A stretch of 64,000 nucleotides of DNA, from the NCBI RefSeq assembly GCF_900110435.1, contig NZ_FODT01000002.1, positions 496,001-560,000 of the forward strand. The letters are read 5' to 3'. Shown here in pieces: positions 1 through 64,000 of the stretch (its first letter is position 1; each line of letters opens with the position of its first letter). The notes under the pieces are model-generated. The model saw only the letters and a list, made by a program, of their open reading frames with translations, did no database searches and was not told the DNA's origin. The stretch is from Rhodopseudomonas pseudopalustris (GTDB lineage Bacteria > Pseudomonadota > Alphaproteobacteria > Rhizobiales > Xanthobacteraceae). The position numbers were made by a program, and so were the translations under genes.

Positions 1-135
1 AATCCGCTGAATGGAATAAGAAGCCTTTGTTTGTCGAAATGAGTGGTCGCAGGCTCCGCGGAAAGATGGTCGACGCAAAAATTGTGAGTGTTTCGGCTGT
101 CGAGGATGCGTAATATTTCAGGACGCCATTTGGCA

Positions 136-771
136 CTAACTTAGAAGCAGCGAAGCGAAATTTCTCTCGCCCGGAACTGGGAACCCGCCGGTACGCTGAG
201 CCTGTAGCGGAAATGGTGCTGCGCCGTGCGCTGTTCCGACCCGAGGAGCTAGTTTATCAGGCGCGGGTGGTCGCGCAGATCGGCCTTTCTGCTGTTGATC
301 AGAGGCAGGCTGTCCCGATACAGGTCGCTCTTCGGCTTTGCGGCGGCTTCGTAGGTGATGCCGGCCGATCGGAACGCTCCTTGCCCATTCGCCCGCATAG
401 CGATCTCTGAGGACGTGGGTAATGCCGTAGCTGCGCAGCGTCGCCGCGAACTCCTCCACAACATCATCGGGCGAGAATGGCGGTTTTCGCTCGCGGACCG
501 CGTCGAAGACGCAGACGCCATTTTCGCGATGCGCGATCGCAAGCGTCATCGAGACTGAAAATCCCCCCGATGGATCGCAGAACGCCGAATAGCAGGCTTC
601 ATCAACACGGCTCCGCTCGAAAACGCCCGCTGAGACGCAAGCGTCGATCGCAGCGCGGCCGATGACCCGCAGAACGAGGCCGAGCATCCGCTGGTCGAAG
701 TAGTCCACCTGCTTGCCGGGGGTGGGCCTGAGGTTCCGCCCCCTTTCTTCGGTGAGTCGTTTCCGCGGCAT
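136..771 (-). pseudogene. Decayed phage terminase large-subunit C-terminal part
   Basis: The reverse strand encodes a stretch like the nuclease half of phage terminase large subunits (ACVSAGVFER, DPSGG, AIAHRENG, then DRYAGEW near base 387). The similarity then jumps to another frame, where it continues as FRSAGITYE, AAKPKSDLYRD and DHPRLIN (bases about 380 to 250). It meets an in-frame TAG where the family usually has Gln. One frameshift near 380-387 and one stop near 248 therefore interrupt it. The ATP-binding half is absent. No other phage gene is recognisable nearby, so this is a relic of a lost prophage. Family recognition is from motif memory. Confidence 0.72.
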
Positions 772-779
772 CCCATCCT

Positions 780-1139
780 TCGCCTAATGAATGCCTAGGT
801 AATTTGGGATGGCTGGATGGTGCTACTACAGGTTGATTCTTCATGAGTCGATCGCATCCAGTTGAATATTTGGTTTAAAATCAAAAATTTCGTCGAAGCG
901 AGCCGAAATGCTACGGCTTTGGCAACTAAAGATTGTGTCTGTGGAACAGGACGTCAGTGGTTCGAGCCCACCCAACTGTACCACTCACCAATCCCCCTTG
1001 ATGTCGTCACAGCCCGGCCGTTGGCCGTGCCGGCACAGCGACGCTCTGATCCGACGTTCGCGCCGACTTCCAAGCCTCCGCCTTTGCCGGAACGAGCACC
1101 CGTGCGCCGCGTTTCCTCCTTATCGAAGATGGAGGCGGC
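780..1139. other. Intergenic stretch with a tRNA 3'-end-like motif
   Basis: No convincing gene. Bases 957-971 read GTGG, TTCGAGC, CCAC, which has the form of a tRNA T-arm, and a CCA follows at 981-983. No matching 5' half or clean anticodon arm could be folded. Next to a terminase relic this could be the tRNA 3' end left at an old phage attachment site. This is weak. Confidence 0.25.
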
Positions 1140-1355
1140 ATGACCGAGTTCGAACCGGGGGACGACGCGATCGCACTGATGGTCGATGTCGCCCGAACAG
1201 GCGGACGCGATTTGAATGCAGCGCAGCGACGTGACCTAAATCACTTGGTGTCGCGGGGCTTGGTCGCGGTCGACGAGGCGTCGAATAGTTGCGAAGTCAC
1301 GCCGAAGGGACAAGCATTGCTCGATCAGCGAGGGGTCGGCGTCAATGAAGCGTAG
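1140..1355 (+). CDS. Small hypothetical protein, winged-helix-like
   Basis: A 71-aa acidic protein. The ATG follows a GGAGG motif with good spacing (about 1131-1135), which supports translation. The C-terminal half (LNHLVSRGLVAVDE then a VTPKGQALLDQRG pattern) resembles the end of a small winged-helix domain, where a helix is followed by a short beta-wing and TPKG turn. No catalytic residues are visible. Its role is unknown; a small DNA-binding or protein-binding helper is one possibility. Confidence 0.5.
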   Translation: MTEFEPGDDAIALMVDVARTGGRDLNAAQRRDLNHLVSRGLVAVDEASNSCEVTPKGQALLDQRGVGVNEA

Positions 1356-1435
1356 TATCCGGGCTAATTCCGGCGATGCGATCGGATTTCCTTTCTCTCA
1401 TCTTGGCGAAGATCAGCAAGCGGTTCCAACGCAAC

Positions 1436-1456
1436 AGCGCGTCAGACTGACGCGCT
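1436..1456. repeat. Perfect inverted repeat
   Basis: AGCGCGTCA, GAC, TGACGCGCT: 9-bp arms and a 3-base loop. It lies between two small genes on the same strand. No T-tract follows, so it may be an operator or an RNA hairpin rather than a terminator. Confidence 0.6.
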
Positions 1457-1490
1457 GGCGCCGCGCCGATGCGCCTCATAACTCGAACGG

Positions 1491-1880
1491 ATGAATCAGA
1501 TCATGAACGATGCCGACCACCGAGCCGAGCTCGATCGCCATCTGGCTTGGTTCGAATCCAAATTGCCGGAGAAGCCCGCGAATTTCGTCGGATGGCTGCG
1601 GAAGCCATCATCGAAATACGTTCGTTTGCCGCTCGGGGTGATGCTGGTCGGTGGTGGCGTGCTGAGCTTTCTGCCGGTGCTGGGGTTGTGGATGTTGCCG
1701 CTTGGTCTCGTGCTGATCGCTCAGGATGTGCCGGCGCTGGAGAAGCCGACGGCGCGGACGTTGAGTTGGGTGGAGCGTAAATGGCTCGAACGGCAGCGTC
1801 CCAAGGGTGCCGATACGGAACCTTTCATTCCTGATCAGCACCCGCATAGTGCCTCCGATGACCCGCGGCCGAGGGCCTGA
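1491..1880 (+). CDS. Small membrane protein
   Basis: A 129-aa protein with a hydrophilic N-terminus, then two closely spaced hydrophobic segments (about residues 46-62 and 65-82, joined by a Gly/Pro-rich turn) and a polar Arg/Lys-rich tail. This fits a small inner-membrane hairpin protein. Similar alphaproteobacterial proteins carry the misleading label tryptophan synthase subunit beta-like. Nothing enzymatic is visible. A second ATG 12 bases downstream (1503) is an equally possible start. Function unknown. Confidence 0.55.
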   Translation: MNQIMNDADHRAELDRHLAWFESKLPEKPANFVGWLRKPSSKYVRLPLGVMLVGGGVLSFLPVLGLWMLPLGLVLIAQDVPALEKPTARTLSWVERKWLERQRPKGADTEPFIPDQHPHSASDDPRPRA

Positions 1881-2028
1881 TACGGCACCCTGGCGCGATT
1901 AGTGTGACTCAAAAGCCAATCGGCAGCTGCAATCCGGCAGGCATCCTCGCCAGCCTGCAGTTTTATCTTCCACGAATCAGCTTCCTGATTCACCTTTGTC
2001 AATTAAAGGTCATTCGGGAGGCCATCGT

Positions 2029-2709
2029 ATGAATGTAATCGTTTTTGCTTCGCGTAAGGGCGGTTCGGGAAAAAGTACCCTGACCGCTCACTTGGCTGCT
2101 CATGTCAACAAAGCGTCGCGGCCATGTTTGCTGATCGATGCCGATCCGCAGGGATCGCTGACTCTGTGGCACAAGCTTCGTGGTACCAACGAGCCGCCGC
2201 TGCGTTCCGCGACCCGCTCGGTCAGTGAGATCGTTGCGTCCGCCAAGCGCGACGGCATCGAATGGGTGTTTATCGATACGCCGCCGAATTTGTCCGCGGT
2301 CGTCGAAGACGCGATCCGGAATGCGACGATGGTGATCATTCCGGCACGTCCCGGGGTGTTCGACGTCAATGCAGTTCAGGATACGATTCAGACCTGCCGC
2401 GCCAATCGCAAGCCCTATGCGGTGGTGCTGAACGGCGCGCCGGCGCTGCGGGACGAAGTCGAGAGCCGGATCGTGACGATCGCTCGCGATGCGCTGTCGA
2501 AGTTCAAGGCGCCGGTCTGGGGCGGCCAGATCACCAACCGCGCCGACCTGCTGATGGCGCTTGGTGAAGGCCAGGGAGCCCGCGAGTATGCGGCAGAAGG
2601 CCGCGCCGCCTATGAGATCAATCGCCTCTGGGCCGCGATCGAGCGCTCGGTCAAAGCCATTCGCGGGGCCGGTTCTTCCGGCGGCGCGATGCACAAGCAG
2701 GCTGCTTAG
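2029..2709 (+). CDS. ParA/MinD-type partitioning ATPase, orphan
   Basis: A deviant Walker-A ATPase of the ParA family, which positions DNA or protein cargo using ATP-dependent dimers on the nucleoid. The N-terminus has the signature KGGSGKST (about residues 9-16), followed by LLIDADPQGS and FIDTPPN. The ATG at 2029 follows GGGAGG at 2015-2020; an upstream in-frame TTG is not needed. At 226 aa it has the size of the short ParA-like proteins that lack the N-terminal DNA-binding helix-turn-helix. No parB or centromere-like repeat is next to it, so it is an orphan whose cargo cannot be named. Confidence 0.85.
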   Translation: MNVIVFASRKGGSGKSTLTAHLAAHVNKASRPCLLIDADPQGSLTLWHKLRGTNEPPLRSATRSVSEIVASAKRDGIEWVFIDTPPNLSAVVEDAIRNATMVIIPARPGVFDVNAVQDTIQTCRANRKPYAVVLNGAPALRDEVESRIVTIARDALSKFKAPVWGGQITNRADLLMALGEGQGAREYAAEGRAAYEINRLWAAIERSVKAIRGAGSSGGAMHKQAA

Positions 2710-2724
2710 ACTTCACAACACATG

Positions 2725-2742
2725 CGCGCGGAATTCCGCGCG
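2725..2742. terminator. Palindrome after parA-like gene
   Basis: An 18-bp perfect palindrome built on CGCGCG and GAATTC, starting 15 bases after the ParA-like stop codon and followed by only TTT. It may be a weak terminator. Confidence 0.4.
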
Positions 2743-2838
2743 TTTCGTTGCTGTCGCGGCCGATCGACGCGGCATGACATCATTGATCCCAGCGGCGTCC
2801 GCTTTGGCGACCAGCGCATCTGCTTTGGCGATATGACG

Positions 2839-2867
2839 AAAAAAAACCGGGCTCGCGAGGAGCCCGG
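2839..2867 (-). terminator. Rho-independent terminator of the small RNA
   Basis: Stem CCGGGCTC / GAGCCCGG (2847-2854 with 2860-2867), loop of five, and an eight-base T-tract on the reverse strand (A-tract 2839-2846). This is textbook in form. Confidence 0.85.
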
Positions 2868-2985
2868 CTGAGGTCTTGGCCACGTGAGGCCGACACAATC
2901 ACCTTCCAAGAGGGATAACTGAAGCTCCACACTACTGGAGGAGGGGGACATGCGTAGTGCGAACCCTCAGCGTGGAGACATTTGA
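2839..2985 (-). ncRNA. Probable small RNA with an anti-Shine-Dalgarno loop
   Basis: There is no ORF here, but on the reverse strand the sequence folds well. CACTAC (2930-2935) pairs with GTAGTG (2954-2959), which on the transcript leaves an 18-base loop containing CCCCCUCCUCCA, complementary to a Shine-Dalgarno sequence. An outer stem pairs 2868-2873 with 2965-2970. The transcript ends in a strong intrinsic terminator (2839-2867). Anti-SD loops of this kind occur in alphaproteobacterial trans-acting sRNAs. The 5' end near 2985 is a guess, because no clear promoter was seen. 6S RNA is the main alternative. Confidence 0.6.
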
Positions 2986-3047
2986 TCTTTGAATGCATCT
3001 CGCAGCAAGCGGGGCGCCCGCATGTCAGTCATGCGGAGACAGCGACC

Positions 3048-3971
3048 TCAGCTCGGCCAGCGTTGCGCCTTGTTGACCACGAAATCGCGAAACACCTGAA
3101 CGCGCGCGACCGACTTCAATTCCTCGGGATAAACGAAGTAGGTGTCGAGCTGGATCGAATCCTCTTCACCGAACAATTGCACCAGCCGGTTCGGATCCTC
3201 GACCAGATAGTCCGGCAACGCGGCGATGCCGAGGCCCTGCTGGCACGCGCGCACCAGACCAAGGATGTTGTTGACCTTGAAGTAAGGCTCACGCGGACCC
3301 GAACCGTTGCGGCCGGCATCGACCAGCCAGCTCCGGTTCTGCAAATGCTGCGGGACCTGGCTGTCGCTCAGCATGATCAGGCGATGATTGTCGAGCTCTT
3401 CCAGCGTGCGCGGCGTGCCGAAATGCTTGATGTATTCCGGTGAGCAATAAGCATGGAAGCCGATCGAGAACAGCTTGCGCTGGATCAGGTCTGGCTGGGT
3501 CGGCTTGCGGGTGCGGATCGCGACGTCGGCCTCGCGCATCGAAAGGTCGAGTTCTTCGTCGGTGACGATCAGCGAGATCCGGATCTCCGGATAGAGCGCC
3601 GTGAATTCCCCGAGCCGCGGCACCAGCCAATGGATGCCGAGGCCCGGCGTGGTGGTGATCTTGAGGTCGCCGCTCGGCCGTTCCCGGCTGTCGGTCAACT
3701 TGGCGCGGGCGGCCTGAAGCTGCATGAAGACATCATGCGCGGTCCGGAACAGCAGGTCGCCCTGTTCGGTCAGGATCAGGCCGCGGGCGTGCCGATGAAA
3801 CAGCGACACCGACAGTTCCTGTTCGAGTGCGCTGACCTGCCGCGACACTGCCGACTGCGACAGCCCGAGCTGTTCACCGGCATGAGTGAAGCTGCCGGCT
3901 TCGGCGGCGGCGTGGAAGACCTTGAGCTTGTCCCAATCCATATCGGTGAACCCGTCGCGGTGTCGAGGCAT
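3048..3971 (-). CDS. LysR-family transcriptional regulator
   Basis: An LTTR with an N-terminal winged helix-turn-helix (DKLKVFHAAAEAGSF, then LGLSQSAVSRQVSALEQ), followed by a two-lobed periplasmic-binding-like effector domain. About 307 aa, typical for the family. Its ATG at 3969-3971 lies two bases after the trxB stop codon, so it is almost certainly cotranscribed with trxB. An internal ATG (3941, giving MDWDKLK) is an alternative start. The effector is unknown; the trxB linkage suggests, without proving, a redox or cell-envelope role. An inverted repeat (CCGCATG/CATGCGG) lies about 10-25 bases past its stop. Confidence 0.92.
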   Translation of the reverse strand: MPRHRDGFTDMDWDKLKVFHAAAEAGSFTHAGEQLGLSQSAVSRQVSALEQELSVSLFHRHARGLILTEQGDLLFRTAHDVFMQLQAARAKLTDSRERPSGDLKITTTPGLGIHWLVPRLGEFTALYPEIRISLIVTDEELDLSMREADVAIRTRKPTQPDLIQRKLFSIGFHAYCSPEYIKHFGTPRTLEELDNHRLIMLSDSQVPQHLQNRSWLVDAGRNGSGPREPYFKVNNILGLVRACQQGLGIAALPDYLVEDPNRLVQLFGEEDSIQLDTYFVYPEELKSVARVQVFRDFVVNKAQRWPS

Positions 3972-3973
3972 GG

Positions 3974-4939
3974 CTATTCCGCCGCTTCGCGATCGCTGGC
4001 CCGGAGCGCCAGGAAGCGCTCGGCTTCCAGCGCGGCCATGCATCCGAGGCCGGCTGCGGTGACCGCCTGGCGGTAGGTCTCGTCGGCGACATCGCCGGCG
4101 GCGAACAGGCCGGGGATCGAGGTCGCGGTGGAGTTCGGTGCGACTTCGACATAGCCGGACGGTTTCAGCTTGAGTTGGTCCTTGACCAGTTCGGTGGCCG
4201 GCGCGTGACCGATGGCGATGAACACGCCGTCGGCGCGAACGTCGCTGGTCGCCCCGGTCTTGACGTTCCGCAGCCGGACGTGGGTCACCTTGGTCGGATT
4301 GTCGCTGCCGCAGATCTCGTCGATCGCGCTGTCCCAGATCACCTTGATCTTCGGGTTCTTGAACAGGCGGTCCTGCAGGATGCGTTCGGCGCGGAAATGA
4401 TCGCGGCGATGAACGACGGTGACGCTGGAGGCGAAATTGGTGAGGAACATCGCTTCTTCGACCGCGGTGTTGCCGCCGCCGACCACGACGACGTCCTTGC
4501 CGCGATAGAAGAAGCCGTCGCAGGTGGCGCAGGCCGAGACGCCGAAGCCCTTGTAGGTCTGTTCCGACGGGATGCCGAGCCAGCGCGCCTGCGCACCGGT
4601 GGCGAGGATTACGGTGTCGGCGATATAGACGTCACCACTGTCACAGCTCAGTCGGAAAGGGCGCTGGCTGAGGTCGAGGTTGACGACGAGATCGGTGACG
4701 ATCTTGGTCCCGACATGCAGGGCCTGCTTCTCCATCTGCTCCATCAGCCAGGGCCCCTGGATGACGTCTGCGAAGCCGGGATAGTTTTCCACGTCTGTCG
4801 TGATGGTGAGCTGGCCGCCCGGCTGGATGCCCTGAATCAGGATCGGCTCGAGCATGGCGCGAGCGGCATAGATCGCCGCGGTATAGCCGGCCGGTCCCGA
4901 ACCAATGATCACAACTTTGGCGTGGACTGGGCTGGGCAT
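3974..4939 (-). CDS. trxB: Thioredoxin reductase (NADPH)
   Basis: A flavoprotein that passes electrons from NADPH through FAD and a redox disulfide to thioredoxin. It has an N-terminal FAD Rossmann motif (VVIIGSGPAGYTAAIYAAR), the active-site CATC (in SACATCDGFF), an NADPH-binding motif (VVVVGGGNTAVEEA), and a C-terminal FAD motif ending in GLFAAGDVAD. The length of 321 aa is standard. The start is supported by GGGGAG seven bases upstream. First gene of a two-gene unit with the LysR regulator. Confidence 0.97.
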   Translation of the reverse strand: MPSPVHAKVVIIGSGPAGYTAAIYAARAMLEPILIQGIQPGGQLTITTDVENYPGFADVIQGPWLMEQMEKQALHVGTKIVTDLVVNLDLSQRPFRLSCDSGDVYIADTVILATGAQARWLGIPSEQTYKGFGVSACATCDGFFYRGKDVVVVGGGNTAVEEAMFLTNFASSVTVVHRRDHFRAERILQDRLFKNPKIKVIWDSAIDEICGSDNPTKVTHVRLRNVKTGATSDVRADGVFIAIGHAPATELVKDQLKLKPSGYVEVAPNSTATSIPGLFAAGDVADETYRQAVTAAGLGCMAALEAERFLALRASDREAAE

Positions 4940-5190
4940 GTTTCAGCTCCCCGAATTTAGGGCGGCGCGAAGCAGGGATTGGGCCTGGCAGATGCATCGC
5001 CGTTGGGCGGAAGATTTAGCCGCGACCTTATGGTATCTGGTGAGCTATGCAAGTTTTGCAATACGTCTCTGCAGGATTTCCCACCGACTTTGGCGAACGA
5101 CCTGTGAGCATCGCGAAATAAAATTACTCAAAATTTGCCAGTTGCGATATGACGGGGCGATTTTCCAGCCTGTAACCCGGGACAGCATGC

Positions 5191-5673
5191 GTGTCGAAGA
5201 GCCTCGATCAGATCGATCTCAAGATCCTTCAGGAAATTCAGGATGACGGCCGGATCACCAATGTCGAATTGGCGAAGCGGGTCGGTATCTCGCCGCCGCC
5301 CTGTCTGCGCCGGGTTCGGACGCTGGAAGAAGAGGGCTATATCAAGGGTTATCGGGGGCTGCTCGATCCCGCGCAGCTCGGTTTCGACGTCACCGTGTTC
5401 GCGTCGGTCCATCTGTCGAGCCAGGCGGAAGCCGACCTGCGCGGCTTCGAGGCGTTCGTTCGCGCCGAACCCCTGGTCCGGGAATGCTGGATGCTGTCGG
5501 GCGAGGTCGACTTCATCCTCAAATGCGTCGCGCCGGATATGGCGACATTCCAGAACTTCGTCGCGCACCTGACAGCGGCGCCGCACGTGCGGAACGTGCG
5601 GACGTCACTCGTGCTGCGGAATTCGAAATACGCAGCGGCCGTGCCGCTCGAGCTGAAGTCGGCGGCGACCTGA
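5191..5673 (+). CDS. Lrp/AsnC-family regulator
   Basis: A feast/famine regulator. Residues 1-60 form an AsnC helix-turn-helix (DQIDLKILQEIQDDGRI, VELAKRVGISPPPCLRRV), and the rest is a RAM effector-binding domain (FVRAEPLVRECWMLSGEVDFILK). Translation starts at GTG 5191; the ATG at 5187 is out of frame. It is convergent with the DoxX gene. Its 160-aa length and arrangement fit a global or amino-acid-responsive regulator, but the ligand is not readable. Confidence 0.93.
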   Translation: MSKSLDQIDLKILQEIQDDGRITNVELAKRVGISPPPCLRRVRTLEEEGYIKGYRGLLDPAQLGFDVTVFASVHLSSQAEADLRGFEAFVRAEPLVRECWMLSGEVDFILKCVAPDMATFQNFVAHLTAAPHVRNVRTSLVLRNSKYAAAVPLELKSAAT

Positions 5674-5693
5674 CGATCGCCGCCGCGGCGCCG

Positions 5694-6104
5694 TCAGCGC
5701 GTGCGGGAGATCGCCCGATCAAGGCTGATCGGTCCGCCACCAGCCGTCGCCAGATACAGGCAGGAGAAGCAGAACAGGATCGCGCTCGTTCCATTGTTCA
5801 GCAGCGGCAGCCAGACCGGCGCATCGGCCTTGAAGACGTGGCCGAGGAAATAAGCGAATGCCATCTCGCCAGCGAGAATGAACGCCACCGGGCGGGTGAA
5901 CAGCCCGAGCATCAGCATGGCGCCGAGGATCAGTTCGAGCGCACCGGCGGCTCCGATCAGCGAAAACAGCTCGACCTTGGCGAAGTAGGGCACGGCTGGA
6001 TATTTGAAGATCTTCGCCACGCCATACTGAAACAGCAACAGACCGGTGATGAAGCGGAACAGGCTGAGGGCGAGCGGCTGCCAGCGCGCGAAGACTTGGT
6101 CCAT
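5694..6104 (-). CDS. DoxX-family membrane protein
   Basis: A four-helix inner-membrane protein of the DoxX/YphA family, about 136 aa. It has the family pattern: an N-terminal helix with LFRFITGLLLFQYGVAK, a second helix around GAAGALELILGAMLMLG, then FTRPVAFILAGEMAFAYF and a last helix ILFCFSCLYLA. The start at 6104 is chosen because AAAGGG sits seven bases before it. Some DoxX proteins take part in quinone-linked redox or oxidative-stress handling, but this one cannot be assigned further. Confidence 0.85.
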   Translation of the reverse strand: MDQVFARWQPLALSLFRFITGLLLFQYGVAKIFKYPAVPYFAKVELFSLIGAAGALELILGAMLMLGLFTRPVAFILAGEMAFAYFLGHVFKADAPVWLPLLNNGTSAILFCFSCLYLATAGGGPISLDRAISRTR

Positions 6105-6233
6105 GGGTACCCTTTCGATGTTTGTCTGCTGTCGTGAGATCATCGGGAAATCGCGACGACGCAAGACAACACCGAAGCATGACAGTTATTCCGGCGAACG
6201 CTGATCGCGACCAACCGCCGCACCGCGACAAAC

Positions 6234-6264
6234 AAACAAGCCGCGCACGAGGCGCGGCTTGTTT
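6234..6264. terminator. Strong bidirectional terminator
   Basis: A 13-bp perfect stem (AAACAAGCCGCGC with GCGCGGCTTGTTT), loop ACGAG, A-rich on one side and T-rich on the other. It separates greA from the DoxX gene. Confidence 0.85.
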
Positions 6265-6296
6265 GGCATTGATGCGGCCGGTTTCGGTCGCCGTCA

Positions 6297-6341
6297 GCGC
6301 ATGATCCGAAAACGATGCCGGCCTTCGGACAAGATCATGCT
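6297..6341. repeat. Palindromic intergenic repeat
   Basis: GCGCATGATCCGAAAA at the left and TTCGGACAAGATCATGC at the right form an imperfect hairpin. Sequences of this kind are scattered in intergenic regions of Bradyrhizobium and Rhodopseudomonas; this is from memory, not a search. Confidence 0.6.
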
Positions 6342-6388
6342 CAACAACAAGCTCAAGCGGAATGACGATCCGGGGATCAGTCGTCCTG

Positions 6389-6865
6389 TCAGCGCCACTC
6401 GACCTTGGCGATCTCGTAGGCCTTGGCGCCGCCGGGCGCGACGACTTCCACCGACGTGCCCTGCGTTTTGCCGATCAGGGCGCGCGCCAGCGGCGAGGTG
6501 ATCGATATCTTGCCCTTCTTGGCGTCGGCTTCGCTTTCACCGACGATCTGCCACACCGCCTTCTTCTCGGTGTCTTCGTCGATCAGTGTCACGGTGGCGC
6601 CGAATTTGATGGTGTCGCCGCTGAGCTTGCTGATGTCGATGATATCGGCGCGCGCCAGCTTGTCTTCAAGCTCGGCGATGCGGCCCTCATTATGCGACTG
6701 CTCTTCCTTGGCGGCGTGATACTCCGCATTTTCGGACAGGTCGCCGTGCGAACGCGCTTCGGCGATATGCTCGATGATGCGCGGACGATCCACCGACTGG
6801 CGATGTTTCAGCTCGTCCGAAAGTGCGGCATAGCCACCCGCGGTCATCGGTACCTTTTCCACCAT
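6389..6865 (-). CDS. greA: Transcription elongation factor GreA
   Basis: GreA binds RNA polymerase through its FKBP-like C-terminal domain and inserts its coiled coil into the secondary channel, where it stimulates cleavage of backtracked RNA. The N-terminal coiled coil contains the conserved acidic tip ([17 protein letters not shown]), and the C-terminus has [17 protein letters not shown] and VEVVAPGG. The start at 6865 ([11 protein letters not shown]) is the family start and has an upstream AAGG; it gives 158 aa. It lies downstream of carB on the same strand. Confidence 0.96.
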
Positions 6866-7094
6866 CTTGCCTTCATCCTTCAGCATTCGTCGGGGATGGC
6901 CACGGTGTGCGCATCCACGAAGTCGTCAGCTTACATAAGGGGGCGGGCCGCCAAAGCGGTACCCCAAGAATACTTCCAGCCGTTACCCGGGGACGCTGCG
7001 AAACGCCGGGTAGAAAACAATCCCAAAGCTGGCGGGTTCCCGGCCTGCCGGCGACGTTGCCGATCAGTGACCGGGCACGGGGCCCGGCTGACGA

Positions 7095-10000
7095 TCAGGT
7101 TTCGGAAAAGTAGCTCTGCAAGGTCCGAACCTCAAGGTCCCCGCCAAGATAGGCCCGGATTCCCTTCGCGGCGGCAACAGCGCCCGAAAGAGTGGTGTAA
7201 TATGGTACTTTATGCAAGAGGGCAGCACGTCGCAACGAGCGGCTGTCCGCCAGGGCCTGAGGTCCTTCGGTCGTATTGAAGACCAGTTGCACTTCGCCGT
7301 TCATGATGGCGTCGACGATGTGCGGACGACCTTCCAGAACCTTGTTGACCTTCTCGGCCGGGACGCCGTGGTCGCTGAGATAGCGTTGGGTGCCCGAGGT
7401 CGCGATCACCTTGAAGCCCGCCTCGTGTAGCAGCTTCACTGCATCGACGATGCGGGTCTTGTCGCTTTCGCGAACTGAAACGAACACCGTTCCCTTGCGC
7501 GGCACCCGCGTGCCGCCGCCGAGCTGGCTCTTGGCGAAGGCGATCTCGAACGAGCGGTCGAGCCCCATGACTTCGCCGGTCGAGCGCATCTCCGGGCCGA
7601 GCACGGTATCGACGCCCGGGAAGCGCGCGAACGGAAACACCGATTCCTTGACGCCGACATGATCGAGCTTGCGGCGCTTCAGGCCAAGGTCGGCGATCTT
7701 CTCGCCGGCCATGATCCGCGCGGCGAGCTTCGCCACCGGCATACCGATCACCTTGGCGACGAACGGCACGGTGCGCGACGCGCGCGGATTGACCTCGAGC
7801 ACGTAGATCTCGCCGTCCTTGATGGCGTATTGCACGTTCATCAGGCCGACCACATCAAGGCCGAGCGCAAGCTCGCGGGTCTGGCGTTCCAGTTCGGCGA
7901 TCATCGCCGCATCGAGCGAATGCGACGGCAGCGAGCAGGCCGAGTCGCCGGAGTGAATGCCGGCTTCCTCGATATGCTCCATGATTCCGACGATGAAAGT
8001 ATCCTTGCCGTCGGACAGGCAATCGACATCGATTTCGGTCGCGTCCGACAGATAGCGGTCGAACAGCAGCGGATTGGTGCCGAGCACCGTGTTGATCTGG
8101 CCGGTCTTGTCGTTCGGATAGCGCGCCTTGACGTCGCCCGGCACCAGCTCCGGCAGGGTGCCGAGCAGATAGTCGCTGAGCTGATTGTCCTCGCGGATGA
8201 TCTGCATCGCGCGGCCGCCCAACACGTAAGACGGGCGCACCACCAGCGGCAGGCCGAGTTCGGCGGCGACCAGGCGCGCCTGCTCGACCGAATAGGCGAT
8301 GCCGTTCTTCGGCTGCTTCAGCCGCAGCTTGTCGAGAATCCGCTTGAACCGGTCGCGGTCCTCGGCGAGGTCGATCGCGTCGGGCGAGGTGCCCAGGATC
8401 GGCACATCGGCCGCTTCCAGCGCGCGCGCGAGCTTCAGCGGCGTCTGGCCGCCGAACTGTACGATCACGCCGTGAAGCGTGCCGTTGCTGCGTTCAGTAT
8501 CGATGATCTCGAGCACGTCCTCGGCGGTCAGCGGTTCGAAATACAGCCTATCCGCGGTGTCGTAATCGGTCGACACGGTTTCCGGGTTGCAGTTGACCAT
8601 GATCGATTCATAGCCGGCGTCGTGCAGCGCGAAGCAGGCATGACAGCAGCAATAGTCGAACTCGATGCCCTGGCCGATCCGGTTCGGACCGCCGCCGAGA
8701 ATGATCACCTTGTTCTTCGCCGAGGGCCGGCTCTCGTCAGAGGGCGGTCCCGCGAACGGAGTCTCGTAAGTCGAGTACATATAGGCGGTCGGCGAGGCGA
8801 ATTCCGCAGCGCAAGTGTCGATCCGCTTGAACATCGGCCGCACGTCGAGCGCGCGGCGTTTCGCCTTGACCTCGGCTTCGGTGGTGCTGGCGAGCACTGC
8901 GAGGCGGGCGTCGGAGAAACCCATCGCCTTCAGCGTGCGCATCCCGAATGCGTGATCCGGCAGGCCGCTGCTGCGGACCTTGTTTTCCATGTCGACGATG
9001 CCGCGCAGCTGCGCCAGGAACCACGGATCGATCTTGCAGGAGTTGAAGATCTCTTCGTCGGTCCAGCCGAGCCGCATCGCCTGCGCGACCTGCAGCAACC
9101 GGCTCGGCGTCGGGGTGCCGAGCGCGGCGCGGATCGCGTTCTTGTCGTCGCCGCGGCCGAGCCCGTCGATCTCGATCTCGTCGAGGCCGGTGAGGCCGCT
9201 TTCGAGGCCGCGCAACGCCTTCTGCAGGCTTTCCTGGAAGGTGCGGCCGATCGCCATCACCTCGCCGACCGACTTCATCGAGGTGGTCAGATTGTGCGAG
9301 GCGCCGGGGAACTTCTCGAACGCAAAGCGCGGGATCTTGGTGACGACATAGTCGATGGTCGGCTCGAACGACGCCGGCGTCGCGCCGCCGGTGATGTCGT
9401 TGGCGATCTCGTCGAGGGTGTAGCCGACCGCGAGCTTGGCGGCGACCTTGGCGATCGGGAAGCCGGTGGCCTTGGAGGCCAGCGCCGAGGAGCGCGAAAC
9501 CCGCGGATTCATTTCGATCACGACCAGGCGGCCGTCATCCGGGTTGACCGCGAACTGCACGTTCGAGCCGCCGGTTTCGACGCCGATCTCGCGCAGCACC
9601 GCCAGCGAGGCGTCGCGCATGATCTGGTATTCCTTGTCGGTCAGCGTCAGCGCCGGCGCGACCGTGATCGAGTCGCCGGTGTGGACGCCCATCGGATCGA
9701 GGTTTTCGATCGAACAGACGATGATGCAGTTGTCCTTTTTGTCGCGGACAACCTCCATCTCGTATTCTTTCCAACCGAGGATGGATTCCTCGATCAGAAC
9801 CTCGCTGGTGGGCGAGGCGTCGATGCCGCTCTCCACGATCTCGATGAATTCCGCCTTGGTGTAGGCGATGCCGCCGCCGGTGCCGCCCATCGTGAAGGAC
9901 GGCCGAATCAGCGCCGGGAAACCGATCTCGTCGAGCGCGCGCAGCGCGTCGGGCAGGTTCTTGACCTGGCGGGAGCTGGGCGTTTCGAGGCCGATCTTGG

Positions 10001-10424
10001 TCATGGCCTCGCGGAACCGCTCGCGGTCCTCCGCCTTGTCGATGGCGTCGGCGGTGGCGCCGATCATTTCGACGTCGAATGTCTCCAGCGTGCCGAGCTT
10101 GCGCAGGCTGAGTGCACAATTCAGCGCAGTCTGGCCGCCCATCGTCGGCAGCAGCGCAAAGCCGCCGGGGATGGCGTAGCGCTCCTTCTCGATGATCTTG
10201 GCGACGATCTCGGGCGTGATCGGCTCGATATAGGTCGCATCGGCCAATTCCGGATCGGTCATGATCGTGGCCGGGTTGGAATTGACCAGGACGATCCGGT
10301 AGCCCTCTTGCTTCAGCGCTTTGACCGCCTGGGTGCCGGAATAGTCGAATTCACAAGCCTGGCCGATCACAATCGGACCAGCCCCGATGATGAGAATCGT
10401 GGATATGTCGGTTCTTTTGGGCAT
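7095..10424 (-). CDS. carB: Carbamoyl-phosphate synthase large subunit
   Basis: Makes carbamoyl phosphate from bicarbonate, ATP and ammonia channelled from CarA, feeding arginine and pyrimidine synthesis. It is 1109 aa with two homologous ATP-grasp halves: the first begins [30 protein letters not shown], the second near [23 protein letters not shown]-terminal MGS-like allosteric domain carries [18 protein letters not shown]-grasp catalytic motifs such as [20 protein letters not shown] and [17 protein letters not shown] are present. No carA is adjacent. The start at 10424 is preferred to an upstream GTG that overlaps a terminator. Confidence 0.98.
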
Positions 10425-10457
10425 CAAATCTCGCTGACGCGGGCGGAAATCGGGCAC

Positions 10458-10485
10458 AAAAAAAGGGCGCGCATCCGCGCGTCCC
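10458..10485 (-). terminator. Terminator between tRNA-like gene and carB
   Basis: GGGCGCGC, ATCC, GCGCGTCCC (one bulge) with a seven-base T-tract on the reverse strand. It would end a reverse-strand transcript coming from the tRNA-like gene, just before carB. Confidence 0.75.
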
Positions 10486-10590
10486 CTGTTCTACAAGCGC
10501 CAAGCTTCCCAGGCGCGCGGGCGTGTCTTAGACCAGTTTCCGCAGCCGCGAAAGGGGTTACAGCCGACCGTCAACCGCCAATTTGGTCGC

Positions 10591-10665
10591 TGGAGGCCCG
10601 GCCTGGATTTGAACCAGGATATGGGACGATGCACTGCCCCCGCGTTGACATTCCGCCACCGGGCC
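10591..10665 (-). tRNA. tRNA-like gene with an atypical anticodon arm
   Basis: The reverse strand folds as a tRNA. The acceptor stem GGCCCGG/CCGGGCC is perfect over 7 bp, the discriminator T and CCA are encoded, and the T-arm CCTGG-TTCAAAT-CCAGG is perfect. The other arms are odd. The D-stem has only 3 bp (GCG/CGC), and its loop lacks the GG that should dock with the T-loop. The anticodon stem GGGGC/GTCCC encloses an eight-base loop AGTGCATC without the normal U33 pattern, so no anticodon can be called. It is either a degenerating tRNA or a tRNA-like RNA with another role. Confidence 0.6.
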
Positions 10666-10907
10666 GAGGGCATTATCGTCTTTCGCGTGCCGGCAATCCA
10701 GTGGAAGCGTGATTTATTCTTAATCCCGGCTCTAGAAGGAACACGCATGGGCGGGGCGCCGGTCGAGTTGGTCACGAACTCGTGTGCGCCCGATCGTAAC
10801 GATCCGCGCGCAGCTACGTATCTTGGTCAGATGCGGGGGCGCGGCCCACAGGCCTCGAGCGCCCGCCGCCTGCGTCGAGCCTTCGATCTCACTCGCGAGG
10901 AAAGCCC

Positions 10908-11618
10908 ATGCGCTCCGTCAGCCGTCTTTCACGCCCAGCCGCCGCTCTGGCCGCGCTGGTTTTGTCCGCCGCCTTTGCGCCTGCGCTTGCCGCAGAGGAC
11001 GCGGTGGTGATCCCGCCGCCTGCGGTCGACGCCACCGTCGCGGACGGGGTCCAGACCGCGATCTTCGCAGGCGGCTGTTTCTGGGGCGTCCAGGGCGTGT
11101 TCCAGCACACCTCTGGCGTCGTCAACGCTGTGTCGGGCTATGCCGGCGGCAGCAAGGCGACGGCGAACTACATGGCCGTATCGACCGGTGTGACCAGTCA
11201 CGCCGAGGCGGTCGAAATCAAGTACAACCCGAAACAGGTCAGCTACGGCAAGCTGCTTCAGATCTTCTTCTCGGTCGCGCATGATCCGACCCAGCTCAAC
11301 CGGCAGGGGCCCGACACCGGCCCGCAATATCGCTCGGCGATTTTCACCGCGAACGACGAGCAGAAGAAGGTCGCAGACGCCTACATCGCGCAGCTCGATG
11401 CGGCGCGGGTCTACAAGAAACCGATCGTCACCAAGGTCGGCGCGCTGGATGGCTTCTATGCCGCGGAGGCGTATCATCAGGACTACCTGACACTGCACCC
11501 GACCCAGCCCTATATTGTCTATAATGATCTGCCGAAGATCGAAAACCTGAAGAAGCTGTTCCCGAAGGACTATCTCGAAAAGCCGACGCTGGTGAGCAGC
11601 GCGAAGGTAACGAACTAA
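10908..11618 (+). CDS. msrA: Peptide methionine sulfoxide reductase MsrA, exported
   Basis: Reduces methionine-S-sulfoxide in oxidised proteins. A clear signal peptide (about residues 1-29, ending in APALAAED) sends it to the periplasm. The catalytic motif GGCFWG follows at about residues 55-60, and the family blocks [48 protein letters not shown] and AYHQDY are present. The start has GAGGAAAG upstream. 236 aa including the leader. msrB lies 31 bp downstream, so the two are probably cotranscribed. Confidence 0.96.
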
Positions 11619-11649
11619 CAGCGGTTCGCCGACACGTTCAGGAGTTACG

Positions 11650-12063
11650 ATGACCGATACCAAGACGACGCCTGGCAAGGTTGCCAAGAGCGAGGCCGAG
11701 TGGCGCAAGGAATTGACGCCGATGCAGTACGCGGTGCTGCGCGAGAAGGCGACCGAGCGTCCTTTCTCCGGCGAGTACGAGCACGACAAGACGCCGGGCA
11801 CCTATCTGTGCGCCGGCTGCGGCCAGACTCTGTTCGAGTCCGACGCGAAATTCGATTCCGGCTGCGGCTGGCCGAGTTTCACCGCGCCCGCCGGGGACGG
11901 CCAGATCGACGAGGAGCGTGATGTCAGCCACGGCATGATTCGCACCGAAGTCTTGTGCTCGCAGTGCAGCGGACACCTCGGCCACGTCTTTCCGGATGGC
12001 CCGGGGCCTACCGGCTTGCGCTATTGCATCAATTCGGCGGCGCTGAAGCTGAAGCCACGATAG
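11650..12063 (+). CDS. msrB: Peptide methionine sulfoxide reductase MsrB
   Basis: Reduces methionine-R-sulfoxide, the stereoisomer that MsrA does not act on. Two zinc-binding CxxC pairs (CAGC and CSQC), the SGCGWPSF block and the catalytic-Cys motif RYCINSAAL near the C-terminus are all present. At 137 aa it is of standard size. The start has AGGAG six bases upstream. It has no signal peptide although its operon partner MsrA does, so the two enzymes probably work in different compartments. Confidence 0.97.
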
Positions 12064-12191
12064 GCGAGAAGCAAGAGCGCGAAAGCGCCCGACGTCCAAG
12101 ACTCATCGCCAGGCGATGAGATCGGGCGTACTGTGTCCCCAGAGCCGGGGCGGGTCTGCGTTCGCCCCGCACTCCGGCCGGGGATAGCGAG

Positions 12192-12356
12192 ATGTCGATC
12201 GCAACCGTTCTCATCATTGTCTTGATCATCCTCCTGCTCGGCGGCCTCAGCCAGCGCTTCGGCGGCTATGGCTACGGGCAGGGCCACGGCATGACGGGCC
12301 TGATCGGCGTCGTGCTCACCGTGTTGCTCGTGCTGGTGGTGTTGGGCAAAATCTGA
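12192..12356 (+). CDS. DUF3309 small membrane protein
   Basis: A 54-aa protein: hydrophobic helix (TVLIIVLIILLLGGL), a Gly/Tyr-rich turn, and a second helix (LIGVVLTVLLVLVVLG) ending in KI. The start MS-I-A-T-V-L and the closing LG-K-I match the DUF3309 pattern of short two-helix membrane proteins found in many proteobacteria. The function is unknown; related genes are often stress-induced, but no EcfG-type promoter was found upstream. Confidence 0.75.
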   Translation: MSIATVLIIVLIILLLGGLSQRFGGYGYGQGHGMTGLIGVVLTVLLVLVVLGKI

Positions 12357-12543
12357 CGCTTTTGGCGGCTTCACCGGCCTCAAGCGGCGAATCGGCCGGC
12401 CGTCTTCTACCCCCGGAGGGGTCGCATTTTGCGCGATAGTGCCTATATCACAGGGTATATCCGACCAGGCGTTGGCTGACTGCTCGCTGCAGTGGGCCCT
12501 GTGCGTCCGATTTGGTCCATTTTGTCAGAAGGTTAGTTGCGCC

Positions 12544-12822
12544 ATGGCATTCAGCTTCGATACCTCCGCCGAATTGTTTCCTGCCGCTATTCGCAAGAAG
12601 AAGCGTGCCGGCTTCGCCTATCGCCGTTTTGACAACGCGGCGGACGCGGTGCGGTTTGCCATCGAGGAACTGCCGGCGGATTCGCTCAATGGAGCCTATT
12701 TGCAGGTTGATGAAGCCCGGTTCGATCAAAAGGGCATCCGCTCGCTGTATGAGAGCGAAGGCTATCCGCACAAAAGGCGCGAACCAGAGGCAGCGGAAGC
12801 TCTGAAGGAAGACGCCGCTTAA
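12544..12822 (+). CDS. Hypothetical protein
   Basis: A 92-aa soluble protein starting at ATG 12544, with GAAGG a little upstream. It has a basic N-terminal third (IRKKKRAGFAYRRFD), a middle with the pattern DAVRFAIEELPADSLNGAYLQVD, and an acidic Ala/Glu-rich tail. No family was recognised with certainty. Codon use and the coherent alpha/beta pattern suggest a real gene. Confidence 0.55.
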   Translation: MAFSFDTSAELFPAAIRKKKRAGFAYRRFDNAADAVRFAIEELPADSLNGAYLQVDEARFDQKGIRSLYESEGYPHKRREPEAAEALKEDAA

Positions 12823-12853
12823 GCGCGGCCGCAGCAATTCTTTCCGAGGCCAA

Positions 12854-13195
12854 TTAGAGCGGTGCGAAGGTCTGTAGTTCGCAGCGATCGATGATCGCTG
12901 AGAGCCGCGACGAAACCAGCTTCACGTCGCGATAGAACAGCGCGTAGGTTCGTCTCCATTGATTCGGAGACGTGCTGCGTACGCAGATGATCCATGGCGC
13001 GACCGTTACCGGGATTGCTTCGATGGGACCCGCCACCTCGAGTGGTTCGGCCAGTTTCGCATCGCCGGCGACTCTTTTGATATCAGCGGACGCTGCCTTG
13101 ATGGTGGGCGCTTGATTCGCCGGCTCCGGAATCGATTCCAGAACCGAGCATCCCGCCAGCGCAAGACAGCCAAGGATAGTAGCGAGAATCCGCAT
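12854..13195 (-). CDS. Putative lipoprotein
   Basis: A 113-aa protein whose start at 13195 gives a lipoprotein signal: basic start (MRI), hydrophobic core (LATILGCLAL) and lipobox LAGC, with the modified Cys at residue 16. The mature part is short, mixed alpha/beta and has three further cysteines. No family was recognised. It is probably anchored to the outer membrane, because the residue after the Cys is Ser rather than Asp. Confidence 0.6.
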   Translation of the reverse strand: MRILATILGCLALAGCSVLESIPEPANQAPTIKAASADIKRVAGDAKLAEPLEVAGPIEAIPVTVAPWIICVRSTSPNQWRRTYALFYRDVKLVSSRLSAIIDRCELQTFAPL

Positions 13196-13437
13196 CGGAC
13201 TACAATTTCCAGAATAAATGGTCATGACGCCCCGCTGCCTAGACCAGGCCGGGTTCGATATCAACGCCGGCTGGCGAAGATGTGACGGTTGGGAGTGACC
13301 ATCGCGATCGTTCGTTCACGCAGTTCGGACTGCAGAGCGGCGGTCATCGGTCTGGTCACGAACAAGCCCAAAGTCTCGGCCAAATCGCTGACGGCTGGCC
13401 TATTCTCATCGTCCGCACATCAGGGTAGAACGGCGCT

Positions 13438-13839
13438 ATGCAGCGAGCCATCCGTCTCATGACTTTGACCCTTGTGTCAGTCGGCCTCTGCGGCTGCGCC
13501 GTGGACGCCAATTTCAGCTACGCTCCCGACTTCATGAAGCAGGCGGGGCCGCGACAACCAGTGGCCGAGACGCCGCCCGATGTGGGCGGCTTTCTGAGGA
13601 CCAACGTCAACGCGGTGTTTGCACAGGGGGCCTCACCGACAGGCATTCGCTTTTCGCCGCCGGTCGCCAGCAAGTATGGCGGATGGGACACCTGCGTGAA
13701 GGGAGACGTCGTCGGTGTAACCGGGCAATCGCTCGGCGGGCAGACGTTTCTCGTCACGATCGATCAGGACCGGGTCGGACGGCGAGAACGGGTCGGTACC
13801 GAGCATTGGTGCGCACGCCAGACCTACACGCCGCTCTGA
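13438..13839 (+). CDS. Putative lipoprotein
   Basis: A 133-aa protein with a lipoprotein signal (LTLVSVGLCGCAVD; lipobox LCGC, Cys about residue 20). The mature part contains a conserved-looking block (YGGWDTCVKGDVVGVTGQSLGGQTFLVTIDQD, with two Cys). It is unrelated in sequence to the lipoprotein on the other strand 240 bp away. Asp at position +3 after the Cys does not decide its localisation. Function unknown. Confidence 0.6.
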   Translation: MQRAIRLMTLTLVSVGLCGCAVDANFSYAPDFMKQAGPRQPVAETPPDVGGFLRTNVNAVFAQGASPTGIRFSPPVASKYGGWDTCVKGDVVGVTGQSLGGQTFLVTIDQDRVGRRERVGTEHWCARQTYTPL

Positions 13840-14039
13840 GAGCCGCGGCGCGATGAGCCGCCGTCGGACATTTTCGATGCCGACGGACTTCGAACCAAAG
13901 CTCCAGATACTTGTTCGGTGTGTTTCTTCACACCAACCGGCATCCACTTCGCTCGAAACGCGATGGACGATGCTGCCTTGCCTCAGCGTAGCGATCTCTC
14001 TGGACGGAAGCCGAACTCCGTCAGCACGGCCGCGGCCGA

Positions 14040-15536
14040 TCAGATCGTCTGGTTATAGGCGCCGACTTCGGGATGGCGGCGCAGAACGACGTTCATCGCC
14101 TCGAACATCTCGTGCATCCGTGCCTCTGACACTGGGCTCTCGACCACGACGACAAGCTCCGGCTTGTTCGACGAGGCGCGAACCAGTCCCCAACTGCCGT
14201 CCTGGCAGGTCACCCGGACGCCGTTGACGGTGACGAGATCGCGGATCGGCTGGCCGGCGACCTCGTCACCATTGGCCTTTGCCGCCTGGAAGTGCTTCAC
14301 GACGGCATCGATCACGCCGTATTTGGTCTCGTCGTCGCAATGCGGCGACATCGTCGGCGACGACCAGGTTTTGGGCAGCGCGTTCTTCAGATCCGACATC
14401 GATTTGTCCGGCGCACGATCGAGCATTTCGCAGATCGCGATCGCCGACACCAGGCCGTCGTCATAGCCGCGGCCAAGCGGGGCATTGAAGAAGAAGTGGC
14501 CCGACTTCTCGAATCCGGCCAGCGCCTGCAGCTCGTGGGTGCGGCGCTTCATGTAGGAATGGCCGGTCTTCCAATATTCGGTGCGCGCACCCTGCGCCTG
14601 CAGCACCGGATCGGTCGCGAACAGGCCGGTCGATTTCACGTCGACCACGAATTGCGCGTTGGCGTTGATCGCCGACATGTCGCGCGCCAGCATCACGCCG
14701 ACCTTGTCGGCGAAGATTTCCTCGCCGGTGTTGTCGACCACGCCGCAGCGGTCGCCGTCGCCGTCGAAACCGAGGCCGAGATCGGCCTTGTGCAGCAGCA
14801 CCGCGTCGCGGATCGCGTGCAGCATCTCCATGTCTTCGGGATTCGGATTGTATTTGGGGAAGTTGTGGTCGAGCTCGGTGTCGAGCGGGATGACGTCGCA
14901 GCCGATCGCTTCCATCACCTGCGGCGCGAACGCGCCGGCGGTGCCGTTGCCGCAGGCGACCACGACCTTCAGCTTGCGCGTCAACCGGCTTCGTTCGGTC
15001 AGGTCGGCGATGTAGCGCGCCGGATAATTCTCGTGAAACACGTAGGAGCCGGCGCCGCTCTTGAACTGCGCATCGAGCACGATCTGTTTCAGCCGGCCCA
15101 TCTCGTCCGGCCCGAAGGTCAGCGGCCGGTTGGCGCCCATCTTGACGCCGGTCCAGCCATTGTCATTGTGCGAGGCGGTCACCATCGCGACGCAGGGCAC
15201 ATCGAGATCGAACTGCGCGAAATACGCCATCGGCGTCACCGCGAGTCCGATGTCGTGCACCTTGCAGCCGGAGGCCATCAGCCCGGAAATCAGCGCATAT
15301 TTGATCGACGCCGAATAGCTGCGGAAATCGTGGCCGGTGACGATCTCCTGCTTCTGACCGAGTTCCGCGATCAGCGTGCCGAGCCCCATGCCCAGCGCCT
15401 GAACGCCCATCAGATTGATCTCCTTGCCGAACAGCCAGCGGGCATCGTACTCGCGAAATCCGGTGGGCTTCACCATCGGCTCGGATTCGTACGCATAGGT
15501 GTTGGGGAGCAGGGATGTCTTGGGCCTGGGAAACAT
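14040..15536 (-). CDS. Phosphomannomutase/phosphoglucomutase
   Basis: An alpha-D-phosphohexomutase that interconverts mannose-6-P/mannose-1-P and probably glucose-6-P/glucose-1-P, supplying activated sugars for surface polysaccharides. The phosphoserine loop is TASHNDNGWTGVK, the metal-binding loop DGDGDRCGV, a sugar-binding block GFEKSGHFFF, and the C-terminal phosphate-binding region SNKPELVVVVES. The start at 15536 (MFPRPKTSLLPN) gives 498 aa, as expected; the frame stays open upstream only by chance. No other polysaccharide genes are adjacent. Confidence 0.95.
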   Translation of the reverse strand: MFPRPKTSLLPNTYAYESEPMVKPTGFREYDARWLFGKEINLMGVQALGMGLGTLIAELGQKQEIVTGHDFRSYSASIKYALISGLMASGCKVHDIGLAVTPMAYFAQFDLDVPCVAMVTASHNDNGWTGVKMGANRPLTFGPDEMGRLKQIVLDAQFKSGAGSYVFHENYPARYIADLTERSRLTRKLKVVVACGNGTAGAFAPQVMEAIGCDVIPLDTELDHNFPKYNPNPEDMEMLHAIRDAVLLHKADLGLGFDGDGDRCGVVDNTGEEIFADKVGVMLARDMSAINANAQFVVDVKSTGLFATDPVLQAQGARTEYWKTGHSYMKRRTHELQALAGFEKSGHFFFNAPLGRGYDDGLVSAIAICEMLDRAPDKSMSDLKNALPKTWSSPTMSPHCDDETKYGVIDAVVKHFQAAKANGDEVAGQPIRDLVTVNGVRVTCQDGSWGLVRASSNKPELVVVVESPVSEARMHEMFEAMNVVLRRHPEVGAYNQTI

Positions 15537-15667
15537 TAGGATCGGCTCGCGAATGAGTTGTGAGCACAGTGGGCCGTATCCCCCTGCGGTCTCGGACCAT
15601 GATGACTTGATCTTCGAATCGTCATCCCGCTCCAGCTGCGTTCCCCGGATTGTCGTTTGAGACGAGC

Positions 15668-16387
15668 CTAGCGGCCGGACTGCCTCGGCCCTCGGCCTTC
15701 CGCCTCTTGGGTCGCCTCGGTCTCCATGTCGCCACCTAATCCGTCCTCGCGGGCGAGGTGGGGGTACTGTGCGAACATTTCGGCCTGCAGGAATTTGACC
15801 GGCACGTCGAAGTAAGCGCCGTGGTCCCGGATGTATTCCATGAAGCGCGCATTGTTGGTGTCGAACGCCTGCATCACCGCGTCGGTGCGGCCGTCGAAAT
15901 CGAGCGGGGCGACGCCGAGCTTTTCGCACAGCGTCAGATTGAAGGTCGGCGACGCCTTGACCCAGCGTTCGCCGGTCCAGCATTCGGTGTAGCCGTGCCA
16001 GGCGAACAGATCGGTGCCCATCGTCCGCGTGAGATTCTCGGTCGCCAGATGATTGCGCACGTCGGCGAAGCGCACCCGCGCCGGAATCTCAGACGCGCGG
16101 CACAGCGCCGCGAAGGCCGCGGCCTTGCCGACGCAATAGCCGCGCTGCGCGCGCAACACGCTCGAGGCGCGAAACACCTCGGCGCTTCTGAAATCGACGT
16201 AAGGGTCGTAGCGGACGCCGTCGCGCACCGCCAGATACAGCGCGCGGAGTCTGTCGCCTTGGGTCGCGGCGCCGGCGGTCGCCCGGGCTGCGAGCGCCTT
16301 CACCTCGGGATGGTCGCTGTCGACGAACTCCGCCGGGCTGAGGCAGACCGCGCGTTCCGATTGGCTTGTCGGGTTGTCGTCCATCAT
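15668..16387 (-). CDS. Transglutaminase-like domain protein
   Basis: A 239-aa protein with a transglutaminase-core fold, related to cysteine proteases. The Cys motif is QRGYCVGKAAAFAALCRA and the His motif is FAWHGYTECW. The third position, usually Asp in a D-P-T context, falls in KASPTFN, so the triad may be altered. Such bacterial proteins may act as peptidases or cross-linkers. The ATG at 16387 is preferred to a TTG 12 bases upstream. It follows the 75-aa gene by 16 bp and is probably in the same operon. Confidence 0.8.
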   Translation of the reverse strand: MMDDNPTSQSERAVCLSPAEFVDSDHPEVKALAARATAGAATQGDRLRALYLAVRDGVRYDPYVDFRSAEVFRASSVLRAQRGYCVGKAAAFAALCRASEIPARVRFADVRNHLATENLTRTMGTDLFAWHGYTECWTGERWVKASPTFNLTLCEKLGVAPLDFDGRTDAVMQAFDTNNARFMEYIRDHGAYFDVPVKFLQAEMFAQYPHLAREDGLGGDMETEATQEAEGRGPRQSGR

Positions 16388-16403
16388 GGGCGCCGCCAAC
16401 GCG

Positions 16404-16631
16404 TCAGACGCTGTGCAGGCGCGGCTTCGACGACAGGATGCGTTGCGCGATCACCACCGGGCAGTCGGGCGCGTGCTTGATCTCGTCGCCGGTCTGCAGC
16501 CACGGCACCGAAGCGTTGCACAGCTTGCACTGGTTGTGCGCTCCGCCGTCTTCTTCGGAGACGATTTCGATCGCCGTCTTGACGAGTGCGGCGGCGATCT
16601 TGCGGATTTCTTCGGCGGCGGCGTCGGTCAT
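16404..16631 (-). CDS. Small zinc-ribbon-like hypothetical protein
   Basis: A 75-aa protein. An N-terminal helix (AEEIRKIAAALVKTAIEI) is followed by C-K-L-C, then H-A-P-D-C about 18 residues later. That is a CxxC...HxxxC pattern that could bind one zinc. It directly precedes the transglutaminase-like gene on the same strand. Function unknown. Confidence 0.6.
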   Translation of the reverse strand: MTDAAAEEIRKIAAALVKTAIEIVSEEDGGAHNQCKLCNASVPWLQTGDEIKHAPDCPVVIAQRILSSKPRLHSV

Positions 16632-16734
16632 GGCTTCATTCCGGTGCGAGCGTTGTGGTCAGTCTTGGAGCGAGTGTGCCGTCGTTGCTGTCTTGTTGCA
16701 ATTGAATGGCGGCGTCGGGCGTGCTGCGACCAGA

Positions 16735-17010
16735 TCAATAGCACGGATGCCTGCGGCCATCCTGGCCGCGATAGGCGGCGGCCCCCTGCTTGCACAGCGC
16801 GGAGACCGGGCCATCGTAATAGGCGAACAATTCGTCCGGCCGGATCGGCGGGCCGAAATTGTGGATGTACAGCGATCCCGCGCCGGCGTGATGGTGATGA
16901 TGATGGTGGTGGTGGTGGTGGTGATGGCGATGCTTGTGCCGGGCTGCCGCCGGCACGGTGGCCGCGACCGACACGACCGCGATTGCGCAGATCAGCTTGA
17001 AGAGGGTCAT
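16735..17010 (-). CDS. Secreted poly-histidine peptide
   Basis: A 91-aa protein with an N-terminal signal peptide (LFKLICAIAVVSVAATVPAAA), then H-K-H-R and an unbroken run of 13 His, and a conserved-looking C-terminal part (SLYIHNFGPPIRPDELFAYYDGP, with Cys near the end). The start is supported by AGGAG upstream. After cleavage the mature N-terminus would be a dense metal-binding tail in the periplasm, suited to nickel, zinc, copper or cobalt. The His run uses mixed CAC/CAT codons. No metal transporter is adjacent. Confidence 0.75.
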   Translation of the reverse strand: MTLFKLICAIAVVSVAATVPAAARHKHRHHHHHHHHHHHHHAGAGSLYIHNFGPPIRPDELFAYYDGPVSALCKQGAAAYRGQDGRRHPCY

Positions 17011-17083
17011 CTGAAATTCTCCTGCTTGTCGGCAAATGAACGCGAACCAACTGCATCGGGTTTCATCATTGCCCCGGCCGATG

Positions 17084-18106
17084 TCAAGTTCGATGCGTTC
17101 CGGCGCCGGCCTGCAGCGGGCGCTCCACCGCGCGCAGCGTGGTCTGGCCGCCGGCGCAGCCCGCCAGCCGCTCGATCTCGGCGGCGATCGCCTCGGCATG
17201 GGCATGGTGCGCCATGTGCCCGGCGCCGGCGAGCCGCACCAGCCGCGCCTGCGGCACGGCCTTGGCCAGCGCCTCGGCGTGGATTTGCGGCGGCACCACC
17301 GGATCGGCGCTGCCGGCGAGGATGACGGTCGGCACGCTGACGCCGCCATAGCGCGGCACGTGATCGATCAGTTGGTCGCGCAGCCCGGAATATTCCTCGA
17401 GGCTTGCCCCGAAGCGCTTTGCGGTCAGCGCCAGCGCCAGTCGGCTGGTCTCGGCATAGGCCGGCGGCGGCCTCTCGGGGCGGAAGATCCGCGCGGTGAT
17501 CCGCCCCATCATCGCCAGCGACAGCGGCGGCAGCAGCGTTTTCGTCACCAGCGGCCCGATCAGAACCCCGGCGACGCGCTGGAACAGCGGCAGTCCTGCG
17601 GGGCGGGGATGAGTGGTCGGGTTGATCAGCACCAGCCCCGCCACCGCGTCGGGATTGTCGAGCGCATAGCGCAGCGCGATCAGCCCGCCGAACGAATGTC
17701 CGACCACGATCAGCGGTCCGGCATCCAGGCTGCGCATCAATTCGCGCAGCAGCGAGACCTGATAGGCCGGCGAGGCCACCGGCCCGGTGCCGGTGGCGCT
17801 GTAGCCTTGCCCCGGCCGGTCCGGGATGATCACACGCAGTTTCTGCGACAGCCGCTCGCCGAGCGCCATCCGCATGTCTTCGCTGCAGAGATTGGCCCCG
17901 TGCAACAGCAGCACCGTCGGCGTCGGCCGGGCCAGCGGCTGCGCGGGGGCGAGATCGAGCGCATGCAGCCGCACGCCGCTCGCGTTGACGAACACGCCGC
18001 GCGGCGGCGTGCGCGCCTCGAGCGTCCGCGTCATTGCCCACGACGCCGCGCCCGCCGCCGCGAACACTGCGGCAACGGCCAGCACCAGCAAGACGATCGC
18101 TGTCAT
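17084..18106 (-). CDS. Alpha/beta-hydrolase, membrane-anchored or exported
   Basis: A 340-aa hydrolase with an N-terminal hydrophobic segment (residues 3-24). The fold markers are LLLHGANLC (oxyanion region), the nucleophile elbow GHSFGG, the acid in AGSADPVV and the His in GAGHMAHH, so a full Ser-Asp-His triad is present. The start at 18106 follows GAAGGG. The sequence is nearest to general lipase/esterase or epoxide-hydrolase-like members; the substrate cannot be named. It is divergent from the exporter operon at 18254, with about 150 bp between. Confidence 0.88.
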   Translation of the reverse strand: MTAIVLLVLAVAAVFAAAGAASWAMTRTLEARTPPRGVFVNASGVRLHALDLAPAQPLARPTPTVLLLHGANLCSEDMRMALGERLSQKLRVIIPDRPGQGYSATGTGPVASPAYQVSLLRELMRSLDAGPLIVVGHSFGGLIALRYALDNPDAVAGLVLINPTTHPRPAGLPLFQRVAGVLIGPLVTKTLLPPLSLAMMGRITARIFRPERPPPAYAETSRLALALTAKRFGASLEEYSGLRDQLIDHVPRYGGVSVPTVILAGSADPVVPPQIHAEALAKAVPQARLVRLAGAGHMAHHAHAEAIAAEIERLAGCAGGQTTLRAVERPLQAGAGTHRT

Positions 18107-18253
18107 CGGATCCCTTCGCCCATATCGAGAATGGCGGACAAGGTCCGCTGCGACAACGGAAATGGACCATGCGCCGCCGCCCATGCAATTGATCTTTCGC
18201 AATCGTGCAATTCGCTTGCCGGTGTAGGGCTGTGGCGCAACAGACGGACAAAG

Positions 18254-19519
18254 ATGGATCTTCATGCGGACCAGCCGGTTGGCGCGGCGCCGGCCTCGAG
18301 CTTGAGCCATTGGCTGAGCGCGGCCTGGCGGCGCAAATGGTCGGTGCTCGGCATTGCGCTGGTGCTGCTCGCCGCGGGGCTTGGTCTGGCCCGGCTGATG
18401 TTCGGTCCGCAAGTCATCGCCGTCCTGGTGGAGCGCGGCAATCTCGTGCAGACGGTGGTCGCCAGCGGCCACATCGAGACCCCCTACCGGGTCGAGATCG
18501 GCAGCCAGATCACCGGCACCGTCGCCGACGTGCTGGTGCGCGAAGGCCAGGAGGTCCGCGAGGGCCAGAAGCTGGTCGCGATCGAGGCCAGCGAGCTGCA
18601 GGCCGCAATGGTGCAGGCCGAGGGCGCGGTGGCGCAGGCCGAGGCGCGGGTGCGCCAGCTCCGCGAGCTGACCAAGCCGGCCGCCGATCAGGCGCTGCAG
18701 CAGGCGCACGCCAATCTGCTCAATGCGGAAGCCGCCTATGAGCGCGCGTCGAAGCTCGCCGCGTCGGGCTACGGCACCAAGGCGACGCTCGACGACGCCA
18801 CCAAGAATCTCGACGTCGCTCGCACCCAGGTCCGCACCGCCGAGCTGCAAGTCTACACCTCGAGCCCGGTCGGTAGCGATTATGTGATGGCCGAGACCCT
18901 GCTCGGTCAGGCCCGCGCCAATCTCAACACCGCACGCGCACGGCTCGGTTACGCCAGCATCGTCGCGCCGCGCGACGGCGTGCTGATCACCCGCAAGGTC
19001 GAGCGCGGCAGCGTGGTGCAGCCGGGCAAGGCGCTGCTGGTGTTGGCGCCGGCCGGCGACAGCCAGATCGTGGTGCAGATCGACGAGAAGAATCTCGGCC
19101 AGCTCGCGCTCGGCCAGAGCGCGCTGGCCTCGGCCGACGCCTATCCCGACAAGCGGTTCGCGGCGCGGCTCAGCTACATCAACCCGTCGGTCGACATCAA
19201 CCGCGCCTCGGTCGAGATCAAGCTCGCAGTGACCGACCCGCCGAACTATCTGCGCCAGGACATGACGGTGTCTGTCGACATCGCCACCGCCCGTCGCGAA
19301 AATGCGGTGATCGTCCCGGCGCGGGCGGTCAACGACGCGACGACGGTGCCCTATGTGCTGAAGGCCGAGAACGGCCGCGCAATCCGGCAGCCGGTCAGGC
19401 TCGGCCTGCGTGGCGTCGGCGCCTATGAAGTGATCGAGGGGCTCGTGCCGGGCGACCGGGTGATCCCGCTCACCACCGGCGTCAAGCCCGACCAACGCAT
19501 CCGCGTGGTCGTGCCGTGA
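18254..19519 (+). CDS. Membrane-fusion (HlyD/MacA-type) adaptor
   Basis: A periplasmic adaptor of a tripartite ABC exporter, 421 aa. One N-terminal transmembrane helix (about residues 31-52) is followed by a lipoyl half-motif (VASGHIETPYRVEIGSQITG), an alpha-helical hairpin (about residues 110-210, Ala/Gln-rich), the second lipoyl half (IVAPRDGVLITRKVERGSVVQPG) and beta-barrel and membrane-proximal domains. Its stop overlaps the permease start. The gene order adaptor-permease-ATPase is that of DevBCA-type exporters; MacAB usually has permease and ATPase fused. Confidence 0.93.
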   Translation: MDLHADQPVGAAPASSLSHWLSAAWRRKWSVLGIALVLLAAGLGLARLMFGPQVIAVLVERGNLVQTVVASGHIETPYRVEIGSQITGTVADVLVREGQEVREGQKLVAIEASELQAAMVQAEGAVAQAEARVRQLRELTKPAADQALQQAHANLLNAEAAYERASKLAASGYGTKATLDDATKNLDVARTQVRTAELQVYTSSPVGSDYVMAETLLGQARANLNTARARLGYASIVAPRDGVLITRKVERGSVVQPGKALLVLAPAGDSQIVVQIDEKNLGQLALGQSALASADAYPDKRFAARLSYINPSVDINRASVEIKLAVTDPPNYLRQDMTVSVDIATARRENAVIVPARAVNDATTVPYVLKAENGRAIRQPVRLGLRGVGAYEVIEGLVPGDRVIPLTTGVKPDQRIRVVVP

Positions 19520-20742
19520 AGCGCTGGCTGCCGTTCGAGTGGATCGCCGCGGTGCGTTTCCTGCTCGACGGCGCGCTGCAGACGCTGGTGATCGTCGGCG
19601 GCATCGCGATCGGCGTCGGCGTCATCGTCTTCATGTCGGCGATGCTGGCCGGGTTGCAGGCCAATTTCATCAAGCGCGTGCTGACCTCGCAGCCGCAGAT
19701 CCAGTTGATCCCGCCGGACCAAGTGGCGCGGCCGCTGCGCGACGAGCCCGGCACGGTCGAGGTCGCGACGGTGCAGCGCCCGACCCAGCGCGTCATCTCG
19801 ATCGACCAATGGCCGAAGATCCGCGCCGAGATGCAGGCGCGGCCCGACGTCGTCTACGCCGCCGCCACCGCGTCGGGCTCGGCGTTGGCGCTGCGCGGCG
19901 ACACCAGCCGCGCGATCACGCTGTACGGCATCGAGCCGGAGATCTATTTCCAGATCGTCAAGGTACCGGACTTCATCGTCGCCGGCGAAGCCCAGATCAC
20001 CACCGAGGGCATCCTGATCGGCGTCGAGCTGGCGCGCGATCTCGGCGCTTCGCTCGGGGACAAGATCATCGTCTCGACGCCGCTGGCCGGCAATCGAGTC
20101 CTGACCATCAAGGGCATCTTCGATTTCGGCAACAAGGCCGCCAATCAGCGCAACACCTTCGTGACGCTGCGCAACGCCCAGAGCATGTTGGGCCTGATCG
20201 GCGGCGTGACCTCGATCGACATCACTGTCGCGGATATCTACACGGCGGAGACCATCGCGCAGGAAATCCAGGCGACGCTGCCGGTCAAGGCCGACAGCTG
20301 GATCAGGACCAACGCGCAGTTCTTCACCGCGGTGAAGGCGCAGCAGAATTCCAACACGCTGATCCGGCTGTTCGTCGGCCTGTCGGTGGCGTTCGGCATC
20401 GCGGCGGTGCTGATCGTTTCGGTGATCCAGCGCTCCAAGGACATCGGCATCCTGCGCGCGATGGGAGCCCGGCGCGAGCAGATCCTGCGGGTGTTCCTGA
20501 TCCAGGGCGGGCTGCTCGGCTTCATCGGCGCACTGATCGGCTCGGGTCTCGGCGCGCTGGCGCTGTTCGCGTGGCACCAGTCGGCGCGCCAGGTCGACGG
20601 CAGCGAGCTGTTTCCGCTGATCCTGGAATCCGAACTTTTCATCGCGTCGTCGTTATTGGCGACGCTCACCGGCGTCGCGGCGGCGATCGCCCCGGCGCTG
20701 CGTGCGGCGCGGCTCGATCCGGTGGTGGCGATCCGTGGCTGA
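19516..20742 (+). CDS. FtsX-like ABC permease
   Basis: A 408-aa permease of the MacB/FtsX type: one helix at the N-terminus ([19 protein letters not shown]), a periplasmic domain of roughly 220 residues, and three C-terminal helices ([45 protein letters not shown]). The cytoplasmic loop [22 protein letters not shown] is the family coupling helix. It starts at GTG 19516, overlapping the adaptor stop by four bases, which suggests translational coupling. Confidence 0.94.
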
Positions 20743-21433
20743 AGTCCTGCGCCTCGACGGCATCCGCAAGTCCTACAATGTCGGCACCCCGGTCGAGACC
20801 GAGGTGCTGCACGGCATCGACCTCACCCTGCACGCACGCGACTTTCTGGCGCTGATGGGGCCGTCGGGCTCGGGCAAGTCGACGCTGCTCAACATCATCG
20901 GCCTGCTCGACCGGCCGACCGCCGGGCGGCTTCTGATCAACGGCGTGGACGCGGGACAACTCGGCGATGCGGCGCTGACGCAGCTGCGCGGCCGCGCGAT
21001 CGGCTTCGTATTTCAGTATCACTATCTGATCTCGGCCTTCACCGCGCGCGAGAACGTGATGATGCCGATGCTGGTCGATCGCGGCCGCCCGGACGGGGAG
21101 ATGGAGCGCCGCGCCGACGAATTACTCGATCGCGTCGGTCTGAGCCGCTGGCGCAACAACAACGCCGCCAACATGTCCGGCGGTCAGCAGCAGCGCGTCG
21201 CCATCGCCCGCGCGTTGGCGATGAATCCCGACCTCGTGCTCGCCGACGAGCCGACCGGCAATCTCGACACCAAATCGGCCAATGACGTGTTCGAACTGAT
21301 GCGCGAGATCAACCGCGAACGCGGCACCACGTTTCTGCTGGTCACCCACAACGACGACCTCGCCAAAAGCTGCGACCGGATCGTCCAGGTGGTCGACGGG
21401 CGGATCGCGGCGTCGGGCGTGAGTTTGCCTTAG
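20735..21433 (+). CDS. ABC exporter ATPase (LolD/MacB-type)
   Basis: A 232-aa nucleotide-binding subunit. It has Walker [10 protein letters not shown], the Q-loop in FVFQYHYLI, the signature [15 protein letters not shown], Walker [13 protein letters not shown] and the H-loop VTHN. GTG 20735 overlaps the permease end by eight bases. Together with the two preceding genes it forms a complete inner-membrane and adaptor part of an exporter; the outer-membrane channel must be encoded elsewhere. Cargo unknown: lipid, peptide or drug are all possible. Confidence 0.95.
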
Positions 21434-21800
21434 CCGGGATAGGCGCAGCGAAGCCGATCGCTACGCCCCGTAGCTCGGGCTCATCGGAGCCGCGAGAGCA
21501 ATTCAGCGTCGCTGTTTAACAGTGTATTTGGTCGCCACGCAGGCTTTCGCCACTCGCGCTCCGTCATCCTGAGGCGCGAGCGCAGCGAGCCTCGAAGGAT
21601 GGGCCGCACGCATCACAGCCTTGCTGCCAGCGACGCGCCATCCTTCGAGGCTCGCCGAAGACGGCGAGCGCCTCAGGATGTCGCCCGGGAGCGGCGACAA
21701 GCCTCGCCATCCCGTGTCCCGGTCGCGATGCGGCATGCAATGCCGCTTCGCAGAACCGGGACCTTCACGCGCACCAAGCCGTGGTTCCGCGCCGGGCCGC
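21434..21800. other. Intergenic region with inverted repeats
   Basis: No gene seen in 367 bases. It holds the inverted-repeat pair at 21565-21680. An open frame exists here but its codon pattern is that of repeat sequence. Confidence 0.6.
21565..21680. repeat. Pair of inverted REP-like elements
   Basis: CATCCTGAGGCGCGAGCG...CCTCGAAGGATG at 21565-21601 and its reverse form CATCCTTCGAGG...CCTCAGGATG at 21639-21680. Each is itself a hairpin. They are typical of intergenic palindromes in this bacterial family. Confidence 0.75.
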
Positions 21801-22175
21801 TCAGCGCGTCTGCGGCGTGATGCGGTCTTCGGCTTTGAAGTATTTGCGGGCGTGGGCGACGATCTGGCCATCGCTCGGATGATCGACGGTCTCGACCGCG
21901 GCGATCTTCGCCTTCAGCGCCGGATTATGCTGTTCGATATATTTGACAAGCTCGTTCTTGGTCTGGGCCGGGCCGACCACCAGCACCGCGCCGGCGTCCG
22001 AAATTGCGTCCATCGCCGCCTTCAGGTAGTGCGGATCCTCGGCCTTGTGTTGCAGATGCTTGGTGGGATGATCCGGATGCACGACCGTGCGCTCGACATC
22101 GTCCGGATTGAAATGGAAGACGCGCGCTTCCTTGTGGTCAATCCAGATCACGGCGTGGAAGTGGTGGGCAGTCAT
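21801..22175 (-). CDS. eRF1/Pelota domain-3-like protein
   Basis: A 124-aa stand-alone protein with the pattern of the C-terminal domain of eukaryotic/archaeal release factor eRF1 and Pelota (beta strand HFHAVIWIDHKEARVFHF, then AGAVLVVGPAQTKNELVKYIEQ). Bacterial copies are often labelled translational machinery protein. The N-terminal His/Asp-rich strand is a recurring feature. Whether it contacts ribosomes is unknown. Neighbours give no clue. Confidence 0.75.
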   Translation of the reverse strand: MTAHHFHAVIWIDHKEARVFHFNPDDVERTVVHPDHPTKHLQHKAEDPHYLKAAMDAISDAGAVLVVGPAQTKNELVKYIEQHNPALKAKIAAVETVDHPSDGQIVAHARKYFKAEDRITPQTR

Positions 22176-22259
22176 GAGCGGTCCTTTCAGAGGGTGCGCC
22201 GGATCGGCCGGCGCCCCGGGTTCCTTATCTTCCGATCGCCGCCCGGATCATGCGCTCGA

Positions 22260-23480
22260 TCAATTCGCCGCCTGTTTCTTGATCAACGGGCAGGCCGGGT
22301 CGGGCGGGCCGAACGCCTCTTCACCGGAGATATGCGCGAGGATCTTGTAATAGTCCCACGGATATTTTGACTCCTCCGGGCTCTTGACCTGAACCAGCAT
22401 CAAGTCGTGCACCATCAGACCGTCCTCGCGCAACTTGCCATTGCGCGAGAAGAAATCCTCGATCGGCTTCTCGCGCATCTTGGCGGCGACCTTGAGCGGC
22501 TCGTCGGTGCCGGCCTCCTTGATGCCTTGCAGATAGTGCGTCACCGCGGAATACACGCCGGCCTGCCACATCGTCGGCATCCGGTTCATCTTGGCGAAGT
22601 AGCGCTTCGACCATTCGCGGGTCTTGTCGTCCATGTCCCAATAAAACGACGTCGTCAGTAACAGGCCCTGCGCGGCGGGCAGGCCGAGCGAATGGATGTC
22701 GGTGATCAGCGCCAGCAGCGCCGCCATCTGTTGTCCGCCCTTGAAGACGCCGAACTCGGCGCCGGTCTTAATTTCATTGATGTTGTTCGGCGGGCCGCCG
22801 GCGATGCCGATGATCTTGGCCTTCGAGGCCTGAGCCTGAAGTACGAAGGACGACAGGTCCGGCGTCGCGAACGGCGGACGCACCGAGCCGAGCACCTTGC
22901 CGCCGGTCTTGGTCACCACCGCTGCGGCGTCGCGCTCCAGCGACAGGCCGAAGGCATAGTCGTCGGTGATGAAGAACCAGGTGTCGCCGCCGCGTTTCAC
23001 CACCTCCTGCGCGGTGCCGACCGCGAGCGCGCGGGTGTCGAACACCCATTGCATCGTGTAGGGGCTGCAGTACTTGCCGTGAAAATCGGCGGCGCCGGTC
23101 GATTGCGTGATGAACATCCGCTTCTTTTCGTTAGCGATGTTCTGAACCGCGAGACCGACCGCGGAGACCGGCACGTCGACGATCAGGTCGACCTGTTCGA
23201 CGTCGTACCAGCGCCGCGCCAGAGCGCCGCCGATGTCGGGCTTGAGCTGGTGGTCGCCGACGATGACGCTGATCGGCTTGCCCAGCACCTGGCCGCCGAA
23301 ATCGTCGATCGCCATTTGCGCGGCCGTCATCGAACCCTGGCCGGTCGGCGTCGACGCGGGACCGTTCATATCGGTCAGTACACCGATCTTGACGATGTCG
23401 TCGGACACCTGGGCGAATGCGGTCGAGGATGACATGAGCGCAGCCGTCATCATCGCCGCCGCGAGAGGCTTGGCGAACAT
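22260..23480 (-). CDS. Branched-chain-amino-acid-type ABC substrate-binding protein
   Basis: A periplasmic LivK-family binding protein, 406 aa. The signal peptide ends in STAFAQ (about residue 23), and the mature protein starts VSDDIVKIGVLTDMNGPASTPTGQGS, the family opening. The start at 23480 has GGGAG upstream. Lobes with VIVGDHQLKPDIG and TQSTGAADFHGKYC are typical of the subgroup that binds amides, urea-like or aromatic compounds. No transporter genes are next to it, so it either serves a distant permease or is an orphan. Confidence 0.93.
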   Translation of the reverse strand: MFAKPLAAAMMTAALMSSSTAFAQVSDDIVKIGVLTDMNGPASTPTGQGSMTAAQMAIDDFGGQVLGKPISVIVGDHQLKPDIGGALARRWYDVEQVDLIVDVPVSAVGLAVQNIANEKKRMFITQSTGAADFHGKYCSPYTMQWVFDTRALAVGTAQEVVKRGGDTWFFITDDYAFGLSLERDAAAVVTKTGGKVLGSVRPPFATPDLSSFVLQAQASKAKIIGIAGGPPNNINEIKTGAEFGVFKGGQQMAALLALITDIHSLGLPAAQGLLLTTSFYWDMDDKTREWSKRYFAKMNRMPTMWQAGVYSAVTHYLQGIKEAGTDEPLKVAAKMREKPIEDFFSRNGKLREDGLMVHDLMLVQVKSPEESKYPWDYYKILAHISGEEAFGPPDPACPLIKKQAAN

Positions 23481-23857
23481 TCTGGTCTTCTCCCTTGTTC
23501 CGGCTCTTCGGCCGTGTTGTGATCGCGAACTTACACCATTCCGAAGCTGCTGCAATTTGCCGGCGCGAAGCGACGACCAGGGGCCGACACCGGCTGAGCC
23601 GAGGCTGCGGTCACACGCTGAAATTGTTCCTGTTCGCCGGCGTCGCCATCATGATAATTGGGGCGCGCGATCCCGGCACGCATCGCGCACCCCTTTGAAG
23701 GCGCAGTCGGCGAAGGCGCAGTCGGCGTGATGCAAGTCACGATCCCGGCGACGCTGCTCGCATCATGGCCGCTGCGGCGACACGCCGCGAAAACGATGCT
23801 AAGCGGTCGGCAGAGTTGCTCGTTGCCGGTCCTGCACAACATTCCGAAAGAGTCGCG
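23481..23857. other. Intergenic region with a short tandem repeat
   Basis: A divergent promoter region of 377 bases without a convincing gene. A 15-base unit GAAGGCGCAGTCGGC is repeated exactly twice at 23697-23726. Confidence 0.6.
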
Positions 23858-24655
23858 ATGAACGCCAGCCCGTCCGCCGATGAAGATCTGCTCTACACCG
23901 TCGCGGATGGCATCGGCCGCCTGACCTTCAACCGACCGCAGGCGCGCAACGCGCTGACCTTTGCGATGTACGAGCGGATGGCGGCAATCTGCGAAGAGAT
24001 CAATGCAGACCGTTCGATCAAGGCGCTGATCCTGACCGGCGCGGGCGACAAGGCGTTCGCCGCGGGCACCGACATTTCGCAGTTCCGCGCCTTCAAGACG
24101 GCGCAGGACGCGCTCGATTACGAAGCCCGGATCGACCGCGTGCTCGGCGCGCTGGAGCAATGCCGCGTCCCGGTGATCGCCGCGATCGCAGGCGCCTGCA
24201 CCGGCGGCGGCGCAGGCATCGCGGCCTGCTGTGACTTCCGGATCGGCACCGCCGCAACGAGGATCGGGTTTCCGATTGCGCGCACGCTCGGCAATTGCCT
24301 GTCGATGTCCAACATCAGCCGCCTGATCGCGCTGGTCGGCCCGGCGCGAACCAAGGACATGATTTTCACCGCGCGGCTGATCGAGGCGCCGGAGGCGCTG
24401 GCGCTCGGGCTATTGAACGAAGTAACGCCGGACGTCGAGACGTTGCAGCGCCGCGCCACCGAGACCGCGCAATTGATGGCAAGCCACGCGCCGATCACTC
24501 TGGAAGTCACCAAAGAGGCGGTGCGCCGGATCCGGCGGACGCTGTCCCGCGACGAGGGCGAGGATCTGATCCTGCGCGCCTATATGAGCGAAGATTTCCG
24601 CGAAGGGATGGAAGCCTTCCTCGGCAAGCGCAAGCCGGAGTGGAAGGGCAAGTAG
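23858..24655 (+). CDS. Enoyl-CoA hydratase/isomerase family protein
   Basis: A 265-aa crotonase-fold enzyme. It has the CoA-binding block RLTFNRPQARNALTF, the oxyanion-hole blocks GAGDKAFAAGTDISQF and ACTGGGAGIAACCDFRI, and the pattern IGFPIARTLGNCLS. The second catalytic Glu of true hydratases is not obvious in GFPIARTLG, so isomerase, hydrolase or another crotonase chemistry is possible. It is convergent with the amidase gene. Confidence 0.9.
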   Translation: MNASPSADEDLLYTVADGIGRLTFNRPQARNALTFAMYERMAAICEEINADRSIKALILTGAGDKAFAAGTDISQFRAFKTAQDALDYEARIDRVLGALEQCRVPVIAAIAGACTGGGAGIAACCDFRIGTAATRIGFPIARTLGNCLSMSNISRLIALVGPARTKDMIFTARLIEAPEALALGLLNEVTPDVETLQRRATETAQLMASHAPITLEVTKEAVRRIRRTLSRDEGEDLILRAYMSEDFREGMEAFLGKRKPEWKGK

Positions 24656-24662
24656 CCTGGCG

Positions 24663-25295
24663 TCAGAAAGACGGATCACGCGCCAGTTTCGCCAGCTCGC
24701 AGCCTTCGCAATAGCGCGCGTCCTTGTAGTCGATCCAGTTGTGGGCATAGACGCGGTCGGCCGGGATGTCGTAGCGGGTGCGAAGTACCCGCACCAGAAC
24801 GCGCCATGCCGCGATCTGCGCCGCGGTGGCGGGCGCGGTGACATCCGGATAATTGCCGGCGAACTCGACCCCGATCGAATTGTCGCGGACCACCTGACGG
24901 AACGTCGACTTGTTGTCGATGTATTTGTTGTCGTTGCGGTTGGCACCGTCGCCATGGGTCGTGACGAAGGTTTCCGGCGTCGCCCAATACACCGTGCCGT
25001 CGGTCTCGACCCAGACCGTGACGCCGCGCCGGGTCGGGTTATTCGCCTGCGCGCGCGCGCCGTTGCGCGCCGATCCGGCCGGTCCCTCGGTCTGGTGCAC
25101 GATGATGTTGCGCCACGGCGCCTTCCTGTAATCGCCCCACGGCGCGAGCCAGACGATCTTGAGCCCGGGAATCTCCGGCGTGCCCGAACCACGCGCGATC
25201 GTCGCCAGATCCGTCGATGGCGCTTGCGCCTGTGCCTCTCGCAACGGCAACAGCGCCGCGGCCAACAGCGCCAATCCGATCAGGCGGTGAATCAT
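24663..25295 (-). CDS. Secreted N-acetylmuramoyl-L-alanine amidase (Amidase_2)
   Basis: A peptidoglycan amidase/PGRP-type domain behind a signal peptide (LIGLALLAAALLPL...AQA). Zinc-ligand motifs are visible: IIVHQTEG at the start of the fold and YAHNWIDYKDA near the end, with SIGVEFAGNYPD between. A C-x2-C pair near the C-terminus may form a disulfide. About 210 aa. The start at 25295 gives a compact signal peptide; an upstream ATG at 25358 would overlap the neighbouring gene. It probably acts on cell-wall fragments in the periplasm. Confidence 0.87.
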   Translation of the reverse strand: MIHRLIGLALLAAALLPLREAQAQAPSTDLATIARGSGTPEIPGLKIVWLAPWGDYRKAPWRNIIVHQTEGPAGSARNGARAQANNPTRRGVTVWVETDGTVYWATPETFVTTHGDGANRNDNKYIDNKSTFRQVVRDNSIGVEFAGNYPDVTAPATAAQIAAWRVLVRVLRTRYDIPADRVYAHNWIDYKDARYCEGCELAKLARDPSF

Positions 25296-25339
25296 CGACG
25301 GCAATGGATCACCGACGGGAGCCTTGCGAGCGGCTTGGA

Positions 25340-26545
25340 TCAGGCGGTTTTGCGCCATGGCTCGAATGCGGGAGGCGGAGGTTCCGGCGCCAGTTCATGG
25401 ACCGCATAGCGATCCTTGCCGAGTTTCTTCGCATTGTACAGCGCCGCGTCCGCCGCCGCGATCAGCCGCTCGGGATGCATACCGATTTGCTGCGTCCACT
25501 GCGCCACGCCGATCGATGCGGCGATGTTGATCCCGTCGTCTTTACCCCGCGCCGACAGCGCGCGACTTTCCTCGAGGATGTGGCGGGCGATCATCGCGCC
25601 TTCGCGCAAGGTGGTCGCCGGCATCACCACACAGAACTCGTCGCCGCCGGCGCGCGCTAGAAGATCGCCGGGACGCAGTCGCGTCTGCGTGGCGCGTGAG
25701 AACCGTCGCAGGCATTCGTCGCCCGCCGCGTGGCCGTGGCCGTCATTGATGGCCTTGAAGCCGTCGAGGTCGATCGCCAGCACCGTGAAGGGTTCGCCGG
25801 TCTGCGTCGAGATCTGGCACTGTTTGGCCATCCGCTGCAGCAGGTGGCGTCGATTGGCGATGCCGGTCAGGTCGTCGAGCAGCGCGAGATTTTCGACCTC
25901 GGACCGCAGCCGGTCGATCGCCATCAGCATGAAGGCGAAGTTCAGCGTCATCGACAGGAACACCAGCGCCAGAACCAGCGAGGCCTGGAAATTATTGAAC
26001 TCGATGATCGACAATTCGCCGCCGACGCCCATCATCGCAGCGACCGAGCGGACCGTGTAGGTCGCGAGCATCAGGATCGCCACCGTGCCGGCCATCCGTG
26101 CGCCGGGATTGCGGTGGGCTGTGCGCGACATCGTCAGCGGCAGCGTCATCGCCAGCGGCACCGCCTGGGAGAGCGAGTAGATCACGATCCTCGTCGCCAT
26201 CGAGTCGACAACCAGAAGAAAGAAGGCGAGACCCCCGACGCAAAAGGCGGTCATGCTTAGCGGAAGCCACCAGCTCAAACGCCGGCCGTAGAAGCGGTAG
26301 ATTCCCATCAAGATCAGGAAGGCCGCGAAGGCGACGGCGCCGCCGCCCGCGATCAGCATCACCTTTGTGTCCAACACGCCCCGCAGCATGCCGAAGACTG
26401 CGCCGAGCGAGACGACGAAGCAGGATGCGGTCCAGTAACGCGCCGGCGTGAAACTGGGATAGCTGCGCATCACGTGGGTCCAGACGAGGCCCAGCGCGAG
26501 GAAATTGACCAGGAAGACAACCCAGAGCGTCGGGATACTCAACAT
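25340..26545 (-). CDS. Membrane-bound diguanylate cyclase
   Basis: Makes cyclic di-GMP. The N-terminal half has about six hydrophobic helices as an integral-membrane sensor. The C-terminal GGDEF domain has an intact active site (ARAGGDEF) and an inhibitory I-site (RPGD, five residues before GGDEF), so it is expected to be active and product-inhibited. The start at 26545 puts the first helix at the N-terminus; an ATG at 26635 is possible, but neither has a clear ribosome-binding site. A REC-EAL phosphodiesterase sits 20 kb away in this window. Confidence 0.92.
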   Translation of the reverse strand: MLSIPTLWVVFLVNFLALGLVWTHVMRSYPSFTPARYWTASCFVVSLGAVFGMLRGVLDTKVMLIAGGGAVAFAAFLILMGIYRFYGRRLSWWLPLSMTAFCVGGLAFFLLVVDSMATRIVIYSLSQAVPLAMTLPLTMSRTAHRNPGARMAGTVAILMLATYTVRSVAAMMGVGGELSIIEFNNFQASLVLALVFLSMTLNFAFMLMAIDRLRSEVENLALLDDLTGIANRRHLLQRMAKQCQISTQTGEPFTVLAIDLDGFKAINDGHGHAAGDECLRRFSRATQTRLRPGDLLARAGGDEFCVVMPATTLREGAMIARHILEESRALSARGKDDGINIAASIGVAQWTQQIGMHPERLIAAADAALYNAKKLGKDRYAVHELAPEPPPPAFEPWRKTA

Positions 26546-26914
26546 TGCGCAACCAAGGCGCAACGCGCTGCCAAGCCCCCGATCTGGAATACTTGCTGAT
26601 GCATAGCCGCTCCCGAAGTTGCCTTCAGGTTGCATGTCCAGCGCTTAATGGAGTCTAAGGGAGCCTCGGAAAGCTACGAGTTGGTTTGAAAAGGATGAAC
26701 GTTCCGCAGCCTTGGCGTCAGCCTTCGTTAACCATGCCGCGGTGGCCGGCTGCGATCGGCCGGAAGCCGAGGCAGCGCCGTGGGGCACGACCAAAAGCTA
26801 TTTTGATCGATTCAGGGGCGATTCTCCCGCAAACCCTGCTTCAAATGCCGGCGGCGCTCCGATAGGGTCCGCCGCGACCGACGACGGCGCAATGCGCCCC
26901 AACCCCCGACATCA
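26546..26914. other. Intergenic region before queD
   Basis: 369 bases between divergent genes. No conserved gene, riboswitch fold or FNR box was recognised. Confidence 0.5.
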
Positions 26915-27283
26915 ATGAAGATTACGCAAGCGTTCAGGTTCGAAGCCGCCCACCAATTGCCCAATGTTCCGGAGACGCATCGCTGTCGCCGGATGCACGG
27001 GCATTCTTATCGCGTCGAGCTGCAGCTCTCCGGGCCCGTCAATCCGACGACCGGCTTCGTGCTGGATTTCTTCGAGATCGAGGCTTCGTTCGGCCCGCTG
27101 CTGGCGAGGCTCGATCATTATTGCCTGAACGACATCGAAGGGCTGGAGAACCCGACCGCGGAAAATATCGCAATCTGGATCTGGACCCGAACCAAGCCGT
27201 CTTTGTCGGCATTGTCGAACGTTCGGGTCTACGAGACGCCCGACTGCTGGGCGGACTACGCCGGCGAAGACGCCGGCGATTGA
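26915..27283 (+). CDS. queD: 6-carboxytetrahydropterin synthase (QueD family)
   Basis: Converts dihydroneopterin triphosphate to 6-carboxytetrahydropterin, the second step of queuosine synthesis. 122 aa, as usual. The zinc-binding histidines are in RFEAAHQL and MHGHSYRVE. The catalytic Cys of the family is expected near the THRCRRMHGHS block and is present there; PTAENIAIWIW and VRVYETPDCWADY complete the pattern. Other queuosine genes are not adjacent. Confidence 0.92.
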   Translation: MKITQAFRFEAAHQLPNVPETHRCRRMHGHSYRVELQLSGPVNPTTGFVLDFFEIEASFGPLLARLDHYCLNDIEGLENPTAENIAIWIWTRTKPSLSALSNVRVYETPDCWADYAGEDAGD

Positions 27284-27341
27284 CGGTCGGATACGGGATT
27301 AAGCGCTACAGTTCGCCGGCGCAGAGTCCCGGCGTGCCCGT

Positions 27342-27935
27342 TCAGCGCGCAGCTGCGGCCGCGGCCCTGTTGCGGTCTTCCTCGGTCTCCTGCTCCCAGC
27401 GCAGAATGGTCGCGTAGAGATTCTGGAATTTGTTCGTGGTCTCGCCGTCGAACATCGGATCCTTGCTGGCCTCGATCCGGGCGTCGATCTTGGCCCAGTC
27501 CTCGGCAGTCAGGGTTTCCAGCGCGGCCGGGAACAGCAACTGCTCTTCCTTCGCCATGTGGCGGCGCTGATGCTCGAGGAAATCCTGCGCAGCAGCGTGG
27601 AAGGTCTGGCGCGGCAGTTCCTGGTCGGCCAGCACGTCATCCACCACCTTGGCGAAGCGGGCCAGGCGTTCGCCCTCGACCTCGTGCTCGGCCTCGACGT
27701 CTCCGACAGCGCCGGCGACCGCCGGATTGCGTTCCTTGAGGATCTGATAGACCACATCTTCCTTGGGATGATGGCAGGCTTCCGGGTACTCCTTGAAGTA
27801 CTGGATGATGGCCTGGAAGATTTCGTAATCGGGCCGTTCGCGACGGTCGAACACGCTGAGTTCACGCTCGATCACACTGAGGAGCTTCGCAATGTTGCGG
27901 TGCTCTTCGTGCAGCAGTTCAATGATTCGTGACAT
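27342..27935 (-). CDS. Hemerythrin-domain protein
   Basis: A four-helix bundle predicted to bind a non-heme di-iron centre and sense or carry oxygen or NO. The His/Glu pattern is visible: LLHEEHRNI in helix 1, EACHHPKEDVVY in helix 2, EHEVEGER and EHQRRHMAKEEQLLFP in helices 3 and 4. 197 aa from the ATG at 27935. A TTGCG-N4-ATCAA box centred 94 bases upstream, with TATCTT at the right spacing downstream of it, suggests control by an FNR/FixK-type regulator, which suits an oxygen- or NO-related role. Confidence 0.92.
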   Translation of the reverse strand: MSRIIELLHEEHRNIAKLLSVIERELSVFDRRERPDYEIFQAIIQYFKEYPEACHHPKEDVVYQILKERNPAVAGAVGDVEAEHEVEGERLARFAKVVDDVLADQELPRQTFHAAAQDFLEHQRRHMAKEEQLLFPAALETLTAEDWAKIDARIEASKDPMFDGETTNKFQNLYATILRWEQETEEDRNRAAAAAAR

Positions 27936-28022
27936 GGCTGACCTCGACTGCTCGCTGACCGGAAACACCGCGGCTGCGGCAAAAATCCAAGGCGGAAGAT
28001 AGTGGTCGGCGCGCGTCGATCC

Positions 28023-28036
28023 TTGCGTTAGATCAA
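28023..28036 (-). promoter_or_regulatory. FNR/FixK-type box, hemerythrin promoter
   Basis: TTGCGTTAGATCAA, a one-off match to TTGAT-N4-ATCAA. TATCTT (27996-28001) lies about 31 bases from its centre, as expected for a class II activator site. Confidence 0.65.
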
Positions 28037-28069
28037 TGGCCGCGGGCCGCTATCAGTCGCAACAAGCAA

Positions 28070-30496
28070 TCACTCCAATCGGGCGGTGCGCAGCCGCAGC
28101 GCATTGCCGATCACACTCACCGACGACAGCGACATCGCCGCCGCTGCAATGATCGGCGACAGCAGCAGGCCGAAGCTCGGATACAGGACGCCGGCCGCGA
28201 TCGGGATGCCCGCCGCATTGTAGATGAAGGCAAAGAACAGATTCTGCCTGATATTGCGCATCGTCGCCCGCGACAGATGTCGCGCGCGGACGATCCCGCG
28301 CAGGTCGCCTTTCAGCAGCGTGATGCCGGCGCTTTCCATCGCGACGTCCGTGCCGGTTCCCATTGCAATGCCGACGTCGGCCGCGGCCAGCGCAGGGGCG
28401 TCGTTGACGCCGTCCCCGGCCATCGCAACGACGCGTCCTTGCTTGCGCAGATTTTCCACGACCGCGTTCTTCTGCTCCGGCAGCACTTCGGCTTCGACAT
28501 TGGCGATGCCGAGTTTCCGCGCGATGGCGTTCGCCGTCGTGCGGTTGTCGCCGGTCAGCATGATCACCGCGAGGCCGTCAGCGGCGAGCGCCTTCAACGC
28601 CTCGGGCGTCGAAGCCTTGACCGGGTCGGCGACGGCGAACAGGCCTGCGAGCCGGCCGTCGATCGCGACGCTGACGACGGTGGCGCCGTCAGCGCGCAGT
28701 TGCTCGGACTGGTCGCGCAGCTCTTTTGTGTCGATGTCGAGCGAGGCGAGGTAGGCGGCGTTCCCGATCACCAATGTTCTGCCTGCGACCTTGCCGGTCG
28801 CGCCTTTGCCGGTCGGGGCATCGAATGCTTCGACCGGAGCGAGCTCGATGTTGCGATCCTTGGCCTCGGCGATGATCGCATGGGCGAGCGGGTGCTCGCT
28901 GGCGCGCTCGACGCTGGCTGCAAGCCGCAGCAGGTCGGTCTCATCGAAGCCGGCCGCGGCGACGATCTTGGTCACCTTGGGCTTGCCCTCGGTCAGCGTG
29001 CCGGTCTTGTCGATCACCAGCGTATCGACCTTTTCCATCCGCTCGAGTGCTTCGGCGTTGCGGATCAAGACGCCGGCCTGGGCGCCGCGACCGACGCCGA
29101 CCATGATCGACATCGGCGTTGCAAGGCCGAGCGCACAGGGGCAGGCGATGATCAGCACGCTCACGGCGGCGACCAATGCGAAAGTCAGCCGCGGCTCGGG
29201 GCCGAACGTCGCCCAGGCGGCGAAAGACGCAAGTGCGGCCAGTACCACGGCCGGCACGAACCAGCCGGCGACGAGGTCGGCGATACGCTGGATCGGCGCG
29301 CGCGACCGCTGCGCCTGCGCGACCATCTGCACGATCCGCGACAGCATCGTGTCCCGGCCGATCTGATCGGCGCGCATCACGAAGCCGCCGGACTGATTCA
29401 GCGCGCCGGCGACCACCTTGCCGCCGGCCTCGCGTGTGACCGGCATCGATTCGCCGGTCAGCAGCGATTCATCCAGCGACGAGCGGCCTTCGAGGATCAC
29501 GCCGTCGACCGGCACCTTCTCGCCGGGACGGACGCGAAGCTTGTCGCCAACAGCGAGGCTGGCGATTTCGACGTCCTGCTCGGCGCCGTCCGCCTCGATC
29601 CGCCGCGCGGTCTTCGGCGCGAGGTCGAGGAGCGCCTTGATCGCGCCGGAGGTCGCCTCGCGGGCGCGCAGCTCGAGCACCTGGCCGAGCAGCACCAGTA
29701 CGGTGATGACTGCGGCGGCTTCGAAATACACCGGCACGGCGTCGCCATGGTTCCGGAGCGCTGGAGGAAACAGCTGCGGCGCCAGAGTTGCTACCAGACT
29801 GTAGACGTAGGCGACGCCGGTTCCCATCGCGACCAGCGTGAACATGTTGAGGTTGCGCGTAACCAGCGACTGCCAGCCGCGCACGAAGAACGGCCAGCCT
29901 GCCCACAGCACCACGGGCGTTGCGGATGCGAGCTGGATCCAGTTCGACAATGTCGGATCGATCAGGCCGTGGCCGCCGACGAGGTGGCCGCCCATTTCCA
30001 GAACCACCGTGGGCAGCGCCAGTGCGAGCCCGATCCAGAACCGGCGGGTCATGTCGATCAGTTCGGCGTTCGGTGGCGCATCGAGCGACACGAGTTCCGG
30101 CTCCAGCGCCATGCCGCAGATCGGGCAATTCCCCGGGCCGACCTGACGGATCTGCGGATCCATCGGGCAGGTGTAGATCGTCCCCTCCGGCACCACCGGC
30201 GCCTTCGACTTGTCGAGATAGGAAACGGGATCGGCGCCAAACTTCGTCAGACATCCGTCGCTGCAGAAATGGTGCGTGATCCCGCGATACGCGAAACGGT
30301 GCTGGCTGGTGGCCGGGTCAACGCTCATGCCGCAGACCGGATCGATCACCTTCGCGACCGCAGGTGAGGGGGCTTCATGGTCGCCACCGCAGCAGGACGA
30401 AACTGCGGCTTGCTGAGCGGTGTCGCTCGCTTTGCCGGAACAACAATTTGATTTTTCACCAGGAGAGCCGTTGCTCGCTTGCTCTATGCTCCGCAT
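28070..30496 (-). CDS. copA: Copper-translocating P1B-type ATPase
   Basis: Pumps Cu+ (or Ag+) out of the cytoplasm. 808 aa. A Cys-rich N-terminus (two CC pairs within the first 40 residues) precedes a YHS-like domain ([20 protein letters not shown]) and a heavy-metal-binding domain ([21 protein letters not shown]) in place of the usual CxxC ferredoxin-like domain. The pump core follows: TGE loop LLTGESMPV, transmembrane metal site CPCALG, phosphorylation motif [12 protein letters not shown] motif EHPLAHA, and hinge [10 protein letters not shown]. It is divergent from a CsoR-type regulator across 53 bp. Confidence 0.95.
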
Positions 30497-30523
30497 ATTG
30501 CGTCTCCGTGGTTCTTGAAACCG

Positions 30524-30540
30524 ATACCGTGTAGGGGTAT
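30524..30540. promoter_or_regulatory. Candidate CsoR operator
   Basis: ATACC, seven bases, GGTAT: a GC-centred dyad in the 53-bp gap between copA and the csoR-like gene, placed to control both promoters. G/C-rich dyads flanked by AT are the known operator type for CsoR-family repressors. Confidence 0.6.
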
Positions 30541-30549
30541 GTAAGTGCG

Positions 30550-30825
30550 ATGAAGTCAGACATCAAGGCATCTTGTCAGAAGCGCCTCGGCAGGATCGAG
30601 GGTCAGGTGCGCGGCATCTCCAAAATGCTGGATGAGGACCGCTATTGCATCGACATCGTCACGCAGATTTCAGCGGTCCGCGCGGCGTTGCGGCGGGTCG
30701 AGGAAGAGGTCTTGAAAGATCACGTCGCGCATTGCGTCGAACATGCGATCGCAAGCGGCGACAAGTCCGATCAGCGCCAGAAGATCGCCGAACTGATGGA
30801 GGTGATCCAGCGGTCCAGCCGTTGA
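30550..30825 (+). CDS. csoR: CsoR/RcnR-family metal-sensing repressor
   Basis: A 91-aa all-helical repressor that leaves DNA when it binds metal. The Cu-sensor ligand set is present: C33, H58 and C62 (RYCID and DHVAHCVEH), matching the Cys-His-Cys of CsoR rather than the His-rich set of nickel-sensing RcnR. The conserved N-terminal [12 protein letters not shown] block is present. Its position beside a Cu+ ATPase and the dyad between them makes copper control of both genes likely. Confidence 0.92.
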
Positions 30826-30873
30826 TCCGAGACGATCCAGAGACGACCACGTTGCGGTCGAACAATGGACCGA

Positions 30874-31530
30874 TCAGTTCAACTGCTTCTTCTTGGCCGG
30901 CGGTCCAAACAGCGACTTCTTGACCGCCGTGATGCCGTTGGACAGCTGGGTCCAGCCGCAGGACAGCGGGTCGTTGTTGCAGGCGTATTTGGCCATTTGC
31001 ACCGGCCGTTGTTTGTCGCCTGTGCGCGCCTTCTCGGACGGCGGAGGCGGCTTCGCAGGTGCGGAACGCGGCTTATCCACAGCCAATCGCGGCTTGACGA
31101 TCGGGCGAGCCTCGGCCGGCGCCTTGTCCTGCGTTAGCGCTGCGATCTGTTGCTGTCTGGCTGCGAACGCTGCGGCGATGATGGTCTTGCGCCGCTGGTC
31201 GAGAAATTCGGTGTAGTGCTCGTCCATCTTGCGCAATTCTTCGGCGGTCGGGTTCGGCCCGGCGATGTCGAAGCTGCGGTTCTGCATGAAGTCGAAATAG
31301 CTGTAGCCGCCGCCCGGCTTGCGCCGGCCCGCGAATTTCGCGTCGCATTGCGCGACAAGAGCCGCCTTGGCGTCCTTGCCATCTGCGGCCTTCTCGCCTG
31401 TCTCGATGCAATCCTCGTAGTCGAGCGGTGCGCGGCTCGACCACCACTCCGCCTGCGCTTGCGACGGCAGGGTCGCTGCGGCCAGCGCAATCGCAAGATG
31501 GATCGAGGTCAGCGTTCGGAAATCGGTCAT
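30874..31530 (-). CDS. Secreted hypothetical protein
   Basis: A 218-aa protein with a signal peptide (start at 31530; TSIHLAIALAAATLPSQAQA). The mature part begins EWWSSRAPLDYEDC, has a helical middle (EELRKMDEHYTEFLDQRR...), a Pro/Lys-rich linker and a C-terminal segment with two Cys (ACNNDPLSCGW). It is not a family I can name. It is convergent with the csoR-like gene. Confidence 0.6.
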   Translation of the reverse strand: MTDFRTLTSIHLAIALAAATLPSQAQAEWWSSRAPLDYEDCIETGEKAADGKDAKAALVAQCDAKFAGRRKPGGGYSYFDFMQNRSFDIAGPNPTAEELRKMDEHYTEFLDQRRKTIIAAAFAARQQQIAALTQDKAPAEARPIVKPRLAVDKPRSAPAKPPPPSEKARTGDKQRPVQMAKYACNNDPLSCGWTQLSNGITAVKKSLFGPPAKKKQLN

Positions 31531-31877
31531 GCCCGTCCCAAGGCAGCGGATCACGCGAAGTTCGCAATGATTTCGCCGTCCGGGAGCGCGATTTGTCAAG
31601 CTTGACGGCCACGGCAGTCGCTAGCCAGTCCAACTTCGGCTCCCACATCAATGACAATGCCCGGCACCGCGGCTCGTTCAAGCCCGTGGGTGTCGAACAC
31701 CACGAAAGATGTGACTCGCGCGCTTTCGCCCGTCGGCCGAATCCGCGCAGCGACTGCACCGCGCCGGCCGCAGCGGACTCTCATCGGTTTCCGACAGCAT
31801 CAGCGAGGGGACGTGACTTACTCTCGCCGCGAGCACCATTTGGCTCATGGTTCACTCGGTCGTTGCAGCGAGTTTGG
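31531..31877. other. Intergenic region
   Basis: 347 bases with no gene that looks real. A 12-bp perfect palindrome GTCAAGCTTGAC lies about 70 bases upstream of the secreted hypothetical protein. Confidence 0.5.
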
Positions 31878-32420
31878 TCACTTGGCGTCGGCGAATTCCT
31901 TCTGGTGCAGCCAGGCGGTATGGCGCGGCGGCTTCTTGGTCTCCGCCCATTCGTCGACCATGGCATGGGCGACATCCTTCATCTGCGCGAGTTGCTGGGG
32001 CGTTGCGGTCCAGGCCGCGACTTCGAGCCGGTGGCCGCTTGGGTCCCAGAAGTAGATCGACTTGAAGATGGTGTGGTCGGTCGGCCCGACCACGTCGAGG
32101 CCGTTGGCCTCGGCACGCTGCTTCGCGCTCAGCAGCGCGTCGATGTTTTCGACCTGGAACGCGATGTGCTGGGTCCAGTCGGGCGTGTTGGGATCGCGGC
32201 CCATCGGCGGCGAATTCGGCAGTTCGAAGAAGGCCAGAATGTTGCCGGCGCCGGCATCCAGGAAGATGTGCATGTAGGGGTCGGGCGCTTTGGTCGAGGG
32301 CACCTTGTCCTCGGCGATCGCCCCGATCAAATCCATACCCATCACCCGGCCGTAGAATTCGACCGTCTGCTTGGCGTCCTTACAGCGATAGGCGACGTGG
32401 TGGATTTGCTGGATCTGCAT
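31878..32420 (-). CDS. VOC-superfamily (glyoxalase/dioxygenase-like) protein
   Basis: A 180-aa vicinal-oxygen-chelate protein with a metal-binding His near the N-terminus (IHHVAYRCKD), HIAFQVENIDAL in the second module, and the C-terminal Glu in DPSGHRLEVAAW. The fold supports glyoxalase I, ring-cleaving dioxygenase or related metal chemistry; the substrate is unknown. The ATG follows GGGAGG. An FNR-type box is centred 71 bases upstream and a second perfect dyad overlaps the predicted -10 region, so it is probably activated at low oxygen and also controlled by a second regulator. Confidence 0.88.
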   Translation of the reverse strand: MQIQQIHHVAYRCKDAKQTVEFYGRVMGMDLIGAIAEDKVPSTKAPDPYMHIFLDAGAGNILAFFELPNSPPMGRDPNTPDWTQHIAFQVENIDALLSAKQRAEANGLDVVGPTDHTIFKSIYFWDPSGHRLEVAAWTATPQQLAQMKDVAHAMVDEWAETKKPPRHTAWLHQKEFADAK

Positions 32421-32443
32421 GACATCCTCCCGACTTGCTTACT

Positions 32444-32470
32444 GCGTTTGATCCGCATTGGATCAAACGC
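32444..32470. promoter_or_regulatory. Perfect 11-bp inverted repeat in VOC-gene promoter
   Basis: GCGTTTGATCC, five bases, GGATCAAACGC. It lies between the FNR box and the ATG, over the position where the -10 element would fall. This suggests a repressor operator; the half-site TTTGATCC also resembles FNR half-sites but the spacing is wrong for FNR. Confidence 0.7.
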
Positions 32471-32484
32471 GAGCGGCCGGGAGA

Positions 32485-32498
32485 TTGACGTAGATCAA
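32485..32498 (-). promoter_or_regulatory. FNR/FixK-type box, VOC gene
   Basis: TTGACGTAGATCAA; matches TTGAC-N4-ATCAA, centred 71 bases upstream of the VOC ATG. Confidence 0.75.
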
Positions 32499-32579
32499 CG
32501 ATCAGCTGTGGCCGATCGAGTTCGCGCACGTACCAACCGCGCTTCGCATCAGCGCGGCGGCCAGCGCATCACAGGCGCC

Positions 32580-32882
32580 TCAGGCGGCGAAGTGCTCGGC
32601 CGAGACCGAATTGGCTTGATCGATGTGGTCGAGGTCGGACAATTTCGTCGTCGTCTTGCCGCGGCAGGACCACGAGATCAGCGCCTCGTCGTCGCTGATC
32701 GACAGGATGATCCCAGTAACGCTGCCATGGGCGGTCACCTCGTCGCCGACCGAGAACGTCTCGTTGGCGAGCGCGGCTTCCAGCGCGGCGCGAAGGCTGA
32801 CATCGTCACGGCCGCCAGCGGCACGGAAAGCAGCGGTGGCCTTGGCGACCATATCGTCGGTGACTTTGAGTTTCTGGTTCAT
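32580..32882 (-). CDS. Hypothetical protein
   Basis: A 100-aa acidic protein. The N-terminal half is helical (TDDMVAKATAAFRAAGG...). The C-terminal half looks like a small beta-barrel (FSVGDEVTAHGSVTGIILSI, then EALISWSCRGKTTTKLS), reminiscent of a KOW/SH3-like module. No family was recognised. An FNR-type box 181 bases upstream could drive it through a leader of about 140 bases. Confidence 0.6.
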   Translation of the reverse strand: MNQKLKVTDDMVAKATAAFRAAGGRDDVSLRAALEAALANETFSVGDEVTAHGSVTGIILSISDDEALISWSCRGKTTTKLSDLDHIDQANSVSAEHFAA

Positions 32883-33056
32883 TGTTGTTACCCCGATCGG
32901 TCAGATCATCGACAGCGATACGCGTCGGCAATTAACGATCTACGACTATGGGCGGTGCGGCCAACCGCATGAGCTATTTTCCGTTAATGGAAAGCGCCAA
33001 TTTCGCTGGCATATTACCGCTAGCGGTACTTATGCACCTGATGCGGCCGATTTGGA

Positions 33057-33070
33057 TTGACCTGGATCAA
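33057..33070 (-). promoter_or_regulatory. FNR/FixK-type box
   Basis: TTGACCTGGATCAA, in the gap between the hemN terminator and the 100-aa gene. A -10-like CATAAG lies about 32 bases from its centre on the reverse strand. Confidence 0.7.
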
Positions 33071-33074
33071 AAAT

Positions 33075-33102
33075 GGCAACGCGCGCCGAAGCGCGCGTTG
33101 CC
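33075..33102 (-). terminator. Terminator of the bchE-bchJ-hemN operon
   Basis: Perfect 12-bp stem GGCAACGCGCGC / GCGCGCGTTGCC, four-base loop, with a T-rich run on the reverse strand, 20 bases after the hemN stop. Confidence 0.85.
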
Positions 33103-33121
33103 GAACAAAACGGGCAGTTCT

Positions 33122-34471
33122 TTAGACGGCGACCGAATGCCGGACCGACGAATTGCGCAGGTAGGTGTCGAAAACCGAGGCAACCACGCGCGATAGCCGG
33201 ATACCTTCCGGCGTCAGCGTCAGCTTGCCATGATCGCAGACCACGGCGCCATCGCGCTGCAGGTCGGCAAGCGCTTCCTCTTCCGGCGCATACCAATCAT
33301 CGGCATAGCCGAAGGCGCGACCTGCCGCGGCGAGATCGATCTTGCCGTCACACATGATCCGCTCGATCACATGCGCCCGCAGATTGTCCTGCTGGGTGAG
33401 CGTGTGGCCGCGCGCGACCGGCAGCTTGCCGGCCGCAACGGCGCGCGCCCAGGCGCCGGTTTCGCTGATGTTCTGCAGATAGCCGCTCGGCGTACGGCCG
33501 ATGGAGGTCGAGCCGATCCCGATCAGGGTCTGTGCGGCGTCGCTGGTGTAGCCCTGAAAATTGCGGTGCAACTCGCCGGTCTTCGCGGCGATCGCCAGAG
33601 AATCATTGGGCAGCGCAAAGTGATCGATCCCGATCCGGACGTAGCCGCCCTTGACCAGCGCGTCCGCCGCGGCGTCGGCTTGCTCGGAGCGCAAATCCGA
33701 CTTGGGCAGCGAGTCGTCGGGAATCATCCGCTGGTTCTTGGCGACCCACGGCACATGCGCGTAGCCGAACAGCGCGACCCGGTCCGGTTTCATTTCGACG
33801 CACTGCTCGACAGTGCTGCGCAGGTCTTCGGCGGTTTGATAGGGCAGGCCGTAGATCAGATCGAAATTGATCCGTTGCACGCCCGCCGCCTTGAACCGGG
33901 CCATCGCATGGGCGACCATCTCCGGCGGCTGGATACGGTTGATCGCCGCCTGGACTTTCGGGTCGAACTCCTGGGCGCCGAAGCTCGCGCGGGTGAAGCC
34001 GAGCTCGCCGATCTTCGCGGCCATCTCGTCGGTCAGGGTGCGCGGATCGCTTTCGATCGCAACTTCGGCGTCGGAGACAAACTCGAAGCGTTCCCGCAGC
34101 AGTGTCATGATCGCGCCGAGGTCCTCGGGCTCAATGACGGTCGGAGTGCCGCCGCCGAAATGCAGATGGCGCACCGGCAGGGTTCCGGGCATCGCGTCGG
34201 CGACCAGATCGATTTCGTCGATCAGGCTCTCGACATAGTCGGCGACTGGTCCGTATTTCGACGCGAGCTTCATGTTGCAGCCGCAGTACCAGCACATCTG
34301 CTTGCAGAACGGCACGTGCAGATACAGCGAGATCGGCTCGTCGGTGTCGAGCTGGGCAAGCCAGCCGCGATAGACGGATTCCGGAAACTCGTTGGCGAAG
34401 TGCGGCGCGGTCGGGTAGCTGGTGTAACGCGGCACCGAGCTCTTGGCGTATTTGTCGAGGGCAGACGACAT
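33122..34471 (-). CDS. hemN: Oxygen-independent coproporphyrinogen III oxidase
   Basis: A radical-SAM enzyme that decarboxylates coproporphyrinogen III without oxygen, supplying protoporphyrin for heme and bacteriochlorophyll in anaerobic growth. The cluster motif CKQMCWYCGC at about residues 62-71 has the family Cys-x3-Cys-x2-Cys-x-Cys form, followed by HFGGGTPT. The length of about 449 aa is standard for true HemN rather than the shorter HemW. It is the last gene of the bchE operon, 28 bp after bchJ. The start at 34471 is preferred over a GTG 15 bases upstream. Confidence 0.95.
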   Translation of the reverse strand: MSSALDKYAKSSVPRYTSYPTAPHFANEFPESVYRGWLAQLDTDEPISLYLHVPFCKQMCWYCGCNMKLASKYGPVADYVESLIDEIDLVADAMPGTLPVRHLHFGGGTPTVIEPEDLGAIMTLLRERFEFVSDAEVAIESDPRTLTDEMAAKIGELGFTRASFGAQEFDPKVQAAINRIQPPEMVAHAMARFKAAGVQRINFDLIYGLPYQTAEDLRSTVEQCVEMKPDRVALFGYAHVPWVAKNQRMIPDDSLPKSDLRSEQADAAADALVKGGYVRIGIDHFALPNDSLAIAAKTGELHRNFQGYTSDAAQTLIGIGSTSIGRTPSGYLQNISETGAWARAVAAGKLPVARGHTLTQQDNLRAHVIERIMCDGKIDLAAAGRAFGYADDWYAPEEEALADLQRDGAVVCDHGKLTLTPEGIRLSRVVASVFDTYLRNSSVRHSVAV

Positions 34472-34498
34472 TGGCGTTTCTCTCACATCGTCCGCGGA

Positions 34499-35209
34499 TC
34501 AACGCGCGGAAAGGGTTTCGGAATTGCCGGCGATCGAGGTCGAGCGCCGGGTCGCATAAATGTTGGCCGCGTCCGGAATGGTGGTCCAGTCCGCGACGAA
34601 GCGGCAGCAGTCGTCGCCGCGGGCTCCGCAGGTGGTTTCGGTCACCCTGGTATAGGGCGACACCAGCACCTGGAACAGCCGTTGAAAGACGGCGGCGTGC
34701 CAGACGCAGACCTGATGGTCGGCGTGCTCGCCGGCGCATAGCGGATTGGCTGCGATCTCGAACACGACGGTCTTGCCGACGCGCGACGAGAACTTGCCCG
34801 AGCCGGCGAATGTCCAGGCATGAGCGCCGATTGCTTTGGTCAGCATTCGCGCGGCGATCGGCGCCGGCATGATTTTCAGCACCGTCTGCGCCAGCTTCGG
34901 AATCCGGTTGGCGAGGATATAGTCGCCGGTCCGGCGCCCGGCGTCGTCGAGAATCGCCGCCGCCTGCTGCGGCGGCAGCAGTCTGCGGACCGTCCGATGA
35001 ATCGCCGCGACCGGGCGCTCGTCGACCATCGCGGTCGGCGGATGCGCCAGCCAGTCGCTCGCAGCCGCCTCCGAGAAGATCTCGCTCGCGGCCGGCTGAA
35101 GGCCGGCCGCGTCGAGGGCGGTGATCAACTGCGTGACCGCGTTAGGGCCGATCTCGGCAACTGCCGGACCGGTCCCGGCGTCAGTGGCGGGTGTGCGAAC
35201 CTGCTTCAT
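34499..35209 (-). CDS. bchJ: BchJ, V4R-domain protein of bacteriochlorophyll synthesis
   Basis: A 236-aa protein with a C-terminal V4R domain ([35 protein letters not shown], and the Cys cluster [11 protein letters not shown]). BchJ was long described as a 4-vinyl reductase and is now usually seen as a helper affecting the 8-vinyl/porphyrin intermediates. It overlaps the end of bchE by 29 bases and is followed closely by hemN, so the three are one transcription unit. Same length and context as in other purple bacteria. Confidence 0.9.
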
Positions 35210-36884
35210 TGGCGTTGTCCACCATGCGGCTGGTTACGGTCTCCGCCAATGCTTCCTTGGCGACTTCACAATTGCTCGGTTCCGACATCTGCTCGGAGCC
35301 GCCACCGCAGGCCGAGACGATGGCCATCTGCGAGGCCGCCGACTTTCGCGAACGATCGGCGTTGGCTTCCCAGTCTGAGGTCTGCGCGTCGGCGATCGTG
35401 CGGGTCGTGTCGAAGTGGAAGTCGACCTTCTTCTTCGACTGCGGCCCCCAATAGCCGACCCGGCCCAGATCGTAGAACTTTCGCTCGAATCCGGCCTTCA
35501 GGAACGCCTTGAGGCAGCCCAGCAGGTAACGTCGTCGTCGTCCGGTGCCGGACCACGGGTAGGAGAAGAACGCTTTGTACATGTAGAACCGGCGATAATT
35601 GTTCATCACCCGGTCGAGCAGTTCGCCGCGCTCCATCGCCGCCGGTTTCACGATCGGCGTGACGAAGTTGTATTTGGCGAAGTCGAACACCTCGACCTTG
35701 TCGCTCAGTTCCTTGAACAGCGGCGTGAACGGCCACGGCGTGTACATCGACCAGTTGGCGAGATCCGGCTTCCAGTCCATCGCCATGCGATAGGTTTCTT
35801 CCAGCGTCTCCGGGGTTTCGCTGTCGAGGCCGACGATGAACTGGGCTTCCACGACGATGCCGGCTTCGCGCAGCAGGCGGATCGCCTTTTTATTGTCGGA
35901 GATCTTGGTCTCTTTGTTGAACAGGTCGAGCTTGAGCTGCGCCGCAGCCTCGGTGCCGAGCGAGACGTGCATCAGGCCGGCTTCGTTGTAGAACTTCAGC
36001 AGCTGCTCGTCGCGCAGAATGTCGGTGACGCGGGTGTTGATGCCCCACTGCACCTTCTTGTTCAGGCCGCGCGCGATCAGTTCTTCGCAGAACTGAATGA
36101 ACTTCTTGCGGTTGATGGTGGGCTCTTCGTCGGCCAGAATGAAGAAGCCGACTTGATACTTGTTCACCAACTCTTCGATCTCGTCGACCACCTTCTTCGG
36201 GTCGCGAACGCGATAGTCGCGCCAGAATTTCCACTGCGAACAGAACGAACAGGTGAACGGACAGCCGCGCGCCATGTTCGGAATCGCGACGCGGGTGTTC
36301 ATCGGGATGTATTTGTAAAGGGTCCAGTCGAGGATGCCCCAATCCGGGCTGATCGCGTCGAGGTCCTTCACCGTCGGTGCGGCCGGCGTGGCGACGATCT
36401 TGCTCTCGCCGTTCATGCCCTCGGTGTAAGCGAGACCCTTGATCTCCGCACGATTGGCCTGCCACTGGCCGGACTCGACCGCACGCGCGAGCTCGACGAC
36501 GATCTCTTCGCCTTCGCCGCGCACGATCACGTCGACCCACGGCGCTTCGGTCAGAACCTGTTGATACATGAAGGTGGCGTGCACGCCGCCCAGCATGGTG
36601 ACGACCTTCGGATCGACCTGCTTGGCCGTCTTCAGCGTCTGCTCGGCCGCGTAAATCGACGGCGTGATGGAGGTGACGCCGACCAGGTCAGGCTTGTACT
36701 CCGCCATGATCGCGGCGAGCTTATCTTCCGAAAGATCCTCCGTCATCGCGTCGACGAACTTGATGTCGGTGAACCCGTTTGTCTTCAGCGCGCCCGCCAG
36801 ATACGGCGCCCACGCCGGGGGCCAGTGGCCGGCGATCTCGGCGCCACCGGAATGATAATTCGGGTGTATGAGCAGGATGCGCAC
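35181..36884 (-). CDS. bchE: Anaerobic Mg-protoporphyrin IX monomethyl ester cyclase
   Basis: A cobalamin-dependent radical-SAM enzyme that closes the isocyclic ring of bacteriochlorophyll, taking oxygen from water. The N-terminal B12-binding domain spans about residues 1-140 (start [14 protein letters not shown]), and the radical-SAM cluster motif CPFTCSFC lies near residues 209-216. The conserved [10 protein letters not shown] and [12 protein letters not shown] blocks follow. 567 aa. The promoter carries an FNR-type box and two PpsR-type sites, so expression needs low oxygen and release of PpsR. First gene of bchE-bchJ-hemN. Confidence 0.96.
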
Positions 36885-36903
36885 TGACTTAATCTCCCAT
36901 GAT

Positions 36904-36946
36904 TGTCAAGAAACGATGACATACGCAGTGTCAACCATTGTTGACG
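36904..36946. promoter_or_regulatory. Tandem PpsR/CrtJ-type sites in the bchE promoter
   Basis: Site 1 at 36904-36921 is an exact TGT-N12-ACA. Site 2 at 36929-36946 is TGT-N12-ACG (one mismatch). The 7-bp gap between them is close to the usual cooperative spacing. Site 1 covers the expected -10 region; site 2 overlaps the FNR box. Confidence 0.75.
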
Positions 36947-36954
36947 CAGATCAA
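36941..36954 (-). promoter_or_regulatory. FNR/FixK-type box, bchE
   Basis: TTGACGCAGATCAA, centred 63 bases upstream of the bchE ATG. Confidence 0.8.
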
Positions 36955-37041
36955 ACGAACGGCGGATCGCAAGCCGGAGACACTTGCTTCAGGCCTCTCC
37001 GGGATGCGTAGGGGGCGGCGTCTAGATCCTGTCGGCAGGTA

Positions 37042-37473
37042 TCAAGACTCCGCAGCAAAGTTGGCGTCGTGCTGGAGCGCCCTGAGCGAGTCGACGTTCA
37101 GGCAGTAGCGCTGATACGATTGCAGCAGCGTGCCGGCGACGATGTCGTCGTTGCACTCCCGCTTGTGCTCGCACATCGCGCAGGTTCGCCGCAGATCGTT
37201 GAGCAACATCGGGTCCTTTTCCGCGAGCGCACGGATACTGATACCGAGCGCGTCGAGCAGGCAGGGGAGCTCCTTGGCGCTGCTTCCCTTGGTCGCGAGC
37301 GCGCGCACCTCGGAGGGGGACAGGTCGAGATCCTTCACCATGTTGGCCATTGCGCGGCCGAATGCTTCGAGTTCGCCCGGGCTGGCAGTGATCTCTTCCC
37401 ATTCTCGGACGACGGCGGCGACGACATCGGTTACGGGCGCGTTGCTGATGCTAGGATTGCCGGATGCAGACAT
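37042..37473 (-). CDS. DUF6455-type Cys-rich protein
   Basis: A 143-aa protein. The C-terminal part has the pattern TCAMCEHKREC, then about 20 residues later YCLNVDSL; four cysteines in this arrangement are typical of DUF6455 proteins and could hold a metal or cluster. The start at 37473 has GGAGG six bases upstream. An FNR-type box centred 62 bases upstream is at near-perfect class II spacing to a TATATC -10 element (37501-37506), so anaerobic induction is likely. The function of the family is not known. Confidence 0.8.
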   Translation of the reverse strand: MSASGNPSISNAPVTDVVAAVVREWEEITASPGELEAFGRAMANMVKDLDLSPSEVRALATKGSSAKELPCLLDALGISIRALAEKDPMLLNDLRRTCAMCEHKRECNDDIVAGTLLQSYQRYCLNVDSLRALQHDANFAAES

Positions 37474-37500
37474 GATCGCCTCCAACGCAACTATTGTGCT

Positions 37501-37542
37501 GATATACTCACCGGCGTTCTGCATCCCATTGCGCCAGATCAA
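37501..37542 (-). promoter_or_regulatory. Class II FNR/FixK promoter of the DUF6455 gene
   Basis: Box TTGCGCCAGATCAA at 37529-37542. Its centre is 32 bases from the centre of TATATC (37501-37506, reverse strand), the geometry of a -41.5 activator site. Confidence 0.8.
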
Positions 37543-37556
37543 GGAGTGCGACGCGG

Positions 37557-37582
37557 TTGCGATGGATCAAAGATGTTATAAT
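37557..37582 (+). promoter_or_regulatory. Second FNR-type box and forward -10 element
   Basis: TTGCGATGGATCAA at 37557-37570, followed by a consensus TATAAT at 37577-37582 facing the phosphoesterase gene. The box overlaps the -35 region of this forward promoter, a position where an FNR-type protein would repress rather than activate. It could also help the reverse promoter. Confidence 0.6.
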
Positions 37583-37715
37583 GACTGGGTCGCGCCGGTC
37601 CGAACGGCAGCACTGAAAACGACTGCCAAGACCGCGATTTCATGCCTCCGGGCGTGACGTGCCAACAATCGACATCCGCTCGCAAAGAGCGGGTCAAGGA
37701 AGCGGGAGGTCGGAC

Positions 37716-38456
37716 GTGCTGCTTGCGCTTTTTGCTGACATTCATGCCAACCGGCAGGCCTTCACAGCGTGCATGGCCAAGGCGCGCGAGCAGGGGGCTG
37801 AGAAGTTCGTTCTGCTCGGCGACTATGTCGGCTACGGTGCCGATCCGGATTGGACCGTCAGCAGCGTGATCGATCTGGTCGACAACGGTGCGATCGCCAT
37901 CCTCGGCAATCACGACAGCGCGATCGGCAATCCGAAAGTGCAGATGAACGCCGAGGCGGAGGCGGCGATCGAGTGGACCCGCGGTCAGCTCGACGTCGCG
38001 CAGCGCCAGTTTCTCGCAGGCTTGCCGATGAAGCATGAGGCCGGCAGCCTGCTTTACGTCCATTCCGAAGCGACGCGGCCGGAAAGCTGGATCTACGTCA
38101 CCGACACTGCGATCGCGTCGCGCAGCATGCAGTCCGTCGCGGCGCATGTGACGTTCTGCGGCCACGTCCACAAGCCAGCACTTTATTCTTTGTCGGTCAC
38201 CGGCAAGATGACCACTTTCGTGCCGACCGCAGACGTCCCGGTGCATCTGTTGCCTGGCCGGCAATGGCACGCCGTGCTGGGTTCGGTGGGCCAGCCGCGC
38301 GACGGCAATCCTGCGGCGGCCTATGCGCTCTACAATACCGAGAAGCGCGAGCTGACCTATTGCCGCGTGCCGTACGACGTCGAGGGCGCGGTCCGCCGGA
38401 TTCGAGACAACGGCCTGCCGATCTGGCTTGCCGAGCGTCTGCTCGTCGGGCGGTGA
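37716..38456 (+). CDS. Metallophosphoesterase (calcineurin-like)
   Basis: A two-metal phosphoesterase with all core motifs: ADIHAN (DxH), GDYVGYG (GDxxxxG), GNHD, a His block and GHVHKP. 246 aa. The GTG at 37716 is chosen because GGGAGG lies six bases before it and it starts directly with the first beta strand; an earlier GTG at 37659 lacks this support. GDYVGYG is the form seen in PPP-like protein phosphatases and in YfcE/ApaH-type enzymes. It ends six bases before a protein kinase gene, so it may be the opposing phosphatase. Confidence 0.88.
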   Translation: MLLALFADIHANRQAFTACMAKAREQGAEKFVLLGDYVGYGADPDWTVSSVIDLVDNGAIAILGNHDSAIGNPKVQMNAEAEAAIEWTRGQLDVAQRQFLAGLPMKHEAGSLLYVHSEATRPESWIYVTDTAIASRSMQSVAAHVTFCGHVHKPALYSLSVTGKMTTFVPTADVPVHLLPGRQWHAVLGSVGQPRDGNPAAAYALYNTEKRELTYCRVPYDVEGAVRRIRDNGLPIWLAERLLVGR

Positions 38457-38461
38457 TCGCG

Positions 38462-39901
38462 ATGGATCGCCACTCGTTCGAGCCCGGCTCGGTGGTCGAC
38501 GGCTATATCATCGAGGGTCCGCTGCATCGCGGCGGCATGGCGTCCCTGTTCGCGGTCCGGCGCGCCGACGATCCGACGCCCATGGTGATGAAGATTCCGC
38601 GGATGGGCGAGGGCGAAGACCCCGCCGCGATCGTCAGCTTCGAGATGGAGCAGATGCTGATGCCGCGGCTGAGCGGGCCGCATGTCCCCCGATTCGTCGG
38701 ACTCGCCGATTTTTCGACGCAGCCTTACATCGTGATGGAGCGGATCGCCGGCGAGCCTTTGCTGTCGCGGTTGCCTGATCTGCCGTTGTCCGATGACGAG
38801 GCCGTCGGGATCGCGGCGAAGATCGCCGCAGCGCTTGCCGATCTCCATCGCCAGCATGTGATCCACCACGACATCAAACCCAGCAACATCATGTTCCGGC
38901 CAAGTGGCGAGGCGGTTCTGCTCGACATGGGGCTTGCCTGCAGCGATCAGTTGCCCGACCTGATGCAGGAGGAATTCCGGCTTCCGTTCGGCACCGCGCC
39001 CTATATGGCGCCGGAGCGACTTCTCGGGGTGCGCAACGATCCGCGCAGCGACCTGTTCGGCCTCGGCGTGCTGCTTTACTTCTTCACCACCGGCGTCCGT
39101 CCGTTCGGCGAAACCGAGACGATGTACGGCATGCGCCGGCGGCTGTGGCGCGATCCGGCGCCGCCGCGCAAATTGCGACCGGACTATCCGCCCTGGCTAC
39201 AGGAAATCGTGCTGCGTTGTCTGGAGATCGAGCCGGCCTGGCGCTACCCAACGGCCGCGCAACTGGTGTTCGATCTCACCCATCCCACAGAGGTCAAACT
39301 CACCACCCGCTCGGAGAAGCTGAAGCGCGATTCGCTGAAGACGGTGCTTCGCCGCCGCTTCAACAAGGAGCTGACGCGGTCGCGCAAGGAGACGCTCGCG
39401 GCGCACCTCGCGTCGGCCCCGATCGTCGCGGTCGCGATCGACGTATCGGAAGGTGCGGCAACTCTGAACGAGGAGTTGCGGAGCACAGCGGGGCGCATCC
39501 TGGCGACGCTGCCGTCCGCGCGGCTCGCCTGTCTTAACGTGCTGAAGCTCGGCCGCATGACGATCGACCGGACGCTGGACGAGCACGGACACAACAAGCA
39601 TGTCGATCGTCTGGTCGCGCTGCGGCACTGGGCTGAGCCGTTGAAGCTCGATGACGCTCGTCTCACCGTGCATGTGCTCGAGGCGGTCGATCCGGCCTCG
39701 GCGATCCTCGAATTCGCGCAGGCGAGCCGCGTCGATCACATTCTGATCGGCGCGCGCCGCAATTCGGTGTTGCGCACACTCGCCGGCAGTGTCTCGGCGA
39801 AGGTCGCCAGCGAAGCGAACTGCACGGTCACGATCGTCCGCTCCGCCGTCGCCGCGCAGGTGCGGACATCTGGAAAACATGCCGCGTCTCAGGACAACTG
39901 A
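38462..39901 (+). CDS. Ser/Thr protein kinase fused to a UspA domain
   Basis: A 479-aa soluble fusion. Residues about 12-280 form a Hanks-type kinase: Gly-rich loop GPLHRGGMASLF, ATP-Lys K44 (VMKIP), catalytic loop HHDIKPSN with D137, DMG with D155 in place of DFG, and APYMAPE. Residues about 300-465 are a universal-stress-protein domain (PIVAVAIDVSEG, then ILIGARRNS and SVSAKVASEANCTVTIVRS), whose Gly-x-Gly-type nucleotide loop looks partly altered. There is no transmembrane segment. It follows the phosphoesterase by five bases, so the two are one operon. A low-oxygen stress signalling pair is an inference from FNR-type boxes upstream. Confidence 0.9.
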   Translation: MDRHSFEPGSVVDGYIIEGPLHRGGMASLFAVRRADDPTPMVMKIPRMGEGEDPAAIVSFEMEQMLMPRLSGPHVPRFVGLADFSTQPYIVMERIAGEPLLSRLPDLPLSDDEAVGIAAKIAAALADLHRQHVIHHDIKPSNIMFRPSGEAVLLDMGLACSDQLPDLMQEEFRLPFGTAPYMAPERLLGVRNDPRSDLFGLGVLLYFFTTGVRPFGETETMYGMRRRLWRDPAPPRKLRPDYPPWLQEIVLRCLEIEPAWRYPTAAQLVFDLTHPTEVKLTTRSEKLKRDSLKTVLRRRFNKELTRSRKETLAAHLASAPIVAVAIDVSEGAATLNEELRSTAGRILATLPSARLACLNVLKLGRMTIDRTLDEHGHNKHVDRLVALRHWAEPLKLDDARLTVHVLEAVDPASAILEFAQASRVDHILIGARRNSVLRTLAGSVSAKVASEANCTVTIVRSAVAAQVRTSGKHAASQDN

Positions 39902-39971
39902 GGCGGTCCAGGCAGGACGATCGTCGTGTCGAGGGATTGGCTTTCGGGCGTCTCCACGTGGAGACGTTCAG

Positions 39972-40622
39972 TCAGTTGATCATCAGACGGTCATCAACCG
40001 CTGCTACGCCGGGTGTCGACCACGCGGCGTTCTGAACAGCGCGACGTTCGTCCCAGGTATCGACGCGGCCCTCCAGAACGACCATGTTGCCGTTCTTCAC
40101 CGTGACGCGAATGCCTTTGGATGCGATCTCGGCGTGGCGCTCAAGTGCGGATTCGAGTTTAGACCGGATACAGGAATGGTCGCCGAGTGGATTGTTGATG
40201 ACGATATCGTTCGTAACGCCGACGACGCCGGCGAGCTTTCGGACGTCGTCCTCGGCGGCGGCTCGTTCGTAGTACCAGTCAACGGTGCCGCTCAGCGTCA
40301 GCCATCCATCTTCGACCTGAACCTCGATCGAATTCGCCGGCACCAAAATGTTCCAGTCGAGGATGTCGGATGCGCGCTGCGCGATCTGGTCGTCGGCGGT
40401 CTTGGTGAATGGGTAGCAAACGTCGATGTGCTCGGAGATCGCATGCACACCTTTGACGCGACGCGTCGCTGCGATCGCCGCGAGTTTCTCGGCGTAGCTG
40501 ATGACGTGACCGGTGAGGATCACCACGTCGCCTTCAACAGTGACATTGATGTGCCCGCTGTTGAAGCTCGGATCGAACTCGAACTCGTCAAGGATGTCTT
40601 GACGAAGCTGGGACTCAGACAT
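39972..40622 (-). CDS. Triple BON-domain protein
   Basis: A 216-aa protein made of three consecutive BON domains (about residues 4-70, 78-148 and 150-216), each with the V-x-V-x-x-G-x-V-x-L-x-G-x-V strand pattern (VTVEGDVVILTGHV, VQVEDGWLTLSGTV, VTVKNGNMVVLEGRV). There is no signal peptide, so it is probably cytoplasmic, unlike OsmY. The start at 40622 has GAGG upstream. Two FNR-type boxes lie in the promoter. BON domains bind membranes or ligands; here a stress role is likely but unproven. Confidence 0.9.
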   Translation of the reverse strand: MSESQLRQDILDEFEFDPSFNSGHINVTVEGDVVILTGHVISYAEKLAAIAATRRVKGVHAISEHIDVCYPFTKTADDQIAQRASDILDWNILVPANSIEVQVEDGWLTLSGTVDWYYERAAAEDDVRKLAGVVGVTNDIVINNPLGDHSCIRSKLESALERHAEIASKGIRVTVKNGNMVVLEGRVDTWDERRAVQNAAWSTPGVAAVDDRLMIN

Positions 40623-40686
40623 GGTCGGCCTCTGGAGTTCCGCCGCGCTAACGGGCGGCATCTTCCGTGCTTGAAGGTCAAGCACA

Positions 40687-40700
40687 TTGATCCCAATCAA
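40687..40700 (-). promoter_or_regulatory. FNR/FixK box, consensus, BON gene
   Basis: TTGATCCCAATCAA, an exact TTGAT-N4-ATCAA, centred 71 bases upstream of the BON ATG. Confidence 0.85.
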
Positions 40701-40718
40701 GAAGAAGCGACGTCAAGG

Positions 40719-40732
40719 TTGATCTACGTCAA
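40719..40732 (-). promoter_or_regulatory. Second FNR/FixK-type box, BON gene
   Basis: TTGATCTACGTCAA; one mismatch to the dyad. Its centre is 32 bases (about three helical turns) from the first box. Confidence 0.7.
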
Positions 40733-40840
40733 ACGCCGTCATCATGGTTTCGGCGCCGTAATCCCAACAACCCAATAGTCGAGGATAGCGTTCGACAATC
40801 GTCGTTGTCCTCGCATTGCGTCGCGTTCGCGAGCGACTCG

Positions 40841-40862
40841 AGTGTCAGGATTTGCTGACACT
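40841..40862. repeat. 22-bp inverted repeat upstream of phosphoketolase
   Basis: AGTGTCAG, GATTTG, CTGACACT; perfect 8-bp arms, about 140 bases before the phosphoketolase start. Operator or RNA hairpin. Confidence 0.6.
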
Positions 40863-40999
40863 TGTTTCGATCCTGTCGATGCCAACGAACGAGGCATCAC
40901 GCGCGTCGTGTGTCAAAATCAGCGAAGGGCGACAGGTCTCATTCGCGCGGTGCTAATCGCATCGCGCGGTGACATAGAATGCAGAGGCGGGAGTTTGTG

Positions 41000-43354
41000 A
41001 TGTTTGACGTGCTGTCCGATGATTTGATGCAGAAGATGGACGCCTATTGGCGGGCCGCTAATTATCTGTCGGTCGGACAGATCTATCTTCAGGACAATCC
41101 ACTGCTCGAACAACCGCTCCGGATCGAGCACATCAAGCCGCGTCTGCTCGGGCATTGGGGAACGACGCCGGGGCTGAACCTGCTCTATGTCCACCTTAAC
41201 CGACTGATCAGCGCGCACGACCTCGACATGATCTACATCATCGGGCCGGGCCATGGCGGCCCGGGTCTGGTGGCGAATTCGTATCTCGAAGGCTCTTACA
41301 CTGAGCGCTATCCGGCGATCGAACGCAATCGCAATGGGCTGCAGCGTTTGTTTCGCCAGTTCTCCTGGCCGAACGGCGTGCCGAGTCATGTTTCGCCGGA
41401 AACGCCCGGTTCGATTCACGAGGGCGGCGAGCTCGGCTATTCGCTGGCACACGCCTATGGTGCGGCCTTCGATAATCCCGATTTGATCGTCGCCTGCATC
41501 GTCGGCGACGGAGAGGCCGAGACGGGAGCGCTGGCGACGAGCTGGCACTCCAACAAGTTTCTCAACCCGGCGCGGGATGGCGCGGTGCTGCCGATCCTGC
41601 ATCTCAACGGTTTCAAGATCGCCAATCCGACGATTCTTGCGCGGATCGGCCGGCAGGAGCTCACCGATCTGATGCGCGGTTACGGCTACGAGCCGATCGT
41701 GGTCGAGGGCGATGATCCCAAGCTTGTGCATCATACGCTCGCCGCGGCGCTGGAGCGCGCACTGGCCGATATCCGCGCGATCCAGGCTGCGGCACGCCAT
41801 CAAGGTGTCACCGTGCGGCCGCGTTGGCCGATGATCATCCTGCGCACGCCGAAGGGGTGGACCGGGCCAAAGCAGGTCGACGGCAAACAGATCGAGGGGA
41901 CCTGGCGCGCGCACCAGGTGCCGATCGCAAGTTTCAAGGACCCGACGCACGTCCAGCTTCTGGAAGCATGGTTGCGCAGCTATCGGCCGGAAGAGCTATT
42001 CGACGCCAGCGGCAAGTTCCGCGACGATCTGGCGGTGCTGGCGCCGACCGGTCATCGCCGGATGAGCGCCAATCCTCACGCCAATGGTGGCGAATTGCTG
42101 CAGCCGCTGTCGCTGCCCGACTTCCACGGCTACGCGGTGACCCAATCCGGGCCGGGGACGGTCAAGGCCGAGGCCACCCGCGTGCTCGGCGCGTTCTTGC
42201 GCGATGTGATGAAGTCGAATCTCGACGCCAAGAATTTCCGTCTGTTCGGACCCGACGAGACAGCCTCGAACCGCCTGGACGCGGTCCTCGAGGTCACCGA
42301 CAAGGAGTGGATGGCGGAGATCGAGGATGTCGACGTTGCGCTCGGCCCCGACGGTCGGGTCATGGAAGTGCTGAGCGAGCATTTGTGCCAGGGCTGGCTC
42401 GAGGGCTATCTGCTGACCGGACGTCACGGCTTTTTCTCGTGCTACGAAGCCTTCATTCACATCGTCGGTTCGATGTTCAACCAGCACGCCAAATGGCTGA
42501 AGACGTGCGACGCGATTCCGTGGCGTCGCCCGATCGCCTCGCTGAACTATCTGCTGACCTCCCACGTCTGGCGCCAGGATCACAACGGCCTCTCGCATCA
42601 GGACCCGGGCTTCATCGATCACGTCGTCAACAAGAAGGCGAGCGTCGTCCGGGTCTATCTGCCGCCGGACGCGAACTGCCTGCTGTCGGTGGCGGATCAC
42701 TGCCTGCGCAGCCGCAACTACGTCAATCTCATCGTCGCAGGCAAGCAGCCGGAATGGCAGTGGCTCGACATCGACTCCGCGGTCAGGCATTGCTCGGCCG
42801 GCGCCGGAATCTGGCATTGGGCGAGCAATGGCGAGGATGATCCCGACGTGGTGATGGCCTGCGCAGGGGACGTGCCGACGTTGGAGACGTTGGCAGCGGT
42901 GATGCTGCTGCGCGAATACGTGCCCGACATTCGCGTCCGGGTCGTCAACGTCGTGGACCTGATGGTGCTGCAGCCGAGCTCCGAACATCCGCACGGCCTC
43001 GATGACAAGCGCTTCGACGAGATTTTCACCGTCGACAAGCCCGTGGTCTTCGCATTTCACGGCTATCCGTGGTTGATCCACCGACTGACTTACCGGCGAC
43101 GCAATCACTTCAACATCCACGTCCGAGGTTACAAAGAAGAGGGCAGCACAACGACGCCGTTCGACATGGTGGTGCTGAACGATCTCGATCGTTACCGGCT
43201 GGCCCTCGACGCGATCCGCCGGATCCCGCGTCTCGCTGGAGAGGTCGAGGCGGCGACCGCGCGATACTGGGCGACGATGCAGCGGCACAAGCTGTATATC
43301 GGCGAACATGGCGACGACATGCCCGAGGTTCGCGACTGGAGCTGGCAAGGCTGA
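41000..43354 (+). CDS. xfp: Phosphoketolase (xylulose-5-P/fructose-6-P)
   Basis: A thiamine-diphosphate enzyme that splits xylulose-5-phosphate or fructose-6-phosphate with phosphate, giving acetyl phosphate. 784 aa, the full family length. Hallmarks are [46 protein letters not shown], the ThDP/Mg block [20 protein letters not shown], and [13 protein letters not shown]. The ATG at 41000 is chosen because GGGAG precedes it; an ATG at 40979 is in frame. In a phototroph it could give acetyl-CoA without pyruvate decarboxylation. It lies at the edge of the low-oxygen gene group. Confidence 0.95.
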
Positions 43355-43526
43355 GGTGGCGTTGCGCGCGCCGTCTGCTCAAATCGTCGCCGAACAGGTA
43401 AGCCAGCATCAACCAATCGAGCAGCCGCGTTACGCGACTGCCGCGTTGCCGTCTCCGGATTAACGGACGGTTCCTCTGCGGCCGATAAGGATTGCGATGC
43501 GGAACCCAAATCGAAGGAGCGGGCCG

Positions 43527-44027
43527 ATGGACACGCGCGAACACGTCGCAGCGCATCAGCAGATCGGTGCCGACAAACTGCTCGGGCTGCTGAATCTCCT
43601 GGTGGTGGACGACGACCCGATGCAGCGCATGTTGATTGCCGGCGCCGCTGAAAAGGCAGGATATACGGTCACCCACGCGGCCTCCTGCGCCGAGGGTATC
43701 GCTTTGTTCCGTGATCGGAGCTTCGACTGCGTGACTCTCGACCTCATGCTCGATGACGGTGACGGCGCCGACGTTATGCGGGCGATGGCTGACGCCCGCT
43801 ACAGCGGCCCGATGATTGTGATCAGCGGGATGGACTCGGAACGCCGCCGCGCCTCGCGGGCTCTCGCCCGTTCGCTCGGGATGGACCTTCTGCAGAGTTT
43901 CCCAAAGCCGATCGACCTTGCTGCTCTACGGATCTCGCTGGCCAACCTCCGAAGCAACGTTGCCGGCTTGCCGATTGTTCACTCATGGGGCGAGGTCTGC
44001 GGTCCACGGTTCGATCGTACCGGCTGA
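43527..44027 (+). CDS. Stand-alone response-regulator receiver
   Basis: A single REC domain in 166 aa (start at 43527, GAAGGAG upstream). It has the acidic pair in LLVVDDDPMQ, the phospho-acceptor Asp in CVTLDLMLDDGDG, the conserved Ser in VISGMD and the Lys in SFPKPIDL. There is no output domain. Its sequence resembles the REC domain of the REC-EAL protein 2.5 kb downstream (both have a KPIDLA-x-LR block), so the two are probably paralogous targets of one kinase. Confidence 0.9.
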   Translation: MDTREHVAAHQQIGADKLLGLLNLLVVDDDPMQRMLIAGAAEKAGYTVTHAASCAEGIALFRDRSFDCVTLDLMLDDGDGADVMRAMADARYSGPMIVISGMDSERRRASRALARSLGMDLLQSFPKPIDLAALRISLANLRSNVAGLPIVHSWGEVCGPRFDRTG

Positions 44028-44676
44028 GCGCCCGCCTGCTACCATTCCAGTCCCCTCCGGCGGTATTAGGCTGAGCGCGGATGTGCGCCTGAGTTGCGCG
44101 TCCTGCGCTCGATCGTTGTGCCCTCGGACATAGGCGGTCTCGTCTGCCGCAGCCTCGGCCGTCGAGAAGGAGGGGCGGCGAAGCAAGAGATTGCGCGGAA
44201 CGTTTCAACGGCAGCGCCTTCTCGCGAGCCGTCTGCAGCCCGGCGATCGCGCGCGCCGGCAAACAACGCAAGGCCGGGTCGGGAAGCTCCTCGGCAGTGG
44301 ACGAGCGGGCTGATCTACAACGTATGGTTGGGGTGGGACGCCCTCATTGCTGGTACCACTACGAGGGCCAAAATTAACGAGAGTGAAGGTCAATCACAGC
44401 TAGAGCTGTCAGGACGCGAATTCCGGGATCGACGGGGCGTTGTCCCGTGACCCTCGGAAGATCGAGAAAAGGTGCTTGGGAATGCATGATGTCTCAGTGC
44501 GAGGCGGCGCCGATCGCGGGGCCGCCGGGGCGCCTTCCAACCGTTCTTCCGGCGCAATCGCCGGTGGGACAGAACTGCCGATGGCCGTGTGAGGTCGATA
44601 CGATGACTGGACGTGCAGATCGATCGCCCGTCCATCGACGTGGTCCGTCACGCGCGAACCCTACAGGAAGGGCCAA
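44028..44676. other. 649-base gap before cheR
   Basis: No convincing gene. Several overlapping frames are open, but they have Arg/Pro/Ser-rich, low-complexity translations and no good ribosome-binding site. No RNA fold or FNR box was recognised. A cheR promoter should lie here. Confidence 0.5.
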
Positions 44677-45555
44677 ATGACCCCGCTCGACTACGAGTAT
44701 CTGCAGAAAGTGCTGAAAGACCGGTCCGGCCTGTTGCTGTCTGCGGACAAGAAATATCTGCTGGAAAGTCGCCTGCTACCACTGGCCCGCAAGATCGGCG
44801 TGGCGGGCATCAGCGAGGTCGTGCAGAAGATGAAGGCTGGTTCGGAGCCGCTGATCCACGATGTGGTCGAAGCGATGACGACGAACGAGACGTTCTTCTT
44901 CCGCGACAAGACACCGTTCGATCACTTCAAGGACAGTGTGGTCCCCGAACTGATCAAGGCCCGCGCCGGACGACGTAGTTTACGGATCTGGTGCGCCGCC
45001 TCGTCGACCGGTCAGGAGCCGTATTCGCTAGCGATGATCCTCAAGGAGAAGGCAGCCGAACTCACCGGCTGGCGGATCGAGATCGTCGCCACGGACCTGT
45101 CGCCCGAGGTGCTCGAAAAATCCAAAGCCGGGCTCTATTCCCAGTTCGAGGTCCAGCGTGGCCTGCCGATTCAGCTGCTTGTCAAGTATTTCAAGCAGGA
45201 CGGTCCGATGTGGCAGCTCAACGCCGACGTCCGCTCGATGGTGCAGTTTCGGAAGTTCAATTTGCTGCAGGACTTCGCACCGCTCGGCAAGTTCGACGTG
45301 ATCTTCTGCCGCAACGTGCTGATTTATTTCGATCAGGCGACCAAATCGGACATCTTCAACCGGCTGATGAAAGCGCAGGAGCCCGACGGTTACCTGTTCC
45401 TGGGCGCGGCCGAGACGGTGGTCGGCCTGACCGATAGCTACAAGGTCTGTCCGAAACGCCGTGGCGTGTACCTGCCGAATACTGGAGCTTCGCCTTCGCT
45501 CGCGCCGGGCATTGGCGCAAGTGCGTTGAAACCGGCGAGTCTGGTCGGCCGATAG
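44677..45555 (+). CDS. cheR: CheR-type protein-glutamate methyltransferase
   Basis: An SAM-dependent methyltransferase that methylates glutamates on chemoreceptors. It has the N-terminal helical CheR domain (DYEYLQKVLKDRSGLLL), the family motif AMTTNETFFFRD, the SAM-binding block LRIWCAASSTGQEPYSLAM and FCRNVLIYFD. 292 aa. The start has GGAAGGG upstream. No cheB, cheA or receptor gene is adjacent; the neighbours are receiver, PilZ-like and EAL proteins, so it may belong to an alternative chemosensory pathway or serve receptors encoded elsewhere. Confidence 0.95.
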   Translation: MTPLDYEYLQKVLKDRSGLLLSADKKYLLESRLLPLARKIGVAGISEVVQKMKAGSEPLIHDVVEAMTTNETFFFRDKTPFDHFKDSVVPELIKARAGRRSLRIWCAASSTGQEPYSLAMILKEKAAELTGWRIEIVATDLSPEVLEKSKAGLYSQFEVQRGLPIQLLVKYFKQDGPMWQLNADVRSMVQFRKFNLLQDFAPLGKFDVIFCRNVLIYFDQATKSDIFNRLMKAQEPDGYLFLGAAETVVGLTDSYKVCPKRRGVYLPNTGASPSLAPGIGASALKPASLVGR

Positions 45556-45567
45556 GAGGAAATCGGC

Positions 45568-45888
45568 TTGACGAGTGAGAATACCGGATCTGATCGCGTG
45601 ACATTCGGGCGTGGTTACAACGTCTGGATCATGGGGATCGACGGTACGTGGCGGCGAAGCTGCGTGCTGAAAGCGGTGTCGAACTTCGAAGCCGAACTGG
45701 AACTCGAGGGATCGATCGAGGGTCTCAATCTCAAGGAATTCTTCCTTCTGCTTTCTTCAACAGGATTGGCATATCGCCGCTGCGAATTGATCCGGGTCAA
45801 CGGATCGGAAATCGATGTTCGCTTCCTGAAGACCAAGAGTAAGCCCGGCCGGGCGAGCGGCGGTCGTGAGGACCGGCTGGAATCCTGA
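45568..45888 (+). CDS. PilZ-like protein
   Basis: A 106-aa protein starting at TTG 45568, which is placed eight bases after a perfect AGGAGG, 12 bp after cheR. The core (WRRSCVLKAVSNFEAELELEG and YRRCELIRVNGSEIDVRF) has the strand order of PilZ c-di-GMP-binding domains. However, the canonical RxxxR and (D/N)xSxxG motifs are not intact, so it may not bind c-di-GMP. It is cotranscribed with cheR. Confidence 0.75.
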   Translation: MTSENTGSDRVTFGRGYNVWIMGIDGTWRRSCVLKAVSNFEAELELEGSIEGLNLKEFFLLLSSTGLAYRRCELIRVNGSEIDVRFLKTKSKPGRASGGREDRLES

Positions 45889-46034
45889 TCGTCGTCGAGA
45901 AAGCAGTAACCACACTCATCCGCGAATAAGCCCGTCCAGTATTCGTAAAATACTTCGTTCAGCACAGGCGACTAACGTGTCGCTTCGGGTTGCGCGTGAC
46001 TTAATCGTACGAACACCAACAACGGGACCTACCA

Positions 46035-47276
46035 ATGACGGGTATGACAGATTTGGCGCGGCCGACCCGCGTTCTTGTCGTCGACGATGACCCGTTACAG
46101 GGAGCAGTTATCAGCAGTCTCTGCCGCCGGCTCGCTTATGAGCCGATGTTCGCCAACTGCTTTCAGGCGGCCGCCGATCAGATTGTCTCCGGTGGCTTCG
46201 ATTTCATAACCATTGATCTCTCGCTCGGCGATCGAGACGGCGTCGAATTGTTGCGCCTGATCGCCGACCACGGAAGGGCGCCACGGGTCATCGTGATCAG
46301 CGGCTGCGATCGGCGGATTCTCAGCGCGACGGTCCGCATGGCGCGAGCCGCCGGCATTGTGGACGCGGTCTCGCTGCCGAAGCCGATCGACCTTGCCTCG
46401 CTTCGCGAGGCGCTGATCTTGAAGGCGAGCAACCAGGGATCTTTGCGCCCTGGACCGACACAGAGGCCGCGACCGATCACTTCGGAAGATCTGCTGCGCG
46501 GCTTCGAGCGCAACGAACTGTATCCCGCGTTTCAGCCGAAGGTCCACCTTGCGACCGGACAGGTGGTCGGATGCGAAGCTCTGGCGCGATGGGACAGCCC
46601 AACGTTCGGCGCTGTCGCCCCAGATGAGTTCATTCCGTTGGCCGAGCAAAGTGGGCTGATCAAGTCAATCACTCTGCAGATGCTTCGCGATTCGGTGCGG
46701 ATGGCCCGGCACTTCCTGGAACTCGACCGCTCGTTCGAAGTGGCTGTCAATCTGTCTGCGACGCTGCTCTCGGACACCTCGATCCCTGAGGAGATCGAAA
46801 AAGAACTGGAAGAAGCCGACGTTCCGGCGCAAGCGCTGATCATCGAGGTTACCGAATCCACCGCGATGACCGATATCGCCCGCGCGATGGATGTCCTGTT
46901 GCGGCTGCGGATCAAGGGCGTCGGAATCTCGATCGACGATTTCGGCACCGGCTATTCGTCGCTGGCGGCGCTCGCACGAATGCCGTTCAGCGAACTCAAG
47001 ATCGATCGGTCCTTCGTGAAGGAATGCCTGACTGATGCCGACATGTGGAAGGTGGTTTCCGCTTCGGTGGCGATCGCGCATCAGTACGACATGAAAGCGG
47101 TGGCCGAGGGCATTGAGGACGCGGAAACCTGGCGTGCCCTCGACGAACTCGGCTGCGATATCGGTCAGGGGTACGGTTTCGCTCGCGCCATGAGGCGTGA
47201 TGCCTTCGATGAGTGGTGCCGCCATTGGAACCGCCAGCACTCGCTGGCAATAACTTCAGAGCGTCATCAAGCCTGA
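46035..47276 (+). CDS. REC-EAL response regulator (c-di-GMP phosphodiesterase)
   Basis: A 413-aa two-domain regulator. The N-terminal receiver has VLVVDDDPLQ, phospho-Asp in ITIDLSLGDRDG and Lys in LPKPIDL. The C-terminal EAL domain has all key residues: CEALARW (EAL), NLSATLL, EVTES, the DD pair in SIDDFGTGYSS, LKIDRSF and AEGIED. It should hydrolyse c-di-GMP to pGpG when switched on. A second ATG nine bases in is also possible. The only GGDEF protein in this window lies about 20 kb away. Confidence 0.95.
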   Translation: MTGMTDLARPTRVLVVDDDPLQGAVISSLCRRLAYEPMFANCFQAAADQIVSGGFDFITIDLSLGDRDGVELLRLIADHGRAPRVIVISGCDRRILSATVRMARAAGIVDAVSLPKPIDLASLREALILKASNQGSLRPGPTQRPRPITSEDLLRGFERNELYPAFQPKVHLATGQVVGCEALARWDSPTFGAVAPDEFIPLAEQSGLIKSITLQMLRDSVRMARHFLELDRSFEVAVNLSATLLSDTSIPEEIEKELEEADVPAQALIIEVTESTAMTDIARAMDVLLRLRIKGVGISIDDFGTGYSSLAALARMPFSELKIDRSFVKECLTDADMWKVVSASVAIAHQYDMKAVAEGIEDAETWRALDELGCDIGQGYGFARAMRRDAFDEWCRHWNRQHSLAITSERHQA

Positions 47277-47326
47277 GCGAACGGACTGAGAAACGGGCTG
47301 CAGGTCCCGCACACTGCGTTGCGGCG

Positions 47327-49969
47327 TCAGGCGACGAACTCGACGAGCTCGTCGTCGCCGACTGGAGTCCGCTGTGCGGCTGCGAAGGTAGTCTTGATTT
47401 GAGCCACCAGCACTACGTAGTCCGCTTCGGATAATTCCGGCGCGCGACGCTCGAGGTCGCGGGCAAGGCCAGCCAGTCGATCAAGTCCGAATGTGCCTGC
47501 TGCGCTTTTCAGCGAATGGGCTTCGCGCTCGATCCTGCGGCGATCGGTGGCGACATTGAGTGCATCGAGCAATCCGAGCTTCGCCTCTGCATCACGGACG
47601 AATACAGCGAGTACGTCCAGGCTCGCCTGCTCGCCGATTTCGGCGACCAGATGGGCGAAGGCGGCCTTTCCGACATAGAGCCGGGCAGTCGGTGCTGACT
47701 CGATCGGACAAGCAACCGACCCGACCTCCGGACGCCCTTCGATGTCGCGGCCAACGTCGCCGGATGGCGTCGGTTCGGATGCAACCACAGGTAAACCGAC
47801 GTCTGCCGCGTTGCGAGCCTGCAAAGGCGGCAGCGCGCTCAAAATGGCGCTGACCAGCGCGTTCTTGCGGACCGGCTTGGCGACATGGTCGTTCATGCCG
47901 GCATCGCGGCAGGCTTGTTCATCCTCGGCGAATGCATTTGCCGTGAACGCAATGATCGGCACGGTCGCCAGTGGCCCGCCCCTGGCTCGAATGGAGCGGG
48001 TCGCTTCCAGGCCATCCATTTCGGGCATCCGCATGTCCATCAAGATGACGTCGTACTCGAACCGAGTCGCTGCGGTGACGGCTTCAGTACCGTCGCAGGC
48101 AGTACTGCACTGGATTGCGAATTCGCTCAGCATCTGGACCGCGACGGCCCGATTGGTCGGGTTGTCGTCAACGATCAGCAGGCGCAACGGCCGTCCGCCC
48201 GCCGCGATGCGCGCGTGCAGATCCGTAACGCCGGTCGGGGACTCTTCCTTCGGGGCGACGTCGCTCGTGATCGCGAGTGCCAGCGTGAAGTTGAACGACG
48301 ATCCCACCCCCGGCGTGGATGTCACGTTGATGCTCCCGCCCATCTGCTCGATCAGCCGGCGGCTGATCGCGAGGCCGAGTCCCGATCCGCCAAACCGGCG
48401 GCGGATCGAATTGTCGGCCTGGACGAAATCGTCGAACAATGATTCGATCTTATCGGGATCGATACCAATCCCGGTATCGGTGACGGTCCACTGAATGCGT
48501 GCCGTCGATCTATCGTCGGAGACGCAATTTACGGCGACGACGATGGTGCCGGACGGGGTGAATTTCACCGCGTTCGAAAGCAGGTTGAGCAGGACCTGGC
48601 GAATGCGTCCGGGGTCGCCGATCAGCGCCTGCGGCAGGTTGTCACTCAGATCCGTTCGAATGGTGAGCCCTTTTGCCGCTGCGCGTGGGCCAATCATATC
48701 CAATGATTGCTTAACCACATTGATCGGTGAGAAAGTGATCAGTTCGATCGACAAGCGACCGGCCTCGAGCCGTGAATACTCGAGGATATCATCGAGAATC
48801 TTGAGCAGACCGTCTCCGGAGGAATGAATGCCCTCGACCGCCCGTCGCTGCTCCGGGGCGAGCTTGGTCTCGAGCAGATTGCTGGCGAGGCCGAGCACCG
48901 CATTCATCGGCGTTCGAATTTCGTGGCTCATCATCGCCAGAAAGTTCGACTTCGAAGCGCTGGTTGCTTCGGCGGCCTCGGCGTAGAGTGCCTGCTTGTT
49001 CCACCAGCGTGCGATGGCGACGCTGCCGGTGAGGATGATCAGCCCACTGATGATCGACATGGCCAGCAGGAGTTTCGCCATTCCATGCCAGTTTCGTAGC
49101 TCGCTTTCCTCGTTCAGCGTCACCGTCACCAAAACCGGATAGTTCGGCAGCATTCGCGCCGAGCGCAGTATTGTCTTGTGACTTTTATGCCCATCTTCGC
49201 TGGTCTCACGGAGGCTGCCACCGGCCTGTAGCGCCCGCCGCCCGCCGTCCGCCTTCAACTGGCCGGTCTTTGCCGAATGGGGGTAGCTGGCGAGTACCAG
49301 GTCGTCACTGCGGACAAGCGAAATTTTCGTATCTGACTCGGGCGCGGTCGCTGCGAAGAAGTTTTCGAAATAGCGCTGCGACATCGCGCCGAGTAGCAGG
49401 CCCATAAAGTTGCCGTCGGGATCGTTGAGTCGCCGGGCCAGATAGATGTTCCAGGTTCCGTTGCCGCGATTCTGCGTCGGCGCGCTAATGTAGGTTTCGA
49501 GGTTTTCGTCGCTGCTCAGCGCCTTGAAGTAATCACGATCAGAGACGTTGATGTCGGGAATCGGCCAATAGCGGGAAAAATTGATCAGTTTACCCTTTGC
49601 ATCGATCATCGTCACGGCGTCAATCTGAGGCAGGCCGGTGACCTTCTCCTTGAGTAAGGCGTGAGTTTCCTGATCGGACATCGTGCGTTGGTAGGAGTCG
49701 CTGTCCGTGACGCCGCGACGGGCAAGGTAGTCGCTGACGCTCGATAGAACGAGGTCGAGCGATTTGAACGAGCGATCGGCTTCTTCGGCCAGTGTCAGGT
49801 TGTACCGCTTCAGATTTGCTTCGGTGGTTCGCAACGTGCTCTCGCGAAGGTCGCTGAGGAAGATCAGGTTGGTACTGACGATCGACACGATCAGCGCGGC
49901 GGAGATCAGTCGGAGGGCAATCTGCGAGCGTCGGAGGTTCGGGCGGCTCGACTTCGCATGTCCGGTCAT
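47327..49969 (-). CDS. Hybrid sensor histidine kinase with dCache, REC and Hpt
   Basis: A complete phosphorelay protein, about 880 aa. It has an N-terminal transmembrane helix, a periplasmic dCache-like sensor (about 200 residues; block RDYFKALSS), and a second transmembrane helix (LLLAMSIISGLIILTGSVAI). Next come HisKA (MSHEIRTPMNAVLGL), HATPase_c (NLLSNAVKFT, DTGIGI, GGSGLGLAISRRL), a REC domain (LLIVDDNPTN, LMDMRMPEMDG) and a C-terminal Hpt (EAHSLKSAAGTFG). The ATG at 49969 overlaps the stop of the preceding binding-protein gene as ATGA, implying coupled translation. An ATG at 50020 with GAGG upstream is the alternative. Confidence 0.93.
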   Translation of the reverse strand: MTGHAKSSRPNLRRSQIALRLISAALIVSIVSTNLIFLSDLRESTLRTTEANLKRYNLTLAEEADRSFKSLDLVLSSVSDYLARRGVTDSDSYQRTMSDQETHALLKEKVTGLPQIDAVTMIDAKGKLINFSRYWPIPDINVSDRDYFKALSSDENLETYISAPTQNRGNGTWNIYLARRLNDPDGNFMGLLLGAMSQRYFENFFAATAPESDTKISLVRSDDLVLASYPHSAKTGQLKADGGRRALQAGGSLRETSEDGHKSHKTILRSARMLPNYPVLVTVTLNEESELRNWHGMAKLLLAMSIISGLIILTGSVAIARWWNKQALYAEAAEATSASKSNFLAMMSHEIRTPMNAVLGLASNLLETKLAPEQRRAVEGIHSSGDGLLKILDDILEYSRLEAGRLSIELITFSPINVVKQSLDMIGPRAAAKGLTIRTDLSDNLPQALIGDPGRIRQVLLNLLSNAVKFTPSGTIVVAVNCVSDDRSTARIQWTVTDTGIGIDPDKIESLFDDFVQADNSIRRRFGGSGLGLAISRRLIEQMGGSINVTSTPGVGSSFNFTLALAITSDVAPKEESPTGVTDLHARIAAGGRPLRLLIVDDNPTNRAVAVQMLSEFAIQCSTACDGTEAVTAATRFEYDVILMDMRMPEMDGLEATRSIRARGGPLATVPIIAFTANAFAEDEQACRDAGMNDHVAKPVRKNALVSAILSALPPLQARNAADVGLPVVASEPTPSGDVGRDIEGRPEVGSVACPIESAPTARLYVGKAAFAHLVAEIGEQASLDVLAVFVRDAEAKLGLLDALNVATDRRRIEREAHSLKSAAGTFGLDRLAGLARDLERRAPELSEADYVVLVAQIKTTFAAAQRTPVGDDELVEFVA

Positions 49970-51021
49970 TGTGCCACCCGTTCGCCGCCCACGGGGGGTG
50001 GCTTCGAACTTGGGGTCCATCGCGCAACCTCGCTCTCGACTCGTTTGGCGAGCTCAGCTGGGCTGCGTTCCTCGACCGATGGCACTTCGCTGCCGAGATC
50101 GGTCAACTCCTTGCGCACGTCGGGATCGTCGAGCGCCCTGCCGAGCGCAGCGTTGAGACGATCGATCAGTTCCCGCGGCGTGCCTTTCGGCGCGAACAGT
50201 GCGTTCCACGCCGTGATTGCGAAATTCCCGATTCCGGCTTCGGTCGCGGTCGGCACGTCTGGCAGCACCGGGCTGCGCCGCGGCGACACGATCGCCAGCG
50301 CCTTGACGTCTCCTGACTTTATGCGAGGGAATGCACTGACGATCTGATCGCACATGTAATCGACGTGCCCGGCCATGAGCGCCTGCAATGCAGGGCCGGT
50401 GCCTTGATATGCTTTCGTTGCCGGATGAGCGTCGATGATCGAGTTCAGAAGCGTACACGTTGCGTAGGAGACCGAGCCGATACCGGCGTGGGCCATCGTG
50501 GTGAGCTTGGAGTGATTGTTCAGGTAGCGAGCCAGATCGCCTAAATTCTGGGCAGGCAGGTCCGCCCTCGCGAGGACGAGCGAAGGCATTTCGATGACAA
50601 GTCCGATCGGCGCAAAGTCCTTGACCGGGTCGTAGGCGAGCTGCGGATAGACCGCGACGGCATTCCCGTGAGTTCCCATGTGGCCGATCAGGAGTGTGTA
50701 GCCGTCTGGCGCGGCGCGCATCGCGCGGCTGGCAGCCGTGGTTCCACCGGCGCCGACGACGTTCTCGATCATGATCTGTTGGCGAAAGGTCTTCGCCATG
50801 TGGGCGGTGACGATGCGTGCGACGATGTCAGTGGGGCCGCCTGCGGCGAACGGCACGATCACGGTGATGGCGCGCATCGGATAGTCGAGTTTCGCTGCAG
50901 CCGGCGTCGTGGCTGCCAAAATAGCTAGCAAGCCGAGCAACAAACGGCTTGATCGGCCGTTCCAGTTATCCACGCGCGACCTACACGGCCGGGCTCGTTC
51001 GCTTGCTTGAATCTGGTGCAT
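49966..51021 (-). CDS. TctC/Bug-family periplasmic binding protein
   Basis: A 351-aa solute receptor of the tripartite tricarboxylate transporter type. A signal peptide with a long basic n-region (core SRLLLGLLAILAATTPAAA) precedes the family opening YPMRAITVIVPFAAGGPTDIVARI and the blocks VGAGGTTAASRAMRAAPDGYTLLIG and GTGPALQALMAGHVDYM. The tctA/tctB permease genes are absent here. Instead its stop overlaps the start of the hybrid kinase. Bug proteins are known to act as extracytoplasmic sensors for two-component systems (for example in Bordetella), and the same is inferred here. Confidence 0.92.
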   Translation of the reverse strand: MHQIQASERARPCRSRVDNWNGRSSRLLLGLLAILAATTPAAAKLDYPMRAITVIVPFAAGGPTDIVARIVTAHMAKTFRQQIMIENVVGAGGTTAASRAMRAAPDGYTLLIGHMGTHGNAVAVYPQLAYDPVKDFAPIGLVIEMPSLVLARADLPAQNLGDLARYLNNHSKLTTMAHAGIGSVSYATCTLLNSIIDAHPATKAYQGTGPALQALMAGHVDYMCDQIVSAFPRIKSGDVKALAIVSPRRSPVLPDVPTATEAGIGNFAITAWNALFAPKGTPRELIDRLNAALGRALDDPDVRKELTDLGSEVPSVEERSPAELAKRVESEVARWTPSSKPPPVGGERVAQ

Positions 51022-51331
51022 AATGCTAATGGAGGCTGCAATGTTTCATTTCGTAGTATTTTCAGAGACTAATGAGCGGTGCGTAAACGTCCGGACAGAT
51101 CGAATGAATCTCTCCATCGTGAATTTTATGTGAAGAGATGTCACGGGGGGCGTCTGGTAGTCGCGGAGACAGAGCGCTGCCGGTATTTGGAGTTTCCAGC
51201 GTTTATTGTAACGATTTGGTGCGTTCTGGGAGTTAGTTTGGTATTCGTAAAACTACGGGCCGGGGCGGCCCTGTCATTGTCGCAGGCTTTGTGGAGATCG
51301 GTCGACGAATGAGAAATCGTCGGGACGGGAA
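51022..51331. other. Divergent promoter region
   Basis: 310 bases between the binding-protein gene and the FixJ-like gene. A 77-codon open frame lies here but has no ribosome-binding site, so it is not called. Confidence 0.5.
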
Positions 51332-51934
51332 GTGTTCGTCGTTGATGATGATCCGGCCGTGCGCGAAACGCTCTCGATCGTGCTGTCGGCCGCTGGTTAC
51401 GAGGTTGTTTGCTTTGCCGATGGCGATGCTCTCCTGACGGTGGCTCGCAGCCGCAGCCCCGCTTGCATTCTGCTCGATGTCCATATTCCGGGACGCTCTG
51501 GGCTCGACGTTCTCGCCGAATTGCACGCCGAGGATTATCCGGCTCCGATATTCATGATCTCTGGAAAAGGCGATATCGCGATGGCGGTCAACGCCATCAA
51601 GAACGGTGCGCTCGACTTCATCGAGAAGCCGTTCCGCGGCAAGGAGATCGTCACCCGCGTCGAGGAGGCGATCGACGCGTATTCACGGCGAAGCGTGTCG
51701 GGCAAGGCGGTCAAGGCGCCGTCGTATATTTTCCCGGGCAAGGAGCCGCTGACCTTGCGTGAGCGTGAAGTGCTGGAACTGTTCGCGTCCGGCAACACCA
51801 ACAAGGAAGCCGGGCGGCAGCTTGGTATCAGCCCCCGCACAATCGAGTATCACCGCGCCAACATCATGAAAAAGCTCGGCGCGCGCAATGCGACCGACCT
51901 CGTTCGGATCGTGATGACGGCGCCAGAATCCTGA
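51332..51934 (+). CDS. FixJ/NarL-type response regulator
   Basis: A 200-aa two-domain regulator: a receiver (VFVVDDDPAVRETL, phospho-Asp in ILLDVHIPGRSG, Ser/Lys in MISGKG and EKPFRG), a short linker, and a LuxR helix-turn-helix (LTLREREVLELFASGNTNKEAGRQLGIS). The receiver is closest in style to FixJ. The called start is a GTG directly before the first strand, with no clear ribosome-binding site; the nearest ATG (51309) is out of frame. It is probably the DNA-binding output of the nearby hybrid kinase. Confidence 0.88.
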   Translation: MFVVDDDPAVRETLSIVLSAAGYEVVCFADGDALLTVARSRSPACILLDVHIPGRSGLDVLAELHAEDYPAPIFMISGKGDIAMAVNAIKNGALDFIEKPFRGKEIVTRVEEAIDAYSRRSVSGKAVKAPSYIFPGKEPLTLREREVLELFASGNTNKEAGRQLGISPRTIEYHRANIMKKLGARNATDLVRIVMTAPES

Positions 51935-51953
51935 CCAGGCGCTGGCCGGTCCG

Positions 51954-52736
51954 TCACAGCGTGCCGGGAAATGCACCGCCGTCCAGCAGGATGTTCTGGC
52001 CGGTGATATAGCCCGATCGTGCGCCGCATAGGAACGCGCAGGCCAGCCCGAACTCCTCGGGATCCCCGAAGCGGCCGGCAGGGTTCTCGTTCATCCGCGT
52101 CTGAAGGATCTGCTCGACGGGGACGCCCGACGCCTTGGCCTGACCTGCGGAAACGCCGCGCAGCCGGTCGGTGTCGAATGGACCCGGCAGCAGCGCGTTG
52201 ATCGTCACGTTGTGCCGCACCGTCTTGCGTGACAAGCCGGCGACGAATCCGGTCAGGCCGGTGCGCGCGCCGTTGGACAGGCCGAGCACATCGATTGGCG
52301 CCTTCACGGCGGCCGAGGTGATGTTGACGATACGTCCGAATTTGCGGGCGATCATCGTGTCGACCGTCGCCTTGATCAATTCAATCGGCGTCAGCATGTT
52401 GGCGTCGAGCGCCTTGATCCAATCGGCGCGGCTCCAGTTGCGAAAATCCCCGGGCGGCGGCCCGCCGGCGTTGTTGACCAGGATGTCCGGCTCCGGGCAG
52501 GCTTTCAGCGCGGCCTCGCGGCCTTCCGGCGTGGTGATATCGCCGGCCACTTCGAGGATTTCGACGTCGGGGTAGGCCAGGCGCAAAGCCGCGGCCGCCT
52601 GCGCCAGCGCTTCGGCTCCGCGCGCCGTCATGGTGACATGGACGCCCTCGGCCGCAAGCGCGGCGGCGCAGGCGCGTCCCAATCCCTTGCTCGATGCGCA
52701 AACCAGTGCGCGGCGGCCTTTGATTCCCAGATCCAC
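51954..52736 (-). CDS. Short-chain dehydrogenase-like protein, altered catalytic site
   Basis: A 260-aa SDR fold with the N-terminal dinucleotide motif (here ASSKGLGRACAAALA), NNAGGP in place of NNAG, and GRIVNITSAAVK supplying the conserved Ser. At the YxxxK position the sequence reads LGLSNGARTGLTGF, so the catalytic Tyr and Lys are replaced (about Ser and Arg). The C-terminus has DGGAFPG. Either it uses different residues or it is not a normal oxidoreductase. It is divergent from a second, canonical SDR. Confidence 0.85.
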   Translation of the reverse strand: MDLGIKGRRALVCASSKGLGRACAAALAAEGVHVTMTARGAEALAQAAAALRLAYPDVEILEVAGDITTPEGREAALKACPEPDILVNNAGGPPPGDFRNWSRADWIKALDANMLTPIELIKATVDTMIARKFGRIVNITSAAVKAPIDVLGLSNGARTGLTGFVAGLSRKTVRHNVTINALLPGPFDTDRLRGVSAGQAKASGVPVEQILQTRMNENPAGRFGDPEEFGLACAFLCGARSGYITGQNILLDGGAFPGTL

Positions 52737-52852
52737 GTTCCACTCTCCGCTATGTGCTTCGATGCCTGACTGGTCGGCGACCGCACTCTAGCCAACCGGG
52801 TCGGGCGTGATAAGTGATTGACATCGCCTAATTCATCGATGGGAAACGCAGC

Positions 52853-53614
52853 ATGGATCCACTGTTCGACGTCAGCCGGGAAATCGTTCTGGTCACTGGC
52901 GCATCGCAAGGGCTCGGCCGCCAGTTCGCGCGCGTGCTGGCCGAGCGCGGCGCCGGCATCGTGCTCGCCGCGCGCCAGATCGACAAGCTGAAAAGCCTCG
53001 AACAGGAGATCAAGGACAAGGGCGGCCGCGCCGTCGCGGTGCCGTTGGACGTCACCGATCTCGCATCGATGGCGACGGCGATCGATCGCGGCGAGGCCGC
53101 CCTCGGCCCCGTCACCGTGCTGATCAACAACGCCGGCATTGCGGTCGAGAAGCTCGCGGTCGAGCAGAGCGAAGCCGATTGGGACGCCGTGATCGGCGCC
53201 AATCTCAAGGGGGCTTACTTCCTCGCAACCGAGGTCGCGCGGCGGATGATTGCGCGGCAGCAGGGCGGCAACATCGTCAATATCGCTTCGGTGCTCGGCG
53301 ATAGCGTGATGAAGTTCCTGTCGCCTTACGCGGTGTCGAAGGCCGGCATCATCCAGGCCACCAAAGCCCTCGCGCTCGAACTCGCGAGCGCCCGCATCCG
53401 CGTCAACGCGCTGGCGCCGGGCTACATCGACACCGACATCAACCACGCGTTCTGGTCGACGCCTGGCGGGGAGAAACTGATCAAGGGCATTCCGCAGCGA
53501 CGCGTCGGCCACGAATCCGACCTCGACGGCGCGATCCTGCTGCTGGCGTCGAATGCGTCGCGCTACATGACGGGAAGTGTGGTGACGGTGGATGGCGGGT
53601 TCTTGTTGGCGTAG
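52853..53614 (+). CDS. Short-chain dehydrogenase/reductase
   Basis: A 253-aa classical SDR with TGASQGLGR for the coenzyme, NNAG, the catalytic Ser in VNIASVLGD, and YAVSK (YxxxK). The close is VTVDGGF. The acidic/basic pattern after the second strand (LAARQIDKL, with Arg) suggests NADP(H). The general form is that of FabG-like or 3-hydroxyacyl reductases; the substrate cannot be read. It is divergent from the atypical SDR, with about 115 bp between. Confidence 0.93.
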   Translation: MDPLFDVSREIVLVTGASQGLGRQFARVLAERGAGIVLAARQIDKLKSLEQEIKDKGGRAVAVPLDVTDLASMATAIDRGEAALGPVTVLINNAGIAVEKLAVEQSEADWDAVIGANLKGAYFLATEVARRMIARQQGGNIVNIASVLGDSVMKFLSPYAVSKAGIIQATKALALELASARIRVNALAPGYIDTDINHAFWSTPGGEKLIKGIPQRRVGHESDLDGAILLLASNASRYMTGSVVTVDGGFLLA

Positions 53615-53650
53615 CTACCAGCATCACCTCTCGGTGTCATTCCGGGCTCT

Positions 53651-53759
53651 CGGGTGTCATTCCGGGGCGCTCACGCAGTGAGCGAACCCGGAATCCCGCA
53701 GTTCAGAGCACCTCGGGATTCCGGGTTCGCCGCTGCGCGGCGCCCCGGAATGACACCCG
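53651..53759. repeat. Large imperfect inverted repeat
   Basis: Outer arms CGGGTGTCATTCCGGGGCG (53651) and CGCCCCGGAATGACACCCG (53741-53759), with inner arms CCCGGAATCCCG and CGGGATTCCGGG at about 53688-53725. It lies between convergent genes and would fold into a long stem on either strand, so it may terminate both transcripts. This is an intergenic repeat type common in this family. Confidence 0.75.
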
Positions 53760-53767
53760 GTGAAAAA

Positions 53768-55375
53768 TCACATCGCCCGCATCTCTTCCCGAATCATATC
53801 CGCCGCCTTCTCGCCGATCATGATCGTCGGCGCGTTGGTGTTGCCGCCGATCAGGGTCGGCATCACCGAGGCGTCGACGATGCGCAAGGCTCCGACGCCG
53901 TGAACCCTGAGCCGTGAATCGACCACCGCCATCGGATCGTTCGTGCCCATCTTGCAGGTGCCGACGGGGTGATACACGGTGTCGGTGCGGGCGCGCAGGA
54001 TGGCGCGGATGTCGTCGTCGGTGCGGACATCCGCTGTGAACAGGTTCTTCTGCTGCAGCGCGCGCAACGCCGGTGCGTCCACCAGCCGCTGCGTCGTTTT
54101 GTAACCGGCGACCATCGCCTCGAGATCGTCCGGCTCGCCGAAGAAGTTCGGATCGATCAGCGGCGGTGCCAGCGGATCGGCGCTGGTCAACCCGACGCGG
54201 CCGCGGCTCTTCGGCCGCAACAGGCAGACGTGGCAGGAGAAGCCCGTGCCCCAGTGCCGCTTGCGGCCGTGGTCGTCGACCATCGCCATCCCGAAATGCA
54301 GCTGAATGTCGGGAATGTCGAGATCCGGCCGCGTTTTCAGGAAGCCGCCGCACTCGGCGAAATTGGTCGTCAGCGGGCCGCGGCCCTCGCGGCGATACAG
54401 GCCGATGCTCGACAGCAGCCGGCCGATGCCGTTGAAGCTGGTGCCCGTAAAGTGAGGGCTGTCCGACATGTAGGAGAAGATGAAGTCGGGATGATCCTGC
54501 AGATTCTGCCCGACCCCCGGCAGATGATGCATCGATGCGATGCCGTGGCTTTTCAACGCGGCGCCGTCGCCGACGCCGGATAGCAACAGCAGTTGCGGCG
54601 TCTGGAATGCGCCGGATGCGACGATCACTTCGCGGCGGGCGCGGACCTGCCGCGTCTCGTTGTTCTGGCGATATTCGACGCCGACCGCGCGGCCGCCTTC
54701 GAACAAGATGCGTGTGGCGTGCGCCTGCGTTTCGACGCGCAGATTGGGCCGCGTCGTCATATAGGGATGCACATAAGCGCGCGCCGCGCTCCAGCGTTCG
54801 CCATTGTGCTGGGTGAGCTGATACAGGCCGAGGCCTTCCTGCTCCTCGCCATTGAAGTCGTCGCGGATCCGGAATTGCGCTTCGCGCGCCGCCTGCAGGA
54901 AGATGTCGTGCGCCGGATTGTCGGTGCGGAGCTTGTTGACGTGCAGCGGACCATTCTGGCCGTGATACGCGCCATTGAAGTCGGAATTATTCTCCGAGCG
55001 CTTGAAGTAAGGCAGAACGTCTTCGTAGGACCAGCCGGCGTTGCCGAGTTCTGCCCAATGGTCGTAATCCCATTTGTGGCCGCGGATATAGACCATGGCG
55101 TTGATCGCCGACGATCCGCCCAGCCCCTTGCCGCGCGGCTGATAGCCGATGCGGCCGTTGAGGCCGGCTTGCGGCACGGTCTCGAAGTGCCAGTTGTTGA
55201 GCTTGCCCGGCACCATCAGCGACAGCGCGTAGGGCGTCTTCACCACCCAATTGTCCGCGGTGCCGCCGGCCTCGAGCAGAGCCACCGACGTGCCCGGATC
55301 TTCCGACAGCCGGCCTGCAACGGCGCAACCGCCAGAGCCTCCGCCGACCACGACAAAGTCATACGTGTCCGTCAC
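53768..55375 (-). CDS. GMC-family FAD alcohol oxidoreductase
   Basis: A 535-aa flavoprotein like choline dehydrogenase or AlkJ alcohol dehydrogenase. It has the FAD motif VVVGGGSGGCAVAGRLSE, GMC signature 1 (RGKGLGGSSAINAMVYIRG), signature 2 (ASGAFQTPQLLLLSGVG), and the C-terminal His block TVYHPVGTCKMG with DASVMPTLIGGNTNAPTIMIGEKAADMI. It follows the aldehyde dehydrogenase by 75 bp on the same strand, so alcohol-to-aldehyde-to-acid oxidation of a common substrate is likely. Confidence 0.94.
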   Translation of the reverse strand: MTDTYDFVVVGGGSGGCAVAGRLSEDPGTSVALLEAGGTADNWVVKTPYALSLMVPGKLNNWHFETVPQAGLNGRIGYQPRGKGLGGSSAINAMVYIRGHKWDYDHWAELGNAGWSYEDVLPYFKRSENNSDFNGAYHGQNGPLHVNKLRTDNPAHDIFLQAAREAQFRIRDDFNGEEQEGLGLYQLTQHNGERWSAARAYVHPYMTTRPNLRVETQAHATRILFEGGRAVGVEYRQNNETRQVRARREVIVASGAFQTPQLLLLSGVGDGAALKSHGIASMHHLPGVGQNLQDHPDFIFSYMSDSPHFTGTSFNGIGRLLSSIGLYRREGRGPLTTNFAECGGFLKTRPDLDIPDIQLHFGMAMVDDHGRKRHWGTGFSCHVCLLRPKSRGRVGLTSADPLAPPLIDPNFFGEPDDLEAMVAGYKTTQRLVDAPALRALQQKNLFTADVRTDDDIRAILRARTDTVYHPVGTCKMGTNDPMAVVDSRLRVHGVGALRIVDASVMPTLIGGNTNAPTIMIGEKAADMIREEMRAM

Positions 55376-55450
55376 CGTTTCAACTCCCGAATGATTTGTT
55401 GTGTCGTTGTTATTGGCCGCGCCGGCTCGTTGACCGGGCGGGTCGTCAGA

Positions 55451-56884
55451 TCAGGAAATCCAGCGCAGCACTTTCGCAAGCCGCGTGATTTTGCCGCCGT
55501 AGGGCGGATACAGATCGGCGAAGCGGTTATAGGGCGAGCGATAGAACACCGGCTTGAGTTGGGTGAAGGTGTTGAACCCCCATTCGCCGTGATAGGAGCC
55601 CGTTCCCGACGCGCCGACGCCGCCCATCGGCTGGTTGACCTGGGCGAAATGCACCAGGCAGTCGTCGATGGTGACGCCGCCGGACACGGTCCGCGCCAGC
55701 ACCTCGTCGCGCGCCGCCTCGTCCTTGCCGAACCAGTACAGCGCCAGCGGGCGGTCGCGTGAATTGATGAAGGCGATCGGCTCGGCCGGATCATCGTAAC
55801 CGAGGATCGGCAACAGCGGGCCGAAGATCTCTTCCTGCATGATCTTCATGTCGGACGTGGCGCCGAGCACCACTGTCGGCGGAAACTTGCGCTGTCCTTG
55901 CCACGCCGCGTCGTCGGCCGCGGCCGGCTGCAGCAGCCGCGCGCCGCGCGCCGCAGCGTCGTCGACGAGGCCCTTCAGCCGCGCATAATGCCGGTCGGCG
56001 ACAATCGAGGTGTAGTCCTTGTTGGCGGGATCGGAGCCGAACATCCGCTGCATCGCGTCGCGGATCTTTGCCGCCAGTGCCTCGACCATGTCTTGCGGCG
56101 CCAGCACATAGTCCGGCGCGATGCAGGTCTGGCCCGCATTCATCAGCTTGGCGTAGGCGATCCGCGGCGCCACCTCGTCGAGGTCGGCGGAGCGGTCGAC
56201 GATGGTCGGGGATTTGCCGCCGAGTTCGAGCGTGACCGGCGTGAGGTTACGCCCGGCGGCTTCTGCGACGATCCGGCCCACCCGCGTGGAGCCGGTGAAC
56301 ATCAGATGGTCGAACGGCAGCTTCGCGAACGCCTCGGCGACGCCGTCCTCGATCCCGGTCACGATCATCTCGGCGGGGTCGAACTTTGCGGCGATTGTTT
56401 CCTGCAACAGAGCCGAGAACGCCGGCGACAATTCGCTCGGCTTGATCATCACCCGGTTGCCGGCGGCCAGCGCGCCGATCGCCGGCGCCAGCGTCAGCTG
56501 CAGCGGATAATTCCACGGCGCGATGATGCCGACCACGCCGAGCGGCTGCGGGATCAGCCGGTTCTTGCCCGGCCAGAATTGCGGCTGGGTCGCGACCTTG
56601 CGCGGCGCCATCCAGGATTTGATGTGCTTGCTGGTGTGCTTGATGTCGCCGAGCAGGCTGAGCGTCTCGGCGATCATGGTCTCGATCGCGCAGCGATGGC
56701 CGAAATCGGCGGAGATCGCCTGCTCGAATCGCTTTTCATTGTCCTTCAGAACACTGCGGAGCCGCGCCAGCCTGTCGAGCCGCTGCTCCAGCGTCGCCGG
56801 CGCTTCGGCTCGGGAGCGGTCGAGCATCCGGTGAAAGCTGTCCTGCAGGGCGTTGCCGCCGAATCCGCTCAACGGCTGGTCCAT
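55451..56884 (-). CDS. Coniferyl-aldehyde-type dehydrogenase
   Basis: A 477-aa aldehyde dehydrogenase. It has the start block GVVGIIAPWNYPLQLTL, the NAD motif FTGSTRVGRIVAEAA, catalytic Glu in TLELGGKSPTIV and catalytic Cys in NAGQTCIAPDYV. The early cluster DFGHRCAIETMIAET and the C-terminal NQPMGGVGASG match the CalB-like group that oxidises coniferyl or medium-chain aldehydes. The ATG at 56884 is the natural start; the frame extends upstream without support. Together with the GMC enzyme it forms a two-step alcohol oxidation unit. Confidence 0.93.
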   Translation of the reverse strand: MDQPLSGFGGNALQDSFHRMLDRSRAEAPATLEQRLDRLARLRSVLKDNEKRFEQAISADFGHRCAIETMIAETLSLLGDIKHTSKHIKSWMAPRKVATQPQFWPGKNRLIPQPLGVVGIIAPWNYPLQLTLAPAIGALAAGNRVMIKPSELSPAFSALLQETIAAKFDPAEMIVTGIEDGVAEAFAKLPFDHLMFTGSTRVGRIVAEAAGRNLTPVTLELGGKSPTIVDRSADLDEVAPRIAYAKLMNAGQTCIAPDYVLAPQDMVEALAAKIRDAMQRMFGSDPANKDYTSIVADRHYARLKGLVDDAAARGARLLQPAAADDAAWQGQRKFPPTVVLGATSDMKIMQEEIFGPLLPILGYDDPAEPIAFINSRDRPLALYWFGKDEAARDEVLARTVSGGVTIDDCLVHFAQVNQPMGGVGASGTGSYHGEWGFNTFTQLKPVFYRSPYNRFADLYPPYGGKITRLAKVLRWIS

Positions 56885-57170
56885 GATGCGCTCCACCTGT
56901 TGCGGCCTTTTGTCTGGATTTGGGCCGATTTTGACGAAGTCTTGCAGGAGCAGGGGCATCGGGCAACCGCATCGGGTTCCGGTCGTCATAATATCTTGAA
57001 AATATCCGTCACGGGCCTTCCCAAACCCCCCGGGCATTGGTACACACCCCTCGCGCCCCGGGCATCAGCCCACGGGCAGCCTTCTCAGGAACCTTCCGGG
57101 AGGATCGATCAGCGCCCCACGGCGTTGACCGTTCACTTTGGTTTTCTGAAAAGCCGCGCAAAAGTTTATC

Positions 57171-58855
<1,685 letters not shown>

Positions 58856-58874
58856 GTGACAATCTCCTGCCAGC

Positions 58875-59063
58875 TCAGGAGCGCTTTGGACGGTGCTCCT
58901 CGGCAAGCTGCTCATACCAGTCTTGCGCCGCGCTACGAGCCAGTAGACGTACAAGCTCAACGAGGCGCGGATCGGGGCCGCCGCCACTCCGTGGCACGAG
59001 CACCAAGTCCGGCCGTCCAAGGTGGACGACGGTTCTGCGCTCTTGAGCAACGACCTCTTTCAT
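58875..59063 (-). CDS. Small ORF upstream of the recombinase
   Basis: A 62-aa protein (ATG at 59063; an in-frame ATG at 59135 would add 24 aa) that ends 19 bases before the recombinase start on the same strand. The sequence is coherent (VVAQERRTVVHLGRPDLVLVPR, then RLVELVRLLARSAAQDWYEQL) and amphipathic. Small proteins in this place can be directionality factors or regulators for large serine integrases, which is a guess here. The ribosome-binding site is weak. Confidence 0.55.
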   Translation of the reverse strand: MKEVVAQERRTVVHLGRPDLVLVPRSGGGPDPRLVELVRLLARSAAQDWYEQLAEEHRPKRS

Positions 59064-59364
59064 CGTAGCGCCAATTTCTGCCGATTGCACGGTGTTTGTC
59101 CCGAGTACCATCGGCACATCGGGGGACAACGACAACGGAAATTGGGTCCGATTATTGGATAGGAGCGGCGGTGCCTGCGAACGAGTTCTGACTCTAGGGT
59201 AGCGGAGAGTAGTTTAGCGTCGCGCAAAGACCTGCGCGCTTCGGCATCCGAAAACAAACGCTGCAGGCATCCGCGTCGTTGCGCACCGCATTTGGACTGG
59301 CGTCCTTTTCGGCGATTCCCTCAGGTATTTCGCGGTTGTGGCGGTGCCATCGTAGGCAGAATAG
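59064..59364. other. Gap inside the mobile element
   Basis: 301 bases, no gene or fold recognised. The codon pattern of open frames here is not gene-like. Confidence 0.5.
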
Positions 59365-61797
59365 CTACAGCCATCCCCGTTCGCTGAATGCGGCGAGGTC
59401 GATGCCGGGCGGAGCGAACCAGCCCCCGTTGCGATAACGCGCGCCGAGCTTGAGTGCGACTTCCTTGTTGCCATAGGGAATTCGCAGCGGTGTGTCTCTT
59501 GCGGACTTTGGCGGCCTTGGCGCTGCATCGGCCGCCGCCGCAGTTTTCGATTTCCGAACTCGCTTCCGCGATGCGATCGATCGGGAGGTGCTTGTTCCAG
59601 TGGTTCTCGCCGCGGCCTTGCAATGGCCGTTCCGGCGCTTCGCCGTCCCTTTGTTCGAATCGAGCCACGCGGCCATGGCGCTGGAGTTGGTCTTGGCCTC
59701 ATCCGGAACGACGATGCCTTTCGCGATCGCGATCTTCCGGGCGTAGGACAGTTGCGCCGCACTCGCCGGCGTGGGTTCGGCCGTCTCGTTTGAATCGCCG
59801 TCGGTCTTCTTCGGGGCATGTTGTTTCAGAAACGCACCGCAGATCGATATCGAAGTCTTGTAGCCGGAGGGCGGTTTGATGCCGAGTTGCCGGGCGATGC
59901 TGTCGGCATAGCGCTTCATCGCCGGTGTCGGCGGAAAGGATCGGGCGGAACTGGCTGCGCCGTCGCCGAGCAAGGCGGGGCTTCCAGCGGCGGTGCTGTC
60001 GGTCAGCTTGCCGATGATGCGTTGCGCGACATTGCACACGGCATCGATCGCGCCGAGCATCTCTTGTTTGCCGACGACGACATCGTCGAGCAGGCATTCC
60101 AGTTGCGCTGTCACGCCGGGATCGACCAGGGCGGGATCGGCTCTTTGCAGAATGCCGAACAGCGACAGACCGGCGTCGGTCGGCACGATGTGCTTGCCCT
60201 GGATCACCAGAAAAGCCTGCTTCTTCAGTCCGCCGATGATCTCGGCCCGCGTCGCCGGCGTGCCGATGCCCTTAGCTTCCTTGAGGCGATCGCGCAGCGC
60301 CTCGTCATCGACGAAGCGCCAGGCATTTTGCATGGCTTCAATCAGCGTGCCTTCGTTGTAACGCGGCGGCGGCCGGGTTTCCTTGTCCTCGATTTTGGGA
60401 TCCTGCAACTGCGCCGTCTCGCCGTTGCGTAGCGCCGGCAGCAATTGGGCGTCGTCTCCCTTTTCCTCGGCGGGTTGCCATTCGGGGAAGGCGGCGCGCC
60501 AGCCGAGGTCGATCGGCTGCCGACCGGCGGCGCGGAATTCGAAGCCGCGCACGTCGAGCGTCGCGGTGGTCTGCCGATAGCGGAAGTCGGGCATCAGCGC
60601 GGCCAGATAGGCGCGTGCGATGACGTCGAATAGTTTCTTCTCGTCGGACGACAGCCGCGGCCAGACTTCCGGCAGCCTGTCGATGGTGTTGACGTTGGGG
60701 ATGATGGCGTGATGGCTAGCCCCCTCCAATCCCTTGTCGTGAAATGTGCCGCTCGCGCCCCTGCGGATCACCGGCGGTTCGGGCACCGGGATTGCGCCAA
60801 AAGATTGCCCCGCCTGCAATCCGGCCACGATCCGCGGCACGTCCGCGATCAAGCTTTGCGGCAGGTAGCGGACTTCGGCGCGAGGGTAGGCGATGATCTT
60901 CTTGCCCTGGCCGTCATAGAGCTGCTGCGCTACGTCGAGCGTCTTGCTGGCCGGCCAGCCGAAGCGGGAGCCGCACAGCTTCTGCAGCGACGGCAGATCG
61001 TGCAGTTTCGGCGGCCCTTGCCGTTTGTCCTCGACGCGCACGCCAAGTCCGCCCTCGAAATCCCGCGCAGCGTCTGCGACGGCCTCGGCCACCTCGCGCC
61101 GGACAATTCGCTCTTGAGGGGCGTGCCGCATCTGGAATTGCCCGCCCTCGACTTTGGCGGTGGCGACAATCTCGAAATAGGCGAGGGGGACGAAATTGCG
61201 GATTTCCAATTCGCGTCGGCAAACGATCGCCAAGGTCGGCGTTTTCACGCGCCCGACGCCAATCACACGCCGCGCGCCCTGTCCCAGGATGACGGTCGCC
61301 GTGCGGGTCAGCGACAGATTGTAGATCTGGTCGGCCTGCCGGCGCGCCACGGCGGCGGCGTAGAGCCGCGCATAGTCGGCGTTCGGCTTTGCCGTCTCAA
61401 ACGCCGCGCGGATCGTCTGCGAATCCTGTGCAGTAAACAACACGCGCATAACCTCGCCGCAGTAGTTGTAGTGTTCGAGAATCTCCTGGCCGATCAGCTG
61501 GCCTTCGCGGTCGCAATCGGTCGCGAGCCAGACCCGTTTGGCCGTCCGCAGCGCTTCGCGGATAGCCTTGAGCTTGGCGGTCTTGTTTCCGCCCGAGGCC
61601 GGACGCGTGTCGTAAAGCCCCTCGGGGCGCAACAGGATCGGCGACCACCGCTTCCAGGCGGGCACGACATCCTCTGGTTCCAGCAGATCGAACAGATGAC
61701 CTTCGGCCGGCAGGATCTCGCCGTAGCGAGACCCGACAGCTTCTCGGACGTCTTTCGCCTGGCTGGTCTTCTCGGTGATGACGATCTGATCGGACAT
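59365..61797 (-). CDS. topB: DNA topoisomerase III, plasmid/ICE type
   Basis: A type IA topoisomerase, 810 aa. The Toprim domain has IVITEKTSQAKD (catalytic Glu) and ATDCDREGQLIG (DxDxEG). The strand-breaking Tyr is in KKIIAYPRAEVRYL. KGIGTPATRAEII is the usual RxTxxxE-like block. The C-terminus ends in a separate small module (IPYGNKEVALKLGARYRNGGWFAPPG...) resembling DUF5710, a domain found on mobile-element proteins. The ATG at 61797 starts the Toprim domain; the upstream open frame is discounted. It probably helps resolve DNA of a conjugative or integrative element. Confidence 0.93.
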   Translation of the reverse strand: MSDQIVITEKTSQAKDVREAVGSRYGEILPAEGHLFDLLEPEDVVPAWKRWSPILLRPEGLYDTRPASGGNKTAKLKAIREALRTAKRVWLATDCDREGQLIGQEILEHYNYCGEVMRVLFTAQDSQTIRAAFETAKPNADYARLYAAAVARRQADQIYNLSLTRTATVILGQGARRVIGVGRVKTPTLAIVCRRELEIRNFVPLAYFEIVATAKVEGGQFQMRHAPQERIVRREVAEAVADAARDFEGGLGVRVEDKRQGPPKLHDLPSLQKLCGSRFGWPASKTLDVAQQLYDGQGKKIIAYPRAEVRYLPQSLIADVPRIVAGLQAGQSFGAIPVPEPPVIRRGASGTFHDKGLEGASHHAIIPNVNTIDRLPEVWPRLSSDEKKLFDVIARAYLAALMPDFRYRQTTATLDVRGFEFRAAGRQPIDLGWRAAFPEWQPAEEKGDDAQLLPALRNGETAQLQDPKIEDKETRPPPRYNEGTLIEAMQNAWRFVDDEALRDRLKEAKGIGTPATRAEIIGGLKKQAFLVIQGKHIVPTDAGLSLFGILQRADPALVDPGVTAQLECLLDDVVVGKQEMLGAIDAVCNVAQRIIGKLTDSTAAGSPALLGDGAASSARSFPPTPAMKRYADSIARQLGIKPPSGYKTSISICGAFLKQHAPKKTDGDSNETAEPTPASAAQLSYARKIAIAKGIVVPDEAKTNSSAMAAWLDSNKGTAKRRNGHCKAAARTTGTSTSRSIASRKRVRKSKTAAAADAAPRPPKSARDTPLRIPYGNKEVALKLGARYRNGGWFAPPGIDLAAFSERGWL

Positions 61798-62138
61798 TTC
61801 GGGCTGAGAGCGCCACTCAGAATATGCCAATTTCCGAAATGGAACATAAAGCGAACAAAGGGCACATGCAAGCGCCCCACGGCCTCGCGCTGCCGGATTC
61901 CGCTCGACACTTCGCGGGGCGCCTCGTTTCGACTTGGTCGGGCAGCATTCTGGCCCCCTCTGGTGAACCCGCTTGACCGAGGGAGTGGATAAGAACATAT
62001 AGAGAACAAATGGCTGCCGGTAGGCTGCGCACTGTCTTGTTGGATCGCTGACGACCTGCGGAAACGAAACGTTGTGAATTATGGGTTAATCTCGCCATCG
62101 CGCTTGGATTTGCGGCGCTGGGGATCGAAGGGGCGCCC
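61798..62138. other. Divergent intergenic region, topB and DNA methylase
   Basis: 341 bases. No gene; promoters for both flanking genes are expected here but none could be fixed by eye. Confidence 0.5.
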
Positions 62139-64000
62139 GTGAGCACGGTTGAGCGTTGGACCAGGGACTTGGGATATGGCGAAGTGCCTGGCGCGCTGTT
62201 GGCCGATGCCAATCAAGTTTCTGCGGATCATCCCTTTGCTACCGAGGTGGTGGGGATGTTCGACGCGGCTGGCGATGTCGGCGCGTCGGCCGTTCTTTGC
62301 ATCGATCGAGTGCCGACTGTTTGTCTGGTGGATTCCGCGCAACTCAAGGGTGACGAGAACGCCCAGGCGAACCAGATTCGCCGGTTTTGCGAACGGCTCT
62401 GGAACCAAAATCTGGCTCGCATCGTTCTGGTGGCAGCGGATGATTATGTCGATGCTTGGTCCGTCGACGATCCTCAGGCCCCGCGCGAGAGAATTGTAGC
62501 GGAAGGCGGCGAAAAGCTCGCAGACTTCTCCTTCCAGGGATTGTTGAGCGGAGAAATTCTCAAGAACCGGGCTACCTGGTTTGATCCACATAAGCGGGTC
62601 GACAAGACATTGCTCGACAACGTGCGGGTATTGGTTGAACGGCTATCAGGTGCCGTCACGGCCAATATCGCACGCGAACTGACCGCTTCGGTCATCTTCG
62701 TGGCGTATCTCGAAGATCGAGAGATCATCACCGACGCGTATCGTGCGAGCCGCAACGTATCGACTTTGATCGAGCTTCTTGAGAAGGGTGACGTAAGCGG
62801 CCTCGAGCGATTGTTCGGTCAGCTTCAGAAGGACTTCAATGGAGATTTCCTCGCGACCGATGGCCGCAAGGAGGGGATGTGGCGCGGCTTGCCGTCAAAT
62901 GCGTTCGAGGATCTCCATCAATTCCTGCGTCGCACCGTGCTGCGCTCCGGTCAGACCGCCTTTTGGCGTTATAATTTCGCGCAGATTCCAATCGAATTGA
63001 TTGCCGGCATCTACGAAACGTTCCTCGGCCAGAAGGCAGCGGCGGAAACGGAAGCCGGCGAAAGCGCAACCGGCAAGCGGAAACAGGGGGCCTATTATAC
63101 GCCGCGGCTGCTGTCAGATTGGGTGGTTGAACAGGCGCTCGCTGGCCGCAATCCGCTGGAGCAGCGCATCTTCGATGGTGCCTGCGGTTCGGGTATGCTT
63201 CTCACCGCGGCATTTCGACGGCTGATGCGTGCGCAGCGAGCGGCTGCGCTTCCCAAAGACGACGACAACAACCATGACTTCGCAGCGCGTTGCAGTCTTT
63301 TGCTTGGACACATCTTCGGCAGCGACATTGATGAAGACGCATGCCGACTGACAGCGTTCAGCCTCTATTTGGCCCTCCTGTCCGACCTCGCGCCACGCGA
63401 CCTTGAGCTCCTGCGCAAAGGCGGACACAAACTGCCGTCGCTCAAGAAGAATATTCGAAGCAATGGCCATGGCAATTTCTTCAGCCAAAAGAGCGAAGCG
63501 ATCAACCGCGAGCAATACACGGTGTTTCTGTCAAACCCTCCATGGCGAGAGATGCCGCCAGGGGACCCGGAAACTGCTGTCGTCGAAGCATGGGCTGAGC
63601 GTCAACCAGCTACCGTACACTGGCCCAAGCGGCAAATCGCAGCAGCGTTCGCTCTAGCAGCGGCAGAATCGTTGAGTGCGTCCGGCCGTGTGGCGATGAT
63701 CTTGCCGATCGGTCTGTTCATCTCGGCGGAGCCGAGCACGCGGCGCTTCCGGGCGAATCTGCTTTCGCGTTACAAGATCAAGCGCATCACGAATTTTGCC
63801 GATATGCGGCGGCTTATTTTCGTCGACGCGGACCACCCCTTTGTCGTGATGATTGCGACGCGGCGCGCCGAGGCCGTCGACGACCTTTCCGTTGAGCAGT
63901 TTGAATATTGGACACCCAAGACGGATATCGCGCTTGCCTTCGGCCGTCTTACGCTGCATGGCGCCGATCGGACGATCATGCGCGCCACGGCATTGATCGA
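62139..64000 (+). CDS. N6-adenine DNA methylase, large, cut by the window end
   Basis: A forward frame open to the last base (at least 620 codons). The start is GTG 62139 with GAAGGGG just upstream; no ATG is available before the preceding stop at 62049. Residues 1-330 are mostly unassigned (DSAQLKGDENAQANQIRRF; VTANIARELTASVIFVAYLED; FAQIPIELIAGIYETFLG). Then GAYYTPRLLSDWVVEQAL leads to SAM motif I FDGACGSGMLLTAA (about residue 344) and motif IV NPPW (about 466) of gamma-class adenine methylases. The domain order resembles large type IIG or methylase subunits of BREX- and DISARM-like systems, but no further partner is visible. The C-terminus, where a target-recognition domain should be, is missing. 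Confidence 0.85.
   Translation, partial: MSTVERWTRDLGYGEVPGALLADANQVSADHPFATEVVGMFDAAGDVGASAVLCIDRVPTVCLVDSAQLKGDENAQANQIRRFCERLWNQNLARIVLVAADDYVDAWSVDDPQAPRERIVAEGGEKLADFSFQGLLSGEILKNRATWFDPHKRVDKTLLDNVRVLVERLSGAVTANIARELTASVIFVAYLEDREIITDAYRASRNVSTLIELLEKGDVSGLERLFGQLQKDFNGDFLATDGRKEGMWRGLPSNAFEDLHQFLRRTVLRSGQTAFWRYNFAQIPIELIAGIYETFLGQKAAAETEAGESATGKRKQGAYYTPRLLSDWVVEQALAGRNPLEQRIFDGACGSGMLLTAAFRRLMRAQRAAALPKDDDNNHDFAARCSLLLGHIFGSDIDEDACRLTAFSLYLALLSDLAPRDLELLRKGGHKLPSLKKNIRSNGHGNFFSQKSEAINREQYTVFLSNPPWREMPPGDPETAVVEAWAERQPATVHWPKRQIAAAFALAAAESLSASGRVAMILPIGLFISAEPSTRRFRANLLSRYKIKRITNFADMRRLIFVDADHPFVVMIATRRAEAVDDLSVEQFEYWTPKTDIALAFGRLTLHGADRTIMRATALI

Follow-up and report, generated by a model that had tools for sequence, protein, structure and literature searches.

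The window, a 64,000-nucleotide stretch of the Rhodopseudomonas pseudopalustris genome, carries genes for a hemerythrin, a VOC protein, a 100-residue protein (p100), bchE-bchJ-hemN, a DUF6455-like protein (p160), a phosphoesterase and a kinase, a BON-domain protein homologous to OsmY, and a phosphoketolase (Table 1). A 14-bp inverted repeat, TTG(A/C)-N6-(T/G)CAA, occurs in promoter regions above background, both in the window and in the genome.

Table 1. Genes, boxes and other elements of the locus, numbered by position in the window.
Feature	Coordinates	Strand	Remarks
HlyD operon box	18189..18202		outside 27935-40732; in 16/16 genus genomes, own included
HlyD-type adaptor	18254..19516	+	PF16576 8.9e-24; opens a probable exporter operon
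Hemerythrin HHE domain protein	27342..27935	-	PF01814 3.4e-17
Hemerythrin box	28023..28036		TTGCGTTAGATCAA; TTGN7TCAA scan; TATCTT 21 bp away, sense side
VOC (glyoxalase-fold) protein	31878..32420	-	PF00903 8.6e-18
VOC gene box	32485..32498		TTGN7TCAA scan
p100, 100-aa protein	32580..32882	-	open frame; Rhodopseudomonas and nearest genera only
p100 box	33057..33070		TTGN7TCAA scan; 8/8 aligned promoters
hemN, oxygen-independent coproporphyrinogen III oxidase	33122..34471	-	TIGR00538 450 bits
bchJ	34499..35209	-	TIGR02019 176 bits
bchE, anaerobic Mg-protoporphyrin IX monomethyl ester cyclase	35181..36884	-	TIGR02026 791 bits
TGTN12ACA palindrome over bchE -10 region	36904..36921		window and 8/8 relatives
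bchE-bchJ-hemN operon box	36941..36954		9/9 aligned promoters
p160, DUF6455-like protein	37042..37473	-	cysteines C98, C101, C107, C124; start re-set to ATG 37473
DUF6455-like gene box	37529..37542		sense side TTGATCTGGCGCAA; 9/9 aligned promoters; TATATC 22 bp away, sense side
Second box, p160/phosphoesterase intergenic region	37557..37570		28 bp from 37529 box
Calcineurin-like phosphoesterase	37717..38456	+	PF12850 9.5e-14 (longer frame from 37659); start probably GTG 37717
Ser/Thr protein kinase fused to universal stress protein (USP) domain	38462..39901	+	PF00069 9.8e-30, PF00582 7.6e-13
Three-BON-domain protein (osmY homologue)	39972..40622	-	PF04972 3.1e-50
Proximal BON (osmY) box	40687..40700		perfect TTGATN4ATCAA; 9/9 aligned promoters
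Distal BON box	40719..40732		32 bp from proximal box; 8/9 aligned promoters (lost in L027)
Phosphoketolase, divergent from BON	41000..43354	+	XFP families

Scanning both strands of the window for TTGN7TCAA gave 18 strand matches; shuffled sequences averaged 4.7, and none of 100 reached 18. Within 12.8 kb, 13 matches were seen and 1.1 expected, and the interval 27935-40732 holds eight distinct sites (boxes 28023 to 40719 in Table 1); the rest of the window has four more, one of which, at 18189, is conserved. Across the genome (5.27 Mb), the pattern has 454 strand matches versus 245 for the reversed control. A stricter pattern has 99 strand matches versus 0 in the control, or 89 distinct sites counted from the list; eight of these fall within 12.7 kb, where 0.21 would be expected, and 2000 random placements never yielded more than five in such a span, an enrichment that is partly circular because the pattern was modelled on these same boxes. 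The initial annotation's eight FNR/FixK-type boxes in 13 kb are thus all present, above chance by shuffles and random placements alike, and enriched over the genome background.

The boxes of the hemerythrin, p100, bchE, DUF6455-like and BON genes are kept in relatives. For hemerythrin, an upstream box occurs in all 15 genus genomes with the gene, its own included; outside the genus, 12 of 13 loci were examined (L235 left out). The p100 gene was found in 8 of 119 family genomes, from three genera; a Pfam search at E <= 0.001 gave it no family (best YajC, 0.16), and its structure prediction is poor (pLDDT 47.6). Directly in front of its box lie a hairpin, read by eye, and a T-run at the end of hemN. 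The VOC box is present in 3/3 aligned island promoters and in 4/4 island copies in a wider locus comparison, and is patchy outside the island (2/18; 22 of 30 VOC loci were examined), being missing in all five homologues at 75-79% identity and present in the two at 71 and 67%. The VOC gene itself occurs in two of the seven relatives spanning its place, among the loci listed (40 of 80). Beyond the block, the two genes that follow the HlyD-type adaptor look ABC-like by eye.

The geometry of the promoters was assessed at the gene-proximal box of six of them (hemerythrin, VOC, p100, bchE, p160 and BON). In all six, of the two sides of the box, the gene-sense one has the better-scoring -10-like hexamer at a distance of 21-22 bp (one-sided Wilcoxon p = 0.016). 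Relative to background, the hemerythrin hexamer lies above the 99th percentile and that of p160 above the 95th; the VOC hexamer is level with the 95th, those of p100 and BON exceed the 90th, and that of bchE does not. The distal BON box and the HlyD box score better on the wrong side (0.5 vs 1.9 and -1.0 vs 1.1, respectively), box 37557 scores poorly on either (-0.6 and -5.2), and a plus-strand search for a -10 element at class II spacing upstream of the phosphoesterase-kinase operon found none. Support for the earlier claim that several boxes have such an element is mixed: strong for hemerythrin and p160, moderate for VOC, p100 and BON, weak for bchE, and absent for the phosphoesterase-kinase operon. 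In several promoters, the -10 element would begin 21-22 bp past the box, a class II arrangement with its centre near -41.5 in which the regulator would touch RNA polymerase directly.

The p160 protein on its own scores below the Pfam gathering score for DUF6455 (PF20056; 13.5 bits, E 0.08, versus 23.7), and a PF20056 search of its own genome at E <= 0.001 returned no match, while of the 23 relatives aligned, 21 give a match with E <= 1, the best being 1.8e-7; the label is accordingly softened to DUF6455-like. Its structure prediction is also poor (pLDDT 50.0). Four cysteines in the C-terminal half, a feature derived here rather than by Pfam, are invariant in 23/23 sequences, and the motif recurs in 39 of 40 further loci; our guess from these cysteines is that the proteins may bind a metal or Fe-S cluster. 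We searched 400 bp upstream of 70 DUF6455-like loci with one pattern and four control patterns throughout; the 13 weakest of 83 listed DUF6455-like matches were left out. The box is present at 60 of the 70, in 23 of 26 genera, versus at most 4 of 70 for any control, apparently a new finding as far as literature searches show. The class-level part of this count comprises 17 loci, after exclusion of loci from the family itself (L153, L154, L167), loci that repeat a single place (L171-L178, L184), two copies lying downstream in a tandem (L182, L185), one at a contig edge (L161) and one whose printed frame is without the motif (L180); a 500-bp search of the class-level loci gave one control match (L165, -429), beyond the 400-bp range.

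The genome encodes several candidate regulators. A FixK2 orthologue lies at C12:385179 (4i2o, 377 bits), a regulator that has a cluster of cysteines at its N-terminus at C12:403666 (best NCBIfam model FnrL, below cut-off), and a third FixK-like protein at C10:48741. FixK2 production is known to go through FixL-FixJ. On a drop in oxygen, FixK2 and probably the FNR-type regulator of this genome, which we take to be AadR-like, would bind the 14-bp boxes and switch on separate units: hemerythrin; VOC; p100; bchE-bchJ-hemN; the DUF6455-like gene; and BON, possibly with phosphoketolase. Low oxygen would thereby turn on oxygen-independent bacteriochlorophyll and haem synthesis through bchE-bchJ-hemN, which may also be held off in air by a putative PpsR-like repressor over the -10 region. 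The palindrome there is, we presume, a PpsR/CrtJ-like operator motif; the motif alone is weak evidence because the window holds 11 matches. Reading the sequence, we infer that units other than the osmY homologue respond to oxygen in this strain, and likewise which regulator acts at each box and what the encoded proteins do. Naming the regulator from the letters of a box was rejected, since its identity is not readable there; FixK, FNR and DNR boxes are indistinguishable by sequence (available text of PMC2908626).

It is scarcely credible that the eight boxes arose by chance as palindromes between genes and that their clustering is an artefact of reading. The TTGN7TCAA background is high, as the reversed control shows, and the four sites outside the block, one of them conserved, also count for chance, but no shuffle reached the window count, the DUF6455-like loci far exceed their controls, and boxes are kept across up to 9 promoters though the flanks diverged, which speaks strongly against it. 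We also consider it improbable that the main regulator is another Crp/Fnr member (NnrR/DNR-type or the protein at C10:48741) answering to nitric oxide or another cue. The genome has sixteen HTH_Crp_2 matches above cut-off, and the hemerythrin is weakly similar to YtfE/RIC-type proteins (25.5 bits, cut-off 204.7); against this, osmY expression in R. palustris TIE-1 depends strongly on fixK (PMC3050613, in the part available), and in R. sphaeroides FnrL targets bchE and hemN (PMC2908626, available part). The low-oxygen regulon proposed by the initial annotation is well supported because the boxes of five units are kept in relatives; class-II-like geometry at some promoters and the published fixK-mutant data for the osmY homologue add to it. 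On this sequence evidence, the promoters very probably belong to the FixK/FNR low-oxygen regulon of Rhodopseudomonas.

Whether every gene beside a box belongs to that regulon, and whether the block is a unit, are further matters. Nearly all relatives of the phosphoesterase-kinase operon, mainly from Bradyrhizobium, have its box (67/71; L044 lies at a contig edge), and this operon would be an ancestral member that has lost its own close box here by erosion. That boxes 37529 and 37557 serve the DUF6455-like gene only, the operon not being oxygen-regulated in this strain, seems to us evenly balanced: the plus strand lacks the -10 element and the relatives' close box (about -57) is gone in the window, L020-L024 and L027, whereas one or both boxes lie within 190 bp of the phosphoesterase start in six of eight Rhodopseudomonas loci and could act at another spacing. 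Box 37557 is exact in 6/9 aligned promoters, has one mismatch in L021 and is lost in L026 and L027, and in L027 the 250 bp next to the phosphoesterase start contain no box. As for the block, we lean towards bchE being one of several independent FixK/FNR targets of different age, with their density a by-product rather than a functional island. The box is missing from VOC homologues at 75-79% identity, the VOC gene itself is sparse among relatives, p100 is limited to near relatives, boxes reach out to 18189, and outside Rhodopseudomonas the phosphoesterase-kinase operon keeps its box with only BON (L031) or hemerythrin (L042) near, among 32 loci listed. Set against this, the order CuATPase-CsoR-p100-hemN-bchJ-bchE-p160-phosphoesterase-kinase-BON is kept in 7/7 spanning Rhodopseudomonas loci among those listed (40 of 80), so either the genes are held together or they rearrange slowly; a recent mobile island was rejected because of this order. 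A part of the block in anaerobic survival is putative, and 'island' is a loose term for it: one conserved box lies outside the interval, each transcription unit has its own, and box histories differ, from widespread (DUF6455-like, phosphoesterase-kinase) through genus-level (p100) to patchy (VOC). The block is a patchwork.

The analysis replaces what began as a guess on a single sequence with a list of candidate FixK/FNR genes that can be tested, and it illustrates how a regulon block is assembled, with some boxes old and held in place, one patchy, and one lost while others remain nearby. The box count at DUF6455-like loci gives a function-related handle on an uncharacterised family, and suggests that these proteins may belong, so far unnoticed, to the core of the low-oxygen regulon in alphaproteobacteria. 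If so, small four-cysteine proteins would be under FNR/FixK control nearly wherever found, perhaps as redox-responsive partners of respiration or tetrapyrrole enzymes, and the kinase-USP fusion with the phosphoesterase would form a phosphorylation layer in the Bradyrhizobium/Rhodopseudomonas hypoxia response. Taken jointly, a core role for DUF6455-like proteins and an oxygen-controlled kinase-USP/phosphoesterase layer make a tentative proposal, with the balance tilted against it.

Among the closest known systems is the FixK regulon of TIE-1, which, in the available text of PMC3050613, shares the FixK regulator and FixK boxes, has a class II promoter for pioABC, and includes osmY and phosphoketolase among its tested candidates. 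There, anaerobic conditions raise osmY 2.3- to 18.6-fold and loss of fixK lowers it 2.8- to 145-fold; phosphoketolase depends little on fixK, other than on Fe(II). Phosphoketolase also belongs to the predicted FixK core (PMC2908626) and, as bll2518, to the units with FixK2 boxes in B. diazoefficiens (PMC9104804), each in the portion available; the earlier view that only bchE and hemN are standard members thus has to be widened to osmY and phosphoketolase. The candidate tables seen in PMC3050613 do not list hemerythrin, VOC, p100, bchE-bchJ-hemN, the DUF6455-like gene or phosphoesterase-kinase by those names, and the accessible part of PMC13327599, which mentions RNA-seq twice, contains neither the gene names nor the FixK terms looked for. 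The alphaproteobacterial FNR/FnrL core regulon (PMC2908626, available text) likewise counts bchE (bchEJGP) and hemN as members, FnrL binding upstream of both as direct targets in R. sphaeroides; its regulator is the Fe-S protein FNR, whereas FixK2 and an FNR-like protein coexist here. Similarly, FixK2 units of B. diazoefficiens such as those at bll4634-blr4655 and bsr6066-blr6074, runs grouped by locus number in this analysis rather than by PMC9104804, are neighbours that have TTG(A/C)-N6-(T/G)CAA boxes and carry stress proteins; in the part of its Table 2 available, these include GroEL, Hsp20, DnaJ and nitroreductase, without the photosynthesis genes that mark the present block.

The block from 27935 to 40732 holds eight distinct TTGN7TCAA sites, as the initial annotation had stated, and these exceed chance, with 13 strand matches against 1.1 expected. 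The whole window contains 18 matches with each strand counted, compared to a shuffle mean of 4.7, and 18 or more were reached in 0/100 shuffles; the 5.27-Mb genome contains 454 strand matches versus 245 for the reversed control. A stricter pattern, modelled on the block's own boxes, matched 99 times genome-wide (control: 0), or 89 distinct sites by manual count of the match list. Eight of these lie within the 12.7 kb of the block against 0.21 expected; in 2000 random placements, no span of this kind received more than five strict sites. Because the stricter pattern derives from the boxes themselves, excess is judged fairly only by the general one. The next group noted among the strict sites, five in 16.5 kb, lies beside FixK2-like and FNR-like genes on contig C12 of the same genome (386519-403060).

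Features of the block and its surroundings (window positions). Hexamers lie on the gene-sense side, 21-22 bp from the gene-proximal box; conservation is among aligned Rhodopseudomonas promoters, the window included
Feature	Position (strand)	-10-like hexamer	Box conserved
HlyD box	18189		
HlyD gene start	18254		
Hemerythrin box	28023	TATCTT	
P1B-type ATPase, divergent from repressor	28070-30825		
VOC inverted repeat	32448-32470		
VOC box	32485	TCCAAT	3/3
p100 (100-aa protein)	32580..32882 (-)		
p100 box	33057	CATAAG	8/8
bchE box	36941	CATCGT	9/9
p160 (DUF6455-like protein)	37042..37473 (-)		
DUF6455-like box	37529	TATATC	9/9
Second intergenic box	37557		6/9
Phosphoesterase-kinase operon	37717-39901 (+)		
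BON gene (osmY homologue)	39972..40622 (-)		
BON proximal box	40687	GAAGAT	9/9
BON distal box	40719		8/9
Phosphoketolase palindrome	40843-40860		
Near-perfect FixK/FNR box	45787-45800		
ORF with EAL domain, start	46035		

In alignments of the window with up to eight other Rhodopseudomonas loci, the boxes stand as conserved blocks amid diverged DNA. The hemerythrin box is found in 15/15 genomes having the gene (16 searched). The set of FixK/FNR promoters is real and conserved, and the regulatory reading as a low-oxygen FNR/FixK regulon is probably right, given the box excess and conservation such as that at bchE and hemerythrin. The order CuATPase-CsoR-p100-hemN-bchJ-bchE-p160-phosphoesterase-kinase-BON is the same in all seven spanning loci; phosphoketolase was found in 7/8 loci and VOC in 2/7 spanning its place. 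Between the boxed genes, a P1B-type ATPase carrying YHS and HMBD domains diverges from a CsoR/FrmR-type repressor, with zero TTGN7TCAA sites between the two starts.

Elements at class II spacing had been proposed for several boxes. The -10 score on the gene-sense side beats the other side at all six gene-proximal boxes (one-sided p = 0.016), with a small margin at bchE (0.6 vs 0.4), but only the hemerythrin and DUF6455-like hexamers are individually strong against background. Outside this six-promoter comparison, the distal BON box, 32 bp from the proximal one, and the HlyD box score higher on the wrong side, and the second intergenic box has no fitting -10. A TGTN12ACA palindrome, kept in 8/8 relatives, covers the bchE -10 and resembles the PpsR/CrtJ operator. 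A palindrome of identical form, TGTCA-N8-TGACA, lies upstream of phosphoketolase, also in 5/8 relatives (L020-L024); the two promoters possibly share it as a second operator. hemN is without its own box and was taken as a member of bchE-bchJ-hemN; by eye, a hairpin with a T-run lies between hemN and the p100 box. Between the VOC box and start, an inverted repeat, GTTTGATCC-N5-GGATCAAAC, is kept with at most one change in 3/3 aligned promoters, its spacer varying by one base.

The units differ in age. Among 22 VOC loci, six have a box (four island copies and 2/18 others): homologues at 75-79% identity have none (0/5), and those at 71% and 67% have one, at -204 and -98, respectively. The VOC box is therefore patchy, which may reflect late or repeated gain, or loss. 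p100 is present in 8/119 family genomes. Outside the genus, hemerythrin relatives have the box in 5/12 loci, all five among the six closest. For the phosphoesterase-kinase operon, listed as a target, 67/71 loci from other genera have a box within 250 bp upstream, usually 56-60 bp from the start; within Rhodopseudomonas, 7/8 have one (reversed pattern, 0/79; region downstream of the operon, 1/79), although these loci are mostly Bradyrhizobium and the counts are not independent. However, the close box is missing in the window and in 6/8 relatives, boxes farther upstream persisting in 5/6; thus, control of this operon in the strain itself is the weakest item on the original list. Its kinase, fused to a universal stress protein domain, has its nearest relatives in Rhodopseudomonas loci (identity up to 88%).

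The suggestion of an island holds in part: gene order is kept, but the VOC box is rare elsewhere and the HlyD box, present in 16/16 genus genomes, lies beyond the block, whose borders are therefore arbitrary. Two ABC transporter-like genes (by eye) follow HlyD; the predicted FixK core regulon in PMC2908626 includes HlyD and ABC transporter genes, possibly of the same family. A near-perfect FixK/FNR box also lies 248 bp upstream of an ORF with an EAL domain at its end.

What merits pursuit here is the DUF6455-like family. p160 has no Pfam match at 0.001 (PF20056: 0.08, under cut-off), but 21/23 relatives match PF20056 at E <= 1 (best 1.8e-7), which ties p160 to it; four cysteines are invariant in 23/23 sequences. 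The family has matches in 59/119 family genomes. Among the best 70 of 83 listed matches, TTG(A/C)N6(T/G)CAA lies upstream of 60 (four control patterns: 4, 0, 0, and 3), within -130 to -15 in 57, most near -70 to -53; 23/26 genera have at least one boxed locus, and the box is found in 44/54 loci outside island-bearing genera. The genome's second copy, C8:275382, is among these loci. For other families of the class, a search of 400 bp per locus gives a box in 11/17 (controls: 0/17). The family is sparse at class level: an alignment model found it in 14/385 genomes (own genome and one family member counted), and PF20056, which misses the own copies, in 13/289. One genome (G151) carries three DUF6455 genes in tandem (L169, L182, L185) with a single FNR-type box ahead of the first. 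A full-text search for DUF6455, with most subscription papers outside its coverage, surfaced only an ethylene receptor paper. Such genes may be hidden as 'hypothetical protein' in earlier work; PMC2908626 (FixK/FNR cores) and PMC9104804 (Table 2) contain several, unmatched to DUF6455-like genes.

HTH_Crp_2 has 19 matches in the genome, 16 above cut-off. C12:385179 aligns with the solved FixK2 of Bradyrhizobium at 377 bits across 220 residues. C12:403666 has a cysteine-rich N-terminus, as in FNR-type proteins, and FnrL as its best NCBIfam model, under the curated cut-off; we take it to be AadR-like. C10:48741 is a third FixK-like protein. FNR, FixK, and DNR bind very similar sequences (PMC2908626), so the boxes cannot name their regulator.

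The main text of PMC4999443 mentions hemN, with no mention of hemerythrin, universal stress, bchE, or phosphoketolase, and a literature search found no paper joining three of kinase, universal stress, FixK, and metallophosphoesterase. The view that the targets are non-standard members is only partly right, since phosphoketolase belongs to the predicted FixK core (PMC2908626) and osmY is fixK-dependent: in R. palustris TIE-1, osmY (Rpal_1868) rises 2.3- to 18.6-fold anaerobically and drops 2.8- to 145-fold in a fixK mutant (PMC3050613). For phosphoketolase (Rpal_1869) the anaerobic change is 0.7- to 2.4-fold, against 10.1-fold on Fe(II), where its fixK dependence mainly lies (PMC3050613). From function and adjacency, we infer that these are the window's BON and phosphoketolase genes. 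In R. sphaeroides, FnrL binds at bchEJGP and hemN (PMC2908626), and a microoxia comparison includes phosphoketolase and universal stress proteins (PMC6515984). B. diazoefficiens, where the FixK2 consensus is TTGA/C-N6-T/GCAA, has FixK2-box units with stress proteins (PMC9104804).
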